Shown here one piece after another: positions 1-64,000 of a stretch of 64,000 nucleotides of DNA; within the stretch, counting starts at the first letter, position 1, and every line of letters begins with the position of its first letter. The stretch covers positions 62,001-126,000 of the forward strand of contig NZ_BSDE01000002.1 of the NCBI RefSeq assembly GCF_030268085.1, written 5' to 3'. This stretch comes from Geothrix limicola (GTDB lineage Bacteria; Acidobacteriota; Holophagae; Holophagales; Holophagaceae). The position numbers were made by a program, and so were the translations under genes. Below the pieces are notes generated by a model that did no database searches, was not told the origin of the DNA, and worked only from the letters and a program-made list of their open reading frames with translations.

Positions 1-1615
1 CGGAAGTCGGCAGCAGGGCCCCGTTGGCCACGAACCAGCGCCACGAGCCATTGGCGTGCCGCACGCGGTACGGTGGGCTCGCCTCGGCCTCCCCCGTCGA
101 CAGCACCCGGGTCAGGTAGGCCATGCAGGGCGCCACATCGTCTTCATGGACGAAGGGGGCGAAGGGCCTGCCGATGACCTCGCTGGCCGGGAATCCGAAG
201 TGCCGTTCCCAGGCCGGGGACACGAAGACGAAGGTGCCCTGGGCATCCAGCGTGAAGATGACGTCCCTCGACTGCTCGATGTAGGTCCGGAAACGCGCCT
301 CGCTTTCGCTGAGGCGGACCTCCATCTCCTTGCGCTCGGTGATGTCCCGGAAGATCCCGATGACCAGCCTTTCGCCCTCGGGCTGGTTGGCCCAGGGCCG
401 GCCCGTGACGAGGAGGATGCGCGGTGTCCCGTCTTCCCGCCGGATCCTCAGCTCGTAGGTGCTGGAGATGCCCTTGGGCCGACGCAGGGATTCCCGCCGC
501 ACCACCTCAGCCTGATCCTCGGGCAGGTAGTCCATCAGGCAGCGGCCCACCAGGTGACCCGGCGCCACGCCGAAGATCTCCTCGGCCACCGGGTTCACCA
601 CCACGAAGCGCTCGTCGGCATCGACCATGCCGAAGCCCTCGCCCTGGCTGTTCAGCAGTTCGCGGTACATGGTCTCCAGCCGCTTGCGCCCGGTGATGTC
701 GCGGAAGGTGCCCATCAGCACCGTCCGGCCGCCGGCCTGCACCAGCTGCGCGAGTACTTCCACAGGGACCGTGGTGCCATCGGAACGGAGGATCCGGTCC
801 TCATTGGGCAGCGTGAAGCCCTGCTCCCGCGATTCCTGGATGTGACGCTGGAAGGCCTCCCGCGCGCTGGTGGCATGTTCGGGGGGATGCAGCGCCGCCT
901 GATCCAGGCCGATGATCTCCTCGCGGGAGCGGCCCAGCAGGCGGCAGGCCGCCTCGTTGGCGTCCAGGATCGTCTTCGTATCGGGATCCGCCAGGAAGAT
1001 GGCGTCCGGGGCCTTTTCGAAGAAGGCGCCAAACCCCTTGGCACTGGCGGCCTGAGCCTCCTCCGCGCGCTTCTTGTCCACCAGGTCCCAGGCCAGGTCC
1101 GCCAGCCGCTGGAAGGCCTCGGCCTCGGCTTCGCGGTAATCCGTCGCCTTGTTGGCGACCCCGAGCACCGCCACCACCCGCCCGGAGCGCCGCACGGGCA
1201 CGATCAGCTCACGCACCACCACTGCGTTCAGAGGGGACGCCCCCTCCGCCAGCTGGGCGCAATCGTTATGGATCAGGGGATGCCCCATGCGCAGGCAGTC
1301 CGCCCAGACCGCCGCCGGCTGGCCCAGGGCCGGCCCCCCGGTTTCCAGCGCCCTCGCCCTCTGGTGGCGCGTGGCCCAGGCTTGCAGGGGAAGGCTTTGC
1401 GGATCCTCTGCCACCGTGTGGAGGAATCCCAGGCAGGACCCGGTCAGGCCTTCGGCCTCATCCAGGAGGGCGCCGAGCAGCTCGCCGAGGGAGCCCCCCG
1501 TGGACCGTTCCATGAGGCAGGCTCGCGCCGCCAGCACCGGTTCCAGACCACCACCCGCCCGCTCCTGGTAGATGGGCAGGCCTGAGGGTGGGTTGGGAAC
1601 ATCCGAGGCTGTCAT
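1..1615 (-). CDS. PAS/GAF sensor protein, C-terminus cut by window edge
   Basis: Conceptual translation of the minus strand stays open from the ATG at 1615 to base 1 (538 codons, no stop). An N-terminal GAF-like region (about residues 30-185) holds a W-x2-C ... PLIHND motif and a VLGVANKATDY strand, which closely match the second GAF domain of the hybrid kinase at 5393-8428. It is followed by at least three PAS/PAC units (about 195-315, 320-430 and 440-538), two of which end in RDITGRK or RDITERK linkers. The missing part probably carries a histidine kinase or GGDEF output, but this is inference. The frame is open upstream of 1615 and no good ribosome site is visible, so the start is uncertain. 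No membrane segment is seen, so it is likely a cytosolic sensor. Confidence 0.82.
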   Translation of the reverse strand, partial: MTASDVPNPPSGLPIYQERAGGGLEPVLAARACLMERSTGGSLGELLGALLDEAEGLTGSCLGFLHTVAEDPQSLPLQAWATRHQRARALETGGPALGQPAAVWADCLRMGHPLIHNDCAQLAEGASPLNAVVVRELIVPVRRSGRVVAVLGVANKATDYREAEAEAFQRLADLAWDLVDKKRAEEAQAASAKGFGAFFEKAPDAIFLADPDTKTILDANEAACRLLGRSREEIIGLDQAALHPPEHATSAREAFQRHIQESREQGFTLPNEDRILRSDGTTVPVEVLAQLVQAGGRTVLMGTFRDITGRKRLETMYRELLNSQGEGFGMVDADERFVVVNPVAEEIFGVAPGHLVGRCLMDYLPEDQAEVVRRESLRRPKGISSTYELRIRREDGTPRILLVTGRPWANQPEGERLVIGIFRDITERKEMEVRLSESEARFRTYIEQSRDVIFTLDAQGTFVFVSPAWERHFGFPASEVIGRPFAPFVHEDDVAPCMAYLTRVLSTGEAEASPPYRVRHANGSWRWFVANGALLPTS

Positions 1616-1748
1616 GGGGGCAAAGGGTGTGGGCAGATGTTTCTTTTCGACCAGCCCGCAGGGTACTGGAGATTGGTACCTGGGCCCACCGGATCCGGCT
1701 TGGCATCGTGGACTGCCGATCCGCCCGCGAATCAGCGATACTCGCCCC

Positions 1749-2318
1749 ATGTCTCTCCTTTCCCGCCCCGCCTTCCGCTGGTCCGCCCTAGCCGCCCTCT
1801 GGGCCCTGGTGGGCACCGTGCTGTGGATCGTCACGGTGCAGGTCTTCCTCCTCGCCCTCAACCCCTTCTGTCAGGTCCAGCGGCCCCGCACGGCCCGGGT
1901 GATCGTGAAAAGCGTGGACCGGGATCCCGACAGCCAGCTCACGGATTTCGTGACGGTGAAGCAGGGCGAGGATGAACGGGTGCTCCGGATGTCCAAGGCC
2001 GAGGCCGCGGAGTTGCATGAATACGACGAGGTCTGGATCCTCAGCGCCTGGTACTTGGACAACCTGCGTCCCACCCAGTTCCGCTTGACGCCCCTGCGCG
2101 TGCTCCTCGAGTACCCGATCCTCCTCCTGCTGCCCGCGGCCTGGCTGATCTGGCGCGTGCGGAAGGCGAAGCAGAAGGCCGACGCGGCCCCGCCGCCGCC
2201 CATCCGCCGTACCTTCACCGATGATTTCCACCTGCGCGCCCAGCGCTTCGCCAAGGACACCAAAGAAGAAGACTCAACCCCGATGGACACCGAGAAAGAA
2301 CGCGAAACACCGAAATAG
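1749..2318 (+). CDS. Two-TM membrane protein of unknown function
   Basis: The product has 189 residues. Two hydrophobic stretches are visible: about residues 11-37 (Trp/Leu/Val rich) and about 132-148 (YPILLLLPAAWLIW). The roughly 95 residues between them are charged and probably extracytoplasmic. The tail is Lys/Glu rich and ends in TEKERETPK. The topology resembles DUF3592-type proteins, but I do not recognise a diagnostic motif. It stands alone between a divergent sensor gene and a convergent secreted protein. Function unknown. Confidence 0.7.
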   Translation: MSLLSRPAFRWSALAALWALVGTVLWIVTVQVFLLALNPFCQVQRPRTARVIVKSVDRDPDSQLTDFVTVKQGEDERVLRMSKAEAAELHEYDEVWILSAWYLDNLRPTQFRLTPLRVLLEYPILLLLPAAWLIWRVRKAKQKADAAPPPPIRRTFTDDFHLRAQRFAKDTKEEDSTPMDTEKERETPK

Positions 2319-2375
2319 CCTGATCGGAGTTCTCCCGTTTCCATCGGGGTTCTATCGTTTCAATCCCCGGCTGAT

Positions 2376-2912
2376 TCAGTCCCGCTTTTCGGGGGTTTCA
2401 GGCTTGGGGGCCTCCACCTTGGCGCTGTCAGGTTTCGCGGGCTCGGTGGGCTTCGGCGTGTCCGCGGGTTTGGCGGGCGTTTTGAGCTTGGGTGCGGGGC
2501 GCGTCGCGGCCTGGTAGGTCTTCCAGGATTCCTCGGCCTTCCGCCGGATCTCGTCGGCGCGCTTCTTGTGGGCTTCGGCTTTCTTCTGCAGGGCTTCGGC
2601 CTGGCGCCGGGCCTGGTCGGCCTTCTTCAGGGCCTCGGCCTCGGCGCGCTTGTAGGCGGCCTGCCGGGCCTTCTCCTTGGCGGCCCAGGCCTTCTGCAGA
2701 TGGGCCTCCTTGGCCAGCATGTCGGCCTGGGCCTCCCGCCGGTCCAATTCTTCGGCCCGCCGCTGCACCCGCACGGGGCCACCCTTTTCGGGGGGCCTGG
2801 AGGCGACGGCGCCTTGACCCGAAGGCGCAGTGGGCCCGGGCGCTGGCACGGGCTTGAGTTCCTGGGCGCCCAGGATCAGGGGAAGGAGAACCACGCAGGC
2901 CGACAGCTTCAT
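2376..2912 (-). CDS. Secreted Lys/Ala/Glu-rich coiled-coil protein
   Basis: The product has 178 residues and begins with a signal peptide (MKLSACVVLLPLILGAQ, cleavage about residue 17). A highly charged Ala/Lys/Glu/Arg helix follows, about residues 45-135, with many KKA and EAL repeats suggesting a coiled coil. The tail is Pro/Lys rich (TPAKPADTPKPTEPAK). The start is placed at 2912, with GAGG about 7 bases upstream; an in-frame start further upstream would put unrelated residues before the signal peptide. Composition resembles TolA-like periplasmic linkers, but no TolA C-terminal domain is present. Function unknown. Confidence 0.7.
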   Translation of the reverse strand: MKLSACVVLLPLILGAQELKPVPAPGPTAPSGQGAVASRPPEKGGPVRVQRRAEELDRREAQADMLAKEAHLQKAWAAKEKARQAAYKRAEAEALKKADQARRQAEALQKKAEAHKKRADEIRRKAEESWKTYQAATRPAPKLKTPAKPADTPKPTEPAKPDSAKVEAPKPETPEKRD

Positions 2913-3068
2913 GAAACGCCTCGAAGGAAAGGGAAGGAAACACTCCCATTGTGCGCCCGCCCCATCCACGGGCAGCCCATTTCGTGATCCACGCCGCATC
3001 GTGTCCACCGTTTCGCGTCGGGGTCAAGGGCAGCCACACTGGAGGCTGAGGCCATCCGCGAGGCAGCC

Positions 3069-3359
3069 ATGGACATCAAACTTTCTCACGACACAGAAAA
3101 GCGCTTAAGCGTCGCCATCCAGCGCTTCGTGGCCGAGGAGTACGGTGAAAGCCTCGGCGAACTGGGCGCGGGAACCTTCCTCAGCTTCTGCCTGAAGGAG
3201 CTCGGGCCGGCCATCTACAACCAGGCCATCAGCGATGCCCAGGCCTGCATGCAGGAACGCGTGACGGACCTGGAAAACATCTGTTTCGCCGAAGAAACCA
3301 GCTACTGGGGTCCCGCGTCCCGCAAAGGCGTGCAGCGCAAACCCGATCATCGGCGTTAG
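3069..3359 (+). CDS. DUF2164 family protein
   Basis: The product has 96 residues. The layout matches DUF2164: an N-terminal basic helix, the ELG-x-LGAGTFLSFCLKELGP block, and YNQAISDAQACMQERVTDLE in the second half. Members are small cytoplasmic proteins of unknown function. The C-terminal extension (about residues 75-96) is Arg/Lys rich and lies outside the conserved domain. It runs in the same direction as the tautomerase-fold gene 35 bases downstream and may be co-transcribed with it. Confidence 0.8.
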   Translation: MDIKLSHDTEKRLSVAIQRFVAEEYGESLGELGAGTFLSFCLKELGPAIYNQAISDAQACMQERVTDLENICFAEETSYWGPASRKGVQRKPDHRR

Positions 3360-3394
3360 CATCCAACGGCCCTCTCTGCTCCATCAGGTGCCCC

Positions 3395-3760
3395 ATGCCC
3401 CATTGCATCCTCGAAGCCTCGGACAACCTCCTCGACCAGCCCGACTGGCCGGGCCTGCTGCTGGCGATCAACGGAACCCTCGTGGCCACGGGGCTCTTCC
3501 AGGCGGCCGACATCAAGAGCCGCTTCCTGCGCCACGCGGTGTTCGCCATCGGCGACGGTGCGGCGGACCAGGCCTTCGTCACCCTGAACGTGCAGATCCT
3601 CGGCGGGCGCACGGATGACGTGAAGGCCCGCCTCAGCGAGGCCCTGCTGCCCGTGCTGACGGCGGCCTTTCCCCGCACCTTCGCCCAGATGAAATGCAGC
3701 CTCACCGTGCAGATCACGGATATCCACAGCCCCAGCTACCGCCGGCAGATCAGCTACTAG
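3395..3760 (+). CDS. 5-carboxymethyl-2-hydroxymuconate delta-isomerase-like protein
   Basis: The product has 121 residues, the length expected for the CHMI (HpaF) branch of the tautomerase superfamily. It starts Met-Pro-His, giving the N-terminal proline that acts as catalytic base once Met is removed. The block around residues 40-80 (IKSRFLRH, then DQAFVTLNVQILGGRT) matches the family core. In aromatic degradation CHMI isomerises 5-carboxymethyl-2-hydroxymuconate, but no homoprotocatechuate pathway gene is nearby, so the actual substrate is uncertain. Confidence 0.78.
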   Translation: MPHCILEASDNLLDQPDWPGLLLAINGTLVATGLFQAADIKSRFLRHAVFAIGDGAADQAFVTLNVQILGGRTDDVKARLSEALLPVLTAAFPRTFAQMKCSLTVQITDIHSPSYRRQISY

Positions 3761-3768
3761 GAACGACC

Positions 3769-3975
3769 GTGACCGAGCCCATCACCTCCCGCCAACTCCA
3801 CCTGCTCCAGGCCGTGGCCAAGCACCCGGGCATGACGCTGGATCACCTGAAGCGGGCCGGCGCCACGGACGTGGACATGGCCTACCTGGTGAAGCACGAC
3901 CTCATCCGAGAGCGCGATCCCGAGCAGTACCACGTGACCCACATGGGCCGCGCGGTGCTCAAGCGGAGCCTTTGA
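3769..3975 (+). CDS. Small winged-helix-like protein
   Basis: The product has 68 residues. The likely start is the GTG at 3769, which follows AGGA by about 6 bases and lies just after the stop of the isomerase gene; an upstream frame would overlap that gene. The sequence reads as helix-helix-wing: RQLHLLQAVAKHPGMTLDHL, then AYLVKHDLI, then a short beta hairpin QYHVTHMGRAVL, as in single-domain winged-helix proteins. DNA binding is plausible but not shown. It is probably in the same transcript as the two genes upstream. Confidence 0.6.
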   Translation: MTEPITSRQLHLLQAVAKHPGMTLDHLKRAGATDVDMAYLVKHDLIRERDPEQYHVTHMGRAVLKRSL

Positions 3976-4150
3976 AGCCGGGGCCTGATCGGGTCCATTT
4001 CGACCCGCCCTGGGTGGTTTTCCGGAAATGACCGCCGGATCAAACGCTTGATCCCATTCCGGTCCTGGAACTGGGTCCGCGGGATCCGGATTAGATCCTA
4101 TTGCCTATTTTTTCCATGTCATACAGGCATGAGAGCTTATCGAAGGAAAC

Positions 4151-4195
4151 CCCGATTGGCGCGCAGGTTGCCTGGAAACGGGCTCGCCAATCGGG
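4151..4195 (+). promoter_or_regulatory. 11-bp inverted repeat in 5' leader overlapping the ribosome site
   Basis: CCCGATTGGCG (4151-4161) and CGCCAATCGGG (4185-4195) are a perfect 11-base inverted repeat with a 23-base loop. The right arm runs into GGGAG (4193-4197), the likely Shine-Dalgarno of the gene starting at 4205. In the RNA the hairpin would partly pair the ribosome site. It could equally be a protein-binding palindrome. Confidence 0.5.
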
Positions 4196-4204
4196 AGTCC
4201 AGCC

Positions 4205-5389
4205 ATGAAAAGCATCCTCGAAGAACTCAGCAAGAGCGGCCGCCGTCCCAAGCTGAAGTGGGAGGCCGGCAAGGGCCAGGGCGTCGTTCCGGCCCATTTC
4301 GGCAAGGCCAGGCATCTGGAGGCCAAGCCCCCCACGGGCAAGACCTTCCCCGGCGGCCGCGACCTCGTCATCGAGACCTTCAACAACGCCGGCGACGCGC
4401 CTTCCACCACGACCGTGAAGGATGGTGGCGGCAAGAAGCTGCGGAACGCGACCATCAACCTCATCTTCTGGGGCGATGCCTGGACCGCGAACCCGCCGCC
4501 CTCCCCCACCCTGTCGGAGGTGGTGAACGACGCGGCCAGCATCCTCGCGGGCCCCTACCAGCTGCGCATCTCCCAGTACGGCGCCACCCCGGCGCGGCTG
4601 GGCGGCATCTTCGTGTCGGTGCCCGGCAACAACCCGCCGACCCATTTCCAGACCTCGGATGTGCAGGACCTCATCACCTCGGCCATCGCCGGTGGCGCGC
4701 TGCCGGAGCCCGACGAGGAGACCAACGACGTCATCCACTGCGTGTTCATGCCCCCGGGCACCAATGCCCCACCCAACCTCGGCGGCCTGCACACCTACGC
4801 GAACTGGTCCGAGGTCAGCATCTTCCCCTTCGACATCGATATCAACGACCGCTCCCACCTGGCCTGGGTGGCCTTCGGCAGCCGCGCCTTCATCTCGTCC
4901 GTGTTCTCGCACGAGGTTGTCGAAGCCCTCAGCGATCCCGAGGGCAACGGCATCCAGGTGAATCCGACGAACAGCAGCAACTGGAACGAGATCGGGGACG
5001 TCTGCCAGTCCACGGGCATCGTCAATGGCGTGACCGTGCAGTCCTACTGGTCGCAGAGCGACAAGGCCTGCGTCATCCCCGTCAACATCCCCCTCACCAT
5101 GCAGATCACCTTCATCCACAAAAACCCGCGGAACGACATGTTCCACCCCATCCGCAACGTGGGCGGGATGAACCTGACGCAGAACATCCCCTTCCGCATG
5201 ACTCAGCAGGAATGCATCGCCTCCATCGACCGGGGCAACAAGTTCTTCGTCGTGGGCGCCGACGGCACCCGCGCCGACGTGCGGGTGTTCATCCACTTCC
5301 CGCCGTGGCACCGGCAGGGCATCCGGTACATCGCCACCGTGGAGGACAATTCCAAAGCCGACAACCTGCTCTCCCTGCCCGAGGGCTGA
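4205..5389 (+). CDS. Putative zinc metallopeptidase-like protein with HEVVEALSDP motif
   Basis: The product has 394 residues and no signal peptide or membrane segment. A segment with SHEVVEALSDPEG puts His236, Glu237 and Glu240 in an HExxE arrangement, followed by NEIGDVC (residues 261-267). The pairing of HExxEAxxDP with a later EI(G/A)DxC occurs in secreted bacterial and plant exordium-like proteins and suggests a metal site. Catalysis is inferred only. The N-terminal 70 residues are Lys/Gly/Pro rich. It is a single gene behind a 229-base leader with a strong hairpin. The start ATG follows GGGAG by about 7 bases. Confidence 0.6.
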   Translation: MKSILEELSKSGRRPKLKWEAGKGQGVVPAHFGKARHLEAKPPTGKTFPGGRDLVIETFNNAGDAPSTTTVKDGGGKKLRNATINLIFWGDAWTANPPPSPTLSEVVNDAASILAGPYQLRISQYGATPARLGGIFVSVPGNNPPTHFQTSDVQDLITSAIAGGALPEPDEETNDVIHCVFMPPGTNAPPNLGGLHTYANWSEVSIFPFDIDINDRSHLAWVAFGSRAFISSVFSHEVVEALSDPEGNGIQVNPTNSSNWNEIGDVCQSTGIVNGVTVQSYWSQSDKACVIPVNIPLTMQITFIHKNPRNDMFHPIRNVGGMNLTQNIPFRMTQQECIASIDRGNKFFVVGADGTRADVRVFIHFPPWHRQGIRYIATVEDNSKADNLLSLPEG

Positions 5390-5392
5390 GGC

Positions 5393-8300
5393 TCAGGCTT
5401 TTTCGTCCAGGATGAGGCGGATCTTCTTCAGAAGTTCGAAAGGGCTCACCGGCTTCGCCAGGAACTGGACGCCTTCCTCGAAAATGCCTTTCTGGCTGAT
5501 GAAATCCGCGGTGTAGCCGCTGATGAACAGCGTTTTCGGTTGCCCGCCCATGCGGCGGGCCGCGTCGTAGACCTCCTTGCCGTTCATTTTCGGCATGACC
5601 ACGTCCAGGATCATCAGGTCGATGGCCCCCGGGCGGGCGATGATCTTGTCCAGCGCGTCCATGCCATCCACGGCCTCGAGGACCTGGTACCCGAATTCCC
5701 GGAGGATGTCCCCGATCAGGTTCCGGATCACCGGATCATCCTCGGCGAGAAGCAGGCGCTCATGACCTCCCCTGGGAAGGGGCTCCGGCTCCGCACGGGC
5801 TTCCGTCGTCGCCTTGGCCACCATGGGGAGGTAGATCCGGAAGGTCGTCCCCTTCCCGGGCTCGCTGTAGACGTTGATGAAGCCCTCGTGCTGCTTGATG
5901 ATGCCGTAGACCATCGACAACCCCAGGCCGGTCCCCTTCTCAGGCGCCTTGGTCGTGAAGAAGGGCTCGAAGATCCGCTCGCGGGTTTTCGCATCCATGC
6001 CCCGGCCTGTATCCGACACGGTCATCAGCGCGTACTTCCCTGCCTTGCCGTACCCGTGCGAGCTCATGAAATCCGCGCCCAGCTCCTTCGCTTCGGTGGC
6101 GATCGTGAGCGAACCGCCGCCGGGCATGGCATCCCGCGCATTGGTCGCCAGGTTCATGAGCACCTGCTCGATCTGCCCTTCATCCGCCATCACGATCAGG
6201 CCCTGTCCCGTCAGCCGCGGGATCAGCTCAATGTCCTCTCCGATCAGGCGACTGAGCAGCTTTCCCACGTTCTGGACGATGGCGTTGAGATCGACGGGCT
6301 TGGGAAGGAGAACCTGTTTCCGGCTGAAGGCCAGCAGGCTGTGAGTCAGGTGCGCGGCCCGGTCCGAAGAGGCCAGGATGTGGTCGATCAGGACCTGCTG
6401 GGGGTCATCCGGCTTCATCTTCATCTTGGCGAGGTTGCCGAAGCCAATGATGGCCGTGAGGATGTTGTTGAAATCGTGCGCCACGCCGCCGGCCAGCTGG
6501 CCGATGGCCTCCATTTTCTGCGATTGCCTCAACTGCTCTTCCAGGCGGGTCTTTTCCGTGATGTCGCGGCCGAAGGCCAGCGCGCCGGCGATCTTCCCAT
6601 CCGCGTCGCGTTCCGCCCTGAACCGGACGAGGTGGGTCCTCAGTCCGCCCGAGGCATCCGGCACGTGCATTTCCACTTCGGCCATGCCGCCGGTACGGAT
6701 GACGTCCTGGAGGGTGGCCTGATAGTGCTGCAATTCAGCCAGCCCGCCCGCATACAGGCCTTCGGGGGAGAGTTCCAGGGGCGTCTTGCCGTAGATGGCG
6801 TGGACCAGGCCCTCCAGGGTGAGGAGCACCTGCTGGTTGGCATAGATCACCCGACCTCCGAGATCGTAGCGGAAGATGTTGTCGGGCGAGTTCTCGGCCA
6901 GCGCGCGGAATTTCTGCTCACTCACGCGGAGCGCATCTTCGGCCTTCTTGCGTTCGGTGATGTCACGGGCGACCGAAAGGACGTAGGTTTCGCCCTGGAT
7001 CTGAATGGTTCGCGCGGAGTCGAGGACGGCGACCAGCGTGCCGTCCTTGCGTCGGAGCCTCGTCTCCAGATCCGTGACCTGGCCGGACGACTTCAATTCC
7101 GCAAGGAAAGTGTCCCGGGCCGCCTGATCGGCCCAGATGGACAGTTCGGACGTGGTGCGGCCGAGGGATTCCTCGCGTGAGTACCCCAGCATCCGCGTGT
7201 AGGCCGGGTTGACTTCCAGGATTTGGCCGTCGGCCAAGCGGGTGATGGCCACCAGGCTCGGCGATGCATTGAAGGCCGCGGAGAATTTCTCCTCGGACTC
7301 GCGCAGACCCTGCTCGATCCGCATTCGCTCGATGATGTCCCAGGACAGGTCCCCCAGTTGCGACACGATCCCGATGTCCGGTTCATCGTAGGCCGTGGGC
7401 TTGTTGCCGACGCCGATGATCGCCTTGATCTGGCTCCCCCTGAAGATCGGCACCACGGCTTCCCGGATCACGGGCGCATGGCCCTCGGGCAGCCCTCGTT
7501 TATGCGCCAGGGAGGCGTAGTCATTGTGAATGACCGGGCGGCGCTCGCGGACGCAGTCCACCCATACCCCCGCCTGGTCGATCGCATAGTGGCTGCCCTT
7601 CCCCGCCGCCTGGCACATGTTCAGGAGCGTGTTCGTGGACCAGTTCTGCAGAGACAGGGTCTTCTGGTCGGGCTCGACAAAATGATAGAAACCAATCGTG
7701 CTCCCGGTCAGCGCCTCGAGTTCATCCAGCGTCGCCGTCAGCACTTCGTCCATCGAATGGGAACCGGCGAATTCGAGCAACCGCAGGCGGGCCCGCATGA
7801 CGCTTTCGGCCCGCTTCCTTTCCACCCGGGCCCGCAGCACCGTGATGCCGAAGGCGAGGTCGCCGGCCAGCTCCTCCAGGAGCCGCAGTTCTTCCGGCGT
7901 CACGACGTTGGCCTCGGACGAGTAGATCAGAAGCACCCCGAAGGCCGTCCCGTCCTCGGCTTTGAGCGGAAGGCCGACGGTCGAGCGGTACCCGCGCCGG
8001 GCCGCCCCTTCGCGCCATGGGGCCATCCGCGGATCGGAGGCGATGTCCTGGACAAGGACGGTTTCCCCGCGGCGAATGGCGGTCCCGCCGGGGCCCCGTC
8101 CCCATTCCGTCGCCTCGGACCAGGTCAGTTGGGCGGAGGCGAGGTAGCCCTCCTCGAACCCCGCGGAGGCCACCGGGCGCACGGTTTTCGCCTCGTCGTG
8201 CTCGGCATATCCCACCCAGGCCATGCGGTAGCCAGCCTCGTCGCACACGATGCGGCAGATGTCCCCGAGCAGGGTCGGCTCGTCCTGGGCCCGCATGAGG

Positions 8301-8428
8301 GTTTGATTGCAGGTGCTGATGGCTCTGAGTTCCCGGTTCAGCTGCTGCAGCTCGACCCCCTCCGCCTGGGGGTCAGAGCCCATCTCCGGATGGGTTGGAC
8401 GAGAAGCCTCCAATGCGTTCCGAACCAT
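5393..8428 (-). CDS. Hybrid sensor histidine kinase: GAF-GAF-PAS-PAS-HisKA-HATPase-REC
   Basis: The product has 1011 residues when started at the ATG at 8428, which has AGGGG 6 bases upstream; the open frame extends further upstream but with low-complexity Arg/Gly residues. Domains in order: GAF about 45-200, GAF about 215-370 (with PVIHND), PAS about 376-500 ending in RDITERK, PAS about 502-628. The HisKA H-box is [10 protein letters not shown] with His651. The ATPase has an N-box ([11 protein letters not shown]), DTGRGMD and [13 protein letters not shown]-terminal receiver (890-1011) has acidic pocket EDD and phospho-acceptor Asp942 (LDVVMP). No membrane segment, so it is a cytosolic multi-input sensor. 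The receiver may feed back on the kinase or pass phosphate on; no partner response regulator lies beside it. Confidence 0.93.
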
Positions 8429-8662
8429 ATCAGGCCCCTGGGTCCCGTGAGGTTGAGCCCATTGACTACAACTGTATGTAAGTATGCGTCGAGCCGGGCC
8501 TCCCGGCCGGATTCCCATCGAACTCGCACGGAATGAGGCCAAGACGCTGGGCCGGGAACCCGGACGCTTCCCCCATCTCCGGCGGCGTTTCGGGCCCGAT
8601 CCGCGGCTCCCCGCTTGACCCGAAAGCGCCTGTGAGAACATCGTCTACTCCCTGGAGCCTCC

Positions 8663-10192
8663 ATGAGCCTGCTCACCCGCGCCGAAGCCACCCGCTACGA
8701 GGAAACCAGCCGCCATGCGGACGTGATGGCCTTTGTGGCCGGGCTGCAGGCCAAGGGTGACAAGCGGCTGCACGTCACCAGCTTCGGCACGAGCCCCCAG
8801 GGGCGCGACCTGCCCCTGCTCGTGCTTTCGGCCCACGGCGTGAAGACGCCCGAAGAGGCCCGCAGCCTGGGGCGTCCCGTCGTGCTCGTCATCAGCGGCA
8901 TCCACGCGGGCGAAGTGGAGGGCAAGGAAGGCTGCCTCATGCTCGTGCGCGACCTGCTGGAGGGCCGGCCCGGCATCGACGCCGCCGTGCTCGCGGACCT
9001 CACCCTCGTGGTGGTGCCCCTCTTCAACCCCGACGGCAACGACGCCATCGACCCGGGCAACCGCAAGCTGCACCTGCCCAAGCTCACGGGCCAGCTGGGC
9101 CCCGACAGCGGCGTGGGTACCCGCGTGAACGCCGACAAGATCAACCTCAACCGCGACTACCTGCGCATGCAGGGCGCCGAGATGCGCCTGCTGCAGACCC
9201 GCGTCTGCCAGCTCTGGGAGCCCGACCTCACCATCGACAACCACGCCACCAACGGCTCGGTGCACCGATTCTCCATGACCTACGACATCCCCCACACCGT
9301 CGAAAGCGGGCGGGGTGAGCCCATCCGCTACATGCGCGAGCGCCTGCTGCCGCCCGTCACCGCGGCCCTGAAGGCCAACCACGGCCTGGATTCGGGCTGG
9401 TACGGCAACTTCGTCGAGGATGAGCGGGCCATGGATGCCGACGTGGACGCCGAGCCCGGCGCGCCCGTGCGCGAGGGCTGGATGACCTACCCGCACCATC
9501 CCCGTTTCGGCAGCAACTACCGCGGCCTCACCAGCCGCATGGACCTGCTGCTGGAGTGCTACTCGTACATCCCCTTCGCCGAGCGCGTGCGCACGGCCTA
9601 CGCCTTCATGCTGGAGACCCTCAAATACGTGGCCGCCCACTGCGACGAGGTGGTGCAGATCGTGACGGAATGCCGCACGCCGAGGGAGCGTATCGCCATC
9701 CGCTACGGCCTGGAACGTTTCGAAACCCCCGTCGAGATCCTCACGCGCACGCCGCGCACCCTCGAAGGCGCGCCCACGAGCCTGAGCCTGCCCTATCTGG
9801 GCCGCTTCGTCGGCACTTCCCTCGTAACCCGCCCCGAGGCCTACCTGGTGCCCGCGCCCATGGCCGCCCACCTGCGCCTGCACGGCCTCAGCCTGCAGCA
9901 GGCCATGGGCACCTTCGAGGTGGAGGTGCCAGTGGTGGAGGCTCTGGGCTCCGAGGGCGGACGCGCCATCCTGGAGGCTTCCGCCGTGGGCGAGCTGTCC
10001 GTTTCCTGGCGCCGCGGCCCCCGGGCCGTGCCCCCCGGCTGGGCCCTCGTGCCAACGGACCAGCCCCTCGGCGCCATCGCCGTCTACCTCTGCGAGGCCG
10101 AGAGCGACGACGGCGCCGTCGAGAATGGCCTGCTGCCCACACCGGACCTGGGCCAGGAGCTGGCCATCTGGCGGGTGCCCGCCCTGGGCTGA
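8663..10192 (+). CDS. M14-family zinc carboxypeptidase-like protein
   Basis: The product has 509 residues and no signal peptide. M14 metal-site motifs are present: HAGE (His81, Glu84) and DNHATNG with His194, plus the substrate-binding NLNRDY (161-166) and FNPDGND (121-127). A C-terminal region of about 200 residues follows the catalytic core. The start ATG has GGAG 6 bases upstream. It is transcribed alone and divergently from the hybrid kinase, and is followed by a probable terminator. Substrate unknown. Confidence 0.85.
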   Translation: MSLLTRAEATRYEETSRHADVMAFVAGLQAKGDKRLHVTSFGTSPQGRDLPLLVLSAHGVKTPEEARSLGRPVVLVISGIHAGEVEGKEGCLMLVRDLLEGRPGIDAAVLADLTLVVVPLFNPDGNDAIDPGNRKLHLPKLTGQLGPDSGVGTRVNADKINLNRDYLRMQGAEMRLLQTRVCQLWEPDLTIDNHATNGSVHRFSMTYDIPHTVESGRGEPIRYMRERLLPPVTAALKANHGLDSGWYGNFVEDERAMDADVDAEPGAPVREGWMTYPHHPRFGSNYRGLTSRMDLLLECYSYIPFAERVRTAYAFMLETLKYVAAHCDEVVQIVTECRTPRERIAIRYGLERFETPVEILTRTPRTLEGAPTSLSLPYLGRFVGTSLVTRPEAYLVPAPMAAHLRLHGLSLQQAMGTFEVEVPVVEALGSEGGRAILEASAVGELSVSWRRGPRAVPPGWALVPTDQPLGAIAVYLCEAESDDGAVENGLLPTPDLGQELAIWRVPALG

Positions 10193-10210
10193 GGCCCGGG
10201 CGATTTTTTT
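10181..10210 (+). terminator. Probable intrinsic terminator after the M14 gene
   Basis: A GC-rich imperfect hairpin (GCCC at 10181 pairing with GGGC ending at 10201, overlapping the stop codon) is followed directly by seven T residues (10204-10210). Ten A residues follow (10211-10220), so the T7A10 tract could also act as a terminator for anything entering from the right, or as bent DNA. Confidence 0.5.
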
Positions 10211-10311
10211 AAAAAAAAAACATTTCGAGCGCGTCGATTCCCCCGCGCTTCGTTCGACGCATGAGTAGAGCCGGGGTTCTGGCGTCCCAGACCCCCACCC
10301 AGGAGCCCTCC

Positions 10312-10710
10312 ATGCCCAGCACGTCCACCCCCGCCATATGGACCGGCCGCGTCCTCAGCACCCTGCCCATCCTGTTCCTGCTCTTCGATGGCGTCGTCAA
10401 GGTGCTGCGGCTCCCCCCGGTCCTCGAAGGCACCGCGAAACTCGGCTACCCCCTCGGCGTCGTCGTCCCCCTGGGGCTCACGCTGCTCGTCTGCACCGTG
10501 CTCTATGCGATCCCCCGCACCTCCGTGCTGGGGGCCATCTTCCTCACCGGCTATCTCGGCGGCGCCGTCGCCTCCCACGTGCGCGTCGGCGATCCGCTCT
10601 TCTCCCACGCCCTGTTCCCGACCTACTTCGCCGTCCTCATCTGGGGCGGGCTCTTCCTGCGGGATGCGCGCCTTCGGGCCCTCCTCCCCTTCGCCCGGCC
10701 CCTCGCCTAG
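10312..10710 (+). CDS. DoxX-like membrane protein
   Basis: The product has 132 residues and four predicted membrane segments: about 10-28, 46-66, 74-92 and 100-118. Pattern and length fit the DoxX-like family (the TGYLGGAVASHVR segment is typical). The start ATG at 10312 has AGGAG 6 bases upstream; an earlier in-frame ATG at 10261 lacks one. It is the first gene of a six- to seven-gene co-directional cassette ending with an ECF sigma factor and a DGPF protein. DoxX-like proteins often accompany such cassettes. Function unknown. Confidence 0.78.
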   Translation: MPSTSTPAIWTGRVLSTLPILFLLFDGVVKVLRLPPVLEGTAKLGYPLGVVVPLGLTLLVCTVLYAIPRTSVLGAIFLTGYLGGAVASHVRVGDPLFSHALFPTYFAVLIWGGLFLRDARLRALLPFARPLA

Positions 10711-10765
10711 CCTCGCCTCACCCGATCGCTCGCTGAACCGCACCCAGCTCCTTAAAGGATGAAGC

Positions 10766-11173
10766 ATGCCCATCACCGTTTCCTCGACCATTGCCGCCCC
10801 CCTCGCAGAGGTGTGGCGCGCCTACACGACCCCCGAAGACATCAAAGCCTGGAATGCGGCCTCTCCGGACTGGCACACCACCTCGGCTTCCGTCGATCTG
10901 CGTGAAGGTGGGCAGTTCTCCTCACGCATGGAGGCGAAGGACGGAAGCATGGGCTTCGACTTCGCTGGCACGTACACGAAGATCATCCCCCTCCACCTGA
11001 TCGAATACGCCTTTGGGGATCGAACGGCGCAGGTCCGCTTCGAGGAGGGCCCTGGTGCGGTCACGCTCACCGTCACCTTCGAGCCGGAATCCGTCTATCC
11101 CGAGGAACAGCAGCGCGCGGGCTGGCGGGCCATCCTCGACAGTTTCGAACGCCACGTCACTGCTCGCGGCTGA
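10766..11173 (+). CDS. SRPBCC/AHSA1-type ligand-binding protein
   Basis: The product has 135 residues, a full-length AHSA1/START-like domain. It opens with the typical ITVSSTIAAPLAEVWRAYT strand-helix, followed by IKAWNAASPDWH, a central GTYTKIIPLHLIEY strand and the closing helix GWRAILDSFERHV. These helix-grip proteins bind hydrophobic ligands. It lies in the DGPF/ECF42 cassette, where AHSA1 proteins are recurrent members. Ligand unknown. Confidence 0.85.
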   Translation: MPITVSSTIAAPLAEVWRAYTTPEDIKAWNAASPDWHTTSASVDLREGGQFSSRMEAKDGSMGFDFAGTYTKIIPLHLIEYAFGDRTAQVRFEEGPGAVTLTVTFEPESVYPEEQQRAGWRAILDSFERHVTARG

Positions 11174-11236
11174 GGCCCGCTGTCTTCATTCGCCCCGCAA
11201 CTTGCGACATCCACCCTCGCGCCTAAGGAGGCAACC

Positions 11237-11662
11237 ATGCGCGTCATCGTTCTGATCAAGGCCACCCAGGACACGGAAGCCGGCGTCCTCCCCGACGAGA
11301 AGCTCCTCACCGCCATGGGGCAGTACAACGAAGCCCTCGTGAAGGCGGGCGTCATGCTCGCCGGCGAGGGACTCCATCCCAGCTCGAAGGGGGTCCGCGT
11401 CCACTTCTCCGGTGCCCAGCGCCACGTGATCGACGGCCCCTTCACCGAAACGAAGGAGCTCATCGCCGGCTTCTGGATCTGGCAGGTGCGCTCCATGGAG
11501 GAGGCCATCGAGTGGATCAAGCGCTGCCCCAATCCCACGGGCGAGGCGGCCGAAATCGAGATCCGGCCCGTCTTCGAGGCCGAGGATTTCGGCGCCGAAT
11601 TCACGCCCGAACTGCGGGAGCAGGAAGAGCGCCTGCGTGCCCAGATCGCCCAGAAAGCCTAG
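11237..11662 (+). CDS. YCII-related (DGPF-domain) protein
   Basis: The product has 141 residues. It has the YCII/DGPF signature DGPFTETKELIAGFWIWQV, which names the family, preceded by the ferredoxin-like strand RVIVLIK. It has a 35-residue charged C-terminal extension. AAGGAGG sits about 7 bases before the ATG, a very strong ribosome site. DGPF proteins are the hallmark partners of ECF42 sigma factors; one such sigma factor is encoded 1.2 kb downstream. Biochemical role unknown. Confidence 0.88.
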   Translation: MRVIVLIKATQDTEAGVLPDEKLLTAMGQYNEALVKAGVMLAGEGLHPSSKGVRVHFSGAQRHVIDGPFTETKELIAGFWIWQVRSMEEAIEWIKRCPNPTGEAAEIEIRPVFEAEDFGAEFTPELREQEERLRAQIAQKA

Positions 11663-11701
11663 GATTTCCTTCGCCAATCCACGCAGCATGAAAGGCATCC
11701 C

Positions 11702-12175
11702 ATGCAGACCATCGGTACCTGTCTCTGGTTCGACAATCAGGCCGAAGCGGCGGCCGCCTCCTACACGTCGATCTTCAAGAACTCGAGGATCCTGGGCGTG
11801 TCGCGGTATCCCGAAGGGTCCCCCGGGCCTGCGGGCACGGTCATGACCGTGCAGTTCGAGCTGGACGGCCAGACGTTCACGGCCCTCAACGGCGGACCTC
11901 AGTACTCCTTCACCCCGGCCATCTCCTTCATGGTGAACTGCGACACCCAGGCGGAAGTCGACCGCCTCTGGGAGCAGCTGGGCGCGGGCGGGACCGAGGT
12001 GGCCTGCGGGTGGATGACGGACAAGTTCGGCGTGTCCTGGCAGATCATCCCCACCGCCCTGATGCAAATGATCACGGATCCGGACAAGGCCGCATCGCAA
12101 CGGGCCTTCACCGCCATGCTCCAGATGAAGAAGCTCGATCTCGCGCGCCTGGAACAGGCCTTCAAGGGCCGCTGA
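11702..12175 (+). CDS. PhnB-like VOC-fold protein
   Basis: The product has 157 residues. It has the PhnB/3-demethylubiquinone-methyltransferase-like glyoxalase fold: TCLWFDNQAEAAAASYTSIF at the start, GTVMTVQFELDGQTFTALNGG in the centre, and a CGWMTDKFGVSWQIIP block at the end. Members are small, and most lack a proven activity. It sits in the DGPF/ECF42 cassette between a YCII protein and a RibD-C reductase. Confidence 0.85.
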   Translation: MQTIGTCLWFDNQAEAAAASYTSIFKNSRILGVSRYPEGSPGPAGTVMTVQFELDGQTFTALNGGPQYSFTPAISFMVNCDTQAEVDRLWEQLGAGGTEVACGWMTDKFGVSWQIIPTALMQMITDPDKAASQRAFTAMLQMKKLDLARLEQAFKGR

Positions 12176-12201
12176 ACCTCTCTCGTTCTTCAAGAGTCCC
12201 C

Positions 12202-12765
12202 ATGCGAAAACTGATTATGTGGAACCTCATCACGCTCGATGGCCGTTTCGAAGGGCCGACCCCCTGGAGCCTGGACTGGCACCAGTCCATCTGGGGTCCC
12301 GAGCTCGAGCAGCTGTCCCTGGAGCAGCTGAAAGCGGCCGACCTGCTGGTGTTCGGGCGGGCCACCTACGAGGGCATGGCCACCTACTGGCAGGCCGCCG
12401 AAGGCGACGCAGCTGAAGGTGAGGTCGCCAAGTTCATGAACCGCCTGCCCAAGGTCGTCTTTTCGCACACCCTCGAGCGCGTGGAGTGGGCCCACGCGCG
12501 GCTGGCCACGCAGGATCCCGCCCAGGAGATCCCCCGGCTGAAGGCCGAAGGTTCGGGCGACATGCTCCTCTTCGGCAGCGCGAACCTGGCCGCCACCCTC
12601 ATGAAGCTGAACCTCATTGACGAATACCGTCTGGGTCTGGCGCCCGTCGTGCTGGGAGATGGCGCGCCCCTGTTCCAGCCGCAGCTTTCCATGGGCTTCC
12701 GGTTCCTCGAGGCGCGGCCCCTCGCCTCGGGTGGCGTGATCCTCCGCTACCTGCCCAAGGCCTGA
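12202..12765 (+). CDS. RibD C-terminal / dihydrofolate-reductase-like protein
   Basis: The product has 187 residues. It opens with KLIMWNLITLDGRFEG, the first strand and loop of RibD-C/DHFR-like proteins. It also has LLVFGRATYEGMATYW and a GDMLLFGSANLAATL nucleotide-binding loop. Probably an NADPH-dependent reductase of unknown substrate. The start is the ATG at 12202. It is part of the ECF42 cassette. Confidence 0.85.
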   Translation: MRKLIMWNLITLDGRFEGPTPWSLDWHQSIWGPELEQLSLEQLKAADLLVFGRATYEGMATYWQAAEGDAAEGEVAKFMNRLPKVVFSHTLERVEWAHARLATQDPAQEIPRLKAEGSGDMLLFGSANLAATLMKLNLIDEYRLGLAPVVLGDGAPLFQPQLSMGFRFLEARPLASGGVILRYLPKA

Positions 12766-12812
12766 GACGAACCCCGCTTGCGGCCCGCGGGGGAAGGTGG
12801 TCAGATCTCCGT

Positions 12813-14111
12813 GTGACGACATCTGACAATCACCCGGCGGACATCCAGCGGGCCGATACTCACCGGGCCATTGAGACCGTCTGGCGCATGGAATCCGCCC
12901 GCCTCATCGCGGGCCTCGCCCGGATGGTGCGTGACCTCGGCCTCGCCGAGGAACTGGCCCAGGACGCGCTCGTGACCGCCCTCGAGCAGTGGCCCGAGTC
13001 GGGCGTTCCCGACAACCCGGGCGCCTGGCTCATGGCCGCGGCCAAGCGCCGCGCCATCGACCGATTGCGCCGCCTCAAGCTGATGGAACGCAAACACGAG
13101 GAACTCGGGCGGGAGATGGAAACCCTGCAGGAGGCCATGGTGGACTTCGAGGCCGGGCTCGACGATCCCATCGGCGACGACCTGCTGCGGCTCGTCTTCA
13201 TCTCCTGCCATCCCCTGCTCTCCCCCGAAGCCCGCGCCGCGCTCACGCTGCGGCTGCTGGGGGGCCTGACCACCGAGGAGATCGCGCGGGCCTTCCTCTG
13301 CCCCGAGCCCACCATCGCCCAGCGCATCGTGCGCGCCAAGCGCACCCTTTCGGAGGCGCGGGTGCCCTTCGAGGTGCCTCGCGGCGCCGGGCTGTCCGCG
13401 CGGCTCGCCTCCGTGCTGGAAGTCATCTACCTGATCTTCAACGAGGGCTACTCGGCCACCGCCGGTGAGGACTGGATCAGGCCCGCGCTGTGCGAGGAGG
13501 CCCTGCGCCTGGGGCGCATCCTGGCGGAACTCGCGCCCCGGGAACCCGAAGTCCACGGCCTCGTCGCCCTCATGGAGATCCAGGCCTCGCGCCTGCACGC
13601 GCGGGTGGGGCCCACCGGGGATCCGATCCTGCTGCTCGACCAGAACCGCGGAAAATGGGACCAGCTCCTCATCCGCCGGGGCCTCGCCGCCCTCGACCGG
13701 GCCGGGAAGCTGGGCGGCACGCCCGGCCCCTACGCGCTGCAGGCGGCCATCGCCAGCTGCCACGCCCGCGCCCGCACGGCCGCGGAGACGGACTGGGCGC
13801 GCATCGCGGCCCTCTACGGCGAGCTCGCGCGCACCAGCCCCTCCCCGGTGGTGGAACTCAACCGCGCCGTGGCCCTGGGCATGGCCTTCGGCCCCGCCGC
13901 GGGGCTCGAAGCCGTGGAGGCTCTGGTCGATGAGCCCACGCTTCGGGGCTACCACCTGCTGCCGAGCGTGCGCGGGGATCTTCTCGCCAAACTGGGCCGC
14001 GCCGAGGAAGCCCGGGCGGCCTTCGAGCAGGCCGCCGCGCTCACCCGCAACGCCCGGGAACGGGGCTTCCTGCTCGAACGGGCCGCCGCCTGCCGGGGCT
14101 CCGAAACCTAG
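12813..14111 (+). CDS. ECF sigma factor, ECF42 type, with C-terminal helical-repeat extension
   Basis: The product has 432 residues with a GTG start; an internal ATG at 12888 is possible but would cut the first helix. Sigma region 2 is seen at RMESARLIAGLARMVRDLGLA through WLMAAAKRRAIDRLRR (about 25-92). Region 4 is at LRLLGGLTTEEIARAFL ... IVRAKRTL (about 145-180). A roughly 240-residue C-terminal extension contains FNEGYSAT and AVALGMAFGPAAGLEA, and a TPR-like helical hairpin near the end. This architecture, with no anti-sigma gene and with adjacent DGPF genes, defines the ECF42 group. The extension is thought to control activity in place of an anti-sigma factor. It probably controls the surrounding cassette. 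Confidence 0.9.
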   Translation: MTTSDNHPADIQRADTHRAIETVWRMESARLIAGLARMVRDLGLAEELAQDALVTALEQWPESGVPDNPGAWLMAAAKRRAIDRLRRLKLMERKHEELGREMETLQEAMVDFEAGLDDPIGDDLLRLVFISCHPLLSPEARAALTLRLLGGLTTEEIARAFLCPEPTIAQRIVRAKRTLSEARVPFEVPRGAGLSARLASVLEVIYLIFNEGYSATAGEDWIRPALCEEALRLGRILAELAPREPEVHGLVALMEIQASRLHARVGPTGDPILLLDQNRGKWDQLLIRRGLAALDRAGKLGGTPGPYALQAAIASCHARARTAAETDWARIAALYGELARTSPSPVVELNRAVALGMAFGPAAGLEAVEALVDEPTLRGYHLLPSVRGDLLAKLGRAEEARAAFEQAAALTRNARERGFLLERAAACRGSET

Positions 14112-14153
14112 ACCTGCCTCAGTTCTGATCCCACCGACTCACAGGAGCCATCG

Positions 14154-14513
14154 ATGCCCTACATGCTGCTGATCATGGAACCCCGCGGCCAGCGCGCGGA
14201 GCGCGGCGAGGAGGCAGGCCACGCCGTCTATGAGCGGATGGTCCGCTTCTCGGAGGATCTGAAAAGCCGCGGCCTGCTCATGGCCACCAATTCGCTCCAC
14301 TCGGACCGCGACGCCGTGCGCGTGCAGGTGCGGGACGGCAAGACCTCGCTGCTCGACGGCCCCTTCGCCGAATCCAAGGAGATGGTCGGCGGTTTCTTCT
14401 ACCTCACCTGCGAGACCCGGGCCGAGGCCATCGCCATCGCCCAGACCTGCCCCGCCGCCGAGTGGGCCACCGTCGAGGTGCGCGAGACCGGCCCCTGCTA
14501 CGAAGGCGCCTGA
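14154..14513 (+). CDS. YCII-related (DGPF-domain) protein, second copy
   Basis: The product has 119 residues. It has a textbook DGPF motif, DGPFAESKEMVGGFFYL, after YMLLIMEPRG. It is a paralogue of the protein at 11237-11662 but lacks its charged tail. It follows the ECF42 gene by 42 bases, with AGGAG about 9 bases before the ATG. The sigma-DGPF adjacency is the conserved core of this system. Confidence 0.9.
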   Translation: MPYMLLIMEPRGQRAERGEEAGHAVYERMVRFSEDLKSRGLLMATNSLHSDRDAVRVQVRDGKTSLLDGPFAESKEMVGGFFYLTCETRAEAIAIAQTCPAAEWATVEVRETGPCYEGA

Positions 14514-14617
14514 AGGCCGCGATCCCGGGGCCTTCGCCGACCCTGACCCGCCGTTCGCCGGTTCCCGCTCAGGCCTAAGGCACCTGGAACGTAACTTGGG
14601 CATCGACGGAGGCTCCC

Positions 14618-15271
14618 ATGCCGATGCTCTCGCCCCCTCATCCCGGTTTCTTCGGTGTCCTGGCCTCCCGGCGCGCCTACACGACCCTGCTCTACCTGCT
14701 GCTGTCCATGGCCACGGGCATCTTCGCGTTCACCTTCGCGGTGACTGGCCTCTCGCTGAGCCTGGGCCTGGCCATCCTCATCCTCGGCATCCCCGTGATG
14801 GCGGCCTTCCTCGGCGGCACGCGATTGCTTTCCGTGGGCGAACTGCACCTGCTCAAGGCCCTCGTCGGGGCCGAAGGCTCCGAGGCCCCGCATCTGCTGC
14901 CGCGCGGCGAAGGTTTCTGGGCCCGCCTGAAGGCCCTGGTCGCCGATCCCCGCACCTGGACGAGCCTGCTCTACTTCCTGCTGCTCCTGCCGCTCGGCAT
15001 CCTCTACTTCACGCTGATGGTCACCAGCCTCTCCGTGAGCCTCAGCCTGCTGCTGGCGCCCTTCGCGCGGCTGTTCGAGGCCATGGGCTGGTTCAGGGGG
15101 TGGTTCAGCGCGGATCTGGGCGGCTTCGGATGGACCTTCCTCCACCCGAACCTGACGGCGTTCCTCTGCGGCCTGGCGGGCCTCGCCCTCGTTCCCCTCA
15201 CCTTCCACCTGGCCCTGCTCCTGGGCCGCTTCCAGATCTGGCTGGCCCGGCACCTGCTGGTCCGCACCTAG
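14618..15271 (+). CDS. Stand-alone Sensor-domain membrane protein
   Basis: The product has 217 residues. The pattern matches the putative Sensor domain (as found at the N-terminus of some actinobacterial kinases): RRAYTTLLYLLLSMATGIFAF, GLAILILGIPVMA, DPRTWTSLLYFLLLLPLGI, with four to five membrane segments. No kinase or output domain follows. It lies 27 bases before a DUF4342 gene, with which it likely forms an operon. Role unknown. Confidence 0.78.
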   Translation: MPMLSPPHPGFFGVLASRRAYTTLLYLLLSMATGIFAFTFAVTGLSLSLGLAILILGIPVMAAFLGGTRLLSVGELHLLKALVGAEGSEAPHLLPRGEGFWARLKALVADPRTWTSLLYFLLLLPLGILYFTLMVTSLSVSLSLLLAPFARLFEAMGWFRGWFSADLGGFGWTFLHPNLTAFLCGLAGLALVPLTFHLALLLGRFQIWLARHLLVRT

Positions 15272-15298
15272 CTCCACCTTCCTTTCGAAAGGCATCCC

Positions 15299-15565
15299 AT
15301 GACCACCGACACCACGCAGAACCGCACCCGCACCGAGGAATTCAAGCTCGATGGCGGCAAGGTGCTGGACAAGATCAAGGAGCTGATCCACCAGGGCAAC
15401 ATCCGGCGGATCACCCTGAAGAACGAAAGCGGCAAGACCCTCATCGAAATCCCGCTGACGCTCGGCCTCGTGGGCGCCGCGCTGCTGCCGGTCTTTGCCG
15501 CCGTGGGCGCCCTGGCCGCCGTCGCCACGCGCATGGTGATCGTCGTCGAGAAGACCGAGGACTGA
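15299..15565 (+). CDS. DUF4342 family protein
   Basis: The product has 88 residues. The arrangement is typical of DUF4342: GGKVLDKIKELIHQGNIRRI, then LKNESGKTLIEIPLTLGLVGA, a hydrophobic helix (about 53-80), and a short acidic end. It probably anchors to the membrane through the single helix. It is paired with the Sensor-domain gene upstream. Function unknown. Confidence 0.82.
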   Translation: MTTDTTQNRTRTEEFKLDGGKVLDKIKELIHQGNIRRITLKNESGKTLIEIPLTLGLVGAALLPVFAAVGALAAVATRMVIVVEKTED

Positions 15566-15576
15566 AGCCTTCGCGC

Positions 15577-16557
15577 TCAGTTCGTCGCGCGCCGCAGGGC
15601 CACCAGGGTGAGGTCGTCGCCGCAGGTCGTGCCCCGCAGGTAGCGCGCCAGGTCGTCCCGGCAGGCGGCCAGCAGGTCGGGCAGCGGCAGGGTCATGCTC
15701 CGTTTCAGGGCGGCGGCGGCCCGGCCGATGCCGAACTCGCGGGTGTCCCGGGCGGCCTCGGTCCAGCCATCCGTGTAGAGCAGCAGGGTCTGCCCCGGGG
15801 CCAGCGTCAGCTCCCGTTCGGCGTAGAGGGAGTCGCAGAAGAGGCCCAGCGGAAGGCCGCCGCCCTCGATGGGACGCACGCCGCGACCATCGGCCAGCAG
15901 GGGCCGCGGGTGCCCCGCGTTGGCGATGGAGAAGCGGCCCTCCGAAGCCAGGCGCAGCGCCGCCAGCGTCGCATAGCTCACCGACGAAGTGGCCTCGGCG
16001 AAGAGTTCGTTGGCCCGCTTGAACAGGTCCGGAAGGGGCTGCCCCGTGGGCACGAGGGCCCGGAACAGGGCGTGCAGGTGGGACTGCAGCAGGGCCGCCG
16101 CCACGCCCTTTCCCGACACATCCCCCAGCACGAGGTGGAGGGGCTGCCCCGGCGCGGCGGGCGGGATGAAGTCCACGTGATCGCCGGAAACCACGCCCCG
16201 CGGCTCCCAGTGGTAGGCCACCTCCCAGCCCGCCTGGATCAGGTGGGGCGGCGGCAGTAGCGTGCGCTGCACCTTCCCCGCGGCTTCCAGATCGCGCTCG
16301 AGGCCCCGGCGCTCGGAATCCGACAGGCAGGACAGGCAGACCGTCACCAGGGGATCGTCCGCCAGGCGCGCGGGGTTCATCGGATCGTGGCAGACCGCGC
16401 ACAGGCCCCAGGTGCCCACTTCGATGGCGCCGATGGCCGCGTCCACCTTACGCATGAGGTCGGCCCACCGGTGTTCGTTCCGCGCCGAGGCCAGGCCCGC
16501 GAGATGATCCCTTCGCGCCATGAGCCGCTCGAGGGTGCGGGTCTCCAGGGGCGTCAT
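15577..16557 (-). CDS. SpoIIE/RsbU-type phosphatase with DksA/TraR-like zinc finger
   Basis: The product has 326 residues. The N-terminal about 90 residues form a DksA/TraR-like helical hairpin (LERLMARRDHLAGL) and a four-cysteine zinc site: Cys53, Cys56, Cys74, Cys77. The rest is a SpoIIE PP2C domain: LEAAGKVQRTLLPPP linker, VVSGDHVDF, LVLGDVSGKGVAAAL, NAGHPRPLL, LYTDGWTEA and CGDDLTLVAL, which retains the acidic metal ligands. Such enzymes dephosphorylate anti-sigma-factor antagonists. No antagonist or switch kinase is beside it. The start codon overlaps the stop of the DinB gene upstream (ATGA), so translation is probably coupled. Confidence 0.88.
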   Translation of the reverse strand: MTPLETRTLERLMARRDHLAGLASARNEHRWADLMRKVDAAIGAIEVGTWGLCAVCHDPMNPARLADDPLVTVCLSCLSDSERRGLERDLEAAGKVQRTLLPPPHLIQAGWEVAYHWEPRGVVSGDHVDFIPPAAPGQPLHLVLGDVSGKGVAAALLQSHLHALFRALVPTGQPLPDLFKRANELFAEATSSVSYATLAALRLASEGRFSIANAGHPRPLLADGRGVRPIEGGGLPLGLFCDSLYAERELTLAPGQTLLLYTDGWTEAARDTREFGIGRAAAALKRSMTLPLPDLLAACRDDLARYLRGTTCGDDLTLVALRRATN

Positions 16558-17048
16558 GGGCGGCTCCCCCGGGCCGCCTCCGCCTGCTTGCGCAGCAGCG
16601 CGATCTGGCCCGCGTGGTAGGCGTTGTGCTGCAGCGTGCCCAGCAGCAGCCCCCGGATCGTCGTGTCCGAGCCCGGCCTCGCCTCGTCGAGGGCCCCTTC
16701 CTCCAGTTGCTGCACCGCCGTCCGCAGGCCGCAGTGGGCCTCCTCCAGGGCCGCGCCGAGGGCCTGCCAGGCGGCTTCGGTATCCGGCTCAGAAGCTCCC
16801 CAGTCCGCGCCGGGCTCACCGGGAGATCCGGGCCCGCCGAGGATCTGCCTCCGGGCATCCTCCATCCAGTAGCGCAGGTGGCCGACGATCTCGGCGATGG
16901 AATGGCCGGCCGGCCCGGGGCGCCACTGGGCCATGGCCCCATCCACGCCGGCGAGGAGTTCCATCAGGGCCGGGCCGTGCCAGGCGCCGCCCTGGAAGGC
17001 CCGCTCCAGCTGGTCCGCCAGCCTGGTGGGCGCGAGGTCCTGGGTCAT
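16554..17048 (-). CDS. DinB-like four-helix-bundle protein
   Basis: The product has 164 residues. A DinB-type metal site is suggested by HSIAEIVGHLRYW in the first half and QHNAYHAGQIALLRK near the C-terminus, which supplies the two spaced histidines. DinB-like proteins are often thiol-S-transferases, or of unknown activity. It is the first gene of a two-gene operon with the SpoIIE phosphatase. AAGGAGG (reverse strand, 17055-17061) is a near-perfect ribosome site, and a good promoter lies just upstream. Confidence 0.82.
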   Translation of the reverse strand: MTQDLAPTRLADQLERAFQGGAWHGPALMELLAGVDGAMAQWRPGPAGHSIAEIVGHLRYWMEDARRQILGGPGSPGEPGADWGASEPDTEAAWQALGAALEEAHCGLRTAVQQLEEGALDEARPGSDTTIRGLLLGTLQHNAYHAGQIALLRKQAEAARGSRP

Positions 17049-17066
17049 GACTAACCTCCTTGAGGC

Positions 17067-17094
17067 TTGATATGGGTTAATATGAGCCTATTCT
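17067..17094 (+). promoter_or_regulatory. Sigma70-like promoter for CGNR regulator gene
   Basis: TTGATA (17067-17072) and TATTCT (17089-17094) with a 16-base spacer face the CGNR gene at 17134. The transcript would start inside or just before the palindrome at 17097-17122. It overlaps the oppositely oriented promoter of the dinB-like operon. Confidence 0.45.
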
Positions 17095-17106
17095 TTAACC
17101 TGTCAA
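17077..17106 (-). promoter_or_regulatory. Sigma70-like promoter for dinB-like operon
   Basis: Reading the minus strand, TTGACA (17106-17101) is followed after 18 bases by TATTAA (17082-17077). The TTGACA box is also part of the palindrome at 17097-17122, so a protein bound there would block this promoter. Confidence 0.55.
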
Positions 17107-17122
17107 CTGGTCTTGACCGGTT
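17097..17122. promoter_or_regulatory. Palindromic operator candidate between dinB-like and CGNR genes
   Basis: AACCTGTCAA (17097-17106) and TTGACCGGTT (17113-17122) form a 10-base inverted repeat with 9 of 10 pairs and a 6-base spacer. It overlaps the -35 box of the leftward promoter and the start region of the rightward one. The CGNR protein is the obvious candidate ligand. Confidence 0.5.
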
Positions 17123-17133
17123 AGCATTCACCC

Positions 17134-17769
17134 ATGGACACCGCCCCCACCCAGGCCAGCCCCGAAGGCGCCTTCGAGCTCTCGGGGGGGGATCTCTGCC
17201 TGGATTTCGCGAACACCTGGGGGGACCGAAGCCGCCCGGAGACGGATCTCCTGGAGAGCTACCCGCAGCTCCTCGCCTTCGCCCGCCAGACCGCCTCGCT
17301 GAGCCCGGAGGCCATCCGCGCCCTGGAGGCCCGCGCCAAGCCCCCAGGCGCGAACGTGGCGATGCGCACCGCCCGCGCCTTCCGCGAGGCCCTCTACGGC
17401 ATCTTCTCCGCCCGGGCCCAGGGCCTGGAGGTTCCAACCCAGGACCTCGCCTGCCTGAACCGCCTGCTGCGGGAGGCCCTCCCCAACCTCTGCCTGGTCT
17501 GCGAGGGCGCCGGATCCGCCTGGCAATGGCGGGAGGAGGCGCGCCATCTCACCTCGCCCCTCTGGCCCATCGCCCGGGCCGCGGCGGAGCTGCTGACCCG
17601 GGACCCCTCCGTCCCGGTGCGGGAATGCGGAGGCTCGCAGTGCACCTGGCTCTTCCTCGATTTCAGCCGCGGCCGCTCGCGCCGTTGGTGTTCCATGAGC
17701 AGCTGCGGCAACCGCGAAAAGGCACGCCGCCACTATCACCGCACAAAAGGCAGGGAGTCCGGGCTATGA
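17134..17769 (+). CDS. CGNR zinc-finger transcriptional regulator
   Basis: The product has 211 residues. The N-terminal stress-response (ABATE-like) domain starts with ELSGGDLCLDFANTWGDR. The C-terminal zinc-binding domain carries RECGGSQCTWLFLDFSRGRSRRWCSM and the family-naming CGNREKARRHYHR. The cysteines and basic residues are intact. It is divergent from the dinB-like/SpoIIE operon across 85 bases with overlapping promoters and a palindrome, so it probably represses that operon and itself. The inducer is unknown. Confidence 0.9.
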   Translation: MDTAPTQASPEGAFELSGGDLCLDFANTWGDRSRPETDLLESYPQLLAFARQTASLSPEAIRALEARAKPPGANVAMRTARAFREALYGIFSARAQGLEVPTQDLACLNRLLREALPNLCLVCEGAGSAWQWREEARHLTSPLWPIARAAAELLTRDPSVPVRECGGSQCTWLFLDFSRGRSRRWCSMSSCGNREKARRHYHRTKGRESGL

Positions 17770-17810
17770 AGGCTCAGGCGAAGGCCCAGGCGCGTCCTGG
17801 CTCCGGGTAG

Positions 17811-23947
<6,137 letters not shown>

Positions 23948-24140
23948 CGGCTGATTCTCCAAATGGACCCACCGGGTCCAGGCTGGTTCGTTGATATGCA
24001 GGTCTTCAGTGTACCCAGGGGTCCGGGTGTGCCAATCCTGGATTCACCCTTGGCGTATCGGAGGTGGGCGAACCGTCTGACCATCCCTCCCATGAGGCAG
24101 GGCCTGCCCGGGATCAGACCGGTTCTGGCACCCTGGGGGC

Positions 24141-25334
24141 ATGGCCACCCTGCCCCTCCTCACCGCGCCCCAGGCCCAGAGATTGTTCCTCGGAGCCCAG
24201 GGTCTGCTCGACGATCCCGCGCGCAAGGCCACGCCGGCCTCGCTGCAGAAGCTCGTCGAGCGTCTGGGCTTCGTGCAGGTGGATACCATCAATGTCCTCG
24301 CGCGGGCCCATGACCTCACGCTGTTCAGCCGCCTGGACGGCTACCGGCCCGAGCACCTGAAGAAGCTGCTGGAGGGCAAGCGCAGCCTCTTCGAGGCCTT
24401 CACCCATGACGCATCGGCCATCCCCACGGCCTTCTTCCAGCACTGGAAGCCGCGCTTCGAGCGCGACCGCGCGCGCATGCACGCCCACGCCTGGTGGCAG
24501 CACCACTTCCGCGGCACCGAGGGCGCCCGGGTGGTGGCGGACGTGAAGGCCCGCATCGAGCGGGAGGGCCCACTCAAGTCCTCGGATTTCGAGCACCCCG
24601 AAAAGCGCGGTCCCTGGTGGGGCTGGAAGCCGCAGAAGGCCGCGCTGGATTTCCTGTGGCGCAGCGGCGAGCTGATGGTGCCCCGCCGCGAGGGCTTCCA
24701 GAAGGTCTACGACCTCACGGAGCGGGTGCTGCCCGAGCATCACGGCCTGCCCTGCCCCGATCCCTCGGAGCACCTGGAGTGGGCCTGCGCCAGCGCCGCC
24801 GAGCGGCTCTGGGTCTTTACACCCAAGGAGCTGGCGGATTTCTGGGCCAGCATCGAGGCCCCCGAAGCCAAGGCCTGGTGCGCCGCCGCGGCCAAGGCCG
24901 GACGCATCGTGCCCGTGGAGGTGGAGGACGTCGACGGCACCCGGCGGCCGGCCTTCGCCCTCAGCGACTGGCAGACGCGGCTCGCCAAGCTGCCCGAGGC
25001 GCCCGAGCGCACGCGGCTGCTCTGCCCCTTCGATCCCATCCTGCGCGACCGCACGCGGGCCCTGCGCCGCTTCGGCTTCGACTACCGGTTCGAGGCCTTC
25101 GTGCCCGAGCCCAAGCGGCAGTATGGCTACTTCGTCCTGCCCATCCTCGAAGGCGACCGCCTCGTGGGCCGCCTCGATCCCAAGCTGCACCGCGACCGCG
25201 GCCTGCTGGAGATCAAGGGCCTCTGGTGGGAGCCGGGCATCCGCCCCACCAAGGCCCGCCAGCGCGCCCTGGACGAGGCTCTGCAGGAGCTGGCGACCTT
25301 CGTCGGGGCCGACGACATCCAGCGGCCCGCCTGA
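24141..25334 (+). CDS. ycaQ: YcaQ/AlkX-type winged-helix DNA glycosylase
   Basis: The product has 397 residues, the usual length for the HTH_42 (AlkZ-like) family. The catalytic loop reads Q46-V-D48 (GFVQVDTINVLARAHDLTL), matching the Q-x-D type found in YcaQ/AlkX enzymes that open interstrand crosslinks, rather than the Q-x-Q of AlkZ. Further family blocks are FEAFTHDASAIP, KSSDFEHPEKRGPWWGWKP and RLLCPFDPILRDR. A DNA-repair role is inferred from the family. It stands alone upstream of the RpiR regulator, 19 bases away. Confidence 0.85.
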   Translation: MATLPLLTAPQAQRLFLGAQGLLDDPARKATPASLQKLVERLGFVQVDTINVLARAHDLTLFSRLDGYRPEHLKKLLEGKRSLFEAFTHDASAIPTAFFQHWKPRFERDRARMHAHAWWQHHFRGTEGARVVADVKARIEREGPLKSSDFEHPEKRGPWWGWKPQKAALDFLWRSGELMVPRREGFQKVYDLTERVLPEHHGLPCPDPSEHLEWACASAAERLWVFTPKELADFWASIEAPEAKAWCAAAAKAGRIVPVEVEDVDGTRRPAFALSDWQTRLAKLPEAPERTRLLCPFDPILRDRTRALRRFGFDYRFEAFVPEPKRQYGYFVLPILEGDRLVGRLDPKLHRDRGLLEIKGLWWEPGIRPTKARQRALDEALQELATFVGADDIQRPA

Positions 25335-25353
25335 CCGCGCTATCCTGGGCCTC

Positions 25354-26196
25354 ATGTCCGCGCCTAAGAACCCCCTTCTGGATCGCCTGCACAGTGCCCA
25401 GGGTCTTTCCACCAGCCAGCGCCAGATCGCCGATTGCCTCATCGCCAACATGAACGAGGCGCCGCTTTGGGGAGTCGAGGAGCTGGCGGAGAAATCCCAG
25501 ACCTGCGTGGCCACGGTGGTGCGCTTCGCCAAGAAGCTGGATTACTCGGGCTACCTGGAGATGCGCAAGGCTCTCGTCAGCGCCGCCAAGAAGCACTACG
25601 GCCGCGGCGAGCAGCTGCTGCAGGCCCCCGTGCGCGCTTCCGCCACCCTGCTGGAAGTGGCCCGGCGCGACATGAAGAACATCGAAACCCTGGTGCAAGC
25701 CGTGAACGAGGACCTGCTCCAGCGGGTGGTCAAGCAACTGAAGGGCAGCCGCCTCAGGCTGGCCATCGGCGATGGCGTCTCGGCCCTCATGGCGCGGCAG
25801 CTGGCCTACCTGCTCATCAACACGGGCCTGCCGGTCATGGAGGGCAACCCCGCCGACTTCGCCACCCAGGTGGGGATGCTGGACAGCAAGGACCTGCTCA
25901 TCGCCATCAGCATCAACCCCTACACCCAGGAAACCCTCGATGCCGCCGCCTACGCCCGCAAGCGGGGCGTGCCCGTGCTGGCCTTCACGGACAACCTGAA
26001 TTCGCCCCTGGCCAAGTCCGCCACCCTGGCCCTGCCCATCCCGGGCGAAAACCTGCTCTTCTCGCACAGCGTCACGGCCTTCGGGGTCCTCGCCCACGCC
26101 ATCGCCACCTCCATCGCCAGCCAGGCCCCCCAGCGGGCCCTGAACAAGCTGCGCGAGGTGGAGCGCGTCGCCCGCCACAAGTTCGCCAAGACCTAG
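25354..26196 (+). CDS. MurR/RpiR-family transcriptional regulator
   Basis: The product has 280 residues. The N-terminal HTH_6 domain (about 1-75) includes LSTSQRQIADCLIANM and VEELAEKSQTCVATVVRFAKKL. A SIS domain (about 120-255) has LAIGDGVSALMARQLAYLL and DLLIAISINPYTQETLDAA. RpiR proteins usually sense phosphosugars. It is the first gene facing into the TonB-receptor/cyanophycinase cluster, 149 bases before the receptor, and is a reasonable candidate for its local regulator. A small hairpin (26230-26247) lies just behind it. Confidence 0.88.
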   Translation: MSAPKNPLLDRLHSAQGLSTSQRQIADCLIANMNEAPLWGVEELAEKSQTCVATVVRFAKKLDYSGYLEMRKALVSAAKKHYGRGEQLLQAPVRASATLLEVARRDMKNIETLVQAVNEDLLQRVVKQLKGSRLRLAIGDGVSALMARQLAYLLINTGLPVMEGNPADFATQVGMLDSKDLLIAISINPYTQETLDAAAYARKRGVPVLAFTDNLNSPLAKSATLALPIPGENLLFSHSVTAFGVLAHAIATSIASQAPQRALNKLREVERVARHKFAKT

Positions 26197-26229
26197 GGCG
26201 CAAAACCAAGACGGGCGCGGGTTCCGGCT

Positions 26230-26247
26230 CGCCATCCAAAGATGGCG
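26230..26247 (+). terminator. Weak hairpin after rpiR-like gene
   Basis: CGCCATC (26230-26236), loop CAAA, GATGGCG (26241-26247). Seven base pairs, but no T-run follows. It may weakly end the RpiR transcript or simply separate it from the receptor promoter. Confidence 0.3.
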
Positions 26248-26280
26248 CAGGGACGTTTTATGAGCATGATGAAAAAAAAC

Positions 26281-26310
26281 TTGACTCACTTTTGATAAAA
26301 GCACTACTTT
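26281..26310 (+). promoter_or_regulatory. Candidate promoter of the TonB receptor operon
   Basis: TTGACT (26281-26286) and TACTTT (26305-26310) are separated by 18 bases, inside an A/T-rich island (about 26260-26335) that stands out from the GC-rich surroundings. The -35 is strong and the -10 is weak, which would fit an activated or sigma-dependent promoter. It lies 36 bases before the receptor ATG. Confidence 0.4.
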
Positions 26311-26345
26311 TTGGTCACTCATTTCAATCAACCTTCGGAGGCTCG

Positions 26346-29114
26346 ATGACTAGGATCTCTGGCAGTTCCAGGTTCAGTGCGCTCGTCCTGGCCCTCGTGG
26401 CCTGTCCCGCGGCCCTGGTCGCCCAGGGCACCACCACCTCGGCCCTCACGGGCGTGGTCCTCGACCAGACGGGAAAGCCCCTTCAGGGCGCCCTGGTCCG
26501 GGTGACTTCCGACTCGCTCATCGGCGGCGCCCGCTCAGCGGCCACCGCCGAGAACGGGCGCTACCGCATCCCGATGCTCCCCCCGGGCCGGTACGCCATC
26601 ACGGTGGAAGCCAAGGGATTCCCCACCCAGAAGGTGAACGAGGTCGCCGAGCTCGGCAAAACGACCACCGTCGACTTCCGCCTGGCTCCCGAGACGACGG
26701 CGGTCGTCGAGGTGGTGGCCCAGGCGGGCGCAGGCGAGATGGTGTCGACCATGACCCGGAACTTCCGGGCCGAGGACATCGAGTACCTCCCCATCAAGCG
26801 GGACATTGCGGGCATCGCGGCCCTGACCCCCGGCATCAACCTGACCCCCGGCAGCCAGGCGCGCGTCTCCGCCTCGGGCTTCGGCGGCGATCGCGACAAT
26901 GCCAATGCCTACCTGATCAACGGCATCAACGTGGGCGACTCCTCGGCCGGACAGGCCTGGGTGCAGGTGAATCCCGACTGGTTCGAAGAGGTCCAGATCG
27001 GCGGCATCGGCGCCGGGGCGGAGTTCGGCGGATTCTCCGGCGCCTACTTCAACGGCATCATCAAGAAGGGCGGCAACCAGTTCACGGGCTCCCTGGCGGG
27101 CTACTACCAGAAGGACAGCTGGAGCGCGGCCCTCAACGCCCCGGACCCCTCTGCGCCCGATCTCATCGTGCGCAAGGTGGGCGACACGGCTTCGGACCTG
27201 GCCCTGAACGTGGGCGGTCCCATCATCGCCGACAAGCTCTGGTACTTCTTCTCCGTCGAATCCATCTCCATCGAGCGCACGCCCGTGGGCAGCCCGGTCT
27301 CCGAAAAAAGGTCGACGCCCCGAGCCATGGGCAACCTCACCCTGCAGGCCACGCCCACGTCCACGCTATCCCTGTTCATGGACTACGACACCGTGGAGAC
27401 GGATCACCGCGGCGCCAGCCGGGTGCTCGCGGCCGAAGCCACCCGCAAACAGAACGGCCCGAACTTCACCTTCGGCCTCGAGTGGATGCAGACCCTCAAC
27501 AGCAACATGGTCCTCACCCTCCGGGCCAGCGGTTACAACGGCATCGATGATCACAAGGCCTACAACGGCGAGAACTACTCCCTCTACATCGACGGTACCG
27601 TGCCCGTGAATCCCGCCATCCCGGAATACGGGCCCCACGTGGGCTACGAGCAGATCAACAACGCCTACCAGGCCTTCGAGAACACCCGCAGCCGCCTGGG
27701 CCTGCAGGGCTCCCTGGACTGGTTCATCCCGTCCGGCGCAGGCTCCCACGCCCTCAAGTTCGGCTTCGATGTGGATCACGCGCGGGACCGGGAAAGGACC
27801 TGGTATCCCGGCGGCATCTCCCTGAACGCCCTGGCCGACGGCGACACCATCTATACGGACTTCGTCCAGGTGGGCGGGGGCTGGGATTTCGATACCAACC
27901 TGAACCGCAGCGCCCTCTTCGTGCAGGACACCTGGACCCTCAACGATCAGCTCACCCTGCGCCCGGGCATCCGGTTCGAGGAATTCAAGGGCGGGGATCA
28001 GTGGAAGACCTCCACCGTCGCACCCAGGTTCGGCTTCACCTGGAACCCCGATGCGGCCAAGACCATCGCCATCAAGGGCCATCTGGGCCGCTACTACGAC
28101 GGCCTTTCCGGAGCCAACTATGATCGTGCCATCCCCGGGGCCTACCCCCTCGAGAAGCGCTACTGGTGGCCCAATTACGACGACGCCCAGGCGGTGGTTC
28201 TCCACAACCTGACCAACCCCCTGGCGGAGTATCCTCTGCCGGTCATGAACGATTCCACCTTCCGCAACGCCGTCACCGAACGCAGCAGCCTCGACCCCAA
28301 CGTCAAGCAGCCCTACTTCGATGAAGTCCAACTCGCCGTGGAGAAGCGGTTCGGCAAGAACTGGGTCGTGTCGGCGAACTACGTGAACCGGAAGGGCAAG
28401 GACCTGCTGGCCCGCTTCGATCACACGCCCCTGCCGGGCACCACCACCTCCGTGACCAATCCCCTGACCGGCGAGGTCCTGACCTTCGCCCGGCCTGGCG
28501 TGAACGCGGATGGATCGCACGACTACTACATCACCAACGACCCGGACGCCAAGCGCAACTACACCGCCACGACCCTCTCCGTGGACGGACGCTTCACGGC
28601 GGACTGGGATGTGAACTTCAGCTACACCAAGGCCAGCAACAAGGGCAACCTCCTGAAGTCGAACGGCTACTCCTCCGGCCGGGAGTGGATCGGATCGATG
28701 TACAACAACTACGGCAACCTGCCCGGCACCAACGACGACGAATACAAGCTCCGCACCTCGTACAAGATGCCCTGGGGCACGCGGCTCTCCGCCAGCTTCG
28801 TCTACCTCAGCGGCCTGCACTACACCCGCAACATCCGCACCTCGCGGCTCACCAACCGCGAGTACTACTACGTCAACATCGAACCCCTCGGGGCCAGCAC
28901 CTACGACGCCCGCCGGCTGCTGGACCTCCGCGCCTCCCACCGGTTCGCCCTGGGCAAGAAGACCGCCGTCGAACTGTTCGTGGACGTGTTCAACGTCCTG
29001 AACAACACCGCCGTCGTCGAACGGGGCACGCGCTACGACAGCGCCTACTACAACGTGATCTTCGACCAGGATTCGCCCCGCACCTTCCGCCTCGGCGCCA
29101 AACTCCAGTTCTGA
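26346..29114 (+). CDS. TonB-dependent receptor, Oar-like, with carboxypeptidase-regulatory-like domain
   Basis: The product has 922 residues. Signal peptide MTRISGSSRF...CPAALVAQG, then a CarboxypepD_reg-like beta-sandwich (about 28-115, with GVVLDQTGKPLQGALVRVT and RYRIPMLPPGRYAITVEAKG). A plug domain follows (about 125-235: EDIEYLPIKRDIAGIAALTPG, YLINGINVGDSS). The beta-barrel runs to the C-terminal Phe (TFRLGAKLQF). This is the outer-membrane transporter class widespread in Acidobacteriota. GGAGG precedes the ATG by 5 bases. Its position in front of secreted peptidases suggests uptake of peptide or polymer fragments, but the ligand is not known. Confidence 0.93.
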   Translation: MTRISGSSRFSALVLALVACPAALVAQGTTTSALTGVVLDQTGKPLQGALVRVTSDSLIGGARSAATAENGRYRIPMLPPGRYAITVEAKGFPTQKVNEVAELGKTTTVDFRLAPETTAVVEVVAQAGAGEMVSTMTRNFRAEDIEYLPIKRDIAGIAALTPGINLTPGSQARVSASGFGGDRDNANAYLINGINVGDSSAGQAWVQVNPDWFEEVQIGGIGAGAEFGGFSGAYFNGIIKKGGNQFTGSLAGYYQKDSWSAALNAPDPSAPDLIVRKVGDTASDLALNVGGPIIADKLWYFFSVESISIERTPVGSPVSEKRSTPRAMGNLTLQATPTSTLSLFMDYDTVETDHRGASRVLAAEATRKQNGPNFTFGLEWMQTLNSNMVLTLRASGYNGIDDHKAYNGENYSLYIDGTVPVNPAIPEYGPHVGYEQINNAYQAFENTRSRLGLQGSLDWFIPSGAGSHALKFGFDVDHARDRERTWYPGGISLNALADGDTIYTDFVQVGGGWDFDTNLNRSALFVQDTWTLNDQLTLRPGIRFEEFKGGDQWKTSTVAPRFGFTWNPDAAKTIAIKGHLGRYYDGLSGANYDRAIPGAYPLEKRYWWPNYDDAQAVVLHNLTNPLAEYPLPVMNDSTFRNAVTERSSLDPNVKQPYFDEVQLAVEKRFGKNWVVSANYVNRKGKDLLARFDHTPLPGTTTSVTNPLTGEVLTFARPGVNADGSHDYYITNDPDAKRNYTATTLSVDGRFTADWDVNFSYTKASNKGNLLKSNGYSSGREWIGSMYNNYGNLPGTNDDEYKLRTSYKMPWGTRLSASFVYLSGLHYTRNIRTSRLTNREYYYVNIEPLGASTYDARRLLDLRASHRFALGKKTAVELFVDVFNVLNNTAVVERGTRYDSAYYNVIFDQDSPRTFRLGAKLQF

Positions 29115-29144
29115 CCTTGCAGCCCAACGGCGATTGAAACCAGC

Positions 29145-29170
29145 GGCGGGAGCGCCCAGGCGCCCCCGCC
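29145..29170 (+). promoter_or_regulatory. Intercistronic GC-rich hairpin
   Basis: GGCGGGAGCGCC (29145-29156) and GGCGCCCCCGCC (29159-29170) can pair at 11 of 12 positions. The innermost pairs would open to form a CCCAGG-type loop. No T-run follows, so it is more likely an mRNA-stability or attenuation element between the receptor and the cyanophycinase gene than a terminator. Confidence 0.45.
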
Positions 29171-29191
29171 GTCCTGTGGTGGGATGGATCC

Positions 29192-30022
29192 ATGAAACGT
29201 TTTCTTTGCTTCCTTGTCCTGGCGGCTCTGAGCCTGAACGCGGCGAACCCGGCCCCAAAAGGCACCCTGGTCATCGTCGGGGGCGGCGGGATGCCGCAGG
29301 AGATCCTGGATGCCTTCCTCCAGGCTTCCGGCGGCCGGGGCGGCGTCGTGGGCATCATCCCCACGTCGACCAGCGATCCCGACGGCGCCCTGAAGGAATG
29401 GAAGGCGGATCTCGACAAGGCCGGCCTCACTTGCGTTGCCCTGGACGTCCGCACCCGGGAGGACTCGTCCAGGAAGGATCTTTTGGATCAGGCCGCCCGC
29501 TGCACCGGGTTCTGGTTCTCGGGGGGGGACCAGAACCTGGTGGGTGACAAGATCGTCGGAACGCCGCTGCAGCGGGTCGTGCTCGCCCGCTATGCCGAGG
29601 GGGCCGCCATCGGCGGTACCAGCGCGGGGGCCGCCATCATGTCCAAGGTCATGCTCACGGGCGAAGACCGGAATGGGCAGGAAGCCCTTTCGGAATTCGG
29701 CCCCGGGGCCTACCGCACCCGCGAAGGCATGGGCTTCCTTCCGCAAGGCGTGGTGGTGGACCAGCACTTTCTCCGCCGGGGGCGGGAGAACCGGCTCTTC
29801 AGCGTCCTCATGGAGCACCCCGATCACCTCGGCCTGGGCATCGACGAGGCCACGGCCCTGGTTGTGAAGAATGGCCGGGCCACCGTGCTGGGGCAGCGTT
29901 CCGTGATGGTCTTCGATCCCGCGGGCATGACGTCGAACGGCGCGGCCTTCCAGAACCTCCGCATCCACCTGCTGAAGGCCGGGCAATCCATCGATCTGGC
30001 CAGCCGCAAGGTGAGCCAGTGA
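29192..30022 (+). CDS. Secreted cyanophycinase-family peptidase (S51)
   Basis: The product has 276 residues. A clear signal peptide (MKRFLCFLVLAALSLNAANP) puts it outside the cytoplasm, as in extracellular cyanophycinases (CphE type). Family marks: LVIVGGGGMP at the first strand, GGDQ (111-114), the nucleophile elbow GGTSAGAAIM with Ser144, and DQHFLRRGRENRLF with the conserved His. Cyanophycinase cuts multi-L-arginyl-poly-L-aspartate into beta-Asp-Arg dipeptides. S51 also includes peptidase E (alpha-aspartyl dipeptidase), but length, GGDQ and the DQHF block favour cyanophycinase. The stop overlaps the GTG start of the M14 gene, and IadA is encoded two genes down, strongly supporting the polymer assignment. 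Confidence 0.85.
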   Translation: MKRFLCFLVLAALSLNAANPAPKGTLVIVGGGGMPQEILDAFLQASGGRGGVVGIIPTSTSDPDGALKEWKADLDKAGLTCVALDVRTREDSSRKDLLDQAARCTGFWFSGGDQNLVGDKIVGTPLQRVVLARYAEGAAIGGTSAGAAIMSKVMLTGEDRNGQEALSEFGPGAYRTREGMGFLPQGVVVDQHFLRRGRENRLFSVLMEHPDHLGLGIDEATALVVKNGRATVLGQRSVMVFDPAGMTSNGAAFQNLRIHLLKAGQSIDLASRKVSQ

Positions 30023-31491
30023 AGCCTGGCCTCATGCTGCTCCTTGCCGCCTCCCTCGCCGCGGCCGCCGGGCAAGCGCCCTTTCCCGCGGATCATCGCG
30101 CCCTGCGCCGCACGGTGTCTTACGAGGAGATGTCCACCTTTCTCGAGTCTGTGGCGAAACCCGGATTCATCACCGTCACCGAGGAGGGCTGCAGCACCCA
30201 GGGCCGCAAACTCTACCTGGTGCATCTCAAGCGGGGCGGCGTGAAGGCCCGCTTCAAGGTCTTCTACTACGCCCAGCAGCACGGCGACGAGGTGGCGGGC
30301 AAGGATGCCCAGCTCACCCTCATCCGCGACATCGCCGAACATCCCAACCTGCTGCCGGAGGACGTGGACCTCTACCTCATGCCCATGGTCAACCCCGATG
30401 GCGCCGAGGTCCACCAGCGCGTCAACGGCGCGGGCGCGGATCTGAACCGCGACCACCTGCTGCTGGCCCAGCCCGAAACCCAGGCCCTGCACCGCGTGGC
30501 CCGGCGCATCCGCCCCCACCTGGCCGTGGACAGCCACGAATTCGGCCGCGATGGCGAGGACTACACCAGGCGCGGCTGGGAGGCCTGGCCCATCATCACC
30601 ATGGATGCCTGCAACCATCCGCTGATCGCCGATTACCTCAAGCGCGCGGCCCTGGATGCGGTGAAGGCCGCCGCGCCCCTGCAGCAGAAGGCGGGCCACG
30701 CCTACCAGCGCTACACCGTGGGCGGCCCGCCTCCGGACGCGGAGATCCGCCCCTCGACGTCCGAGGTGGACGATGGGCGCAACGGCATGGGCACCCTGGG
30801 CGCCCTCTCCTTCATCATCGAATCCGGCGTGCGCCACCATGCCGCCGATCCCCAGGCGGACCTGGGCGAACGGGTGGACGGCTACCGCATCCTCTACCGG
30901 TACCTCCTGGGCACGCCCGCCTGGCGCCAGCGCATCCGCGCACTCGTGGAACGGGCCCGCCGCGAGCCGCTGCCTCCCTTCATCGCCACCAACACCTTCT
31001 GGGCCAACCTGGGCGGCAAGGTGAGCGCCGTGAAGGTGCGCGAGGTGGCCTCGGGCCAGGTGCTGGAGATCCCCACGGCCAACGCCATGACCGATCTGGT
31101 GGTGAAGGCCAGCGTGCCCACACCCAGGGCCTACGCCATCGACGCGGCGGCGGCCGCCCGGTTCATCCCTGTGCTGAAGGCCCAGGGGCTGAGCTTCGAG
31201 ACCCTCGCCGCACCGCGCCGCGTCCAGATCGAACGCGTGAAGCTGATCCGCCTCGAAGAACCCTACGACGAGCTTTACCAACGGTACAAGGACCGCCAGA
31301 TCGTCGCGCGCCAGCCCCGCGCCGAGGCGGAACTGCCCGCCGGCACCCTCCTCGTGCCGCTGGACCAGGACCTGGCCCGCCGCGCCATCCAGGTGCTGGA
31401 ACCCTGCCTGCTCTACGGGCTCTACGGCTACCCTGGTTTCCGCGAGCTGGCCCAGCCCGGCGCCGACCTGCCCGTGTCCCGCCTCTTCTGA
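30019..31491 (+). CDS. Secreted M14-family zinc peptidase
   Basis: The product has 490 residues from the GTG at 30019 (GTGA overlap with the cyanophycinase stop; AAGGTGA about 5 bases upstream). Signal peptide MKPGLMLLLAASLAAAAGQAP. Metal ligands and catalytic residues are visible: QQHGDE (His88, Glu91), DSHEF (His173), DLNRDH (141-146) and IIESG with Glu268. A roughly 180-residue C-terminal region has no recognised motif. M14 enzymes remove C-terminal residues from peptides; related zinc enzymes act on amino-acid amides and isopeptides. In this operon it may trim polymer ends or peptide by-products. Substrate inferred only. Confidence 0.82.
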   Translation: MKPGLMLLLAASLAAAAGQAPFPADHRALRRTVSYEEMSTFLESVAKPGFITVTEEGCSTQGRKLYLVHLKRGGVKARFKVFYYAQQHGDEVAGKDAQLTLIRDIAEHPNLLPEDVDLYLMPMVNPDGAEVHQRVNGAGADLNRDHLLLAQPETQALHRVARRIRPHLAVDSHEFGRDGEDYTRRGWEAWPIITMDACNHPLIADYLKRAALDAVKAAAPLQQKAGHAYQRYTVGGPPPDAEIRPSTSEVDDGRNGMGTLGALSFIIESGVRHHAADPQADLGERVDGYRILYRYLLGTPAWRQRIRALVERARREPLPPFIATNTFWANLGGKVSAVKVREVASGQVLEIPTANAMTDLVVKASVPTPRAYAIDAAAAARFIPVLKAQGLSFETLAAPRRVQIERVKLIRLEEPYDELYQRYKDRQIVARQPRAEAELPAGTLLVPLDQDLARRAIQVLEPCLLYGLYGYPGFRELAQPGADLPVSRLF

Positions 31492-31526
31492 TCCGTTCCG
31501 GGCCGCCGGGCCCGGCTGGAGTGCCC

Positions 31527-32693
31527 ATGCTGTTCCTCTTCAAGCACGCCGATGTCTACAGCCCCGAATCCGGGGGCCGCTGCGACCTGCTCGTGGGCGG
31601 CGGCAAGATCCTCCGCATGGAGCCGGACATCCGCATCTCCCGCAAGTACTGCGACGTGATCGATGCCCGCAACCTGCGCGCCGTGCCCGGCTTCATCGAT
31701 GGCCACGTCCACATCATGGGCGGCGGCGGCGAGGGCGGCTTCGCCACCCGCACGCCGGACCTGCCCCTCACGGATGCCATCCAGGGCGGCGTCACCACTG
31801 TGGTGGGTTGCCTGGGCACGGATGGCTACACCCGCAACATGGCGGGCCTGCTGGCCAAGGCCAAGGGGCTCGACGAGGAGGGCCTCAGCACCTTCGTCTA
31901 TTCGGGCTCCTACGGCCTGCCCCTGCGCACCCTCATGCCCAGCCTCGAGGAGGATCTGCTCTTCATCGACAAGGTCATCGGCGCGGGCGAGGTGGCCCTT
32001 TCGGATCACCGCTCGAGCCAGCCCAGCTTCGAGGCCTTCGCCCAGGTGGTGGCCATGGCGCGGCGGGGCGGCATGCTGTCGGGCAAGGCGGGCATCGTGA
32101 ACGTGCACCTGGGCGATGGGCCCCGCGGGCTCGACTTCCTGCGCCGCGTCCTGGCCGAAACCGAACTATCCGCCCATCAGATGCTCCCCACCCACATCAA
32201 CCGCAATCCGCGCCTCTTCGAAGAGGGCATCGCCTACGCCAAGGGCGGAGGCTTCGTGGACTTCACCACCTCGACCCTGGCCTCGTACCTGGATGATGGC
32301 GAGATCCCCTGCGCCAAGGCCCTGCGCCGCATGCTGGAGGCGGGCGTGGATCCCGGCCAGATCACCTTCACCTCGGACGGCCAGGGCAGCCTGCCGGACT
32401 GGGACCAGAACGGCCGCCTGCAGGACATCTCCGTGGGCCGCGTCCAGTCCCTCTACCAGGCCGTGCGCCAGGCCGTGCAGGAGGAGGGCGTGCCCTTCGA
32501 CACGGCCCTCCGGGTCATTACTTCGAATCCCGCCCGCATCCTCAAACTGAAAACCAAGGGGCGCCTGGCGCCGGGCATGGATGCCGACATCGTGCTGCTG
32601 GATCCCAGCGATCTGACGGTGCGCACCGTGATGGCCAAGGGGCGGCTGCTGATGAAATCGGGCAAGCTGCTGGCGAAGGGATTGTTCCAGTGA
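31527..32693 (+). CDS. iadA: Isoaspartyl dipeptidase (M38)
   Basis: The product has 388 residues; E. coli IadA has 390. It matches throughout: LFKHADVYSPESGGRCDLLV, metal site GFIDGHVHIMGGGGEGG with His60 and His62, TRTPDLPL, GGVTTVVGCLGTDGYTRN, SDHRSSQPSFE, LPTHINRNPRLFEEG, and TSDGQGSLP for the late Asp ligand. IadA hydrolyses beta-aspartyl dipeptides, including beta-Asp-Arg from cyanophycin, to aspartate plus the other amino acid. No signal peptide, so it acts in the cytoplasm. The start ATG has GGAG 5 bases upstream. The stop overlaps the transporter start (GTGA). Confidence 0.93.
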   Translation: MLFLFKHADVYSPESGGRCDLLVGGGKILRMEPDIRISRKYCDVIDARNLRAVPGFIDGHVHIMGGGGEGGFATRTPDLPLTDAIQGGVTTVVGCLGTDGYTRNMAGLLAKAKGLDEEGLSTFVYSGSYGLPLRTLMPSLEEDLLFIDKVIGAGEVALSDHRSSQPSFEAFAQVVAMARRGGMLSGKAGIVNVHLGDGPRGLDFLRRVLAETELSAHQMLPTHINRNPRLFEEGIAYAKGGGFVDFTTSTLASYLDDGEIPCAKALRRMLEAGVDPGQITFTSDGQGSLPDWDQNGRLQDISVGRVQSLYQAVRQAVQEEGVPFDTALRVITSNPARILKLKTKGRLAPGMDADIVLLDPSDLTVRTVMAKGRLLMKSGKLLAKGLFQ

Positions 32694-34159
32694 ATGCCCG
32701 CGAACGCGCCTACCGCAAACCGACTGCCCCTGCTCCTGCACCAGCGCCTGCCGCTCCGGCGGGTCTGAAGATGCCCCACACCCTGGTCATCGTGGCGGCC
32801 CTGATCGTCCTGGTGCTGCTGCTCTCCTGGCTGGTGCCCTCCGGTGAATTCCAGCGCATGGAGAAGCTGCTGCCCGACGGCGGCCGCCTGAAGGTGCCCG
32901 TGGACGGCACCTACCAGCAGCTGCCCAAGACCTACCTGGGCCTGCACACCCTCTTCCTCGCGCCCATCAAGGGCTTCCTCGACGGGGCAGGACTGATCTC
33001 CTTCCTGCTCATCATCGGCGGCAGCTTCGGCATCTTCCAGGAGACCGGCGCCGTGGAGCAGGGCATCAAGCGGCTCACGGTGCATGTGCGCCGCCACCCC
33101 TGGCTGGAGACGCTGTTCATCCCCGTGCTCATGACCGTGTTCTCGCTGGCCGGGGCCGTCTTCGGCATGGCCGAAGAGCTCATCCCCCTCGTCCTGATCT
33201 TCATCGCCCTGGCCCGCGCCCTGGGCTACGACTCCATCGTGGGCACGGCCATCCCCTTCCTGGGCGCCGCCGCCGGCTTCGCTTGCGCCTTCTTCAATCC
33301 CTTCACCGTGGGCGTGGCCCAGGGCATCGCGGGCGTGCCCATCTACTCGGGCCTGGCCTACCGCGTGGGCGCCTGGGTGGTGGCCACCGGCGTCGTCATC
33401 ACCTACGTGATGGTCTACGCCGCCAGGATCAAGAAGCATCCGGAGCTGAGCCCCGTGCGCGACCTCGACCTGGCCCGGGAGAGCCACGCCTCGGGCCCGG
33501 GAGATGCCTGGAACACCACGCACATCCTGGCCCTCCTCACCTTCCTGGGGGCGCTCATCCTGCTGGTCTACGGTGTGCTGAAGCACCACTGGTACCTGGA
33601 GCCCATCGCGGCGCTGTTCCTGGGCATGGGCATCCTCATCGGCCTCATCAGCCGCATGGGCCCGAGCGACATCGCCCGCCACTTCGTCACCGGCGCCAAG
33701 GACATGGTGGGCGTGGTCTTCATCGTGGCCTGCGCCCGCGCCCTGCTCGTCATCGCCAACGATGCGCGGATCATGGACACCCTGCTGCTCTACGGCTCCT
33801 CGGCCATCAAGGTGCTGCCCAAGGCCATGACCGCCCAGGTGATGTTCCTGCTGCAATGCGGCATCAACTTCTTCATCCACTCGGGCACCTCCCAGGCCGC
33901 CCTCACCATGCCCGTGCTGGCGCCGCTCTCCGACTTGGTGGGCATCACGCGCCAGACCTGCGTCTACAGCTTCGCGCTGTCGGAGCTGATCAACCCCATC
34001 CTGCCCACCAGCGCCGTGACCATGGGCGTGCTGGGCGCCGCGAAGATCCCCTGGGAACGCTGGGCCCGCTGGTTCCTGCCTCTCATGCTCATCCTCGTGG
34101 CCCTGGCCTTCCTGCTGCTGGTGCCCCCCACCCTGCTGTTCCACTGGGGCCCTGTGTGA
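32690..34159 (+). CDS. yfcC: YfcC-family membrane transporter
   Basis: The product has 489 residues with about 12 membrane segments after a Pro/Ala-rich cytoplasmic start. It matches the YfcC/ArcD-related family: KMPHTLVIVAALIVLVLLLSW, LVPSGEFQR, LIIGGSFGIFQETGAVEQGI, GMAEELIPLVLIFI, and the paired hairpin-like segments NFFIHSGTSQAALTMP and SELINPILPTSAVTM. Family members are proposed transporters of basic amino acids, dipeptides or dicarboxylates. In this operon it could import beta-aspartyl dipeptides, or exchange the arginine and aspartate released from them. It overlaps iadA and the M28 gene by GTGA at both ends. Confidence 0.85.
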   Translation: MNARERAYRKPTAPAPAPAPAAPAGLKMPHTLVIVAALIVLVLLLSWLVPSGEFQRMEKLLPDGGRLKVPVDGTYQQLPKTYLGLHTLFLAPIKGFLDGAGLISFLLIIGGSFGIFQETGAVEQGIKRLTVHVRRHPWLETLFIPVLMTVFSLAGAVFGMAEELIPLVLIFIALARALGYDSIVGTAIPFLGAAAGFACAFFNPFTVGVAQGIAGVPIYSGLAYRVGAWVVATGVVITYVMVYAARIKKHPELSPVRDLDLARESHASGPGDAWNTTHILALLTFLGALILLVYGVLKHHWYLEPIAALFLGMGILIGLISRMGPSDIARHFVTGAKDMVGVVFIVACARALLVIANDARIMDTLLLYGSSAIKVLPKAMTAQVMFLLQCGINFFIHSGTSQAALTMPVLAPLSDLVGITRQTCVYSFALSELINPILPTSAVTMGVLGAAKIPWERWARWFLPLMLILVALAFLLLVPPTLLFHWGPV

Positions 34160-35718
34160 GGCCCATTCTGTGGCCTGGCGCCGCCCTCCTCCTGGGCTGC
34201 CTCGTCACCTTCGCGGCCGCCCAGGAGCCCGGCGCCGACTTCCTCCGGGTGCGGCGGGCGGAAGCCCTTCCCGCACCGCTGAGCGCGGCCCTGGAGGGGC
34301 TGGATACGGCCCGGATCATCCAGCACCTGGCCTTTCTCACGGATCCCCGGAGGCAGGGTCGCGGCCTCGGCACCGAAGGCCTGGATGCCACGGCCCGGTA
34401 CCTGGCCGGGCAACTGAAAACCATCGGCATTCCGGCCCTGGGGCCTTCGTATATCCAGCCCGTGCCCCTGCGGGAGGTGCGGCCTGGCCGCGGCCAGATC
34501 CGCCTGAGCGCGGGCTCGGTCACCTGCATTTTCGAGGCGGGGCGGAATGCGGTGCTGCCCCAGGTGGAACCCGGCCACCTCTCGGGTTCGGCCGTGTTCG
34601 CGGGCTACGGCATCCAGGAGCCCGCCCTCCACCATGACGATTTCCGCGGCCTCGACGTCCGGGGGAAGGTCGTCGTCTTCCTGGACGGCCTGCCCGACGG
34701 AACTCGCTGGCAGACGCCCGAACTCCGCGAGCGCTACGCCTCGGCCCGCCCCGCGGACCGCTACGACACCCGCCTGGCCCTGCTGGAGAAGCTGGGTGCC
34801 AAGGCCGCCATCGCTCTGGAAGAAGGGCTCGGCGCGCGCATCGCCGCGGGCAAGGAATCCGCTCTGCCCTACTTCCTGGCCGCCCGCGGCGTGCCCCGCG
34901 CCGGCGAGCCGCCCCTCGCCCGCGTGGCCCTGACGGAAGACCTTCGTACGCTCGTTTTCAGCGGAAGGGTCGGAGAGGCCGACCTTCACATCCGCGGCCA
35001 CGTGCGGGAGCTCCTGAGCGACAACGTGATCGGTGTGCTCAAGGGCTCGGATCCCCAGCTGAACCGCGAGGCCATCCTCATCGGCGCCCACATGGATCAC
35101 CTGGGCATGCCCAACGGCATCCTGCATCCGGGCGCAGACGACAACGCCTCGGGGGTTTCCGCCCTGCTGGAGATCGCGCGGGTCCTGGCCGAAAGCCCCG
35201 TCCGTCCCCGGCGGACGCTCCTCTTCGCCTTCTGGACCGGCGAGGAGGAAGGCAAGTTCGGATCGGGCCACTACACCCGTCACCCCCGTTGGCCCCTGGC
35301 CGCGACCAGGGCCTACCTGAACCTGGACATGATCGGCCACCCCTGGACCCAGGCAGACCTCGGCGCCCTGCTGGCCGCGTCAGGAGTGAAGGACCCGAAG
35401 GCCTTTCTGGAGGGCCTCGATCCGGCCGCCTTCGCGGAGCCCGGCCTGCCTCCGGGCCATCGGGAGTTGGCGCCCCTCCTCCTTCAAGCGGGCCGCGGCA
35501 CCGGCATGTCCCTGCACCTGGACTGGACCGATGGCCGCCACGGCGGCAGCGACTACCGGGATTTCGCGCGACTCGGCCTGCCCTTCCTGCGCTTCTTCGG
35601 CAGCTACTTCCCCGAATACCACCGGCCCGGCGACACCCTCGACAAGCTCGACCCCGACCAGGTGAAACGCATGACCAGGCTGGTGCTGGCCACAGCCTGG
35701 CTGCTGGCGGATCGCTAA
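34156..35718 (+). CDS. Secreted M28-family aminopeptidase
   Basis: The product has 520 residues from the GTG at 34156, which overlaps the stop of the transporter gene. Signal peptide RPILWPGAALLLGCLVTFAAAQ. A protease-associated-like insert (YGIQEPALHHDDFRGLDVRGKV) precedes the M28 metal site: GAHMDHLG, HPGADDNASGVSALLE, FWTGEEEGKFGS, NLDMIGH and a late histidine in FPEYHRPGDTLDKL. These supply all five usual zinc ligands. It removes N-terminal residues from peptides in the periplasm. It is the last gene of the operon; whether it acts on aspartyl peptides is inference. Confidence 0.9.
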   Translation: MRPILWPGAALLLGCLVTFAAAQEPGADFLRVRRAEALPAPLSAALEGLDTARIIQHLAFLTDPRRQGRGLGTEGLDATARYLAGQLKTIGIPALGPSYIQPVPLREVRPGRGQIRLSAGSVTCIFEAGRNAVLPQVEPGHLSGSAVFAGYGIQEPALHHDDFRGLDVRGKVVVFLDGLPDGTRWQTPELRERYASARPADRYDTRLALLEKLGAKAAIALEEGLGARIAAGKESALPYFLAARGVPRAGEPPLARVALTEDLRTLVFSGRVGEADLHIRGHVRELLSDNVIGVLKGSDPQLNREAILIGAHMDHLGMPNGILHPGADDNASGVSALLEIARVLAESPVRPRRTLLFAFWTGEEEGKFGSGHYTRHPRWPLAATRAYLNLDMIGHPWTQADLGALLAASGVKDPKAFLEGLDPAAFAEPGLPPGHRELAPLLLQAGRGTGMSLHLDWTDGRHGGSDYRDFARLGLPFLRFFGSYFPEYHRPGDTLDKLDPDQVKRMTRLVLATAWLLADR

Positions 35719-35740
35719 GGCAGGGAAAGCCTTTTGAAAC

Positions 35741-35760
35741 CACGGATGAACACGGATGAA
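35741..35760 (+). repeat. Tandem CACGGATGAA element
   Basis: CACGGATGAA occurs twice in tandem (35741-35750 and 35751-35760), preceded by TTGAAAC. The string of the form accacggatgaacacggatgaa is a dispersed intergenic element seen in several bacterial phyla, but I cannot verify copy number in this genome. It lies between the convergent M28 and CapA-like genes. Confidence 0.45.
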
Positions 35761-35830
35761 CTCAGATGCGGTTCCTATCTGTGTCCATCCCACCGCCAAC
35801 GCATGCGTCGGCGGGGATCTTACGTCGCGT

Positions 35831-37210
35831 TCATCTGGGGCTCCCCTCTTCCTTTCCAAGACTGTTTCCCGATCGTTCGAGGTCGACCTCCGCGTACCAT
35901 CCCTTGTTCAGGATCCTGGTGCCGTAGGGCGCCGACAGCTTCTGCATCAGCGCGATGATCTCGCCGGACCTCCGGGTGCTGGCCAATCGCGGCACGCCGT
36001 AGAGGGGACCCTCGTCGTCGATGGTGACGGGCAGCAGCTGGATGCGCTTGAGCTTGCCCTGGTTCAGGATCATGCGGACCATCACCGTCTCCATCACCTC
36101 GCGGGAATCACGGCGGTCCCACACGGAGCCGTTGGGCACCTTCGGCATCTCGATATCGCGCTGGTGCAGGATGTCCGCGGGGATCCGGTCCGGGGTGCGG
36201 TACTGGTAGATGAAGTCGCCCAGGCTGTAGAAGATGGGGCGCCCCTTGTGGATCTCGATGCCCCGCAGCACGTGCGGTCCGGTGCCGATCACCAGGTCCG
36301 CCCCGGCCTCGATGGCGCGGCGGAACATAATCTCCTCGTTGGGCGGCGTGGTGTCCTGGATGCCGTGGGCGCGATGGTGGGTGACATCGTGGTTGTGCAG
36401 GGACACCAGCAGCAGGTCCGTCTTCCGCCGGGCCAGGAGGATGTCCTCCTCCATGGCGGCCACGTCCGATTCCAGCGGGCCCTCCACCTTCTCCACCTTG
36501 CCGTCGCGCATCGCCAGGATCACGGCGGGGTCGATGGTGGCCAGGGAAGGCGCGCTCGGATCCTTGCTGCGGTACTTCGCGGTCCAGTAGCGCATGTAGG
36601 AGAGCAGCGACACGGTGGTCCTGTGCCCCGCCAGCTCCGTGCGGCCCGGCGCGTGGGCCTCGGCCAGGGTGGCGCCCGCGCCCGCGTGCGTGATGTTGGC
36701 CTGGTCGAGGGCCTGGAGGCATTCCTTGAGACCTTCGGGCCCGAAATCCATGGCGTGGTTGTTGGCCTGGCTTACGAGGTTGATGCCCGTGCGGGCCAGC
36801 TCCCAGCGGAAGTCCCTGGGTGCCCGGAAATTGTAGAAGGGCCGCTGAAGGTCCGGCCGGTCGTTCAGGGAGAACTCCATGTTCGCGTAGGCGACATCGG
36901 CTTCCTGCATGAGCCGGAAGAGGCCCGCCCGCTCCGGTTCCGCCAGTTGGGTGATGGGCTGGTTGAAGATCAGGTCGCCCACGGCGGTGACGACGAGGTC
37001 GCCCGGCTCCTCCTTCAGCAGTTCCCCGATGCGGCCCGGCCAGTCGATGCGCTCGGGGGGCTCCGGCGGATGGATGCGCCGCTGGTAGACGGATCGCGGA
37101 TCGTCCTTCATGGCCCCGGCGGGCGCCTGCGCGCCGCAGGGGGAGGCCGCCAGGGCGAGCAGCGCCACCGCCAGGCGCAGGTTTCGATGGTTGCGGGCCG
37201 TCCCGTCCAT
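35831..37210 (-). CDS. CapA/PgsA-like metallophosphoesterase-fold protein
   Basis: The product has 459 residues from the ATG at 37210 (GGGGAG about 5 bases upstream). An N-terminal hydrophobic signal (NLRLAVALLALAASPCGAQ) precedes a calcineurin-like fold: VVTAVGDLIFNQPI, DVAYANMEFSLND, NLVSQANNHAMDFG, SLHNHDVTHHRAHG, ADLVIGTGPHVLRGIEI, IFYSLGDFIYQY. CapA/PgsA proteins are needed for poly-gamma-glutamate export or anchoring in some bacteria, but many homologues stand alone with unknown roles. It is convergent with the cyanophycinase operon, so it is not part of that transcript. Confidence 0.85.
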   Translation of the reverse strand: MDGTARNHRNLRLAVALLALAASPCGAQAPAGAMKDDPRSVYQRRIHPPEPPERIDWPGRIGELLKEEPGDLVVTAVGDLIFNQPITQLAEPERAGLFRLMQEADVAYANMEFSLNDRPDLQRPFYNFRAPRDFRWELARTGINLVSQANNHAMDFGPEGLKECLQALDQANITHAGAGATLAEAHAPGRTELAGHRTTVSLLSYMRYWTAKYRSKDPSAPSLATIDPAVILAMRDGKVEKVEGPLESDVAAMEEDILLARRKTDLLLVSLHNHDVTHHRAHGIQDTTPPNEEIMFRRAIEAGADLVIGTGPHVLRGIEIHKGRPIFYSLGDFIYQYRTPDRIPADILHQRDIEMPKVPNGSVWDRRDSREVMETVMVRMILNQGKLKRIQLLPVTIDDEGPLYGVPRLASTRRSGEIIALMQKLSAPYGTRILNKGWYAEVDLERSGNSLGKEEGSPR

Positions 37211-37264
37211 GGCGCTCCCCGGATGCTGAATCATGGTATGCCTATTTTTATTTCATTTTTAAAT

Positions 37265-37288
37265 CATGTGCAAAATATTTTGTGCATG
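37265..37288. promoter_or_regulatory. 24-bp palindrome in divergent promoter region
   Basis: CATGTGCAAAAT and ATTTTGTGCATG are imperfect inverted repeats (10 of 12 pairs) around a perfect CAAAATATTTTG core (37271-37282). It lies in the only A/T-rich stretch between the CapA-like gene and the methyltransferase gene, 36 bases before the latter. Probably an operator for one or both. Confidence 0.5.
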
Positions 37289-37323
37289 CTCATCTCTAGA
37301 AACAGCCGTTCTATCGTGGAGAC

Positions 37324-37914
37324 ATGACCAAGCACCCCGACTACTGGAACCGCATCTACGAAGACGAAGGCCGCCCGGGCTGGGACATGGCCGGCGCCAC
37401 GCCCCTGGTCCGCGAGCTGCTGGACCTGGCCCGGCCCCTGGGTCTGCAGGCGGGAGGTGACCTGGTGGTGCCCGGCTGCGGCTACGGCCACGATGCCGCC
37501 GAACTCGCGGCCGAAGGGTTCCGCGTCACGGGCCTGGACTTCGCACCGCTGGCCATCCAGGGCGCCACAGAGCGCTACGGTGCGAAGGTGGCGTGGCATC
37601 AGGACGACTGGTTCACCACGGCCCTCGGCCCCTGGGATGCCATCTTCGATCACACCTGCTTCGTGGCCATGGACCCCGTCCGCCGCCCGGATTACGTGAA
37701 GGCCTGCGCCGCGCACCTGCGCCCCGGCGGGCTGTGGATGGCCGCGCTCTTCCACGAGGTGAAAGGCCCCGCGGGGCCGCCCCACGCCATCTCCATGCCC
37801 GAGATGCGCGCCCTCGCCGAAGCACACTTCGACGTGCTCCACCTGGCCGAAGCCACGGCCAGCCATCCCCGCCGGGCCGGCCGGGAATTCCTGATGGTGG
37901 CGCGAAGGCGCTAG
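37324..37914 (+). CDS. TPMT-like class I SAM methyltransferase
   Basis: The product has 196 residues. Opening YWNRIYEDEGRPGWDMAGATP is typical of thiopurine-methyltransferase-like proteins. The SAM motif I is LVVPGCGYGHDAAELA, followed by VTGLDFAPLAI, QDDWFT, FDHTCFVAMDP and LRPGGLWMAALF. Members methylate thiol, selenium, tellurium or halide acceptors. The acceptor here is unknown. The ATG is preceded by GGAG. Confidence 0.88.
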   Translation: MTKHPDYWNRIYEDEGRPGWDMAGATPLVRELLDLARPLGLQAGGDLVVPGCGYGHDAAELAAEGFRVTGLDFAPLAIQGATERYGAKVAWHQDDWFTTALGPWDAIFDHTCFVAMDPVRRPDYVKACAAHLRPGGLWMAALFHEVKGPAGPPHAISMPEMRALAEAHFDVLHLAEATASHPRRAGREFLMVARRR

Positions 37915-38000
37915 CTCGAAAACGCCCGAGCGACACGTGACGGCGGTCTCAGGCGACGGCGCCCCGCGCCACTAGAATGGCCCATGCTCCGGAGGGGACG

Positions 38001-38552
38001 ATGCGCGTGGATCTGCGGTCCTTGGTACTCACGTTGGGCTGCCTGGCCGGGCCGGTGGCCTTCGCCCAGGCCCCGGAAACGAAGCCCGATCCCTGGGCGC
38101 CCATCCGCTTCATGGCCGGCGCCTGGCGCGGCACGGCCTCGGGGGAGCCCGGCGAGGGCACCGCAGTCCGCCGCTACGAGTTCATCCTGCAGGACCGCTT
38201 CCTCCACGAGCGCAACACCTCCACCTTCCCGCCCCAGGCGAAGAACAAGGCCGGCGAGGTGCACGAGCATTGGGGCTTCTTCAGCTACGACAAGAAGCGG
38301 AAGACCCTCCTGTTCCGCCAGTTCCATCAGGAGAGCTTCGTCGTGACCTACGCCTTCAACCCGGCCCTCAGCACGCCGGCGAAACTCGTCTTCGACAGCG
38401 AAGCCTTCGAGAACATCCCCAGCACCTGGAAGGCCCGGGAAACCTATGAACGGATCTCGGCAGACGAGTTCACCGAGACCTTCGAAGTCGCTCAGGCGGA
38501 TAAGCCCTTCGCGATCTACAGTCGCAACCATTTCAGGCGCGAACGGCCCTGA
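38001..38552 (+). CDS. Secreted beta-barrel-type small protein
   Basis: The product has 183 residues from the ATG at 38001 (GGAGGGG just upstream). Signal peptide MRVDLRSLVLTLGCLAGPVAFAQ. The mature part (FMAGAWRGTASGEPGEGTA, YEFILQDRFLHERN, HWGFFSYDKKRKTLLFRQF) reads as alternating strands like the calycin/nitrobindin-type or DUF1579 barrels that bind small ligands. This assignment is tentative. Single-gene unit. Confidence 0.6.
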   Translation: MRVDLRSLVLTLGCLAGPVAFAQAPETKPDPWAPIRFMAGAWRGTASGEPGEGTAVRRYEFILQDRFLHERNTSTFPPQAKNKAGEVHEHWGFFSYDKKRKTLLFRQFHQESFVVTYAFNPALSTPAKLVFDSEAFENIPSTWKARETYERISADEFTETFEVAQADKPFAIYSRNHFRRERP

Positions 38553-38561
38553 AGCCCACGC

Positions 38562-38882
38562 TCAGTTCAGGATCTTCGGCGGCAAGGATGGGCCCGCCTC
38601 CCCCTGGCCGCGGGTGGCCACGAACACGGCCACCGTCCACGTGGGGGCGATGTCCACGAAGGGCAGGAGCTTCGTGAGGAAGGAGGGCAGAAAGGCCCAG
38701 TGGAATCCCACCAGGGCCCACAGCACCCCCATGGTGACGAGGTCCACACCGCCCTCCATGAGCCACACCGGTGGCCCGCCCGCCTCCACCGGAGCCGTGG
38801 CCAGCTGGATCGCATCCACCGTGATCGCAACAGCCCATGCGGCGCGGATGCGCGTCTTGCTGAGGGGGCGATGGGCGGACAT
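38562..38882 (-). CDS. Small membrane protein of unknown function
   Basis: The product has 106 residues with two to three hydrophobic segments: AAWAVAITVDAIQLATAP, LVTMGVLWALVGFHWAFLP and the weaker WTVAVFVAT. A basic N-terminus (HRPLSKTRIR) suggests the N-terminal end faces the cytoplasm. No recognised family motif. Its end lies 9 bases from the convergent secreted protein. Confidence 0.65.
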   Translation of the reverse strand: MSAHRPLSKTRIRAAWAVAITVDAIQLATAPVEAGGPPVWLMEGGVDLVTMGVLWALVGFHWAFLPSFLTKLLPFVDIAPTWTVAVFVATRGQGEAGPSLPPKILN

Positions 38883-38946
38883 GCCCCAAGTCTAGCGGTC
38901 CCGAAGGTCCACCGCGATCCCAGCTAGGATGGAGCCCGGAACCGAC

Positions 38947-39591
38947 ATGACCTCCTCGCGCACACCCGATTCAAGCCGACCTTCCCCGACCATCCGCGGC
39001 CTCTTCTTCGATTTCGGCAACGTCATCTGCACCTTCGACAACCGCCGGATCCTGAGGGCCCTGGCCCCCCTCTGCGAACGGACCCCGGAGGCCCTGGAAA
39101 CGCTCATCTACGGCTCCAGCCTGCCCAGGGCCTACGAATCCGGCGCCATCGATTCGCGCACCTTCCTGGAGGGACTCTCGGCCCTCTGCGGCCATGCCTT
39201 CGATGAAGCGACCTTCATCCGCGCCTTCACGGACATCTTCACGCCCATCCCCACCACCTTCGCCCTCCTCCGGCGCTTGAAGGGCCGCTACCGGCTGGGG
39301 CTCATCTCCAACACCAATCCCTGGCACTTCCAGCACGGCATCCAAACCACCGAGGTCTTTCCCCTTTTCGAGGCCGTGACGCTTTCCCACGAGGCCCGGG
39401 CCCTCAAGCCCGATCCGCGGATCTATCGGGACGCGCTGAACAAGCTGGGCCTGGATCCCGGCGCCTGTGTCTTCATCGACGACATTCCCGCCTTCGCCGA
39501 AGCCGCCACCTCGCTCGGCATGCACGGCCTGGTCTATACCGGGCCCGAGGCCCTGGAAGCCGATCTGGCGCGGCTGGGCGTGGAGGTCTGA
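38947..39591 (+). CDS. YihX-like HAD-superfamily phosphatase
   Basis: The product has 214 residues from the ATG at 38947; an ATG at 38929 is also possible but has a poor ribosome site. HAD motifs: FFDFGNVICTFD (motif I, with Gly in place of the second Asp, as in YihX), LISNTNPWHF (motif II), LKPDPRIYRDALNKLG (motif III Lys) and VFIDDIPAFAEAA (motif IV). YihX-type enzymes hydrolyse sugar phosphates such as glucose 1-phosphate. Substrate is not determinable here. Confidence 0.85.
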   Translation: MTSSRTPDSSRPSPTIRGLFFDFGNVICTFDNRRILRALAPLCERTPEALETLIYGSSLPRAYESGAIDSRTFLEGLSALCGHAFDEATFIRAFTDIFTPIPTTFALLRRLKGRYRLGLISNTNPWHFQHGIQTTEVFPLFEAVTLSHEARALKPDPRIYRDALNKLGLDPGACVFIDDIPAFAEAATSLGMHGLVYTGPEALEADLARLGVEV

Positions 39592-39601
39592 GCCGCCGGG
39601 T

Positions 39602-40057
39602 TCAGCGGCGCGCCTTCCCCGTGGCCCGCTCGATGCGGATGCGGAGCACCGCCGTGCGGAAGAGATCCTTGTCGATTTCGCGATCCACCAGGTCCGGATG
39701 GGCCGCCGCAAAACGCAGGCCCAGGGCCCGCAGGGCCGCGCGCTTTTCCGCCTCGTCCTCCAGCAGCTCGGCATGGCCGAAGACGATGGCGCTGGCATAG
39801 CGCGTGGCGAGTTCCAGGGGCAGGGCCTCGGCCTCAGTGACGACGCAGTACGAGACCTTCGGATTGAAGGCCAGGTTCTCGAGCTTGTGGCCCTTGGTCG
39901 CGCAGTGGACGATGAGGGCCACGTCCACCACTGCATGGTTCACGGGCACGGCGTAGGGCCAGCCATCCGCGTCGGCGGTGGCCAGCACGCCCCACTCCGC
40001 CTCTTCGAGCAGACCCAGCGCCTCCGCCTCGTCGAGGGCCCGGTCCCTGCGGCGCAT
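39602..40057 (-). CDS. NimA-like FMN-binding split-barrel protein
   Basis: The product has 151 residues from the ATG at 40057, 17 bases after the mutS stop, so probably co-transcribed with mutS. It has the pyridoxamine-phosphate-oxidase-like fold of the NimA group: EAEWGVLATADADGWPYAVPVNHAV, LIVHCATKGHKLENLAFNPKVSYCVV, and a C-terminal IRIERATGKARR strand. Some members bind flavin or haem and reduce nitro compounds, but most are uncharacterised. Confidence 0.82.
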   Translation of the reverse strand: MRRRDRALDEAEALGLLEEAEWGVLATADADGWPYAVPVNHAVVDVALIVHCATKGHKLENLAFNPKVSYCVVTEAEALPLELATRYASAIVFGHAELLEDEAEKRAALRALGLRFAAAHPDLVDREIDKDLFRTAVLRIRIERATGKARR

Positions 40058-40074
40058 GGGGTGTTCGGGTGGGT

Positions 40075-42594
40075 TCAGGCCCGCTTCTGTGCGATCCAAT
40101 TCAGCGCCTCCAGGGGAGTCATGCGGTTCAGATCCAGGGCCTCCAGCTCGGCCCGCAGGGGGTCGGGTTCCGCCTCGAAGAGGGGCAGCGCGGGCTGCAG
40201 CACCGTGGGAGCCTTCAGCGGCCCTTCGGGTGCCTGGGCCAGGAGGCGCTGGGCCTTCTGGATGACGGATTTCGGCAGGCCGGCGAGGCGCGCCACCTGG
40301 ATGCCGTAGCTGCGGTCGGCAGGGCCCTGGGCGACGCGGTGGAGGAAGTGCAGTTGCTCTTCCCACTCCTGCACCTCCACGTGGAGGTTCTGGATGCGGC
40401 TGTCGTCCGCCAGCTTGGTCATCTCGAAGTAGTGAGTGGCAAACAGCGTGCGCGGGGCCCCGCCCTTGAGATCGCGCAGGAACACGGCGATGGCTTCGGC
40501 CAGGGCGAGGCCGTCGCGGGTGGAGGTGCCGCGGCCGATCTCATCGAGGATCACCAGGCTCGCCGAGGTCGTCTGGTTGAGGATCCGCGCCGTTTCCGTC
40601 ATCTCCACCATGAAGGTGGATTGGCCCTTGGCCAGCTGGTCCGAGGCGCCGATGCGCGTGAAGATGCGGTCCACGAGGCCGAAGCGCATAAGCTCCGCGG
40701 GCACGAAGGAGCCGGTCTGCGCTAGCACCACCAGCAGGGCCGCCGTGCGCAGGAAGGTAGACTTGCCGCCCATGTTGGGGCCCGTCACCACGGCCATGGG
40801 TTGGACGGCGGTGAACTGCAGATCGTTGGGGATGCACTCGCGTCCGAGACGCGATTCCAGCATGGGGTGGCGGGCCGCGGCCAGCACCAGCTCCCGCTCC
40901 TCGCCCAGTTCGGGCCGCGTCCACCCAGAGAGCCGCGCCCGCTCGGCCAGGGCCGCCAGCACGTCCAGCGCGGCGACGGCCCGGGCCAGGCGCGTGAGTT
41001 CCGCGCGGTGCTCCAGCACGAGGGCCAGCAGGCGCTGCAGCTGGATGGCCTCCAGCTTCACCTGATCGCTTTCGGCACTCAGCAGACGCTGCTCGAAGGC
41101 CACGAGCTTTTCGGTGGTGAAGCGCTCGGCATTGGCCAGGGTCTGCTTGCGGAGGAAGTGGGCGGGGGCGGAAGCCAGGTTGGCCTTGGTGATCTCGAAG
41201 TAGTAGCCGAACACACGGTTGTACTTGATCTTCAGGCTCTGGATGCCGCTGGCCGCGCGCTCTTCTTCTTCCAGCTCCAGCATCACCTGCTTGGCGTCTC
41301 GGGCCAGACGGCGCACGGCATCCAGTTCGGCGTCCACGCCTTCGCGGATGACGCCGCCCTTCTCCAGATCCAGCGGTGGCGCCTCGGCGAGGCAGCGCTG
41401 CAGCTCCAGCAGCAGCGGCGTGCAGAGGGGCGTGTCGGCGGGCCACAGGCCGAGATCCGCGACCTCAGAGGCCCAACCCTCATCCTGGATGCGGGTCGGC
41501 AGCTTCTGGAGCACCGCCAGGCCCTCGCGCAGCTGGGCGAGTTCGGGGGGCGTGGCGAGGCCCATGGCCACGCGACCCAGCAGGCGGTCCAGGTCCGGCA
41601 CCTGGGCGAGCAGGGTCTGGATGGGCCCGCGACGGCGATCCTCCGTGAGCCAGCCCACCTGGGACCAGCGACGCTCCAGCGCCGAACGATCCCGCAGGGG
41701 CTGCTCGATCCAGGCCTTCAGCAGGCGCGAGCCCAGGCGCGTGCGACACTGGTCCAGCAACGCGAGCAGGGATCCGGCCCGTCCGCCGTCCATGCCGTTG
41801 GCGAGGAGTTCGAGGTGCCGTGCGCTGGTGGCGTCCACCAGGGGACCCGAGGCGCCCAGTTCCAGCGACACGCCCTGCAAGTGCGCGGGCCGGCCCTTCT
41901 GGGTGGTCTCCACGTGATCGAGCAGGGCCGCCAGGGCGCCCAGCGCCGCCGGATAGGGATCCAGACCGATGCCCTCCAGGTGCTGCCAGCCGAAAAAGGC
42001 GAGCACCTGCTGCTTGGCGCGGGAGGGCTCGAAGCGCCAGGCGGGCAGGCGCGTGCGGGCGGCTTCAAGATCAGCCAGATCCTCGGCGCCTTCGGCCAGG
42101 ATCAGCTCCTGGGGGCCCAGGCGATCCAGCGTCGCACGAAGCGCTTCTTCACCTTCGCCGGGCAGCACACGCAGGGCGCCCGAGGCCAGTTGAAGCAGGG
42201 CCAGGCCCCAGGTCTGCCCCGTGCGGTGCAGGGCGCAGAGCCAGCGGGCGTCGTCGTCCAGCCAGGTGCCGGGGGTGATGATGCGCTTGATGGCGCGGGG
42301 CAGCAGGCCCTTGACCTCTTCGGCCTTGGCCGTGGGCTCGGCGATGGCCGCAGAAAAGCCCGCCGCCAGCAGCTTCGGCAGGTACGAATCGAGCGCGAAG
42401 TGGGGCACGCCGCACATGGGCGTTTCGGATTCCGAGCCCTTGCCCCGCAGGGTGAGTGCGATCTCCAGCACCGGCGCGGCCCGGACGGCGTCCTCGCCCA
42501 GGATCTCGTAGAAATCCCCCATCCGCGTCAGCAGCACGGCCTCGCCCGCCTCGCGCTTGAGGCCCGCGATCTGCTGCATCATCGGTGTGGACAT
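40075..42594 (-). CDS. mutS: DNA mismatch repair protein MutS
   Basis: The product has 839 residues, typical of MutS1. The mismatch-binding motif is MGDFYEILGED (Phe28, Glu30). The ATPase has Walker A GPNMGGKST (605-613), Walker B region LVILDEIGRGTSTRDGLALAEA, and TLFATHYFEMTKL. The C-terminal helix-turn-helix region (YGIQVARLAGLPKSVI) is present. It recognises base mismatches and recruits MutL. MutL is not in the window. The NimA-like gene follows in the same direction. Confidence 0.97.
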   Translation of the reverse strand: MSTPMMQQIAGLKREAGEAVLLTRMGDFYEILGEDAVRAAPVLEIALTLRGKGSESETPMCGVPHFALDSYLPKLLAAGFSAAIAEPTAKAEEVKGLLPRAIKRIITPGTWLDDDARWLCALHRTGQTWGLALLQLASGALRVLPGEGEEALRATLDRLGPQELILAEGAEDLADLEAARTRLPAWRFEPSRAKQQVLAFFGWQHLEGIGLDPYPAALGALAALLDHVETTQKGRPAHLQGVSLELGASGPLVDATSARHLELLANGMDGGRAGSLLALLDQCRTRLGSRLLKAWIEQPLRDRSALERRWSQVGWLTEDRRRGPIQTLLAQVPDLDRLLGRVAMGLATPPELAQLREGLAVLQKLPTRIQDEGWASEVADLGLWPADTPLCTPLLLELQRCLAEAPPLDLEKGGVIREGVDAELDAVRRLARDAKQVMLELEEEERAASGIQSLKIKYNRVFGYYFEITKANLASAPAHFLRKQTLANAERFTTEKLVAFEQRLLSAESDQVKLEAIQLQRLLALVLEHRAELTRLARAVAALDVLAALAERARLSGWTRPELGEERELVLAAARHPMLESRLGRECIPNDLQFTAVQPMAVVTGPNMGGKSTFLRTAALLVVLAQTGSFVPAELMRFGLVDRIFTRIGASDQLAKGQSTFMVEMTETARILNQTTSASLVILDEIGRGTSTRDGLALAEAIAVFLRDLKGGAPRTLFATHYFEMTKLADDSRIQNLHVEVQEWEEQLHFLHRVAQGPADRSYGIQVARLAGLPKSVIQKAQRLLAQAPEGPLKAPTVLQPALPLFEAEPDPLRAELEALDLNRMTPLEALNWIAQKRA

Positions 42595-42624
42595 GACTGG
42601 GCCCTTCTTGAGGTAAGGAATGAA

Positions 42625-43065
42625 TTAAGCGGAGGGTCGCGGAGGTGCGGAGGAAAGCGGAGAAACACGGGAATTCAGGATCCGCTTGATGCCACCTTCT
42701 TTCATGGGCCAGCGCCAGAAGTTCAGAAGGAACCCGAGCCGTTTGGAGGCACAGCGCATATAGGTCAGAAGTTGGGCTTCATGGAAATCGGTAAGATGTT
42801 CCACCGTTTTCAACTCAAGCACGATCTCATTCTCGACGAGCAGGTCCATCCGGAATGCAACGGGAATCTCGATTCCTTCGTAATGGATCCCAAGAGGTGT
42901 TTGGCGGAGGACCTGGAGTCCCGCTCTTTCCAGTTCATGGGCCAGGCAAGCTTCATAGGCGCTTTCTAGCAGGCCCGGGCCAAGGCTACGCTGGACTTTG
43001 ATGGCGCATCCCAGGATCACCTCCGTGAGGGCTTCCCCCTCCAGGCCTCCGCTTTCCTCCGCCAC
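42625..43065 (-). CDS. GxxExxY-family protein bracketed by inverted repeats
   Basis: The product has 146 residues. The naming motif GLLESAY sits in IKVQRSLGPGLLESAYEACLAHELE, and FRMDLLVENEIVLELKTVEHL matches the PD-(D/E)xK-like strand of the family. The most likely start is the GTG at 43065. The exact 16-mer GCGGAGGAAAGCGGAG lies inside the 3' end of the frame (42647-42662), and its reverse complement lies at the start (43047-43062) and just upstream (43065-43080). So the first and last residues are encoded by the repeats. Function unknown; an element-like nature is suspected. Confidence 0.8.
   Translation of the reverse strand: MAEESGGLEGEALTEVILGCAIKVQRSLGPGLLESAYEACLAHELERAGLQVLRQTPLGIHYEGIEIPVAFRMDLLVENEIVLELKTVEHLTDFHEAQLLTYMRCASKRLGFLLNFWRWPMKEGGIKRILNSRVSPLSSAPPRPSA
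42647..42662 (+). repeat. 16-bp repeat, left arm around GxxExxY gene
   Basis: GCGGAGGAAAGCGGAG, exact reverse complement of the copies at 43047-43062 and 43065-43080. It encodes part of the C-terminal LSSAPP stretch of the GxxExxY protein. Confidence 0.7.
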
Positions 43066-43080
43066 TCCGCTTTCCTCCGC
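43047..43080 (-). repeat. Two tandem 16-bp repeats, right arm around GxxExxY gene
   Basis: CTCCGCTTTCCTCCGC at 43047-43062 and again at 43065-43080, separated by two bases. Read on the minus strand they supply purine-rich GGAGG segments in front of the GTG start, so they could double as ribosome sites. Confidence 0.7.
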
Positions 43081-43225
43081 TTAGAACCATTCCTTACAAC
43101 TTCGTGCGCCCCGACGGCTGAATCAGAGGACGAACCTCCGATCTTCCCACAGGGCCCCCGGGACCTGAAACCCAGGCACGCCCATGTGATGCCCAAGGGT
43201 TCGATTCGATGGCAGGATGATGGCC

Positions 43226-44323
43226 ATGGAACGCGTCGAGTGTGTCGTCATCGGAGCGGGTGTGGTGGGCCTGGCCTTGGCCCGGGAGCTGGCGATCCGC
43301 GGCCGCGAGGTGGTGGTGCTGGAATCAGAGGACCGCATCGGCACGGGCATCAGCTCGCGCAACAGCGAGGTGATCCACGCGGGGATCTACTACCCGGCGG
43401 GCTCGCCGAAGGCGCGCCTCTGCGTGGCGGGCAACCGGGCCCTCTACGCCTACTGCGCGGCCCACGGCGTGAACCACAGTCGCTGCGGCAAGCTCATCGT
43501 CGCGACGGATGATTCGCAGATCGAGGCCCTGCGCCAGCTCCGCGGCCGGGCCGAGGCCAACGGCGTGATGGACCTGCAATGGCTCGACGCCGCCGAGGCG
43601 CGGGCGGTGGAGCCGCGCATCCACTGCGCCGCCGCCCTGCTCTCCCCCAGCACCGGCATCGTCGACAGCCACGGCCTCATGCGGGCGCTCTGTGCGGAGG
43701 CCGAGGCCGCGGGCACGGCCCTCGTGCTGAAGAGTCCGGTGCTGGGCGGGCGGCCCACTTCGGAAGGTTTCGAAGTGGAGGTGGGCGGCGAGGAGCCCAT
43801 GCGCCTGCTGGCAGACCGCGTCTTCAACTGCGCCGGGCTCGGCGCCGTGCCGCTGGCCTGGCGCTTCGAGGGCACCCGGAAAACCTCCCTTCCACCCCTG
43901 CCCACACGATGGGCCAAGGGGAACTACTACAGCCTGAGCGGCGCCGCGCCCTTTTCCCGACTGGTCTATCCCATTCCGTCGCATGGTGGCCTGGGCGTTC
44001 ACCTCACCCTGGATCTCGCTGGACAGGCCCGTTTCGGCCCCGACGTGGAATGGGTCGATCGCGAGGAGTACGACGTGGATGTGCGCCGCGCGGAGGGCTT
44101 CTACGCCGAGGTGCGCAAGTACTGGCCCGAACTGCCCGAAGGCGCCCTGCAGCCCGCCTATGCGGGCATCCGGCCCAAGCTGCACGGCCCCGGCGAGCCG
44201 GCGCCGGACTTCCTCATCCAGCGGGAAGACGCCCACGGCCTGCCCGGCCTGGTGAACCTGCTGGGCATCGAATCACCGGGACTCACGGCCGCCCTGGCCC
44301 TGGCCGCCGACCTGGCCGGCTAG
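43226..44323 (+). CDS. lhgO: L-2-hydroxyglutarate-oxidase-like FAD enzyme
   Basis: The product has 365 residues from the ATG at 43226; ATGs at 43217 and 43220 are alternatives. FAD loop [21 protein letters not shown], then [32 protein letters not shown], which is diagnostic of LhgO/L2HGDH, plus [14 protein letters not shown] and the closing [14 protein letters not shown]. LhgO oxidises L-2-hydroxyglutarate to 2-oxoglutarate and passes electrons to the quinone pool. Close relatives act on other 2-hydroxy acids. It is 15 bases upstream of the ThrE-like gene. Confidence 0.82.
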
Positions 44324-44338
44324 CGGATACCCTGGGGC

Positions 44339-45574
44339 ATGGACGCGCCCCCGCCCTCCGAAGCCGCCTCCGCCACGCCGGCGGAAATCTCGCTCTGCCT
44401 GGAGCTGGCCCGGGCCTTCCAGGCCTACGGCATTCCCGCGCACCGCTTCGAGGATGCCCTGGCCCGCGTGTCGGCGCGGCTCGGCCTGGACGGCCAGTAC
44501 TTCGCGCTGCCCACGGCCTTCTTCGCCTCGCTGAGCCAGGGCGGCCAGCACTGGACCTTCATCCAGCGCAGCGCCGCGGGAGATACGAACCTCGAGAAGC
44601 TGTCGGACCTGCAGGACACGACGGATGCCCTCATCGAAGGCCGCCTCACGGCCCCGGCCGCGCGGGACCGCGTGCGCGAGATCCTCGCCGCGCCGGACCG
44701 CTGGGGCCCGCTGCTGACGGTGCTCTGCTTCGGGCTGGGCTCGGCGCCGGCCGCCATGTTCTTCGGCGGCGGCTGGCGCGAGATGGTGCTGACGGCCGTC
44801 CTCGGCGCGCTCGTGGGAGTGACCGCAGTGCTGCTCGGGCGCGAGACGGGCCTGGCGCGCCTGGTCTATCCCGTCTCGGGCACGCTGGTGGGCTTCCTCT
44901 CCCTCGCCGCGGCCTACCGCTTCCCCCACGTCTCGCCCCAGGTGCTGACCCTGGCGGGCCTCATCGTGCTGCTGCCGGGCCTGCGCCTGGTGGTATCCAT
45001 GAATGAGCTGGCCACAGGCAACCTGGTGGCGGGCACGGCGAGATTGGTGGATACGGCCATGATCTTCCTGTCACTGGGCTTCGGCGTGGCGCTGGGCCAG
45101 CGCCTCGCGAGCCCACTGCTCGACCAGGCCCTGCGCGGGACGCCTTTGCTCCTGCCCGCCTGGACCACCCTCCCCACCCTGCTGTTGGCGGCGGCGGCCT
45201 TCGTCGTGATCTTCAAGGCGCGCCCTTCGGACCTGCCTTGGATCTTCGCGGCCTGCACCCTGGCCTTCTACGGCACACGCCAGGGCGCCGTGCTGCTGGG
45301 ACCCCAATTCGGCGTGGGCCTTGGCGCCTTCGCCCTGGGCCTGGGCAGCAACCTCTACACCCGCATCAAGCGCCGCCCCTCCGTCGTGACCCTGCTGCCG
45401 GGCCTGATGGTGCTGGTGCCCGGGGGCCTCAGCTTCAAGGGCCTCGAATTCATCATCCAGAAGCAGCTGGTGGTGGGCCTGGACACCGCCTTCCAGGCGG
45501 TCTTCGTGGCCATCGCCCTGCTGACGGGCCTGCTGCTGGCCCACGCGGCCGTGCAGCCGAGAACGGCGCTTTAG
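44339..45574 (+). CDS. ThrE-like threonine/serine exporter
   Basis: The product has 411 residues. The cytoplasmic N-terminal domain (LELARAFQAYGIPAHRFEDALARVSARLGL) is followed by about ten membrane segments, with PGLRLVVSMNELATGNLVAGTARL and LVPGGLSFKGLEF as family blocks, combining the two halves ThrE proteins share. It likely exports small amino acids with the proton gradient. Co-directional with the LhgO-like gene, so perhaps one transcript. Confidence 0.85.
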   Translation: MDAPPPSEAASATPAEISLCLELARAFQAYGIPAHRFEDALARVSARLGLDGQYFALPTAFFASLSQGGQHWTFIQRSAAGDTNLEKLSDLQDTTDALIEGRLTAPAARDRVREILAAPDRWGPLLTVLCFGLGSAPAAMFFGGGWREMVLTAVLGALVGVTAVLLGRETGLARLVYPVSGTLVGFLSLAAAYRFPHVSPQVLTLAGLIVLLPGLRLVVSMNELATGNLVAGTARLVDTAMIFLSLGFGVALGQRLASPLLDQALRGTPLLLPAWTTLPTLLLAAAAFVVIFKARPSDLPWIFAACTLAFYGTRQGAVLLGPQFGVGLGAFALGLGSNLYTRIKRRPSVVTLLPGLMVLVPGGLSFKGLEFIIQKQLVVGLDTAFQAVFVAIALLTGLLLAHAAVQPRTAL

Positions 45575-45649
45575 AGGAGAACCCCGCCGCCACCTCCGCC
45601 TTCGGGGTGGCCGAAAGGCAAGAGCCGACTATGCTAGGGGACCCACCCC

Positions 45650-48600
45650 ATGACTGATCGCGCTCCGGATCCCCAGCAGCCACTCCCCGGCTTTCCGGGC
45701 CTTGATGACGACTGGACGGCCGAGACTCCGACGACCGGATACGAGGCCACCCGGCTCTGGCGGGCCCATGACGACTCCTCCCGCGGCGATTCAGGCGCCC
45801 CCGCCCCGGGCCTGGGCCGCAATGAACTCCTGGCCCGCTTCCCCCTGCGCGAAGGGGGGCGGTTCGAGAATCCCGAGGTCGTGGGGGAGGGCGGCATGGG
45901 CGTGGTCTACCGCGCCTTCGACCAGCAGCTGCAGCGCACCGTGGCCCTCAAGTTCCTCAAGCGCCTCGAACCGGAGGACACGGCCCGCTTCCTCCAGGAG
46001 GCCCGCGCCCAGGCCCAGGTCGAGCACCCCAACGTCTGCCACATCTTCGAAGCCGGGGAGGCCCATGGCCATCCCTACCTCGTCATGCAGTTCGTGGACG
46101 GCCCCACCCTGCGCGACGCCCACAAAGATCTCGACCTCCAGACGAAAGTGGAGATCCTCCTGCAGGTCGCGGAGGCCCTGCACGCCTGCCATCGCGTGGG
46201 CATCGTGCACCGCGACGTGAAACCCGGCAACGTGATGCTGCGGAAGGTGGACAGCGGCTGGCATCCCTACGTCATGGACTTCGGCGTGGCGCGGGACATG
46301 GACGGCGCCTCACGCACCCACACCCACGCCATCATGGGCACCCCCACCTACCTCAGCCCCGAGCAGGCCGAAGGCCGCGCCGACAGGGTGGACCGCCGCT
46401 CGGACGTCTACGCCCTGGGCACCATGCTCTACGAGTGCCTCACGGGCGTGCCGCCCTTCCGGAACGAGACACCGCTCACCCTCATGCAGAGCATCGTCGG
46501 GGAAGAACCCCTGCCGCCCTCCCGCCTGGCGCCCGATATCCCGAGGGATCTCCAGACCATCGTCCTCAAGGCCCTGGAGAAGGATCCCGCGCGGCGCTAC
46601 GACTCCGCCCGGGCCTTCGGCGAGGACCTGCGGCGTTTCCTCGACGGCGATCCGATCCTCGCGCGGCGGCCCTCCCTCGCCTATCGCGCGGGCAAGCACT
46701 TCCGCAAGAACCGCGCGGCGGCGGGACTCCTCGCCCTGTTGATCCTGGCCGCCGGCTACGGCCTGATCTCCACCCTGAGGGCCCGGTCGCAGGTGGGCTT
46801 CGCTCAGGAGCTCGCCCAGCAGGTGGAGCGCCTCAACAGCCGCATCTTCCAGGTGCGCAGCCTGCCCCGCCATCCCACGGGGCCCGAGCTTCGGGAAGTC
46901 CGCGCCGAGCTGGCCCGCCTCCTCGCCGAAACCGAGCGCCAGGGCCGGTGGGCCCAGGGGGCCGCCCGCCTAGCCCTGGGGCGGGGCTACCTGGCCCTGG
47001 GCGATCTGGAGAAGGCCCGCGTCCAACTGGAGGCGGCCCGGAGGGCCGCGCCCTGGGATGCCAATGCGGCCCAGGCCCTGGGCACAACCCTCGCGCGGCT
47101 CTACGTGGGCGAGCTTGAGGGACTCCACGGCCAGGCCCTCGAAGAACGCCGCAAGGATCTGGCCCCCAAACTTCGCGATCCCGCTCTGGCCCTCCTGCGC
47201 GAGGCGCAGGGCCGCAGCCTGGAGGGCTCGGCCTACGCCCGGGGTCTGCTGGCCCTCGTCCAGAACCGCTACGACGAGGCGCTCGGCCAGGCGAAGGAAG
47301 CCCAGGCCCAGCAGCCCTGGTTCCCCGAACCCTGGCTGCTGGAAGCCGAAGTCCGGAAGGAGCTTTCCGCCAACCTGCTCGCCACCGGGAAACGGGAGGA
47401 GGCGCTGGCCCAGATGGAACGTCAGGGGGCCTGCATCGCCGCCGCGCAGGACCGCGCCCGCAGCTCCCCGGAGCCGCTGGTGGAGGAGGCCCAGCGCCGT
47501 TTCGCGCTGCTGGGCCTGAAGCTGGATCAGGGCCGGGCCCTGCCGGCGGACCGCGCCTGGGCCCTCGAACCCGTCCACGAGGCCCTGGAGGTGGACGCGG
47601 ACCATTGGCGGGCCTACAGCTACGGCACCGCTATCCACCGCCGCTGGGCCACCTACCTGCTGAACCGCGGCGAGGACCCCAGCACCGACCTGGACGCGGC
47701 CGCCTCGAACGCCGAGAAGGCCCTGGCCCTGCGTCCCGCCGAAGCCTCCCTCTGGGTGAACTGGGCCACCGTGCTGCGCAACCGGGCCGAGCTGGAAATG
47801 GCCCAGGGCCGGGATCCCGAGCCCTTCCTCATCCGGGCCGAGGCGGGGCTGCAGAAGGCGCTCCAGCAGCCGCGGCTGCACGACTACCTCCTCGATGCCC
47901 TCGGCAACATCCACGCCCTGCGCGGCGAACGCCGGCTCATGACCGGGACGGATCCCGCCACCGAGGTCAGGGCCGCCGCCGACATGCTGGAGGCCGCCTC
48001 CGCCCTGCACCCCTGGGTGGGTCATGACTTCAGCGAGGGCAGCGCCTTCCAGACCCTGGCCCAGTACCAGGCCTGGACGGGCGCCGATCCCCGCCCGGCC
48101 CTGGGGGAGGCCCTCCGCTGCCACCGGAAGGGCCTGGCGCTCCAGCCCTCCTCCCGCCAGTCCCGCCTCGGCCTGGTCGGGGCCCTCCTGGATCGCGCGG
48201 CCGCCGACCTGGACCAGGGCCGCGACGCCGCCGCCGACCTGGCGGAGGCGCGGAAGGAAGTCGACAAGGCCCTCGCCCAGGGGCCCGGCGATCCAGAGCC
48301 CCTGGCCGCCAAGGCCCGCGAGCGCTTCCTCTCGGCCCTGGCCACGCAACCGCGAGCCTCCGCCCAGGCCCTGGCCCGCCAGGCCCTGGAGCTCCATGGA
48401 CGGGCCGTGGCCGCCGCTCCCGGCAACCCGGGCCTGCGGCTCGCCTGGGGCGCCCTGGCCCTCGAAGCCTCTCGCAACCTGAGGCTGCCGTTGGATCCCC
48501 GGGCCTCCACCGCCCTGCGGGCCACCGCCCAGACCCGTCCATGGGACGGCTGGGCCCAGCTCCTGGAGGCGGAACGCCTGCTGAAGGAAGGGAGGGGCGG

Positions 48601-48682
48601 CGAAGCCCGCGCCCTCGCGGCGAAGGCCCTCGGCCTGAACGCCGCCCTGAAACGCGAGGCGACGCGGAGGGGCCTGGCTTGA
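45650..48682 (+). CDS. Ser/Thr protein kinase with transmembrane helix and TPR-like C-terminus
   Basis: The product has 1010 residues. The kinase domain (about 71-335) has the glycine loop GEGGMGVVY, Lys101, HRDVKPGN with Asp189, and MDFG with Asp210, all consistent with an active Pkn-type kinase. One membrane helix (about 357-375) is followed by about 630 residues of Ala/Leu/Arg-rich helical hairpins resembling TPRs (RLALGRGYLALGDLEKARVQLE). The helical part should lie outside the cytoplasm. A TATGCT box 17 bases before the ATG may be a -10 element. No partner phosphatase is nearby. Confidence 0.92.
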   Translation: MTDRAPDPQQPLPGFPGLDDDWTAETPTTGYEATRLWRAHDDSSRGDSGAPAPGLGRNELLARFPLREGGRFENPEVVGEGGMGVVYRAFDQQLQRTVALKFLKRLEPEDTARFLQEARAQAQVEHPNVCHIFEAGEAHGHPYLVMQFVDGPTLRDAHKDLDLQTKVEILLQVAEALHACHRVGIVHRDVKPGNVMLRKVDSGWHPYVMDFGVARDMDGASRTHTHAIMGTPTYLSPEQAEGRADRVDRRSDVYALGTMLYECLTGVPPFRNETPLTLMQSIVGEEPLPPSRLAPDIPRDLQTIVLKALEKDPARRYDSARAFGEDLRRFLDGDPILARRPSLAYRAGKHFRKNRAAAGLLALLILAAGYGLISTLRARSQVGFAQELAQQVERLNSRIFQVRSLPRHPTGPELREVRAELARLLAETERQGRWAQGAARLALGRGYLALGDLEKARVQLEAARRAAPWDANAAQALGTTLARLYVGELEGLHGQALEERRKDLAPKLRDPALALLREAQGRSLEGSAYARGLLALVQNRYDEALGQAKEAQAQQPWFPEPWLLEAEVRKELSANLLATGKREEALAQMERQGACIAAAQDRARSSPEPLVEEAQRRFALLGLKLDQGRALPADRAWALEPVHEALEVDADHWRAYSYGTAIHRRWATYLLNRGEDPSTDLDAAASNAEKALALRPAEASLWVNWATVLRNRAELEMAQGRDPEPFLIRAEAGLQKALQQPRLHDYLLDALGNIHALRGERRLMTGTDPATEVRAAADMLEAASALHPWVGHDFSEGSAFQTLAQYQAWTGADPRPALGEALRCHRKGLALQPSSRQSRLGLVGALLDRAAADLDQGRDAAADLAEARKEVDKALAQGPGDPEPLAAKARERFLSALATQPRASAQALARQALELHGRAVAAAPGNPGLRLAWGALALEASRNLRLPLDPRASTALRATAQTRPWDGWAQLLEAERLLKEGRGGEARALAAKALGLNAALKREATRRGLA

Positions 48683-48686
48683 ACGG

Positions 48687-49115
48687 CTAGTCCGGCAGGG
48701 GGCAGTCGCGGAAGAGCAGCAGCTGGCCATCCTGCCCCTTCTTGAGCACCTGGATGTAGCGGGCCTTGTCCGTCTGCACCTTGCCCTCGGCCTCGCTGGT
48801 CATCTCGTAATGCCCCTGGTCCAGGATGGCGTCGCCCATGGGGTGGGATTCCTCGGAGACGATCTTCATGGCCTTCACCTTCATGCCCTTGAACATCCCG
48901 GTCATGAATTCCTGGATGGCGGCGCGGCCCTTCAGGGTGGTGCCCTTGAAGAAATACAACTGGGCATCGTCGGTGTAGAAGGCGGCCACCGCGGCGGCAT
49001 CGCCCCTCAGCATGGCGGCGGCGAAGGCGTCGTTCACGGTGTCCACCTTGGCCTTCAGGGCCGAATCGGCCGCTAGCGGCAGGACCAGCAGGGCGGAAAG
49101 CAGCAGTGCACGCAT
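48687..49115 (-). CDS. Secreted NTF2/SnoaL-like protein (DUF4440 type)
   Basis: The product has 142 residues. Signal peptide MRALLLSALLVLPLAADS, then a cone-shaped NTF2 fold: VNDAFAAAMLRGDAAAVAAFYTDDAQLYF, GRAAIQEFMTGMFKGM, and QTDKARYIQVLKKGQDGQ. Family members are often small-molecule-binding or association modules. AAGGAG precedes the start. Convergent with the kinase gene, whose stop is 4 bases away. Function unknown. Confidence 0.82.
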   Translation of the reverse strand: MRALLLSALLVLPLAADSALKAKVDTVNDAFAAAMLRGDAAAVAAFYTDDAQLYFFKGTTLKGRAAIQEFMTGMFKGMKVKAMKIVSEESHPMGDAILDQGHYEMTSEAEGKVQTDKARYIQVLKKGQDGQLLLFRDCPLPD

Positions 49116-49156
49116 GGCATCTCCTTGGGAAGCGGCCTCAGCATGCGCTTTATTGA

Positions 49157-49167
49157 TTGAGACTCAA
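49157..49167. promoter_or_regulatory. Small palindrome upstream of NTF2-like gene
   Basis: TTGAG-A-CTCAA in the 193-base A/T-rich region between the divergent NTF2-like and clpB genes. It is about 42 bases upstream of the former, where a regulator could bind. Short, so chance is possible. Confidence 0.3.
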
Positions 49168-49308
49168 CGCTTCTTTTAAGAAAAAACCAGCTCAACAAGA
49201 GCATCCGCCTCCTTGGGGAAGGGCTTGAGCTCGAGTTCGTTTCAAAAAATGAAGAAAATATTAGTGCATTAACATCAAATTTGAATCATCCTGGACCCGA
49301 GGTGTTCC

Positions 49309-51882
<2,574 letters not shown>

Positions 51883-51923
51883 CGCTCGGCGCGGCCTAAA
51901 GTTGCACAGGAAAAACCTTAGCC

Positions 51924-51952
51924 TTCGACTGATACATCTGACTGCATAAAAC
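51924..51952 (+). promoter_or_regulatory. Candidate promoter of the c-di-GMP/NagZ operon
   Basis: TTCGAC (51924-51929), 17-base spacer, TAAAAC (51947-51952), lying 50 bases before the GTG of the REC-HD-GYP gene. Box matches are partial. Confidence 0.35.
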
Positions 51953-52002
51953 TTGCCCCGTTTGCCTCGCAGTCCGATAGGGTTCGGGTACCAGGAGTCT
52001 GC

Positions 52003-53433
52003 GTGCCCCTCACTGCCCCCATCCCCATTCTCATCGTGGACGATGAGGCGGATCTCCGAAACCTGCTGGTGGAGGCCCTTCACGACCAGGGCTATGCCGC
52101 GGTCGGCGCCGATGGCGGAGCCCAGGCCCTGGCGCGGGTGCATGAGCAGCACTTCCCCGTGATCTTCACGGATCTGAACATGCCCGGCGGGCTCTCGGGC
52201 CTGGAACTGCTGCGGGCCATCCACGACGAGGACCCCCAGGCCATGGGCATCCTGATGACGGGTTACGCCACGACGGAATCCGCCATCCAGGCCCTCAAGC
52301 GCGGAGCCTACGACTTCATCCAGAAGCCCTTCAAGCTTGCCGAGATCGAGGCCAGCCTGGAGCGGGCCCTGGAACACTACCGCCTGCTGCGCGAGAACGA
52401 GGAGTACCAGCAGAACCTCGAACGCATGGTGGAGGCCCGCACCCAGGAGATCCTCGGGCTGAAGAACGACATCGAGCGGCTCTTCGAAGGCTTCGTGAAC
52501 GCCTCCGTGACCGCCATTGAAGCCCGCGATCCCAGCACCTCCGGCCATTCCAGCCGCGTGGCCGACCTGACCGTGGGCCTGGCCGAGGCCGTGAACAACA
52601 CGCCCAACGGGCGCTACGGCGAACTCTACTTCAATCCCATCCAGATCCGCGAGATCCGCTACGCCAGCCTGCTGCACGATTTCGGCAAGGTGGGTGTCCG
52701 CGAGCAGGTGCTCGTGAAGGCCAAGAAGATCGAGGGGGAACGCCTCGAAAGCATCTTCCAGCGCCTGCACCAGCGCACCCTCGAAGCCATGCGCGACCGC
52801 ATGCTCGATTCCTGGAGCAAGGGCCACAGCTTCGATCACGACACCGTGGGCAGCCTCCTCCACCAGCAGGAGGTGGAGTCCCAGCGCCTGATGGAGCTGG
52901 TGCGGCGCAGCAACGAACCCACCATCCTGCCTGAAGAGGTGGCCCAGGAACTGGACCTCCTGGAAGACCTCACCTTCCAGCACTGGAGCGGGGATCGGCG
53001 CACCCTCATCGAGCCCCATGATCTGGACCTGCTGAAGATTCCCAAAGGCAGCCTCTCCGCCAAGGAAAGGCAGGAGATCGAAAGCCACGTCTCCTATACC
53101 TACAAGTTCCTCAGCCAGATCCCCTGGACCACCGAATTGGCGGGCGTGCCCGAGATCGCCTGGGCCCACCACGAGCGGCTGAATGGCAAGGGCTATCCCC
53201 GCCAGCTCAAGGAGCCCGACATTCCGGTGCAGAGCAAGCTCATGGCCGTCTCCGACGTCTACGACGCCCTCACGGCGGCGGACCGGCCCTACAAGGCCGC
53301 CGTGAGCATCGAGCGCAGCCTGCAGATCCTGGAGCAGGAGGCCAAGGTGAACCTACTGGATGCGGAGGTGCTGAAGATCTTCCTCGAGGCGAAGATCTAC
53401 GAGCGGACCATCGGCTGGGGGCGGACGCCATGA
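52003..53433 (+). CDS. Response regulator with HD-GYP domain (c-di-GMP phosphodiesterase)
   Basis: The product has 476 residues with a GTG start (AGGAG about 9 bases upstream). The receiver domain has DDE at 13-15 and Asp57, with KPF at 108-110. An HD-GYP domain follows a coiled linker: His182 (GHSSRV), His225-Asp226 (LLHDFGKVGV), His362, and HHERLNGKGYP (389-399, Asn in place of the usual Asp). An extra segment of roughly 100 residues (about 243-345) separates the HD block from the following helix. It should hydrolyse c-di-GMP when phosphorylated. The stop overlaps the next gene by 4 bases (ATGA). Confidence 0.92.
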   Translation: MPLTAPIPILIVDDEADLRNLLVEALHDQGYAAVGADGGAQALARVHEQHFPVIFTDLNMPGGLSGLELLRAIHDEDPQAMGILMTGYATTESAIQALKRGAYDFIQKPFKLAEIEASLERALEHYRLLRENEEYQQNLERMVEARTQEILGLKNDIERLFEGFVNASVTAIEARDPSTSGHSSRVADLTVGLAEAVNNTPNGRYGELYFNPIQIREIRYASLLHDFGKVGVREQVLVKAKKIEGERLESIFQRLHQRTLEAMRDRMLDSWSKGHSFDHDTVGSLLHQQEVESQRLMELVRRSNEPTILPEEVAQELDLLEDLTFQHWSGDRRTLIEPHDLDLLKIPKGSLSAKERQEIESHVSYTYKFLSQIPWTTELAGVPEIAWAHHERLNGKGYPRQLKEPDIPVQSKLMAVSDVYDALTAADRPYKAAVSIERSLQILEQEAKVNLLDAEVLKIFLEAKIYERTIGWGRTP

Positions 53434-54260
53434 TCCAGGAGCCCATCCTCATCGTGGATGACGAAGCGGATGTCCGCACCACGCTGCTGGAGGCCCTGCG
53501 AGACCACGGATATTCCGCGGAGGCCGTCCCCAGCGGCGAGGCCGCCCTGACCCGCATGGCAGAGCGCGCCTTCCCCGTCGTCCTCACGGATCTGCATATG
53601 CCCGGGGGGCAGACGGGCCTGGATCTCATCGGCGCCATCCGGCATCACTTCCCCGACACCCTCTGCATCCTCATCACCGGCTATGCCACCCTCGACACGA
53701 GCATCGAAGCCCTCAAGCGCGGCGCCTACGACCTGATCCAGAAGCCCTTCCGCCTCGGCGAAATCGAAGTCGTCCTGGACCGGGCCCTGGATCACGCGAG
53801 CCTGCTGCAGAAGCTCCGTGCCTACCAGCAGGAGCTGGAATCCCGCATCCTCAGCCGCAGCCAGGATCTGCAGGCCGCCCACCAGGAGGCCCTCGCCCTC
53901 TGCGACCTCAGCCTCCAGGGGCTCGACGCGCGTTCGCCCGCCGCCGCCCTCGATCCACTGTTGGACCGCCTCTGCCTGCACTGGGCGCCGGGGGGCCTGG
54001 CCTGCTACAGCCATCAGGAGGACGGCAGCCTCCGCCGCCTGCTCGCCCGGGGCCCCCTGCCCCTGCCCGCCAAGCTGGAGCGGCCCCGGCCGGGCCCACT
54101 GGTGGCGCCCCACTTCGGATACAACGAGGAGCACCTCCTCCCCCTGGGCAACGCCGGCTGGCTGTACTTAGGCTTCAAGGAGCGCTCCACGTTCTCCGAA
54201 AGCGATCAGACCTTCCTGCTGCTTGCCCGCCACCTGGAGCTGGCCCTCCGGGTAAGGTGA
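53430..54260 (+). CDS. Receiver-domain protein with GAF-like tail
   Basis: The product has 276 residues. The receiver (about 1-125) has DDE at 10-12, Asp54 (LTDLHMPGG) and KPFR. It is very similar to the receiver of the preceding gene, suggesting duplication (ITGYATLDTSIEALKRGAYDLIQKPF against MTGYATTESAIQALKRGAYDFIQKPF, each described only by this shared block). A coiled coil (130-165) and a degenerate GAF-like region follow, ending in LGFKERSTFSESDQTFLLLARHLELA. No catalytic output is visible. Translation is coupled to the HD-GYP gene. Confidence 0.85.
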   Translation: MIQEPILIVDDEADVRTTLLEALRDHGYSAEAVPSGEAALTRMAERAFPVVLTDLHMPGGQTGLDLIGAIRHHFPDTLCILITGYATLDTSIEALKRGAYDLIQKPFRLGEIEVVLDRALDHASLLQKLRAYQQELESRILSRSQDLQAAHQEALALCDLSLQGLDARSPAAALDPLLDRLCLHWAPGGLACYSHQEDGSLRRLLARGPLPLPAKLERPRPGPLVAPHFGYNEEHLLPLGNAGWLYLGFKERSTFSESDQTFLLLARHLELALRVR

Positions 54261-54264
54261 GGGG

Positions 54265-55275
54265 ATGCATAGCTCCGAGCAGCTTCTCTGGACCGGTTTC
54301 CGAGGCGTCGACGCCCAGGACGTGGACCTGCCCTTCCACCCGGGCGGGATCATCCTCTTCGCGCGGAACCTCGATCCCGATCCCGAGACCGGTCCCGCCC
54401 GGTGCCGATCCCTCATCGACGCCCTACAGACTCGCTACGGAACCGACCTGCCCCTGGCCGTGGCCCTGGACCAGGAAGGTGGCCCCGTCAGCCGCCTGCG
54501 GCCCTGGACGGGCCCCACGCCACCCCTGCGCCAGCTCTGGACCCAGGGTGGCGCCGAGGCCTGCTCGGCCTGGGGACGGCTCTGGGGCGAGGGCCTGCGG
54601 ATGCTGGGCTTCAACGTGGATTTCGCCCCCGTGGTCGACCTCTGGGATGGGCACCCCGGCGCCGGCATCGGGGACCGCGCCGCCAGCGAACATCCCTTCG
54701 AGGCCGCCTCAGCCGCCGGGGCCTTCCTCCACGGGCTGGAATCCATGGGCGTGCGCGGCTGCCTCAAGCATTTCCCGGGGCTCGGCGGCACCACTCTGGA
54801 CAGCCACCTCGGCCTGCCCGCGCTGGAAGACACAGAGCAGGTGGATCGCAACGCCCGCGCCTTCGTCCCGCTCTCCCACACCGATCGGCTCGTAATGGTC
54901 GCCCACCTGCGCACGCCCGCCAGCTCCGGGGCCCCCGCCAGCCTGCACCGAGGCTCCGTCGCCGAGAATCCCTGGGGCATCCAGGGCCGTTTCCTGCCCG
55001 ATGATCTGGAGATGGGCGGCTGCGCGGACTGGAGCTGGGAAGATCGGGTGCGGCTGTCCCTGGAGGCTGGGCACCAGTGGCTGCTGGTTTGCCAGACGCC
55101 CGCGGGCTGGACCGCCTGCGCAGAGGCGGCGGCCCAGCTGCCGGAAAGCCTCTGGGCTCCGGCCCTGAAGGCCTCGCGGGCCATGCGCCGGCACCTGCCT
55201 CCACCCGTCCCCTTCGAATCCCAGCGCTGGAAAGATTGGCTGTCGCGGGTTCACACTTCCGCAGGGAGGATCTGA
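54265..55275 (+). CDS. nagZ: Beta-N-acetylhexosaminidase NagZ (GH3)
   Basis: The product has 336 residues, the NagZ size. GH3 marks: GGIILFARNL, VALDQEGGPVSRLR (the peptidoglycan-recycling signature), LGFNVDFAPVVDL, CLKHFPGLGG (168-175), the Asp179-x-His181 acid/base dyad in LDSHLGLP, and PDDLEMGG holding the nucleophilic aspartate. It removes N-acetylglucosamine from anhydromuropeptides in the cytoplasm. It starts 4 bases after the receiver gene, with only 3 bases before the GGDEF gene, so it is embedded in the signalling operon. Confidence 0.88.
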   Translation: MHSSEQLLWTGFRGVDAQDVDLPFHPGGIILFARNLDPDPETGPARCRSLIDALQTRYGTDLPLAVALDQEGGPVSRLRPWTGPTPPLRQLWTQGGAEACSAWGRLWGEGLRMLGFNVDFAPVVDLWDGHPGAGIGDRAASEHPFEAASAAGAFLHGLESMGVRGCLKHFPGLGGTTLDSHLGLPALEDTEQVDRNARAFVPLSHTDRLVMVAHLRTPASSGAPASLHRGSVAENPWGIQGRFLPDDLEMGGCADWSWEDRVRLSLEAGHQWLLVCQTPAGWTACAEAAAQLPESLWAPALKASRAMRRHLPPPVPFESQRWKDWLSRVHTSAGRI

Positions 55276-55278
55276 TCC

Positions 55279-56199
55279 ATGGCCGGACGCATCCTCATCG
55301 TCGATGACAACGCCATGATCCGCAGCGAGATCAAGGCGGTCCTCATGAAGGACGGCGGCTTCGTGCATTTCATGGAGGCCTCCGACGGCCTCACGGCCTT
55401 CAAGACCATCATGGAAACGCCGCCCGACCTGGTGCTCTGCGACCTGGTCATGCCGGGCTTCGACGGCCTGAAGTTCCTGGGCCTCAAGGCCAGCCGCAAG
55501 GAACTCGAACAGATCCCCGTCATCATCCTCACCGCCGAGGACGATCTGGACCGCAAGGCCGAGATCCTCGAGCGCGGTGCCTCCGACTACGTCACCAAGC
55601 CCTTCCACGAGAAGGAGCTGCTGGCCCGAGTGCGCATCCACACCAAGCTGAAGCTGCTCCAGGATGAGCTGCGCGAAAAGAACGCCCAGCTCGAATCGCT
55701 CTCCGTCACCGACGTGCTCACGGGCCTAGCCAACCGGCGCCGCCTCATGACGCGCCTGGAGGAGGAAGTCGCCCGGGCCCGCCGCTACAAGACGCCCCTT
55801 TCCGTCGTGATGATCGACATCGATCACTTCAAGCACGTCAACGACACCTACGGCCACGCCATGGGCGACGTCGTGCTGCGCAACATCGGCGCCATGCTGA
55901 AATCCAGCGTGCGCAACACCGATCTGGCGGCTCGCTACGGCGGCGAAGAACTGACCCTCGTGCTGCCGCACACGGATCTCGCCACCGCCGTCCAGGTGGC
56001 CGAGACCCTGCGCCAGAAGTTCGCCGAACTCGAGCACGAACTCGACGGGGCCATGCTCAAGAAGACCGCGAGCATGGGCGTTGCCTCGCGCGAGGGACAG
56101 GGCGACCTGCCGGATGCCGAGAACCTCCTCAAGTTGGCGGACGAGGCCCTGTACCGCGCCAAGGAAGGCGGCCGCAACCGGGTGGAAGCGGCCACCTAG
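55279..56199 (+). CDS. Response regulator diguanylate cyclase (REC-GGDEF)
   Basis: The product has 306 residues. The receiver has DDN at 9-11, Asp55 (LCDLVMPG) and KPFHEKE. The GGDEF domain has TDVLTGLANRRRL, a MIDIDHFKHVND metal site and an active-site GGEEL at 221-225. RNTD (212-215) five residues before it is a complete inhibitory I-site, so product inhibition is expected. It makes c-di-GMP. It closes an operon that opens with an HD-GYP phosphodiesterase. The start ATG has GGAGG and a terminator follows. Confidence 0.95.
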   Translation: MAGRILIVDDNAMIRSEIKAVLMKDGGFVHFMEASDGLTAFKTIMETPPDLVLCDLVMPGFDGLKFLGLKASRKELEQIPVIILTAEDDLDRKAEILERGASDYVTKPFHEKELLARVRIHTKLKLLQDELREKNAQLESLSVTDVLTGLANRRRLMTRLEEEVARARRYKTPLSVVMIDIDHFKHVNDTYGHAMGDVVLRNIGAMLKSSVRNTDLAARYGGEELTLVLPHTDLATAVQVAETLRQKFAELEHELDGAMLKKTASMGVASREGQGDLPDAENLLKLADEALYRAKEGGRNRVEAAT

Positions 56200-56215
56200 C
56201 CTGAATCCGAAACGC

Positions 56216-56241
56216 AGAAGCGGCCCGGTTGGGCCGCTTCT
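56216..56241. terminator. Bidirectional hairpin terminator
   Basis: AGAAGCGGCCC (56216-56226), loop GGTT, GGGCCGCTTCT (56231-56241): an 11-base-pair perfect stem between the convergent GGDEF and metK genes. A T-run is lacking on either side, so it may need Rho or act as an insulating hairpin. Confidence 0.6.
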
Positions 56242-56262
56242 ACATAGGTTGGAGGAATCGGC

Positions 56263-57405
<1,143 letters not shown>

Positions 57406-57423
57406 GCTGGACTCCTCGGAACA

Positions 57424-57445
57424 CCTCCAAACGTCCGTTCGGAGG
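57424..57445 (-). promoter_or_regulatory. Imperfect palindrome in metK leader
   Basis: CCTCCAAACG and CGTTCGGAGG flank a TC centre, pairing at 9 of 10 positions. It is 18 bases upstream of the metK start on the minus strand and could be a leader hairpin or an operator. I found no architecture of a known SAM riboswitch. Confidence 0.35.
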
Positions 57446-57579
57446 AAACAATGACTATATCGCGAATACATCTTTTGGATGACGCACGTAACCTTGCCTT
57501 GTCTTAGCCTTAAAGACTAGAGTGGGAAGTTCCCCGTCCTTTTGAAGCAAGCACATACCGCCCCCTTGTGGAGGAACCC

Positions 57580-58713
57580 ATGATTTCATTCCGCCGACCG
57601 ACGCTGGCCCTGGCCCTCATGGCCGCGTCCATCCTGACGGTGTCCACTGCGTGCAAACGCGAAGACCCCCAGATCAAGGAGCTCACCCAGAAGGCTGCCG
57701 AAGCCGACAAGGCCAACCAGCAGCTGAACCAGGCCGGCACCGAGCAGCAGAAGAAGCTGGCCCAGGCGGGCGTCAACGATATCAAGCCCAACGCCGAAAC
57801 GCTGCAGCTCACGGATGAGCAGAAGAAGGCTCTGGAAGAGCGCATCAAGAACGAGAAGAACAGCTCGTACCAGGCCCTGCTCCAGGAAGTGCTCGACAAG
57901 GACAAGGAGATCAAGGAGCTCAACTCCAAGCTCGCCAAGCTCAAGGCGGACCTGCCCAAGCCCGACGTGGCCAAGCCCAACGACAGCCACTACGGCATGG
58001 CCATGCGGTTCCTCAAGAAGAAGGGCGTGCCCGAGGCCGAGGCCAAGAAGCTCGTGAGCCGCGTGGCCATCCTCGACAAGCTGGCCCCGGGCTTCGAGGT
58101 CTACCACTTCTACGCCAATGGCACCTATGGCACCTGGGTTTCCCAGGGCAAGGCCAAGATCAGCCCCAGCGACCTGATGCGCCAGGAGCGCGAAAAGATC
58201 GAGGGCGAGCGTGATGAAGCCGTGGCCGCCAACGAGAAGCTGCAGGAAGAAGTCAGCGACCTCGAAAGCCAGAAGCAGAAGATCACCGAGGAGATCGCCG
58301 GGCTTCAGTCCGAGCGCGCCAACCTCATCGAAGAGCGCACCAAGCTCCAGGCCGACAACGCCGGTCAGCTGGCCAAGCTGAACTCGCTGCACTACGTCAT
58401 CGGCACCCGCGACAAGCTCAAGGCCGACGGCATCATCGAGATCCCCGTCTTCGCCAAGGACCGCGCGGGCAAGAACTGGCGCGACGAGGTCTTCACCCAG
58501 AGCCTCGACCTGCGCTCCGCCAAGACCATCATCATCAAGGCCGCCGACCTGGGCCTGAAGAAGATCGCCAAGGTGAACGTGGTGCCGGGCTCGTATCTGA
58601 AGGACGAGCACTACAAGCTCACCATCAGCGAAGACAAGATGACCGCCACCATCGAGCTCATCACCGTGAGCCGGTTTAAGAACGATAAGGTCGTCTTTGC
58701 AGTGACCGATTAG
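57580..58713 (+). CDS. Envelope coiled-coil protein with signal peptide
   Basis: The product has 377 residues from the ATG at 57580 (GGAGG 5 bases upstream). The signal (LALALMAASILTVSTAC) ends in Cys25; STAC is an atypical lipobox, so lipoprotein status is uncertain. Two long charged coiled coils follow (about 28-125 and 205-270). A C-terminal globular region contains LHYVIGTRDKLKADGIIEIP and FTQSLDLRSAKTIIIKAADLGL, as in bacterial envelope proteins of unknown function. The transcript ends at a strong terminator. Confidence 0.82.
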   Translation: MISFRRPTLALALMAASILTVSTACKREDPQIKELTQKAAEADKANQQLNQAGTEQQKKLAQAGVNDIKPNAETLQLTDEQKKALEERIKNEKNSSYQALLQEVLDKDKEIKELNSKLAKLKADLPKPDVAKPNDSHYGMAMRFLKKKGVPEAEAKKLVSRVAILDKLAPGFEVYHFYANGTYGTWVSQGKAKISPSDLMRQEREKIEGERDEAVAANEKLQEEVSDLESQKQKITEEIAGLQSERANLIEERTKLQADNAGQLAKLNSLHYVIGTRDKLKADGIIEIPVFAKDRAGKNWRDEVFTQSLDLRSAKTIIIKAADLGLKKIAKVNVVPGSYLKDEHYKLTISEDKMTATIELITVSRFKNDKVVFAVTD

Positions 58714-58732
58714 GCTACCCGAAGTCAAGCAC

Positions 58733-58759
58733 AGGCCCCTTCGGGGGCCTTTGTTTTGT
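58733..58759 (+). terminator. Intrinsic terminator
   Basis: AGGCCCC (58733-58739), TTCG tetraloop, GGGGCCT (58744-58750), then TTGTTTTGT. Textbook form; ends the coiled-coil protein transcript. Confidence 0.88.
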
Positions 58760-58837
58760 CTGGCATTTCGAGGCCAGCCCCACTATCGTCGGAACACCCA
58801 TTCACCGTTCTCTTCAACCCCACCCATGAGGTGTGCG

Positions 58838-61360
58838 ATGCATCGACGCTTGACTCAAGCGGCCTTCGGAACTGTCCTGTTGACCTTGTTCGCCTGCAAC
58901 GGCGGCGGAGACTCCAAGGCTCCGACCCTTGTCACGGGGACGAGTTCCATCCCCAGCGCGACGGCCGCTGTGTTCGATCCGGCGAACGCGAAGATTCCGC
59001 TTCCGAACATCCTCGCCACGGCGGCGGCGGTGGATCCCATCTCCAAGGCCTGGATCAATCCCCTGACCGGCGCCACGGTGACGGGCGCCCGCCCCTACGG
59101 CGTGCCCATGCAGCCCCCCGAGGCCCTGGCCTACGTCGCCTACCACGAAGTCGGCGGCCCCAACTACGGCTACCCCGACACCACCTTCTCCACCCACGCC
59201 GTCTCGGGCCTGAATGCTCCCATCTACTTCGCCTTCTCCGGCGCCGTGGACGCCACCACCGTCACGCCGAGCACCGTCAAGGTGTTCCAGGTGCTGCCTG
59301 ATTCGAACGGCCTCACCGAGAACGCCACCCTCGGCTTCCAGGACGTCTCCGGACTCTTCACCTACACCGCCTCGGCCGCCTGCCCCAATGCCGGCGCCCA
59401 GGCCAGCGGCCAGGAATTCCTGCTCTTCCCCAAGGTGCCCCTCACCCCCGGCGCCCGCTTCCTCTATGTCGTCACCGATGGTGTGAAGGACAAGGGCACC
59501 CCCGCCAAGTCCATCGTCGCCTCACCCTACTTTGAAGCCCTGAAGTCCACCACCGCCCTGACCGGCTCCTTCGCCGCCCTCGAGCCCATCCGCGCCGACA
59601 ACATGAGCGGAACGAACGTGCTGCTCTCGGGCTACGCCAAGGTGATGAGCGACCTCATCGCCAACGCCGCGGCCGATACCACCGCCAAGACCGGCGCCAC
59701 CGCCACGGGCATCGCCACCCGGGCCAACATCACCCTGATGGGCCGCTTCATCACCACCGGCGCGGGCGGCATCCGCACCCTGGCTTCGGACAGCACCACC
59801 ATCAAGCCCATGGACGCCATCCTTCGCGGCTTCGCCGCTGGCAGTTTCGGGGCCGCCAAGGCCTGGAACAACACCGTCACCATCAGCGCCGCCCTCCCGG
59901 CCGCGACCTACTTCGGGGCTCTCGGGCTGCCCGCCTCCACCTACACGAACATCAGCACCGTGGTGCTGGGCTCGTACCACAGCGCCGACCTGCAGATGGA
60001 TCCGGCCGTCGCCGCCACTGCCACTTCGGCGGGTGTCGATCTGACCACCCTCGCCGGTGGCAGCGGCACGGCCCAGGGCGCGACGAACCCCTACAGCTAC
60101 AGCACCGGCATCACCCAGCCCGTGCGCGCCGCCGCGACCGGCGGAGGCCTCACCGCCGGGCAGCTGCTCGGCTTCTACAACACCGATCGCCAGATCCCCT
60201 TCGTCTACTTCATTCCCGTGGGCGGGGCCGCCACCTACAAGACCGTGATCCTGCAGCACGGCATCACGTCCCAGAAGGAGGCCGCCGCCGCTGCCGCGAA
60301 CACCATCGCCATGTCGGGCAAGGCCACCATCGCCATCGACCTGCCCATGCACGGCGCCCTGGCCCAGCCCGCCAATCAGGTCCTGGCCGGTGACACCGCG
60401 GCCGTGAAGGCCCAAAAGCAGGCCAACTGGGGGTCGGACTTCATGTCCCTCACCTCGCTGTTGACGGGCCGCACCAACGTCCAACAGGCTGCCCTGAACC
60501 TGCACCGCCTTGAGATCCTCATGCGCACGGGCACGCCCTTCGGCACCGCCTTCGCGACCTATGCGGGCGGCGCCATCACGGGCTATCCCACACCCGGAGC
60601 CACGGGCAACATCACCTTCGTGGGCCAGAGCCTCGGCTCCATCTGCGGCGCCTACTACCTGGCCGGCAATGCGACTCTGGCCACCAGCGGCGCACCCTAC
60701 ACCCAGGCCACGCTGAACAACGACATGAAGGGCTTCCTCTCCGTGCCCGGCAGCACCCTGGCCTACCTGCTGAAGGACAGCCCCTCCTTCAGCCCCACCG
60801 TGAACGCCGGCCTCAGCGCGGCCTCCGGCGGCACCGTCGTCCCCGGCACCACGGCCTACACCCAGTTCTTCCTCGTAGCCCAGACCCTCGTCGACCCTGT
60901 GGATCCCGCTTCCATGACCCTGCCCCTCACGACGGGCCTGCCCTCCCGCCTTTCGGGACGCACGGCCATGCAGGAAGCCGTGGGCGATACCGTGATTCCC
61001 AACTACACGACCCGCTACCTGGGCCAGGCCCTCGGCGGCCGCACCCTCTTCGGCTACGACTTCGCGCCGGGCTTCAACCAGCTCGTCTACAAGGGCGACA
61101 CGGCCCCCAAGGTCCCCTTCATGGCCGGCGCCACCCCAACGACCCTGAAGGCCCTCGCAGCCGCCTACTCGCCGGCCGCCACCAGCCCCACCGAAGGCTA
61201 CTTCCAGTTCAACCAGACCGGCATCGACCACGGCTTCCTGCTCGACAACACGACACCCGCCAACACCGGCGCCGCGCAGAAGCAGCTGCTCTTCTTCCTC
61301 GGCGGCCCCGCCGTCGGCGGTTCGGGACTGAACATCGTCGTGGATCCCTATTCCTTCTGA
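58838..61360 (+). CDS. VolA/Pla-1-like extracellular lipase lipoprotein
   Basis: The product has 840 residues from the ATG at 58838 (GAGG 6 bases upstream). Signal LTQAAFGTVLLTLFAC gives a lipobox with the acceptor cysteine followed by NGGGDSK. The N-terminal region (DPANAKIPLPNILATAAA, PIYFAFSGAVDATTVTPSTV) matches the virulence-factor-lipase N-terminal domain. The alpha/beta-hydrolase part has VILQHGITSQKEAA, and the nucleophile elbow GQSLGS in NITFVGQSLGSICGAYYLAG. Expected on the cell surface, acting on lipids or lysophospholipids. Single gene with its own terminator. Confidence 0.85.
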   Translation: MHRRLTQAAFGTVLLTLFACNGGGDSKAPTLVTGTSSIPSATAAVFDPANAKIPLPNILATAAAVDPISKAWINPLTGATVTGARPYGVPMQPPEALAYVAYHEVGGPNYGYPDTTFSTHAVSGLNAPIYFAFSGAVDATTVTPSTVKVFQVLPDSNGLTENATLGFQDVSGLFTYTASAACPNAGAQASGQEFLLFPKVPLTPGARFLYVVTDGVKDKGTPAKSIVASPYFEALKSTTALTGSFAALEPIRADNMSGTNVLLSGYAKVMSDLIANAAADTTAKTGATATGIATRANITLMGRFITTGAGGIRTLASDSTTIKPMDAILRGFAAGSFGAAKAWNNTVTISAALPAATYFGALGLPASTYTNISTVVLGSYHSADLQMDPAVAATATSAGVDLTTLAGGSGTAQGATNPYSYSTGITQPVRAAATGGGLTAGQLLGFYNTDRQIPFVYFIPVGGAATYKTVILQHGITSQKEAAAAAANTIAMSGKATIAIDLPMHGALAQPANQVLAGDTAAVKAQKQANWGSDFMSLTSLLTGRTNVQQAALNLHRLEILMRTGTPFGTAFATYAGGAITGYPTPGATGNITFVGQSLGSICGAYYLAGNATLATSGAPYTQATLNNDMKGFLSVPGSTLAYLLKDSPSFSPTVNAGLSAASGGTVVPGTTAYTQFFLVAQTLVDPVDPASMTLPLTTGLPSRLSGRTAMQEAVGDTVIPNYTTRYLGQALGGRTLFGYDFAPGFNQLVYKGDTAPKVPFMAGATPTTLKALAAAYSPAATSPTEGYFQFNQTGIDHGFLLDNTTPANTGAAQKQLLFFLGGPAVGGSGLNIVVDPYSF

Positions 61361-61378
61361 TCCATCCATGCTTGGCCT

Positions 61379-61408
61379 GGAGGGGCGGTTCGCCGCCCCT
61401 CCTTTTTT
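61379..61408 (+). terminator. Strong intrinsic terminator
   Basis: GGAGGGGCGG (61379-61388), TTCG loop, CCGCCCCTCC (61393-61402), then six T residues (61403-61408). Ends the lipase transcript, and would also block read-through into the convergent acyltransferase gene. Confidence 0.92.
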
Positions 61409-61410
61409 GT

Positions 61411-62664
61411 CTAGCCCTTCAGCTCGGGGAAGGCCTCCAGCAGCTGGCGGCGGGCTTCGAGCAGTTCGGGCACCGCCGGATCCCAGCGCCTCAGGAAGCC
61501 ACGGATGGCCTGCAGGTCTTCGGCCGCGCGCTCCAGGTGGGGCAGCCCCAGGCCGGCCACCAGCAGGGCCGCGGGAGGCACCCACGCGGCGGCCCACCCC
61601 CAGCGCAGCCCCGCAAGCACTGCCAGGAGGAGGGCCCAGAGCGGATGCACCAGGGCGCCTCCCAGCAGCTTCAGGGTGGCCGTCTGGTCCCCTTCGTCCG
61701 TGACGCGGCCCGCGATCCAGCCCACGAGCCGGTAGGGCGGCCAGTAGAGCAGCGCCGGCCCCAGCAGCACCACCGCCAGGCTGAGCCTCGCCGCGGCCCG
61801 GGGCAGCCAGCGGAGCACTTCCACCCCGGGATAGGGGTGGCCCACCTGATCGGGGCGCAGGCCCTTGCTACGAAGCCAGGCCTGGGCGGCGTGGACCCGC
61901 GCTTCGAGCGAGGCGAGCACCTCGTCGGGGAGCGTGGACAAATGAGGCAGCAGGCCCTGGACCCGCGCCCGCAGGGCCTCCAGATCCACGCGGCTGCCTG
62001 GCGCCTCAGCCATGAGCCAGGCCAGTTCCTGCGCCAGGGCCAGGCACCGCACGTCCGCGCCGTGCAGCGTCAGGGGCTTGAGCGCGGCGCGGATGCGCGC
62101 CGTCAGTTCGGTCACGGCCTCGGGCTCGGCGCCCCGCCCGGCGAGATCCGCGAAGGGAATCGGCGCGCCGAGACGCAGGAGGACGCTGTGCCGGAAGGCG
62201 GCCCGCTCGCCGTAGACCAGCCCGGCGGGAATGATCGACACCGGCGCGGGGCTGGAGAGGGCCATGCGCGCCGCACCGGTCTTCAGCGGCGCCAGGTCGG
62301 CATTCGTGTGGCTCACGCCCTCCGGAAACAGGGCGACGGAACCACCCCGGGCCAGCACCTCGTGGACCTTGTGGAAACTCTGCTGGATGGATTCGGGCGT
62401 GGCTCCCCCATCCTTGGGCCGCGTCACGGGAATGGCCCGGAAGGCCGCCAGGAAGGGCCGCAGGGGCGCGATCTTCCAAAGGGTGGCCTTGGCCAGCCAG
62501 CCGGCGCGCCGGTCCAGCAGGGCCGCCGCCGCCAGCGGATCCAGCAGCCCGTTGGGATGGTTCAGGAGGATCAGGCAGGGGCCTGGAGGCAGGTCGGGCC
62601 CCTCCCGGCGCAGGTCGCGGAACCAGATCCAGCCGAGGAACCGTGCGGTCCGGCTGCGGGCCAC
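61411..62664 (-). CDS. PlsC-family acyltransferase with C-terminal membrane helices
   Basis: The product has 417 residues with a GTG start, one base after the stop of the MFS gene. The acyltransferase block NHPNGLLDP has His36 and Asp42 (H-x5-D spacing, as in the GPAT-like subgroup), followed by VALFPEGVSHTN. The second half has two or three hydrophobic segments (ARLSLAVVLLGPALLYWPPY, LWALLLAVLAGLRWGW) and a helical tail. It should transfer fatty acyl chains to glycerophosphate or lysophospholipid. The coupled Spinster-like transporter suggests a lysophospholipid link. Confidence 0.83.
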   Translation of the reverse strand: MARSRTARFLGWIWFRDLRREGPDLPPGPCLILLNHPNGLLDPLAAAALLDRRAGWLAKATLWKIAPLRPFLAAFRAIPVTRPKDGGATPESIQQSFHKVHEVLARGGSVALFPEGVSHTNADLAPLKTGAARMALSSPAPVSIIPAGLVYGERAAFRHSVLLRLGAPIPFADLAGRGAEPEAVTELTARIRAALKPLTLHGADVRCLALAQELAWLMAEAPGSRVDLEALRARVQGLLPHLSTLPDEVLASLEARVHAAQAWLRSKGLRPDQVGHPYPGVEVLRWLPRAAARLSLAVVLLGPALLYWPPYRLVGWIAGRVTDEGDQTATLKLLGGALVHPLWALLLAVLAGLRWGWAAAWVPPAALLVAGLGLPHLERAAEDLQAIRGFLRRWDPAVPELLEARRQLLEAFPELKG

Positions 62665-62665
62665 G

Positions 62666-63898
62666 TCAGGCCTGCGCGGGGCGACGCCGCGCCCACCAAA
62701 GGGCGAGGCCGCTGATCAGGATGGCCGGCAGAACAAGGGTCAGGGCGCGCGCCAGCCCGTCCCCGCCACCCAGTCCCGCGGCATGCAGCGCATCGGCCCG
62801 GCGGCCCACCAGCTCGGGGCTGATGGCATCGCCCATGAGGTGGATGAGCAGCACGTTCACCCCCACGCCGGTGGCTCGGACGCTGGCGGGCAGACAACTC
62901 ACCGTCAGGGCGTTCACGGGGCTGGTGTTGACGAAGAGCAGGAACATGCCCACAAAGAAGCTCAGGTAGGCCAGGTGCAGGCTGGAGGTGCCGAGGGCCC
63001 AACCCACGATGGGCGCGGCCGCCAGGAGGGTGAGGCCCGAAAGCAGGGCTCCGGCATCCGGCCAGCGTCTCTGCCAGCGGTCCGTGAGCCAGCCTCCGAG
63101 GAAGGTGCCGAGGATGCCCGTCACCACGGCCAGTCCTCCGAAGACCAGGCCCGCCTTGGCGGTGCTGACGGCGAAGCGGCGCTGGAGCAGCGTGGGGCTC
63201 CACATGCTGAGGGCGCCCATGGCGAAGGTGTAGGCCACGTAGCTGGCCGTGCAGGCCAGCCAGATGCGATTGAAGAAGATGTGGCGGAGCCGCTTCAGAT
63301 AGGGTTCGGCGGCATCGGTATCAGGCAGGGCGTCCATGCCTCCGCGGACCGGATCCATCTGGAAGGCCATCCAGGCCGCCAGGGCCAGGCCTGGGATCCC
63401 AGCCACCATGAAGGCCGCACGCCAGCCCCAGGACCCCGCCACCAGCCCGCCCAGGCCGTAGCCGAAGGCGCTGCCCACGGGGATGGCGAGGTAGAACCAG
63501 GTGAACTTCTTCGCGCGCTCCGCCTCGGGGAATCCATCCGCCAGCATGGCCGGCCCCAGGGTGGCGTAGGCGGCCTCGCCCACACCCACCAGTGACCGCA
63601 TCACCAGCAGGGCCGGATAGCTGTGGATGAAGGCGGCACCCGCGGTGGCCAGGCTCCACAAAGCCACGCCCCCGGCCACGAGCCGGGGGCGATGGAAGCG
63701 GTCCGCCAGGTAGCCGAACGCGGGCGCGGCGCACATGTAGACGAGGATGAACACCAGGGTCAGGCGACCGAGCTGGGCATCCGTGAGGTGCAGTTCCTTG
63801 CCCAGCGGTTCGAGCACCGCCGCGACGACGTACCGATCCAGGTAGTTCACCAGGTTGATCCCGGTGAGCAGCAGGAGCAGCCGTCGCGCGGCGGTCAT
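62666..63898 (-). CDS. Spinster-like MFS transporter
   Basis: The product has 410 residues and 12 predicted membrane segments. Opening TGINLVNYLDRYVVAAVLEPL and YMCAAPAFGYLADRFHR, RSLVGVGEAAYATLGPAML and WGWRAAFMVAGIPGLAL are typical of Spinster (Spns) homologues. Eukaryotic Spns1 exports lysophospholipids; bacterial members are mostly unassigned. It is upstream of, and almost contiguous with, the PlsC-family gene. Confidence 0.85.
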   Translation of the reverse strand: MTAARRLLLLLTGINLVNYLDRYVVAAVLEPLGKELHLTDAQLGRLTLVFILVYMCAAPAFGYLADRFHRPRLVAGGVALWSLATAGAAFIHSYPALLVMRSLVGVGEAAYATLGPAMLADGFPEAERAKKFTWFYLAIPVGSAFGYGLGGLVAGSWGWRAAFMVAGIPGLALAAWMAFQMDPVRGGMDALPDTDAAEPYLKRLRHIFFNRIWLACTASYVAYTFAMGALSMWSPTLLQRRFAVSTAKAGLVFGGLAVVTGILGTFLGGWLTDRWQRRWPDAGALLSGLTLLAAAPIVGWALGTSSLHLAYLSFFVGMFLLFVNTSPVNALTVSCLPASVRATGVGVNVLLIHLMGDAISPELVGRRADALHAAGLGGGDGLARALTLVLPAILISGLALWWARRRPAQA

Positions 63899-63919
63899 CG
63901 CGGGCGGGTTCGGACCGGG

Positions 63920-64000
63920 CTACTTCTTGGGCGCGGCGGTGGCGGGCTTAGCGGCCGGCTTGGCGGCAGGCTTCGTCGCAGGGGCGGCGGGAGCGGCAGC
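63920..64000 (-). CDS. 3' end of a gene with Lys/Ala/Pro-rich tail
   Basis: Only the last 26 residues are in the window, ending in TAG at 63920-63922. They consist of PAAK-type repeats (KPAAKPAAKPATAAPKK). Such tails occur in histone-H1-like proteins, in ribosomal proteins and in some envelope linkers. The identity cannot be told from this fragment. Confidence 0.6.
   Translation of the reverse strand, partial: AAAPAAPATKPAAKPAAKPATAAPKK

Follow-up and report, generated by a model that had tools for sequence, protein, structure and literature searches.

A predicted cyanophycin-scavenging island in Geothrix with an apparently exchangeable TonB-dependent receptor

Introduction

Cyanophycin is a nitrogen-rich storage polymer of other microbes, and its turnover is usually told from the side of the storing cell. 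The cyanophycin utilization locus of Salinivirga (Ben Hania et al. 2017) is presented in the accessible portion of PMC10206079 as a cluster of cyanophycinase, isoaspartyl dipeptidase and transporter genes in genomes without cphA1. Within the Acidobacteriota, Ca. Sulfomarinibacter encodes a cyanophycinase with a signal peptide and no synthetase, along with IadA in one MAG, and scavenging was proposed (accessible text of PMC8528874); cyanophycinase has already been linked with Acidobacteriota and Holophagaceae (the same portion of PMC8528874, and PMC11561045). In Citromicrobium sp. JLT1363, a TonB-dependent transporter (TBDT) gene adjoins the cyanophycinase gene, and the part of PMC3400609 at hand proposes that the TonB receptor serves cyanophycin. 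Prior publications thus cover both secretion of a cyanophycinase in the absence of a synthetase and the adjacency of TonB receptor and cyanophycinase genes. For receptor diversity, the closest case is fpvA of Pseudomonas aeruginosa, whose mosaic TonB receptor types are dispersed across lineages, possibly due to pyocins entering through the receptors (PMC2777410, in the portion available).

Here, we describe a locus from Geothrix limicola, lying in a window of 64,000 nucleotides, that is of a known kind, a cyanophycin utilization locus. A cyanophycinase-family (S51) gene and iadA lie within 5 kb of each other, and the cluster contains transporters, namely a DcuC-family carrier and a TonB receptor.

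Gene content and borders of the island

Gene models and family scans agree with the first-pass annotation on seven genes on the plus strand and on their coordinates; an eighth member of the unit, a CapA-family gene on the minus strand, had been missed. Signal peptides of the island proteins were judged by eye only.

24141-25334, plus strand: AlkZ-like gene, left flank, outside the island (found in 44/47 genomes of the genus)
25354-26196, plus strand: RpiR-family regulator with HTH_6 and SIS domains (gene model, family scan)
26270-26317, plus strand: operator- or promoter-like element upstream of the receptor, TGAAAAAAAACTTGACT-N13-AGCnTTACTTTTTnnTCA (footprint in 16 aligned intergenic regions)
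26346-29114, plus strand: TonB-dependent receptor with CarboxypepD_reg N-terminal domain, plug and TonB barrel (gene model, family scan)
29192-30022, plus strand: S51 cyanophycinase-family peptidase, apparently secreted (TIGR02069)
30019-31491, plus strand: M14 metallocarboxypeptidase-like protein, apparently secreted (Pfam Peptidase_M14)
31521-32693, plus strand: isoaspartyl dipeptidase IadA, cytoplasmic (TIGR01975)
32690-34159, plus strand: DcuC/YfcC-family inner-membrane carrier, candidate dipeptide importer (Pfam DcuC)
34156-35718, plus strand: M28 aminopeptidase-like protein, apparently secreted (Peptidase_M28)
35831-37234, minus strand: CapA/PGA_cap-family protein, apparently secreted, convergent last gene of the island (family scan, structure relatives, presence/absence)
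37324-37914, plus strand: TPMT-type methyltransferase, right flank, abutting the AlkZ-like gene at empty sites (comparison of island-free loci)

Along the run from RpiR to M28, three gene junctions are overlaps of 4 bases and one is a 29-base gap, and the GTG start of the M28 gene overlaps the stop codon of the carrier gene. Scans of the region for sigma-70 consensus promoters and for terminators returned nothing beyond chance. The island is a self-contained unit of gain and loss of about 12 kb with directly visible borders, inserted between the AlkZ-like and TPMT genes. These two genes abut in 13 of the 15 island-free relatives examined (15 of 23 island-free loci in the genus were compared), and a deletion remnant was found at one further locus of the 15.

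Co-occurrence of the seven families in relatives had been suggested as a check. The receptor, S51 and IadA are present in every fetched locus that is complete on its contig, whereas RpiR, M14, the carrier and M28 vary. Among 30 fetched loci with a window-type S51, M14 occurs in 29 and the carrier in 26; L051 lacks M14 and keeps the receptor, S51, IadA and the carrier, M28 is absent from L054 and from the g9 loci, and the carrier is absent from the four g9 islands fetched. In the genus of G. limicola, the CapA-family gene follows the presence or absence of the island (E<=1e-60; 22/24 island genomes, 0/23 island-free genomes), an association that is new here. Loci L065 and L066 of genus g7 have a low-scoring S51 and an RpiR gene divergent from the receptor and iadA.

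Receptor, regulator and upstream element

The receptor scores over the cut-offs of Pfam Plug and TonB_dep_Rec_b-barrel, and its model resembles TBDTs. At E<=1e-100, it was found once per island in 24/47 genomes of the genus, the same 24 that carry the S51 gene, and nowhere else, several genomes, this one included, having been scored on 19 first-look candidates only; G051 has two islands, each with a single receptor. The element upstream of the receptor is also confined to islands: a search of 77 family genomes gave 23 sites, spread over 22 genomes and each located at an island, and 0 for reversed-pattern controls. This single operator-like, island-only element is likewise new here. Because the receptor occurs once per island and the element only at islands, receptor and regulator belong to the island unit in this genus.

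RpiR is 81-95% identical among genus g1 loci, and its SIS loop reads S-I-x-P-Y-[TS] in the g1 and g5 copies. SIS domains usually bind phosphosugars, which speaks against the reading proposed below, and their usual loop is S-x-S-G-x-T. The element at 26270-26317 is the probable RpiR site. RpiR is not general across islands, since the fetched g3 and g9 islands contain none. A locus with both a dedicated receptor and RpiR had been considered unusual; both are indeed unit members in this genus, but TonB receptors have precedents in Citromicrobium (PMC3400609) and in a Salinivirgaceae locus examined here, where SusC- and SusD-like ORFs (by eye) lie beside IadA and S51.

The S51 enzyme and evidence for scavenging

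The S51 protein scored 165 bits against the TIGR02069 cyanophycinase model (cut-off 126.6), and its GGDQ motif (111-114) and GTSAGA serine S144, both already noted in the first-pass annotation, line up with the cyanophycinase structure 3en0 (PDB). Residues Q114, S144, D190, Q191, H192, R196, R198 and R201, whose catalytic or pocket roles we take from the work on 3en0, are invariant in 17 island sequences and identical in three storage CphB examined (L070-L072, beside cphA in relatives). The same set is present in 94 of 105 S51 proteins compared and thus does not single out cyanophycin. In the S51 tree, from which 11 near-copies and one sequence of <200 residues were omitted, the window-type clade (support 100; one member is from outside the family) and the storage CphB clade (support 99) are distinct, so that the enzyme did not group with cphA-linked CphB; the forks between the two clades are weakly supported. 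We know of no assayed member of the window-type clade. Judged from sequence, cyanophycin would be the substrate of the island.

IadA scored 498.9 bits against TIGR01975 (cut-off 331.25). In the family, 33 of 35 S51 copies are linked to iadA at distances of 153-1802 bp, including G048, where iadA is partial and lies at the end of its contig, and the two unlinked copies sit on contigs without an IadA match. IadA over the cut-off was found in 33/34 family genomes with a window-type S51 versus 7/43 without (p 1e-13, kinship ignored). Outside the class, IadA lies near S51 in only 1/60 loci, which speaks against cyanophycin as the substrate, and a DcuC-type carrier adjoins S51 in 7/60.

Scavenging rather than storage, as had been proposed from the window, is well supported, because S51 looks secreted, S51 and IadA are linked, and cphA is absent: the lack of a synthetase in the window extends to the whole genome (97.1% complete), with no match over the TIGR02068 cut-off. 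In two relatives, G035 and G053, a cphA-cphB storage locus is kept apart from the island, on a different contig. Across the class, where the absence of cphA was to be followed in relatives, 5/93 genomes have the gene. The arginase family, tried as a marker, was uninformative (74/77 family genomes).

Proposed pathway and alternative substrates

We propose that the TonB-dependent receptor would bring polymer fragments into the periplasm, where S51 would release beta-Asp-Arg (or beta-Asp-Lys) dipeptides; the M14 carboxypeptidase and M28 aminopeptidase would assist, as might the CapA-family protein. Import of the dipeptides through the inner membrane would then fall to the DcuC-family carrier, and their cleavage into Asp and Arg to IadA; the compartments and the direction of transport are predicted. 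In its own genus, RpiR would serve as the island's own switch, acting at the single element upstream of the receptor. Cyanophycin scavenging by this route is the most likely reading, with a probability of roughly 0.57, the odds having been lowered slightly because the carrier (g9) and RpiR and CapA (g3, g9) are missing from some islands while M14 is nearly constant. The first-pass annotation had placed degradation outside the cell, followed by dipeptide import. A beta-Asp-Arg dipeptide should be small enough for porins, so the receptor more plausibly carries oligomers that are cut by S51 in the periplasm.

The carrier scored 316 bits against Pfam DcuC and 365.6 bits against the YfcC equivalog NF008611 (cut-off 500), and its earlier designation as YfcC-type holds at the family level and not as an equivalog. 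In M14, H88, E91, H173, E268 and N143-R144 are invariant in 18 sequences, and the best 50 of 1585 structure matches to its model are carboxypeptidases or their kin together with AAV-receptor entries. A cyanophycin dipeptide hydrolase of the AstE/AspA (aspartoacylase) type was rejected for this protein, which scans only as Pfam Peptidase_M14 and models as a metallocarboxypeptidase; to our knowledge, M14 has no known role in cyanophycin breakdown. The nearest solved structures to the CapA-family protein are 8gq9 and its kin, and with 118.3 bits against the MslH lasso-peptide epimerase model NF038314 (cut-off 700), it shares only the superfamily.

An alternative, unlikely in our judgement, is that the island salvages isoaspartyl peptides left by protein damage or incomplete digestion, which the receptor would import, M14 and M28 trim, S51 relieve of beta-aspartyl or acidic remnants and IadA finish, with cyanophycin not the main substrate. 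Promiscuity of IadA is described even for enzymes encoded in cyanophycin clusters (PMC10206079, accessible portion), and the top match in the receptor fold search is FusA, the receptor for the protein ferredoxin, although with TM-scores of only ~0.5. M14 is more constant than the carrier, as this salvage would suggest, but it is missing in L051, as M28 is in L054 and g9, and the constant parts are the receptor, S51 and IadA. Likewise, S51 lies outside the storage CphB clade but passes the cyanophycinase model and shares the residue set of storage CphB.

It is quite improbable that the polymer is a different poly-amino acid, for example a lysine-rich cyanophycin variant or one with beta- or gamma-linkages and D-residues, for which the CapA/MslH-superfamily protein would be an epimerase or hydrolase. 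The distribution of the CapA-family gene within the genus and its solved relatives are in favor of this, but the fetched g3 and g9 islands have no CapA-family match, indicating that CapA is not needed there, and IadA is known as a beta-aspartyl-specific family. The g3 island L052 lies between lysine 5,6-aminomutase and CoA-transferase genes, so its neighbors belong to the catabolism of lysine and not of arginine; however, lysine 5,6-aminomutase occurs in 9/34 family genomes with the island and 7/43 without (p 0.40), and lysine as a general product was therefore dropped.

Apparent exchange of the receptor

The receptor appears to have been swapped in place, its class not following the island tree, which is new here, although such exchange may already be in print for catabolic islands. 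In the swapped pairs, the receptors are 48-49% identical, compared with 99% for RpiR and 85-96% for the enzymes and carrier; in both pairs, the drop in identity begins ~100 bases into the receptor gene and ends within the S51 gene, and nothing comparable is seen in two control pairs. Receptor and IadA trees were built from 25 sequences of >80% of full length, and the island tree from the same 25 loci, omitting six loci that are truncated or lack a receptor (L055, L056, L062, L063, L077 and L078) and the variant loci L065 and L066. Monophyly of the genus was rejected for the receptor (p 2e-36) and recovered for IadA with modest support (82). Receptor class requires 13 changes on the island tree, and 59 of 200 shuffles were as low, i.e. 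no fewer changes than chance.

Recombination would be the route of this exchange, probably in escape from phages or bacteriocins that use the receptor, with the enzymes kept. Surface loops were dropped as proof of escape selection: between classes, loops are 36% and the plug 57% identical (strands hand-assigned from a model whose mean pLDDT is 72), but this is expected of any TonB receptor family. A broader scheme is possible but rather doubtful, in which receptor classes of deep divergence, predating the genera that carry them or passed between these genera, would circulate by recombination through the conserved promoter/signal-peptide and S51 flanks, since phages, bacteriocins or structurally differing polymers would select against any one class, with enzymes and switch fixed and the CapA/MslH-superfamily protein a new poly-amino-acid enzyme. 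Old tandem-pair paralogues sorted by differential loss would also yield receptor classes that cross genera, but they are a very improbable source of these differences given the single receptor per island in all 24 matching genomes and the breakpoints seen in both swapped pairs and not in the controls.

Comparison with known systems

The island is a scavenger-side genetic unit with its own receptor and, in the genus, its own switch, and its CapA-family gene points to a candidate enzyme of poly-amino-acid breakdown. Should phages or bacteriocins be what drives the receptor exchange, this catabolic island would have an entry point evolving in the manner of an antigen in front of a conserved metabolism, similar to what has been proposed for pyoverdine receptors, and receptor class would not predict the substrate.

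The Geothrix island shares with the Salinivirga locus the cluster of cyanophycinase, isoaspartyl dipeptidase and transporter without cphA1; relative to the description in the accessible portion of PMC10206079, it adds RpiR with its single element, a DcuC-type carrier, M14, M28, CapA and an exchangeable receptor, some of which may already feature in Ben Hania et al. 2017. Ca. Sulfomarinibacter likewise has a secreted cyanophycinase without a synthetase, whereas the gene cluster, receptor and regulator belong to the Geothrix island and are not described in the available text of PMC8528874. The storage cphA-cphB loci of the family (G035, G053, G063, G064 and G066) have the same S51 residue set where examined, and three of the genomes, each belonging to g6, have iadA beside the storage S51 gene (partial in G064). 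Unlike island S51, however, storage CphB has no evident signal peptide, scores ~240 bits, is linked to cphA and forms its own clade. Citromicrobium sp. JLT1363 is an Alphaproteobacterium, and receptor exchange is not reported in the part of PMC3400609 at hand. The fpvA receptor, as described in the available portion of PMC2777410, is a receptor for a siderophore, with receptor type tied to a ligand that itself changes inside a single species, whereas that of the Geothrix island is a nutrient receptor of a catabolic island, apparently exchanged across genera.

Gene content of the island

Family scans recovered the seven plus-strand genes that the first-pass annotation had placed at 25354-35718 and read as a cyanophycin-scavenging island, each at its annotated position: an RpiR regulator (HTH_6 and SIS), a TonB-dependent receptor carrying CarboxypepD_reg at its N-terminus, Peptidase_S51, Peptidase_M14, an amidohydrolase (IadA), a DcuC carrier and Peptidase_M28. 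The S51 product passes the TIGR02069 cyanophycinase model (165 bits; curated cut-off, 126.6), and its GGDQ motif and Ser144, both correctly recognized earlier, align with the solved cyanophycinase 3en0. The IadA assignment also holds (TIGR01975, 498.9 bits; curated cut-off, 331.25). The carrier, formerly called YfcC-type, belongs to the DcuC family but scores 365.6 bits against the 500 of the YfcC equivalog, and is therefore named DcuC-family here. No cyanophycin synthetase (cphA) exceeds the model cut-off in the whole genome (4.23 Mb, 97.1% complete), which extends the absence claimed for the window, and the genome encodes one cyanophycinase. An eighth gene, convergent with the others, lies beyond the span annotated at first.

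26270-26317, plus strand: operator/promoter-like element
26346-29114, plus strand: TonB-dependent receptor gene
35831-37234, minus strand: CapA/PGA_cap-family gene

Elsewhere in the window, two long ORFs, one of 1303 residues (49261-53172, minus strand) and one of 869 (58751-61360, plus strand), gave no Pfam hit at 1e-8; the longer one, which overlaps a response-regulator/HD gene, is possibly spurious.

Distribution and gene order

Among 93 genomes of the class, S51 exceeded its cut-off in 41, IadA in 42 and the synthetase, with eight candidates scored per genome, in 5. Window-type S51 occurs in 34 of 77 family genomes. Of the seven-family co-occurrence in relatives proposed earlier as a check, the S51-IadA part is seen in 33 of its 35 copies, where IadA (once partial, at a contig end) lies 153-1802 bp away on the same contig and strand; the contigs of the other two copies gave no IadA match. 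IadA exceeded its cut-off in 33/34 genomes with window-type S51 versus 7/43 others (Fisher p = 1e-13, uncorrected for relatedness). All 30 fetched loci with this S51 have IadA; M14 is in 29, a receptor in 29 (the remaining locus begins at S51), and 26 have the carrier.

In uncut loci of the genus, the genes run AlkZ-RpiR-receptor-S51-M14-IadA-carrier-M28-CapA; the two exceptions are the absence of M14 from L051 and an extra 1.3 kb or so between IadA and the carrier in L048 and L049. Islands of other genera are smaller; the g5 locus (L054) lacks M28, RpiR and the CapA-family gene are missing from the two g3 loci, and only the receptor, S51, M14 and IadA were seen in four g9 loci. L048 and L049 lie on two contigs (C44 and C56) of one genome, G051, each flanked by AlkZ and CapA-family genes and with receptors of one class, and possibly represent two strains mixed in one MAG. 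Two g7 loci (L065 and L066) form a rearranged variant, with S51 below the cut-off and RpiR divergent from the receptor and IadA.

Borders, empty sites and a deletion scar

The CapA-family gene was found in 22/24 island genomes and 0/23 island-free genomes of the genus; 6 of the 22 matches lie on a different contig from S51, so that adjacency is demonstrated for the remaining 16 only, and many run through a stop near the protein end; the window's copy extends further there. On the left, an AlkZ-like gene is present in 44 of 47 genus genomes. AlkZ neighbourhoods were fetched from 15 of the 23 island-free genomes, and in 13 of them a TPMT gene, located to the right of the window's island, follows AlkZ by 0-59 bp (its match being in two pieces in 2 of the 13). 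Island-free locus L168 has only TPMT pieces, 1.3 kb from AlkZ, and L172 (genome G036) retains the RpiR gene with a worn copy of the element, recognized by eye and outside the three-mismatch search. In this decayed island (L172 3600-5184), a full-length RpiR match is followed by the first codons of the receptor fused to carrier codons 289-489, its final two fifths; the fusion is a deletion scar. The empty AlkZ-TPMT sites, this scar and the co-occurrence of the CapA-family gene show that the island is a block of about 12 kb (25335-37323) that is gained and lost as a whole.

Upstream of AlkZ, the window encodes a 1365-residue DUF3857-transglutaminase-TPR protein (19865-23962, minus strand) without a match at E ≤ 1e-10 in the loci of 23 relatives; most of these have, as the nearest known gene upstream, that of the 682-residue protein of window 17736-19784.

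A conserved element upstream of the receptor

Across 16 islands (15 from the window's genus, one from g5), the sequences between RpiR and the receptor gene are alike only at the ribosome-binding end and in one block, TGAAAAAAAACTTGACT-N13-AGCATTACTTTTTGGTCA, the ends of which resemble a partial inverted repeat. With up to three mismatches, this element matched 23 sites in 22 of the 77 family genomes (21 of the genus, one of g5), all at islands, which were recognized by AlkZ or the receptor on the contig concerned; controls with the reversed pattern matched none. Three island genomes of the genus gave no match: the loci of G034 and G050 start inside the receptor gene, and that of G035 has a single-base gap in the element. 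The element was also unmatched at g3, g7 and g9 islands, and RpiR is absent from those of g3 and g9. RpiR probably binds this element. The usual SIS loop is of a phosphosugar-binding type, from which the S-I-x-P-Y-[TS] loop of the g1 (window's genus) and g5 copies departs; the inducer therefore need not be a phosphosugar.

Probable exchange of the receptor

At E ≤ 1e-100, the receptor was found in the same 24 of 47 genus genomes that hold S51, one per island (among the best 19 candidates in several genomes). Identity to the window's RpiR is 81-95% across the genus; its receptor is matched at 78-80% by five genus loci, at 75% by one locus from another genus and at 35-43% by the others, except for a 184-residue piece (67%) in g7 locus L055. 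Single linkage at 60% yields nine receptor classes; three span more than one genus (two g1 and g9, one g1 and g5). For the island pairs L041/L044 and L049/L050, respectively, identities are 99 and 99% for RpiR, 49 and 48% for the receptor, 91 and 85% for S51, 89 and 90% for M14, 95 and 94% for IadA, 96 and 94% for the carrier, and 86 and 93% for M28. In both pairs, DNA identity drops from about 95% to about 55% some 100 bases into the receptor gene, past the signal-peptide codons, and is regained within about 150 bases of the S51 start; in L041/L044 one further bin is low, at 42%, where S51 meets M14. Two control pairs display no comparable fall, their lowest 100-base receptor bins being 93% and 82%.

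The receptor tree (25 rows, five flagged as long) rejects the genus as a single clade (p = 2e-36); in the IadA tree the genus does form a clade, modestly supported (82). On the IadA+M14+RpiR tree, receptor classes require 13 changes against a minimum of 7, while shuffled labels average 14.1 and 59/200 shuffles are as low as 13; a receptor's class therefore depends hardly at all on the carrying island, a pattern for which in-place recombination is the best explanation. Since S51 is also diverged in L051 (52%) and L063 (60%), such exchanges can apparently extend beyond the receptor gene. The carrier is 67-68% identical to the window's in L046, L047, L061, L077 and L078 (63% over a piece in L062) versus 84-91% elsewhere in the genus, and in this group may also have been exchanged once.

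Substrate and proposed mechanism

The TIGR02069 score, the S51 residue set, IadA within the unit and coexisting storage loci point to cyanophycin as the substrate. Residues Q114, S144, D190, Q191, H192, R196, R198 and R201, whose role is presumably that described in work on 3en0, are shared with three cphA-adjacent S51 proteins in relatives; the full set occurs in 94 of 105 S51 proteins examined and hence marks the family, not cyanophycin specifically. In the S51 tree, the window-type clade, including one MAG sequence labelled Sericytochromatia, is separate from storage CphB (the cyanophycinase linked to cphA), and the coexistence of the island with a separate storage locus in G035 and G053 suggests that its S51 is an outward-facing enzyme. 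The absence of a synthetase and these separate loci favour scavenging over storage, as first annotated, and cyanophycin as the scavenged polymer is what we infer.

Outside the class, searches with the window proteins (E ≤ 1e-6) gave 60 S51 loci, some short. A DcuC-type carrier adjoins S51 in seven (Elusimicrobia, Ignavibacteria, Aminicenantes and Bacteroidota), IadA is present in just one, and an M20-like ORF (by eye) lies upstream in five. In the g7 variant L066, the gene after IadA encodes an oligopeptide transporter of the OPT family, suggesting that the carrier slot moves peptides.

Several neighbourhoods carry other genes. The g3 island L052 sits between lysine 5,6-aminomutase alpha/beta and 3-oxoacid CoA-transferase A/B genes (2003-3359, 12856-15446), without a family-wide link to the island. 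A type I asparaginase-like gene below the model cut-off lies directly upstream of RpiR in L054 (13888-14901), and another such ORF (by eye) near the storage locus of L071. On a Salinivirgaceae contig (L127 11894-19614), large SusC- and SusD-like ORFs (by eye) adjoin IadA and a second S51, which is diverged and split over two ORFs.

Porins should admit a molecule as small as a beta-Asp-Arg dipeptide, so the TonB receptor is most plausible as an importer of oligomers. We propose that the receptor would import oligomers, which S51 would cut in the periplasm with trimming by M14 and M28; the DcuC-type carrier would transport the dipeptides, and IadA would split them in the cytoplasm. Compared with the earlier scheme of external degradation, dipeptide import and internal hydrolysis, the last two steps are kept and outer-membrane import is reassigned to oligomers. 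We hold this whole cyanophycin reading at a probability of about 0.57. That M14 is commoner than the carrier (29 versus 26 of 30 loci) weakens it slightly and slightly raises peptide salvage as the main role, which we consider rather unlikely. The M14 fold resembles metallocarboxypeptidases, and the protein has the residues, the N143-R144 pair among them, that we take to mark an active carboxypeptidase. The nearest solved structures to the CapA-family protein are 8gq9 and its kin, and its score does not reach the MslH epimerase cut-off; our guess is that it takes part in end-group processing.

Comparison with known systems

This kind of locus is already known. Cyanophycinase and dipeptidase genes cluster in genomes without cphA1, as in the window's island, and the same report cites a cyanophycin utilization locus (PMC10206079). 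Secreted cyanophycinases without a synthetase occur in Acidobacteriota (PMC8528874), one streamlined Holophagaceae genus lacks cyanophycinase, unlike other Holophagaceae (PMC11561045), and two S51 clusters are discussed in Balneolaeota (PMC6243061). The first-pass annotation considered a dedicated outer-membrane receptor and RpiR unusual; a TonB-dependent receptor adjoining cyanophycinase is already in print (PMC3400609), and RpiR accompanies a receptor-like protein in 3/60 outside-class S51 loci. Relative to the open-access literature, the present analysis adds the larger island, its single element, the empty sites and scar, and receptor exchange. In the last respect, the island's receptor classes resemble the fpvA types of Pseudomonas aeruginosa, a similar mosaic for which pyocin pressure has been proposed as the cause (PMC2777410).
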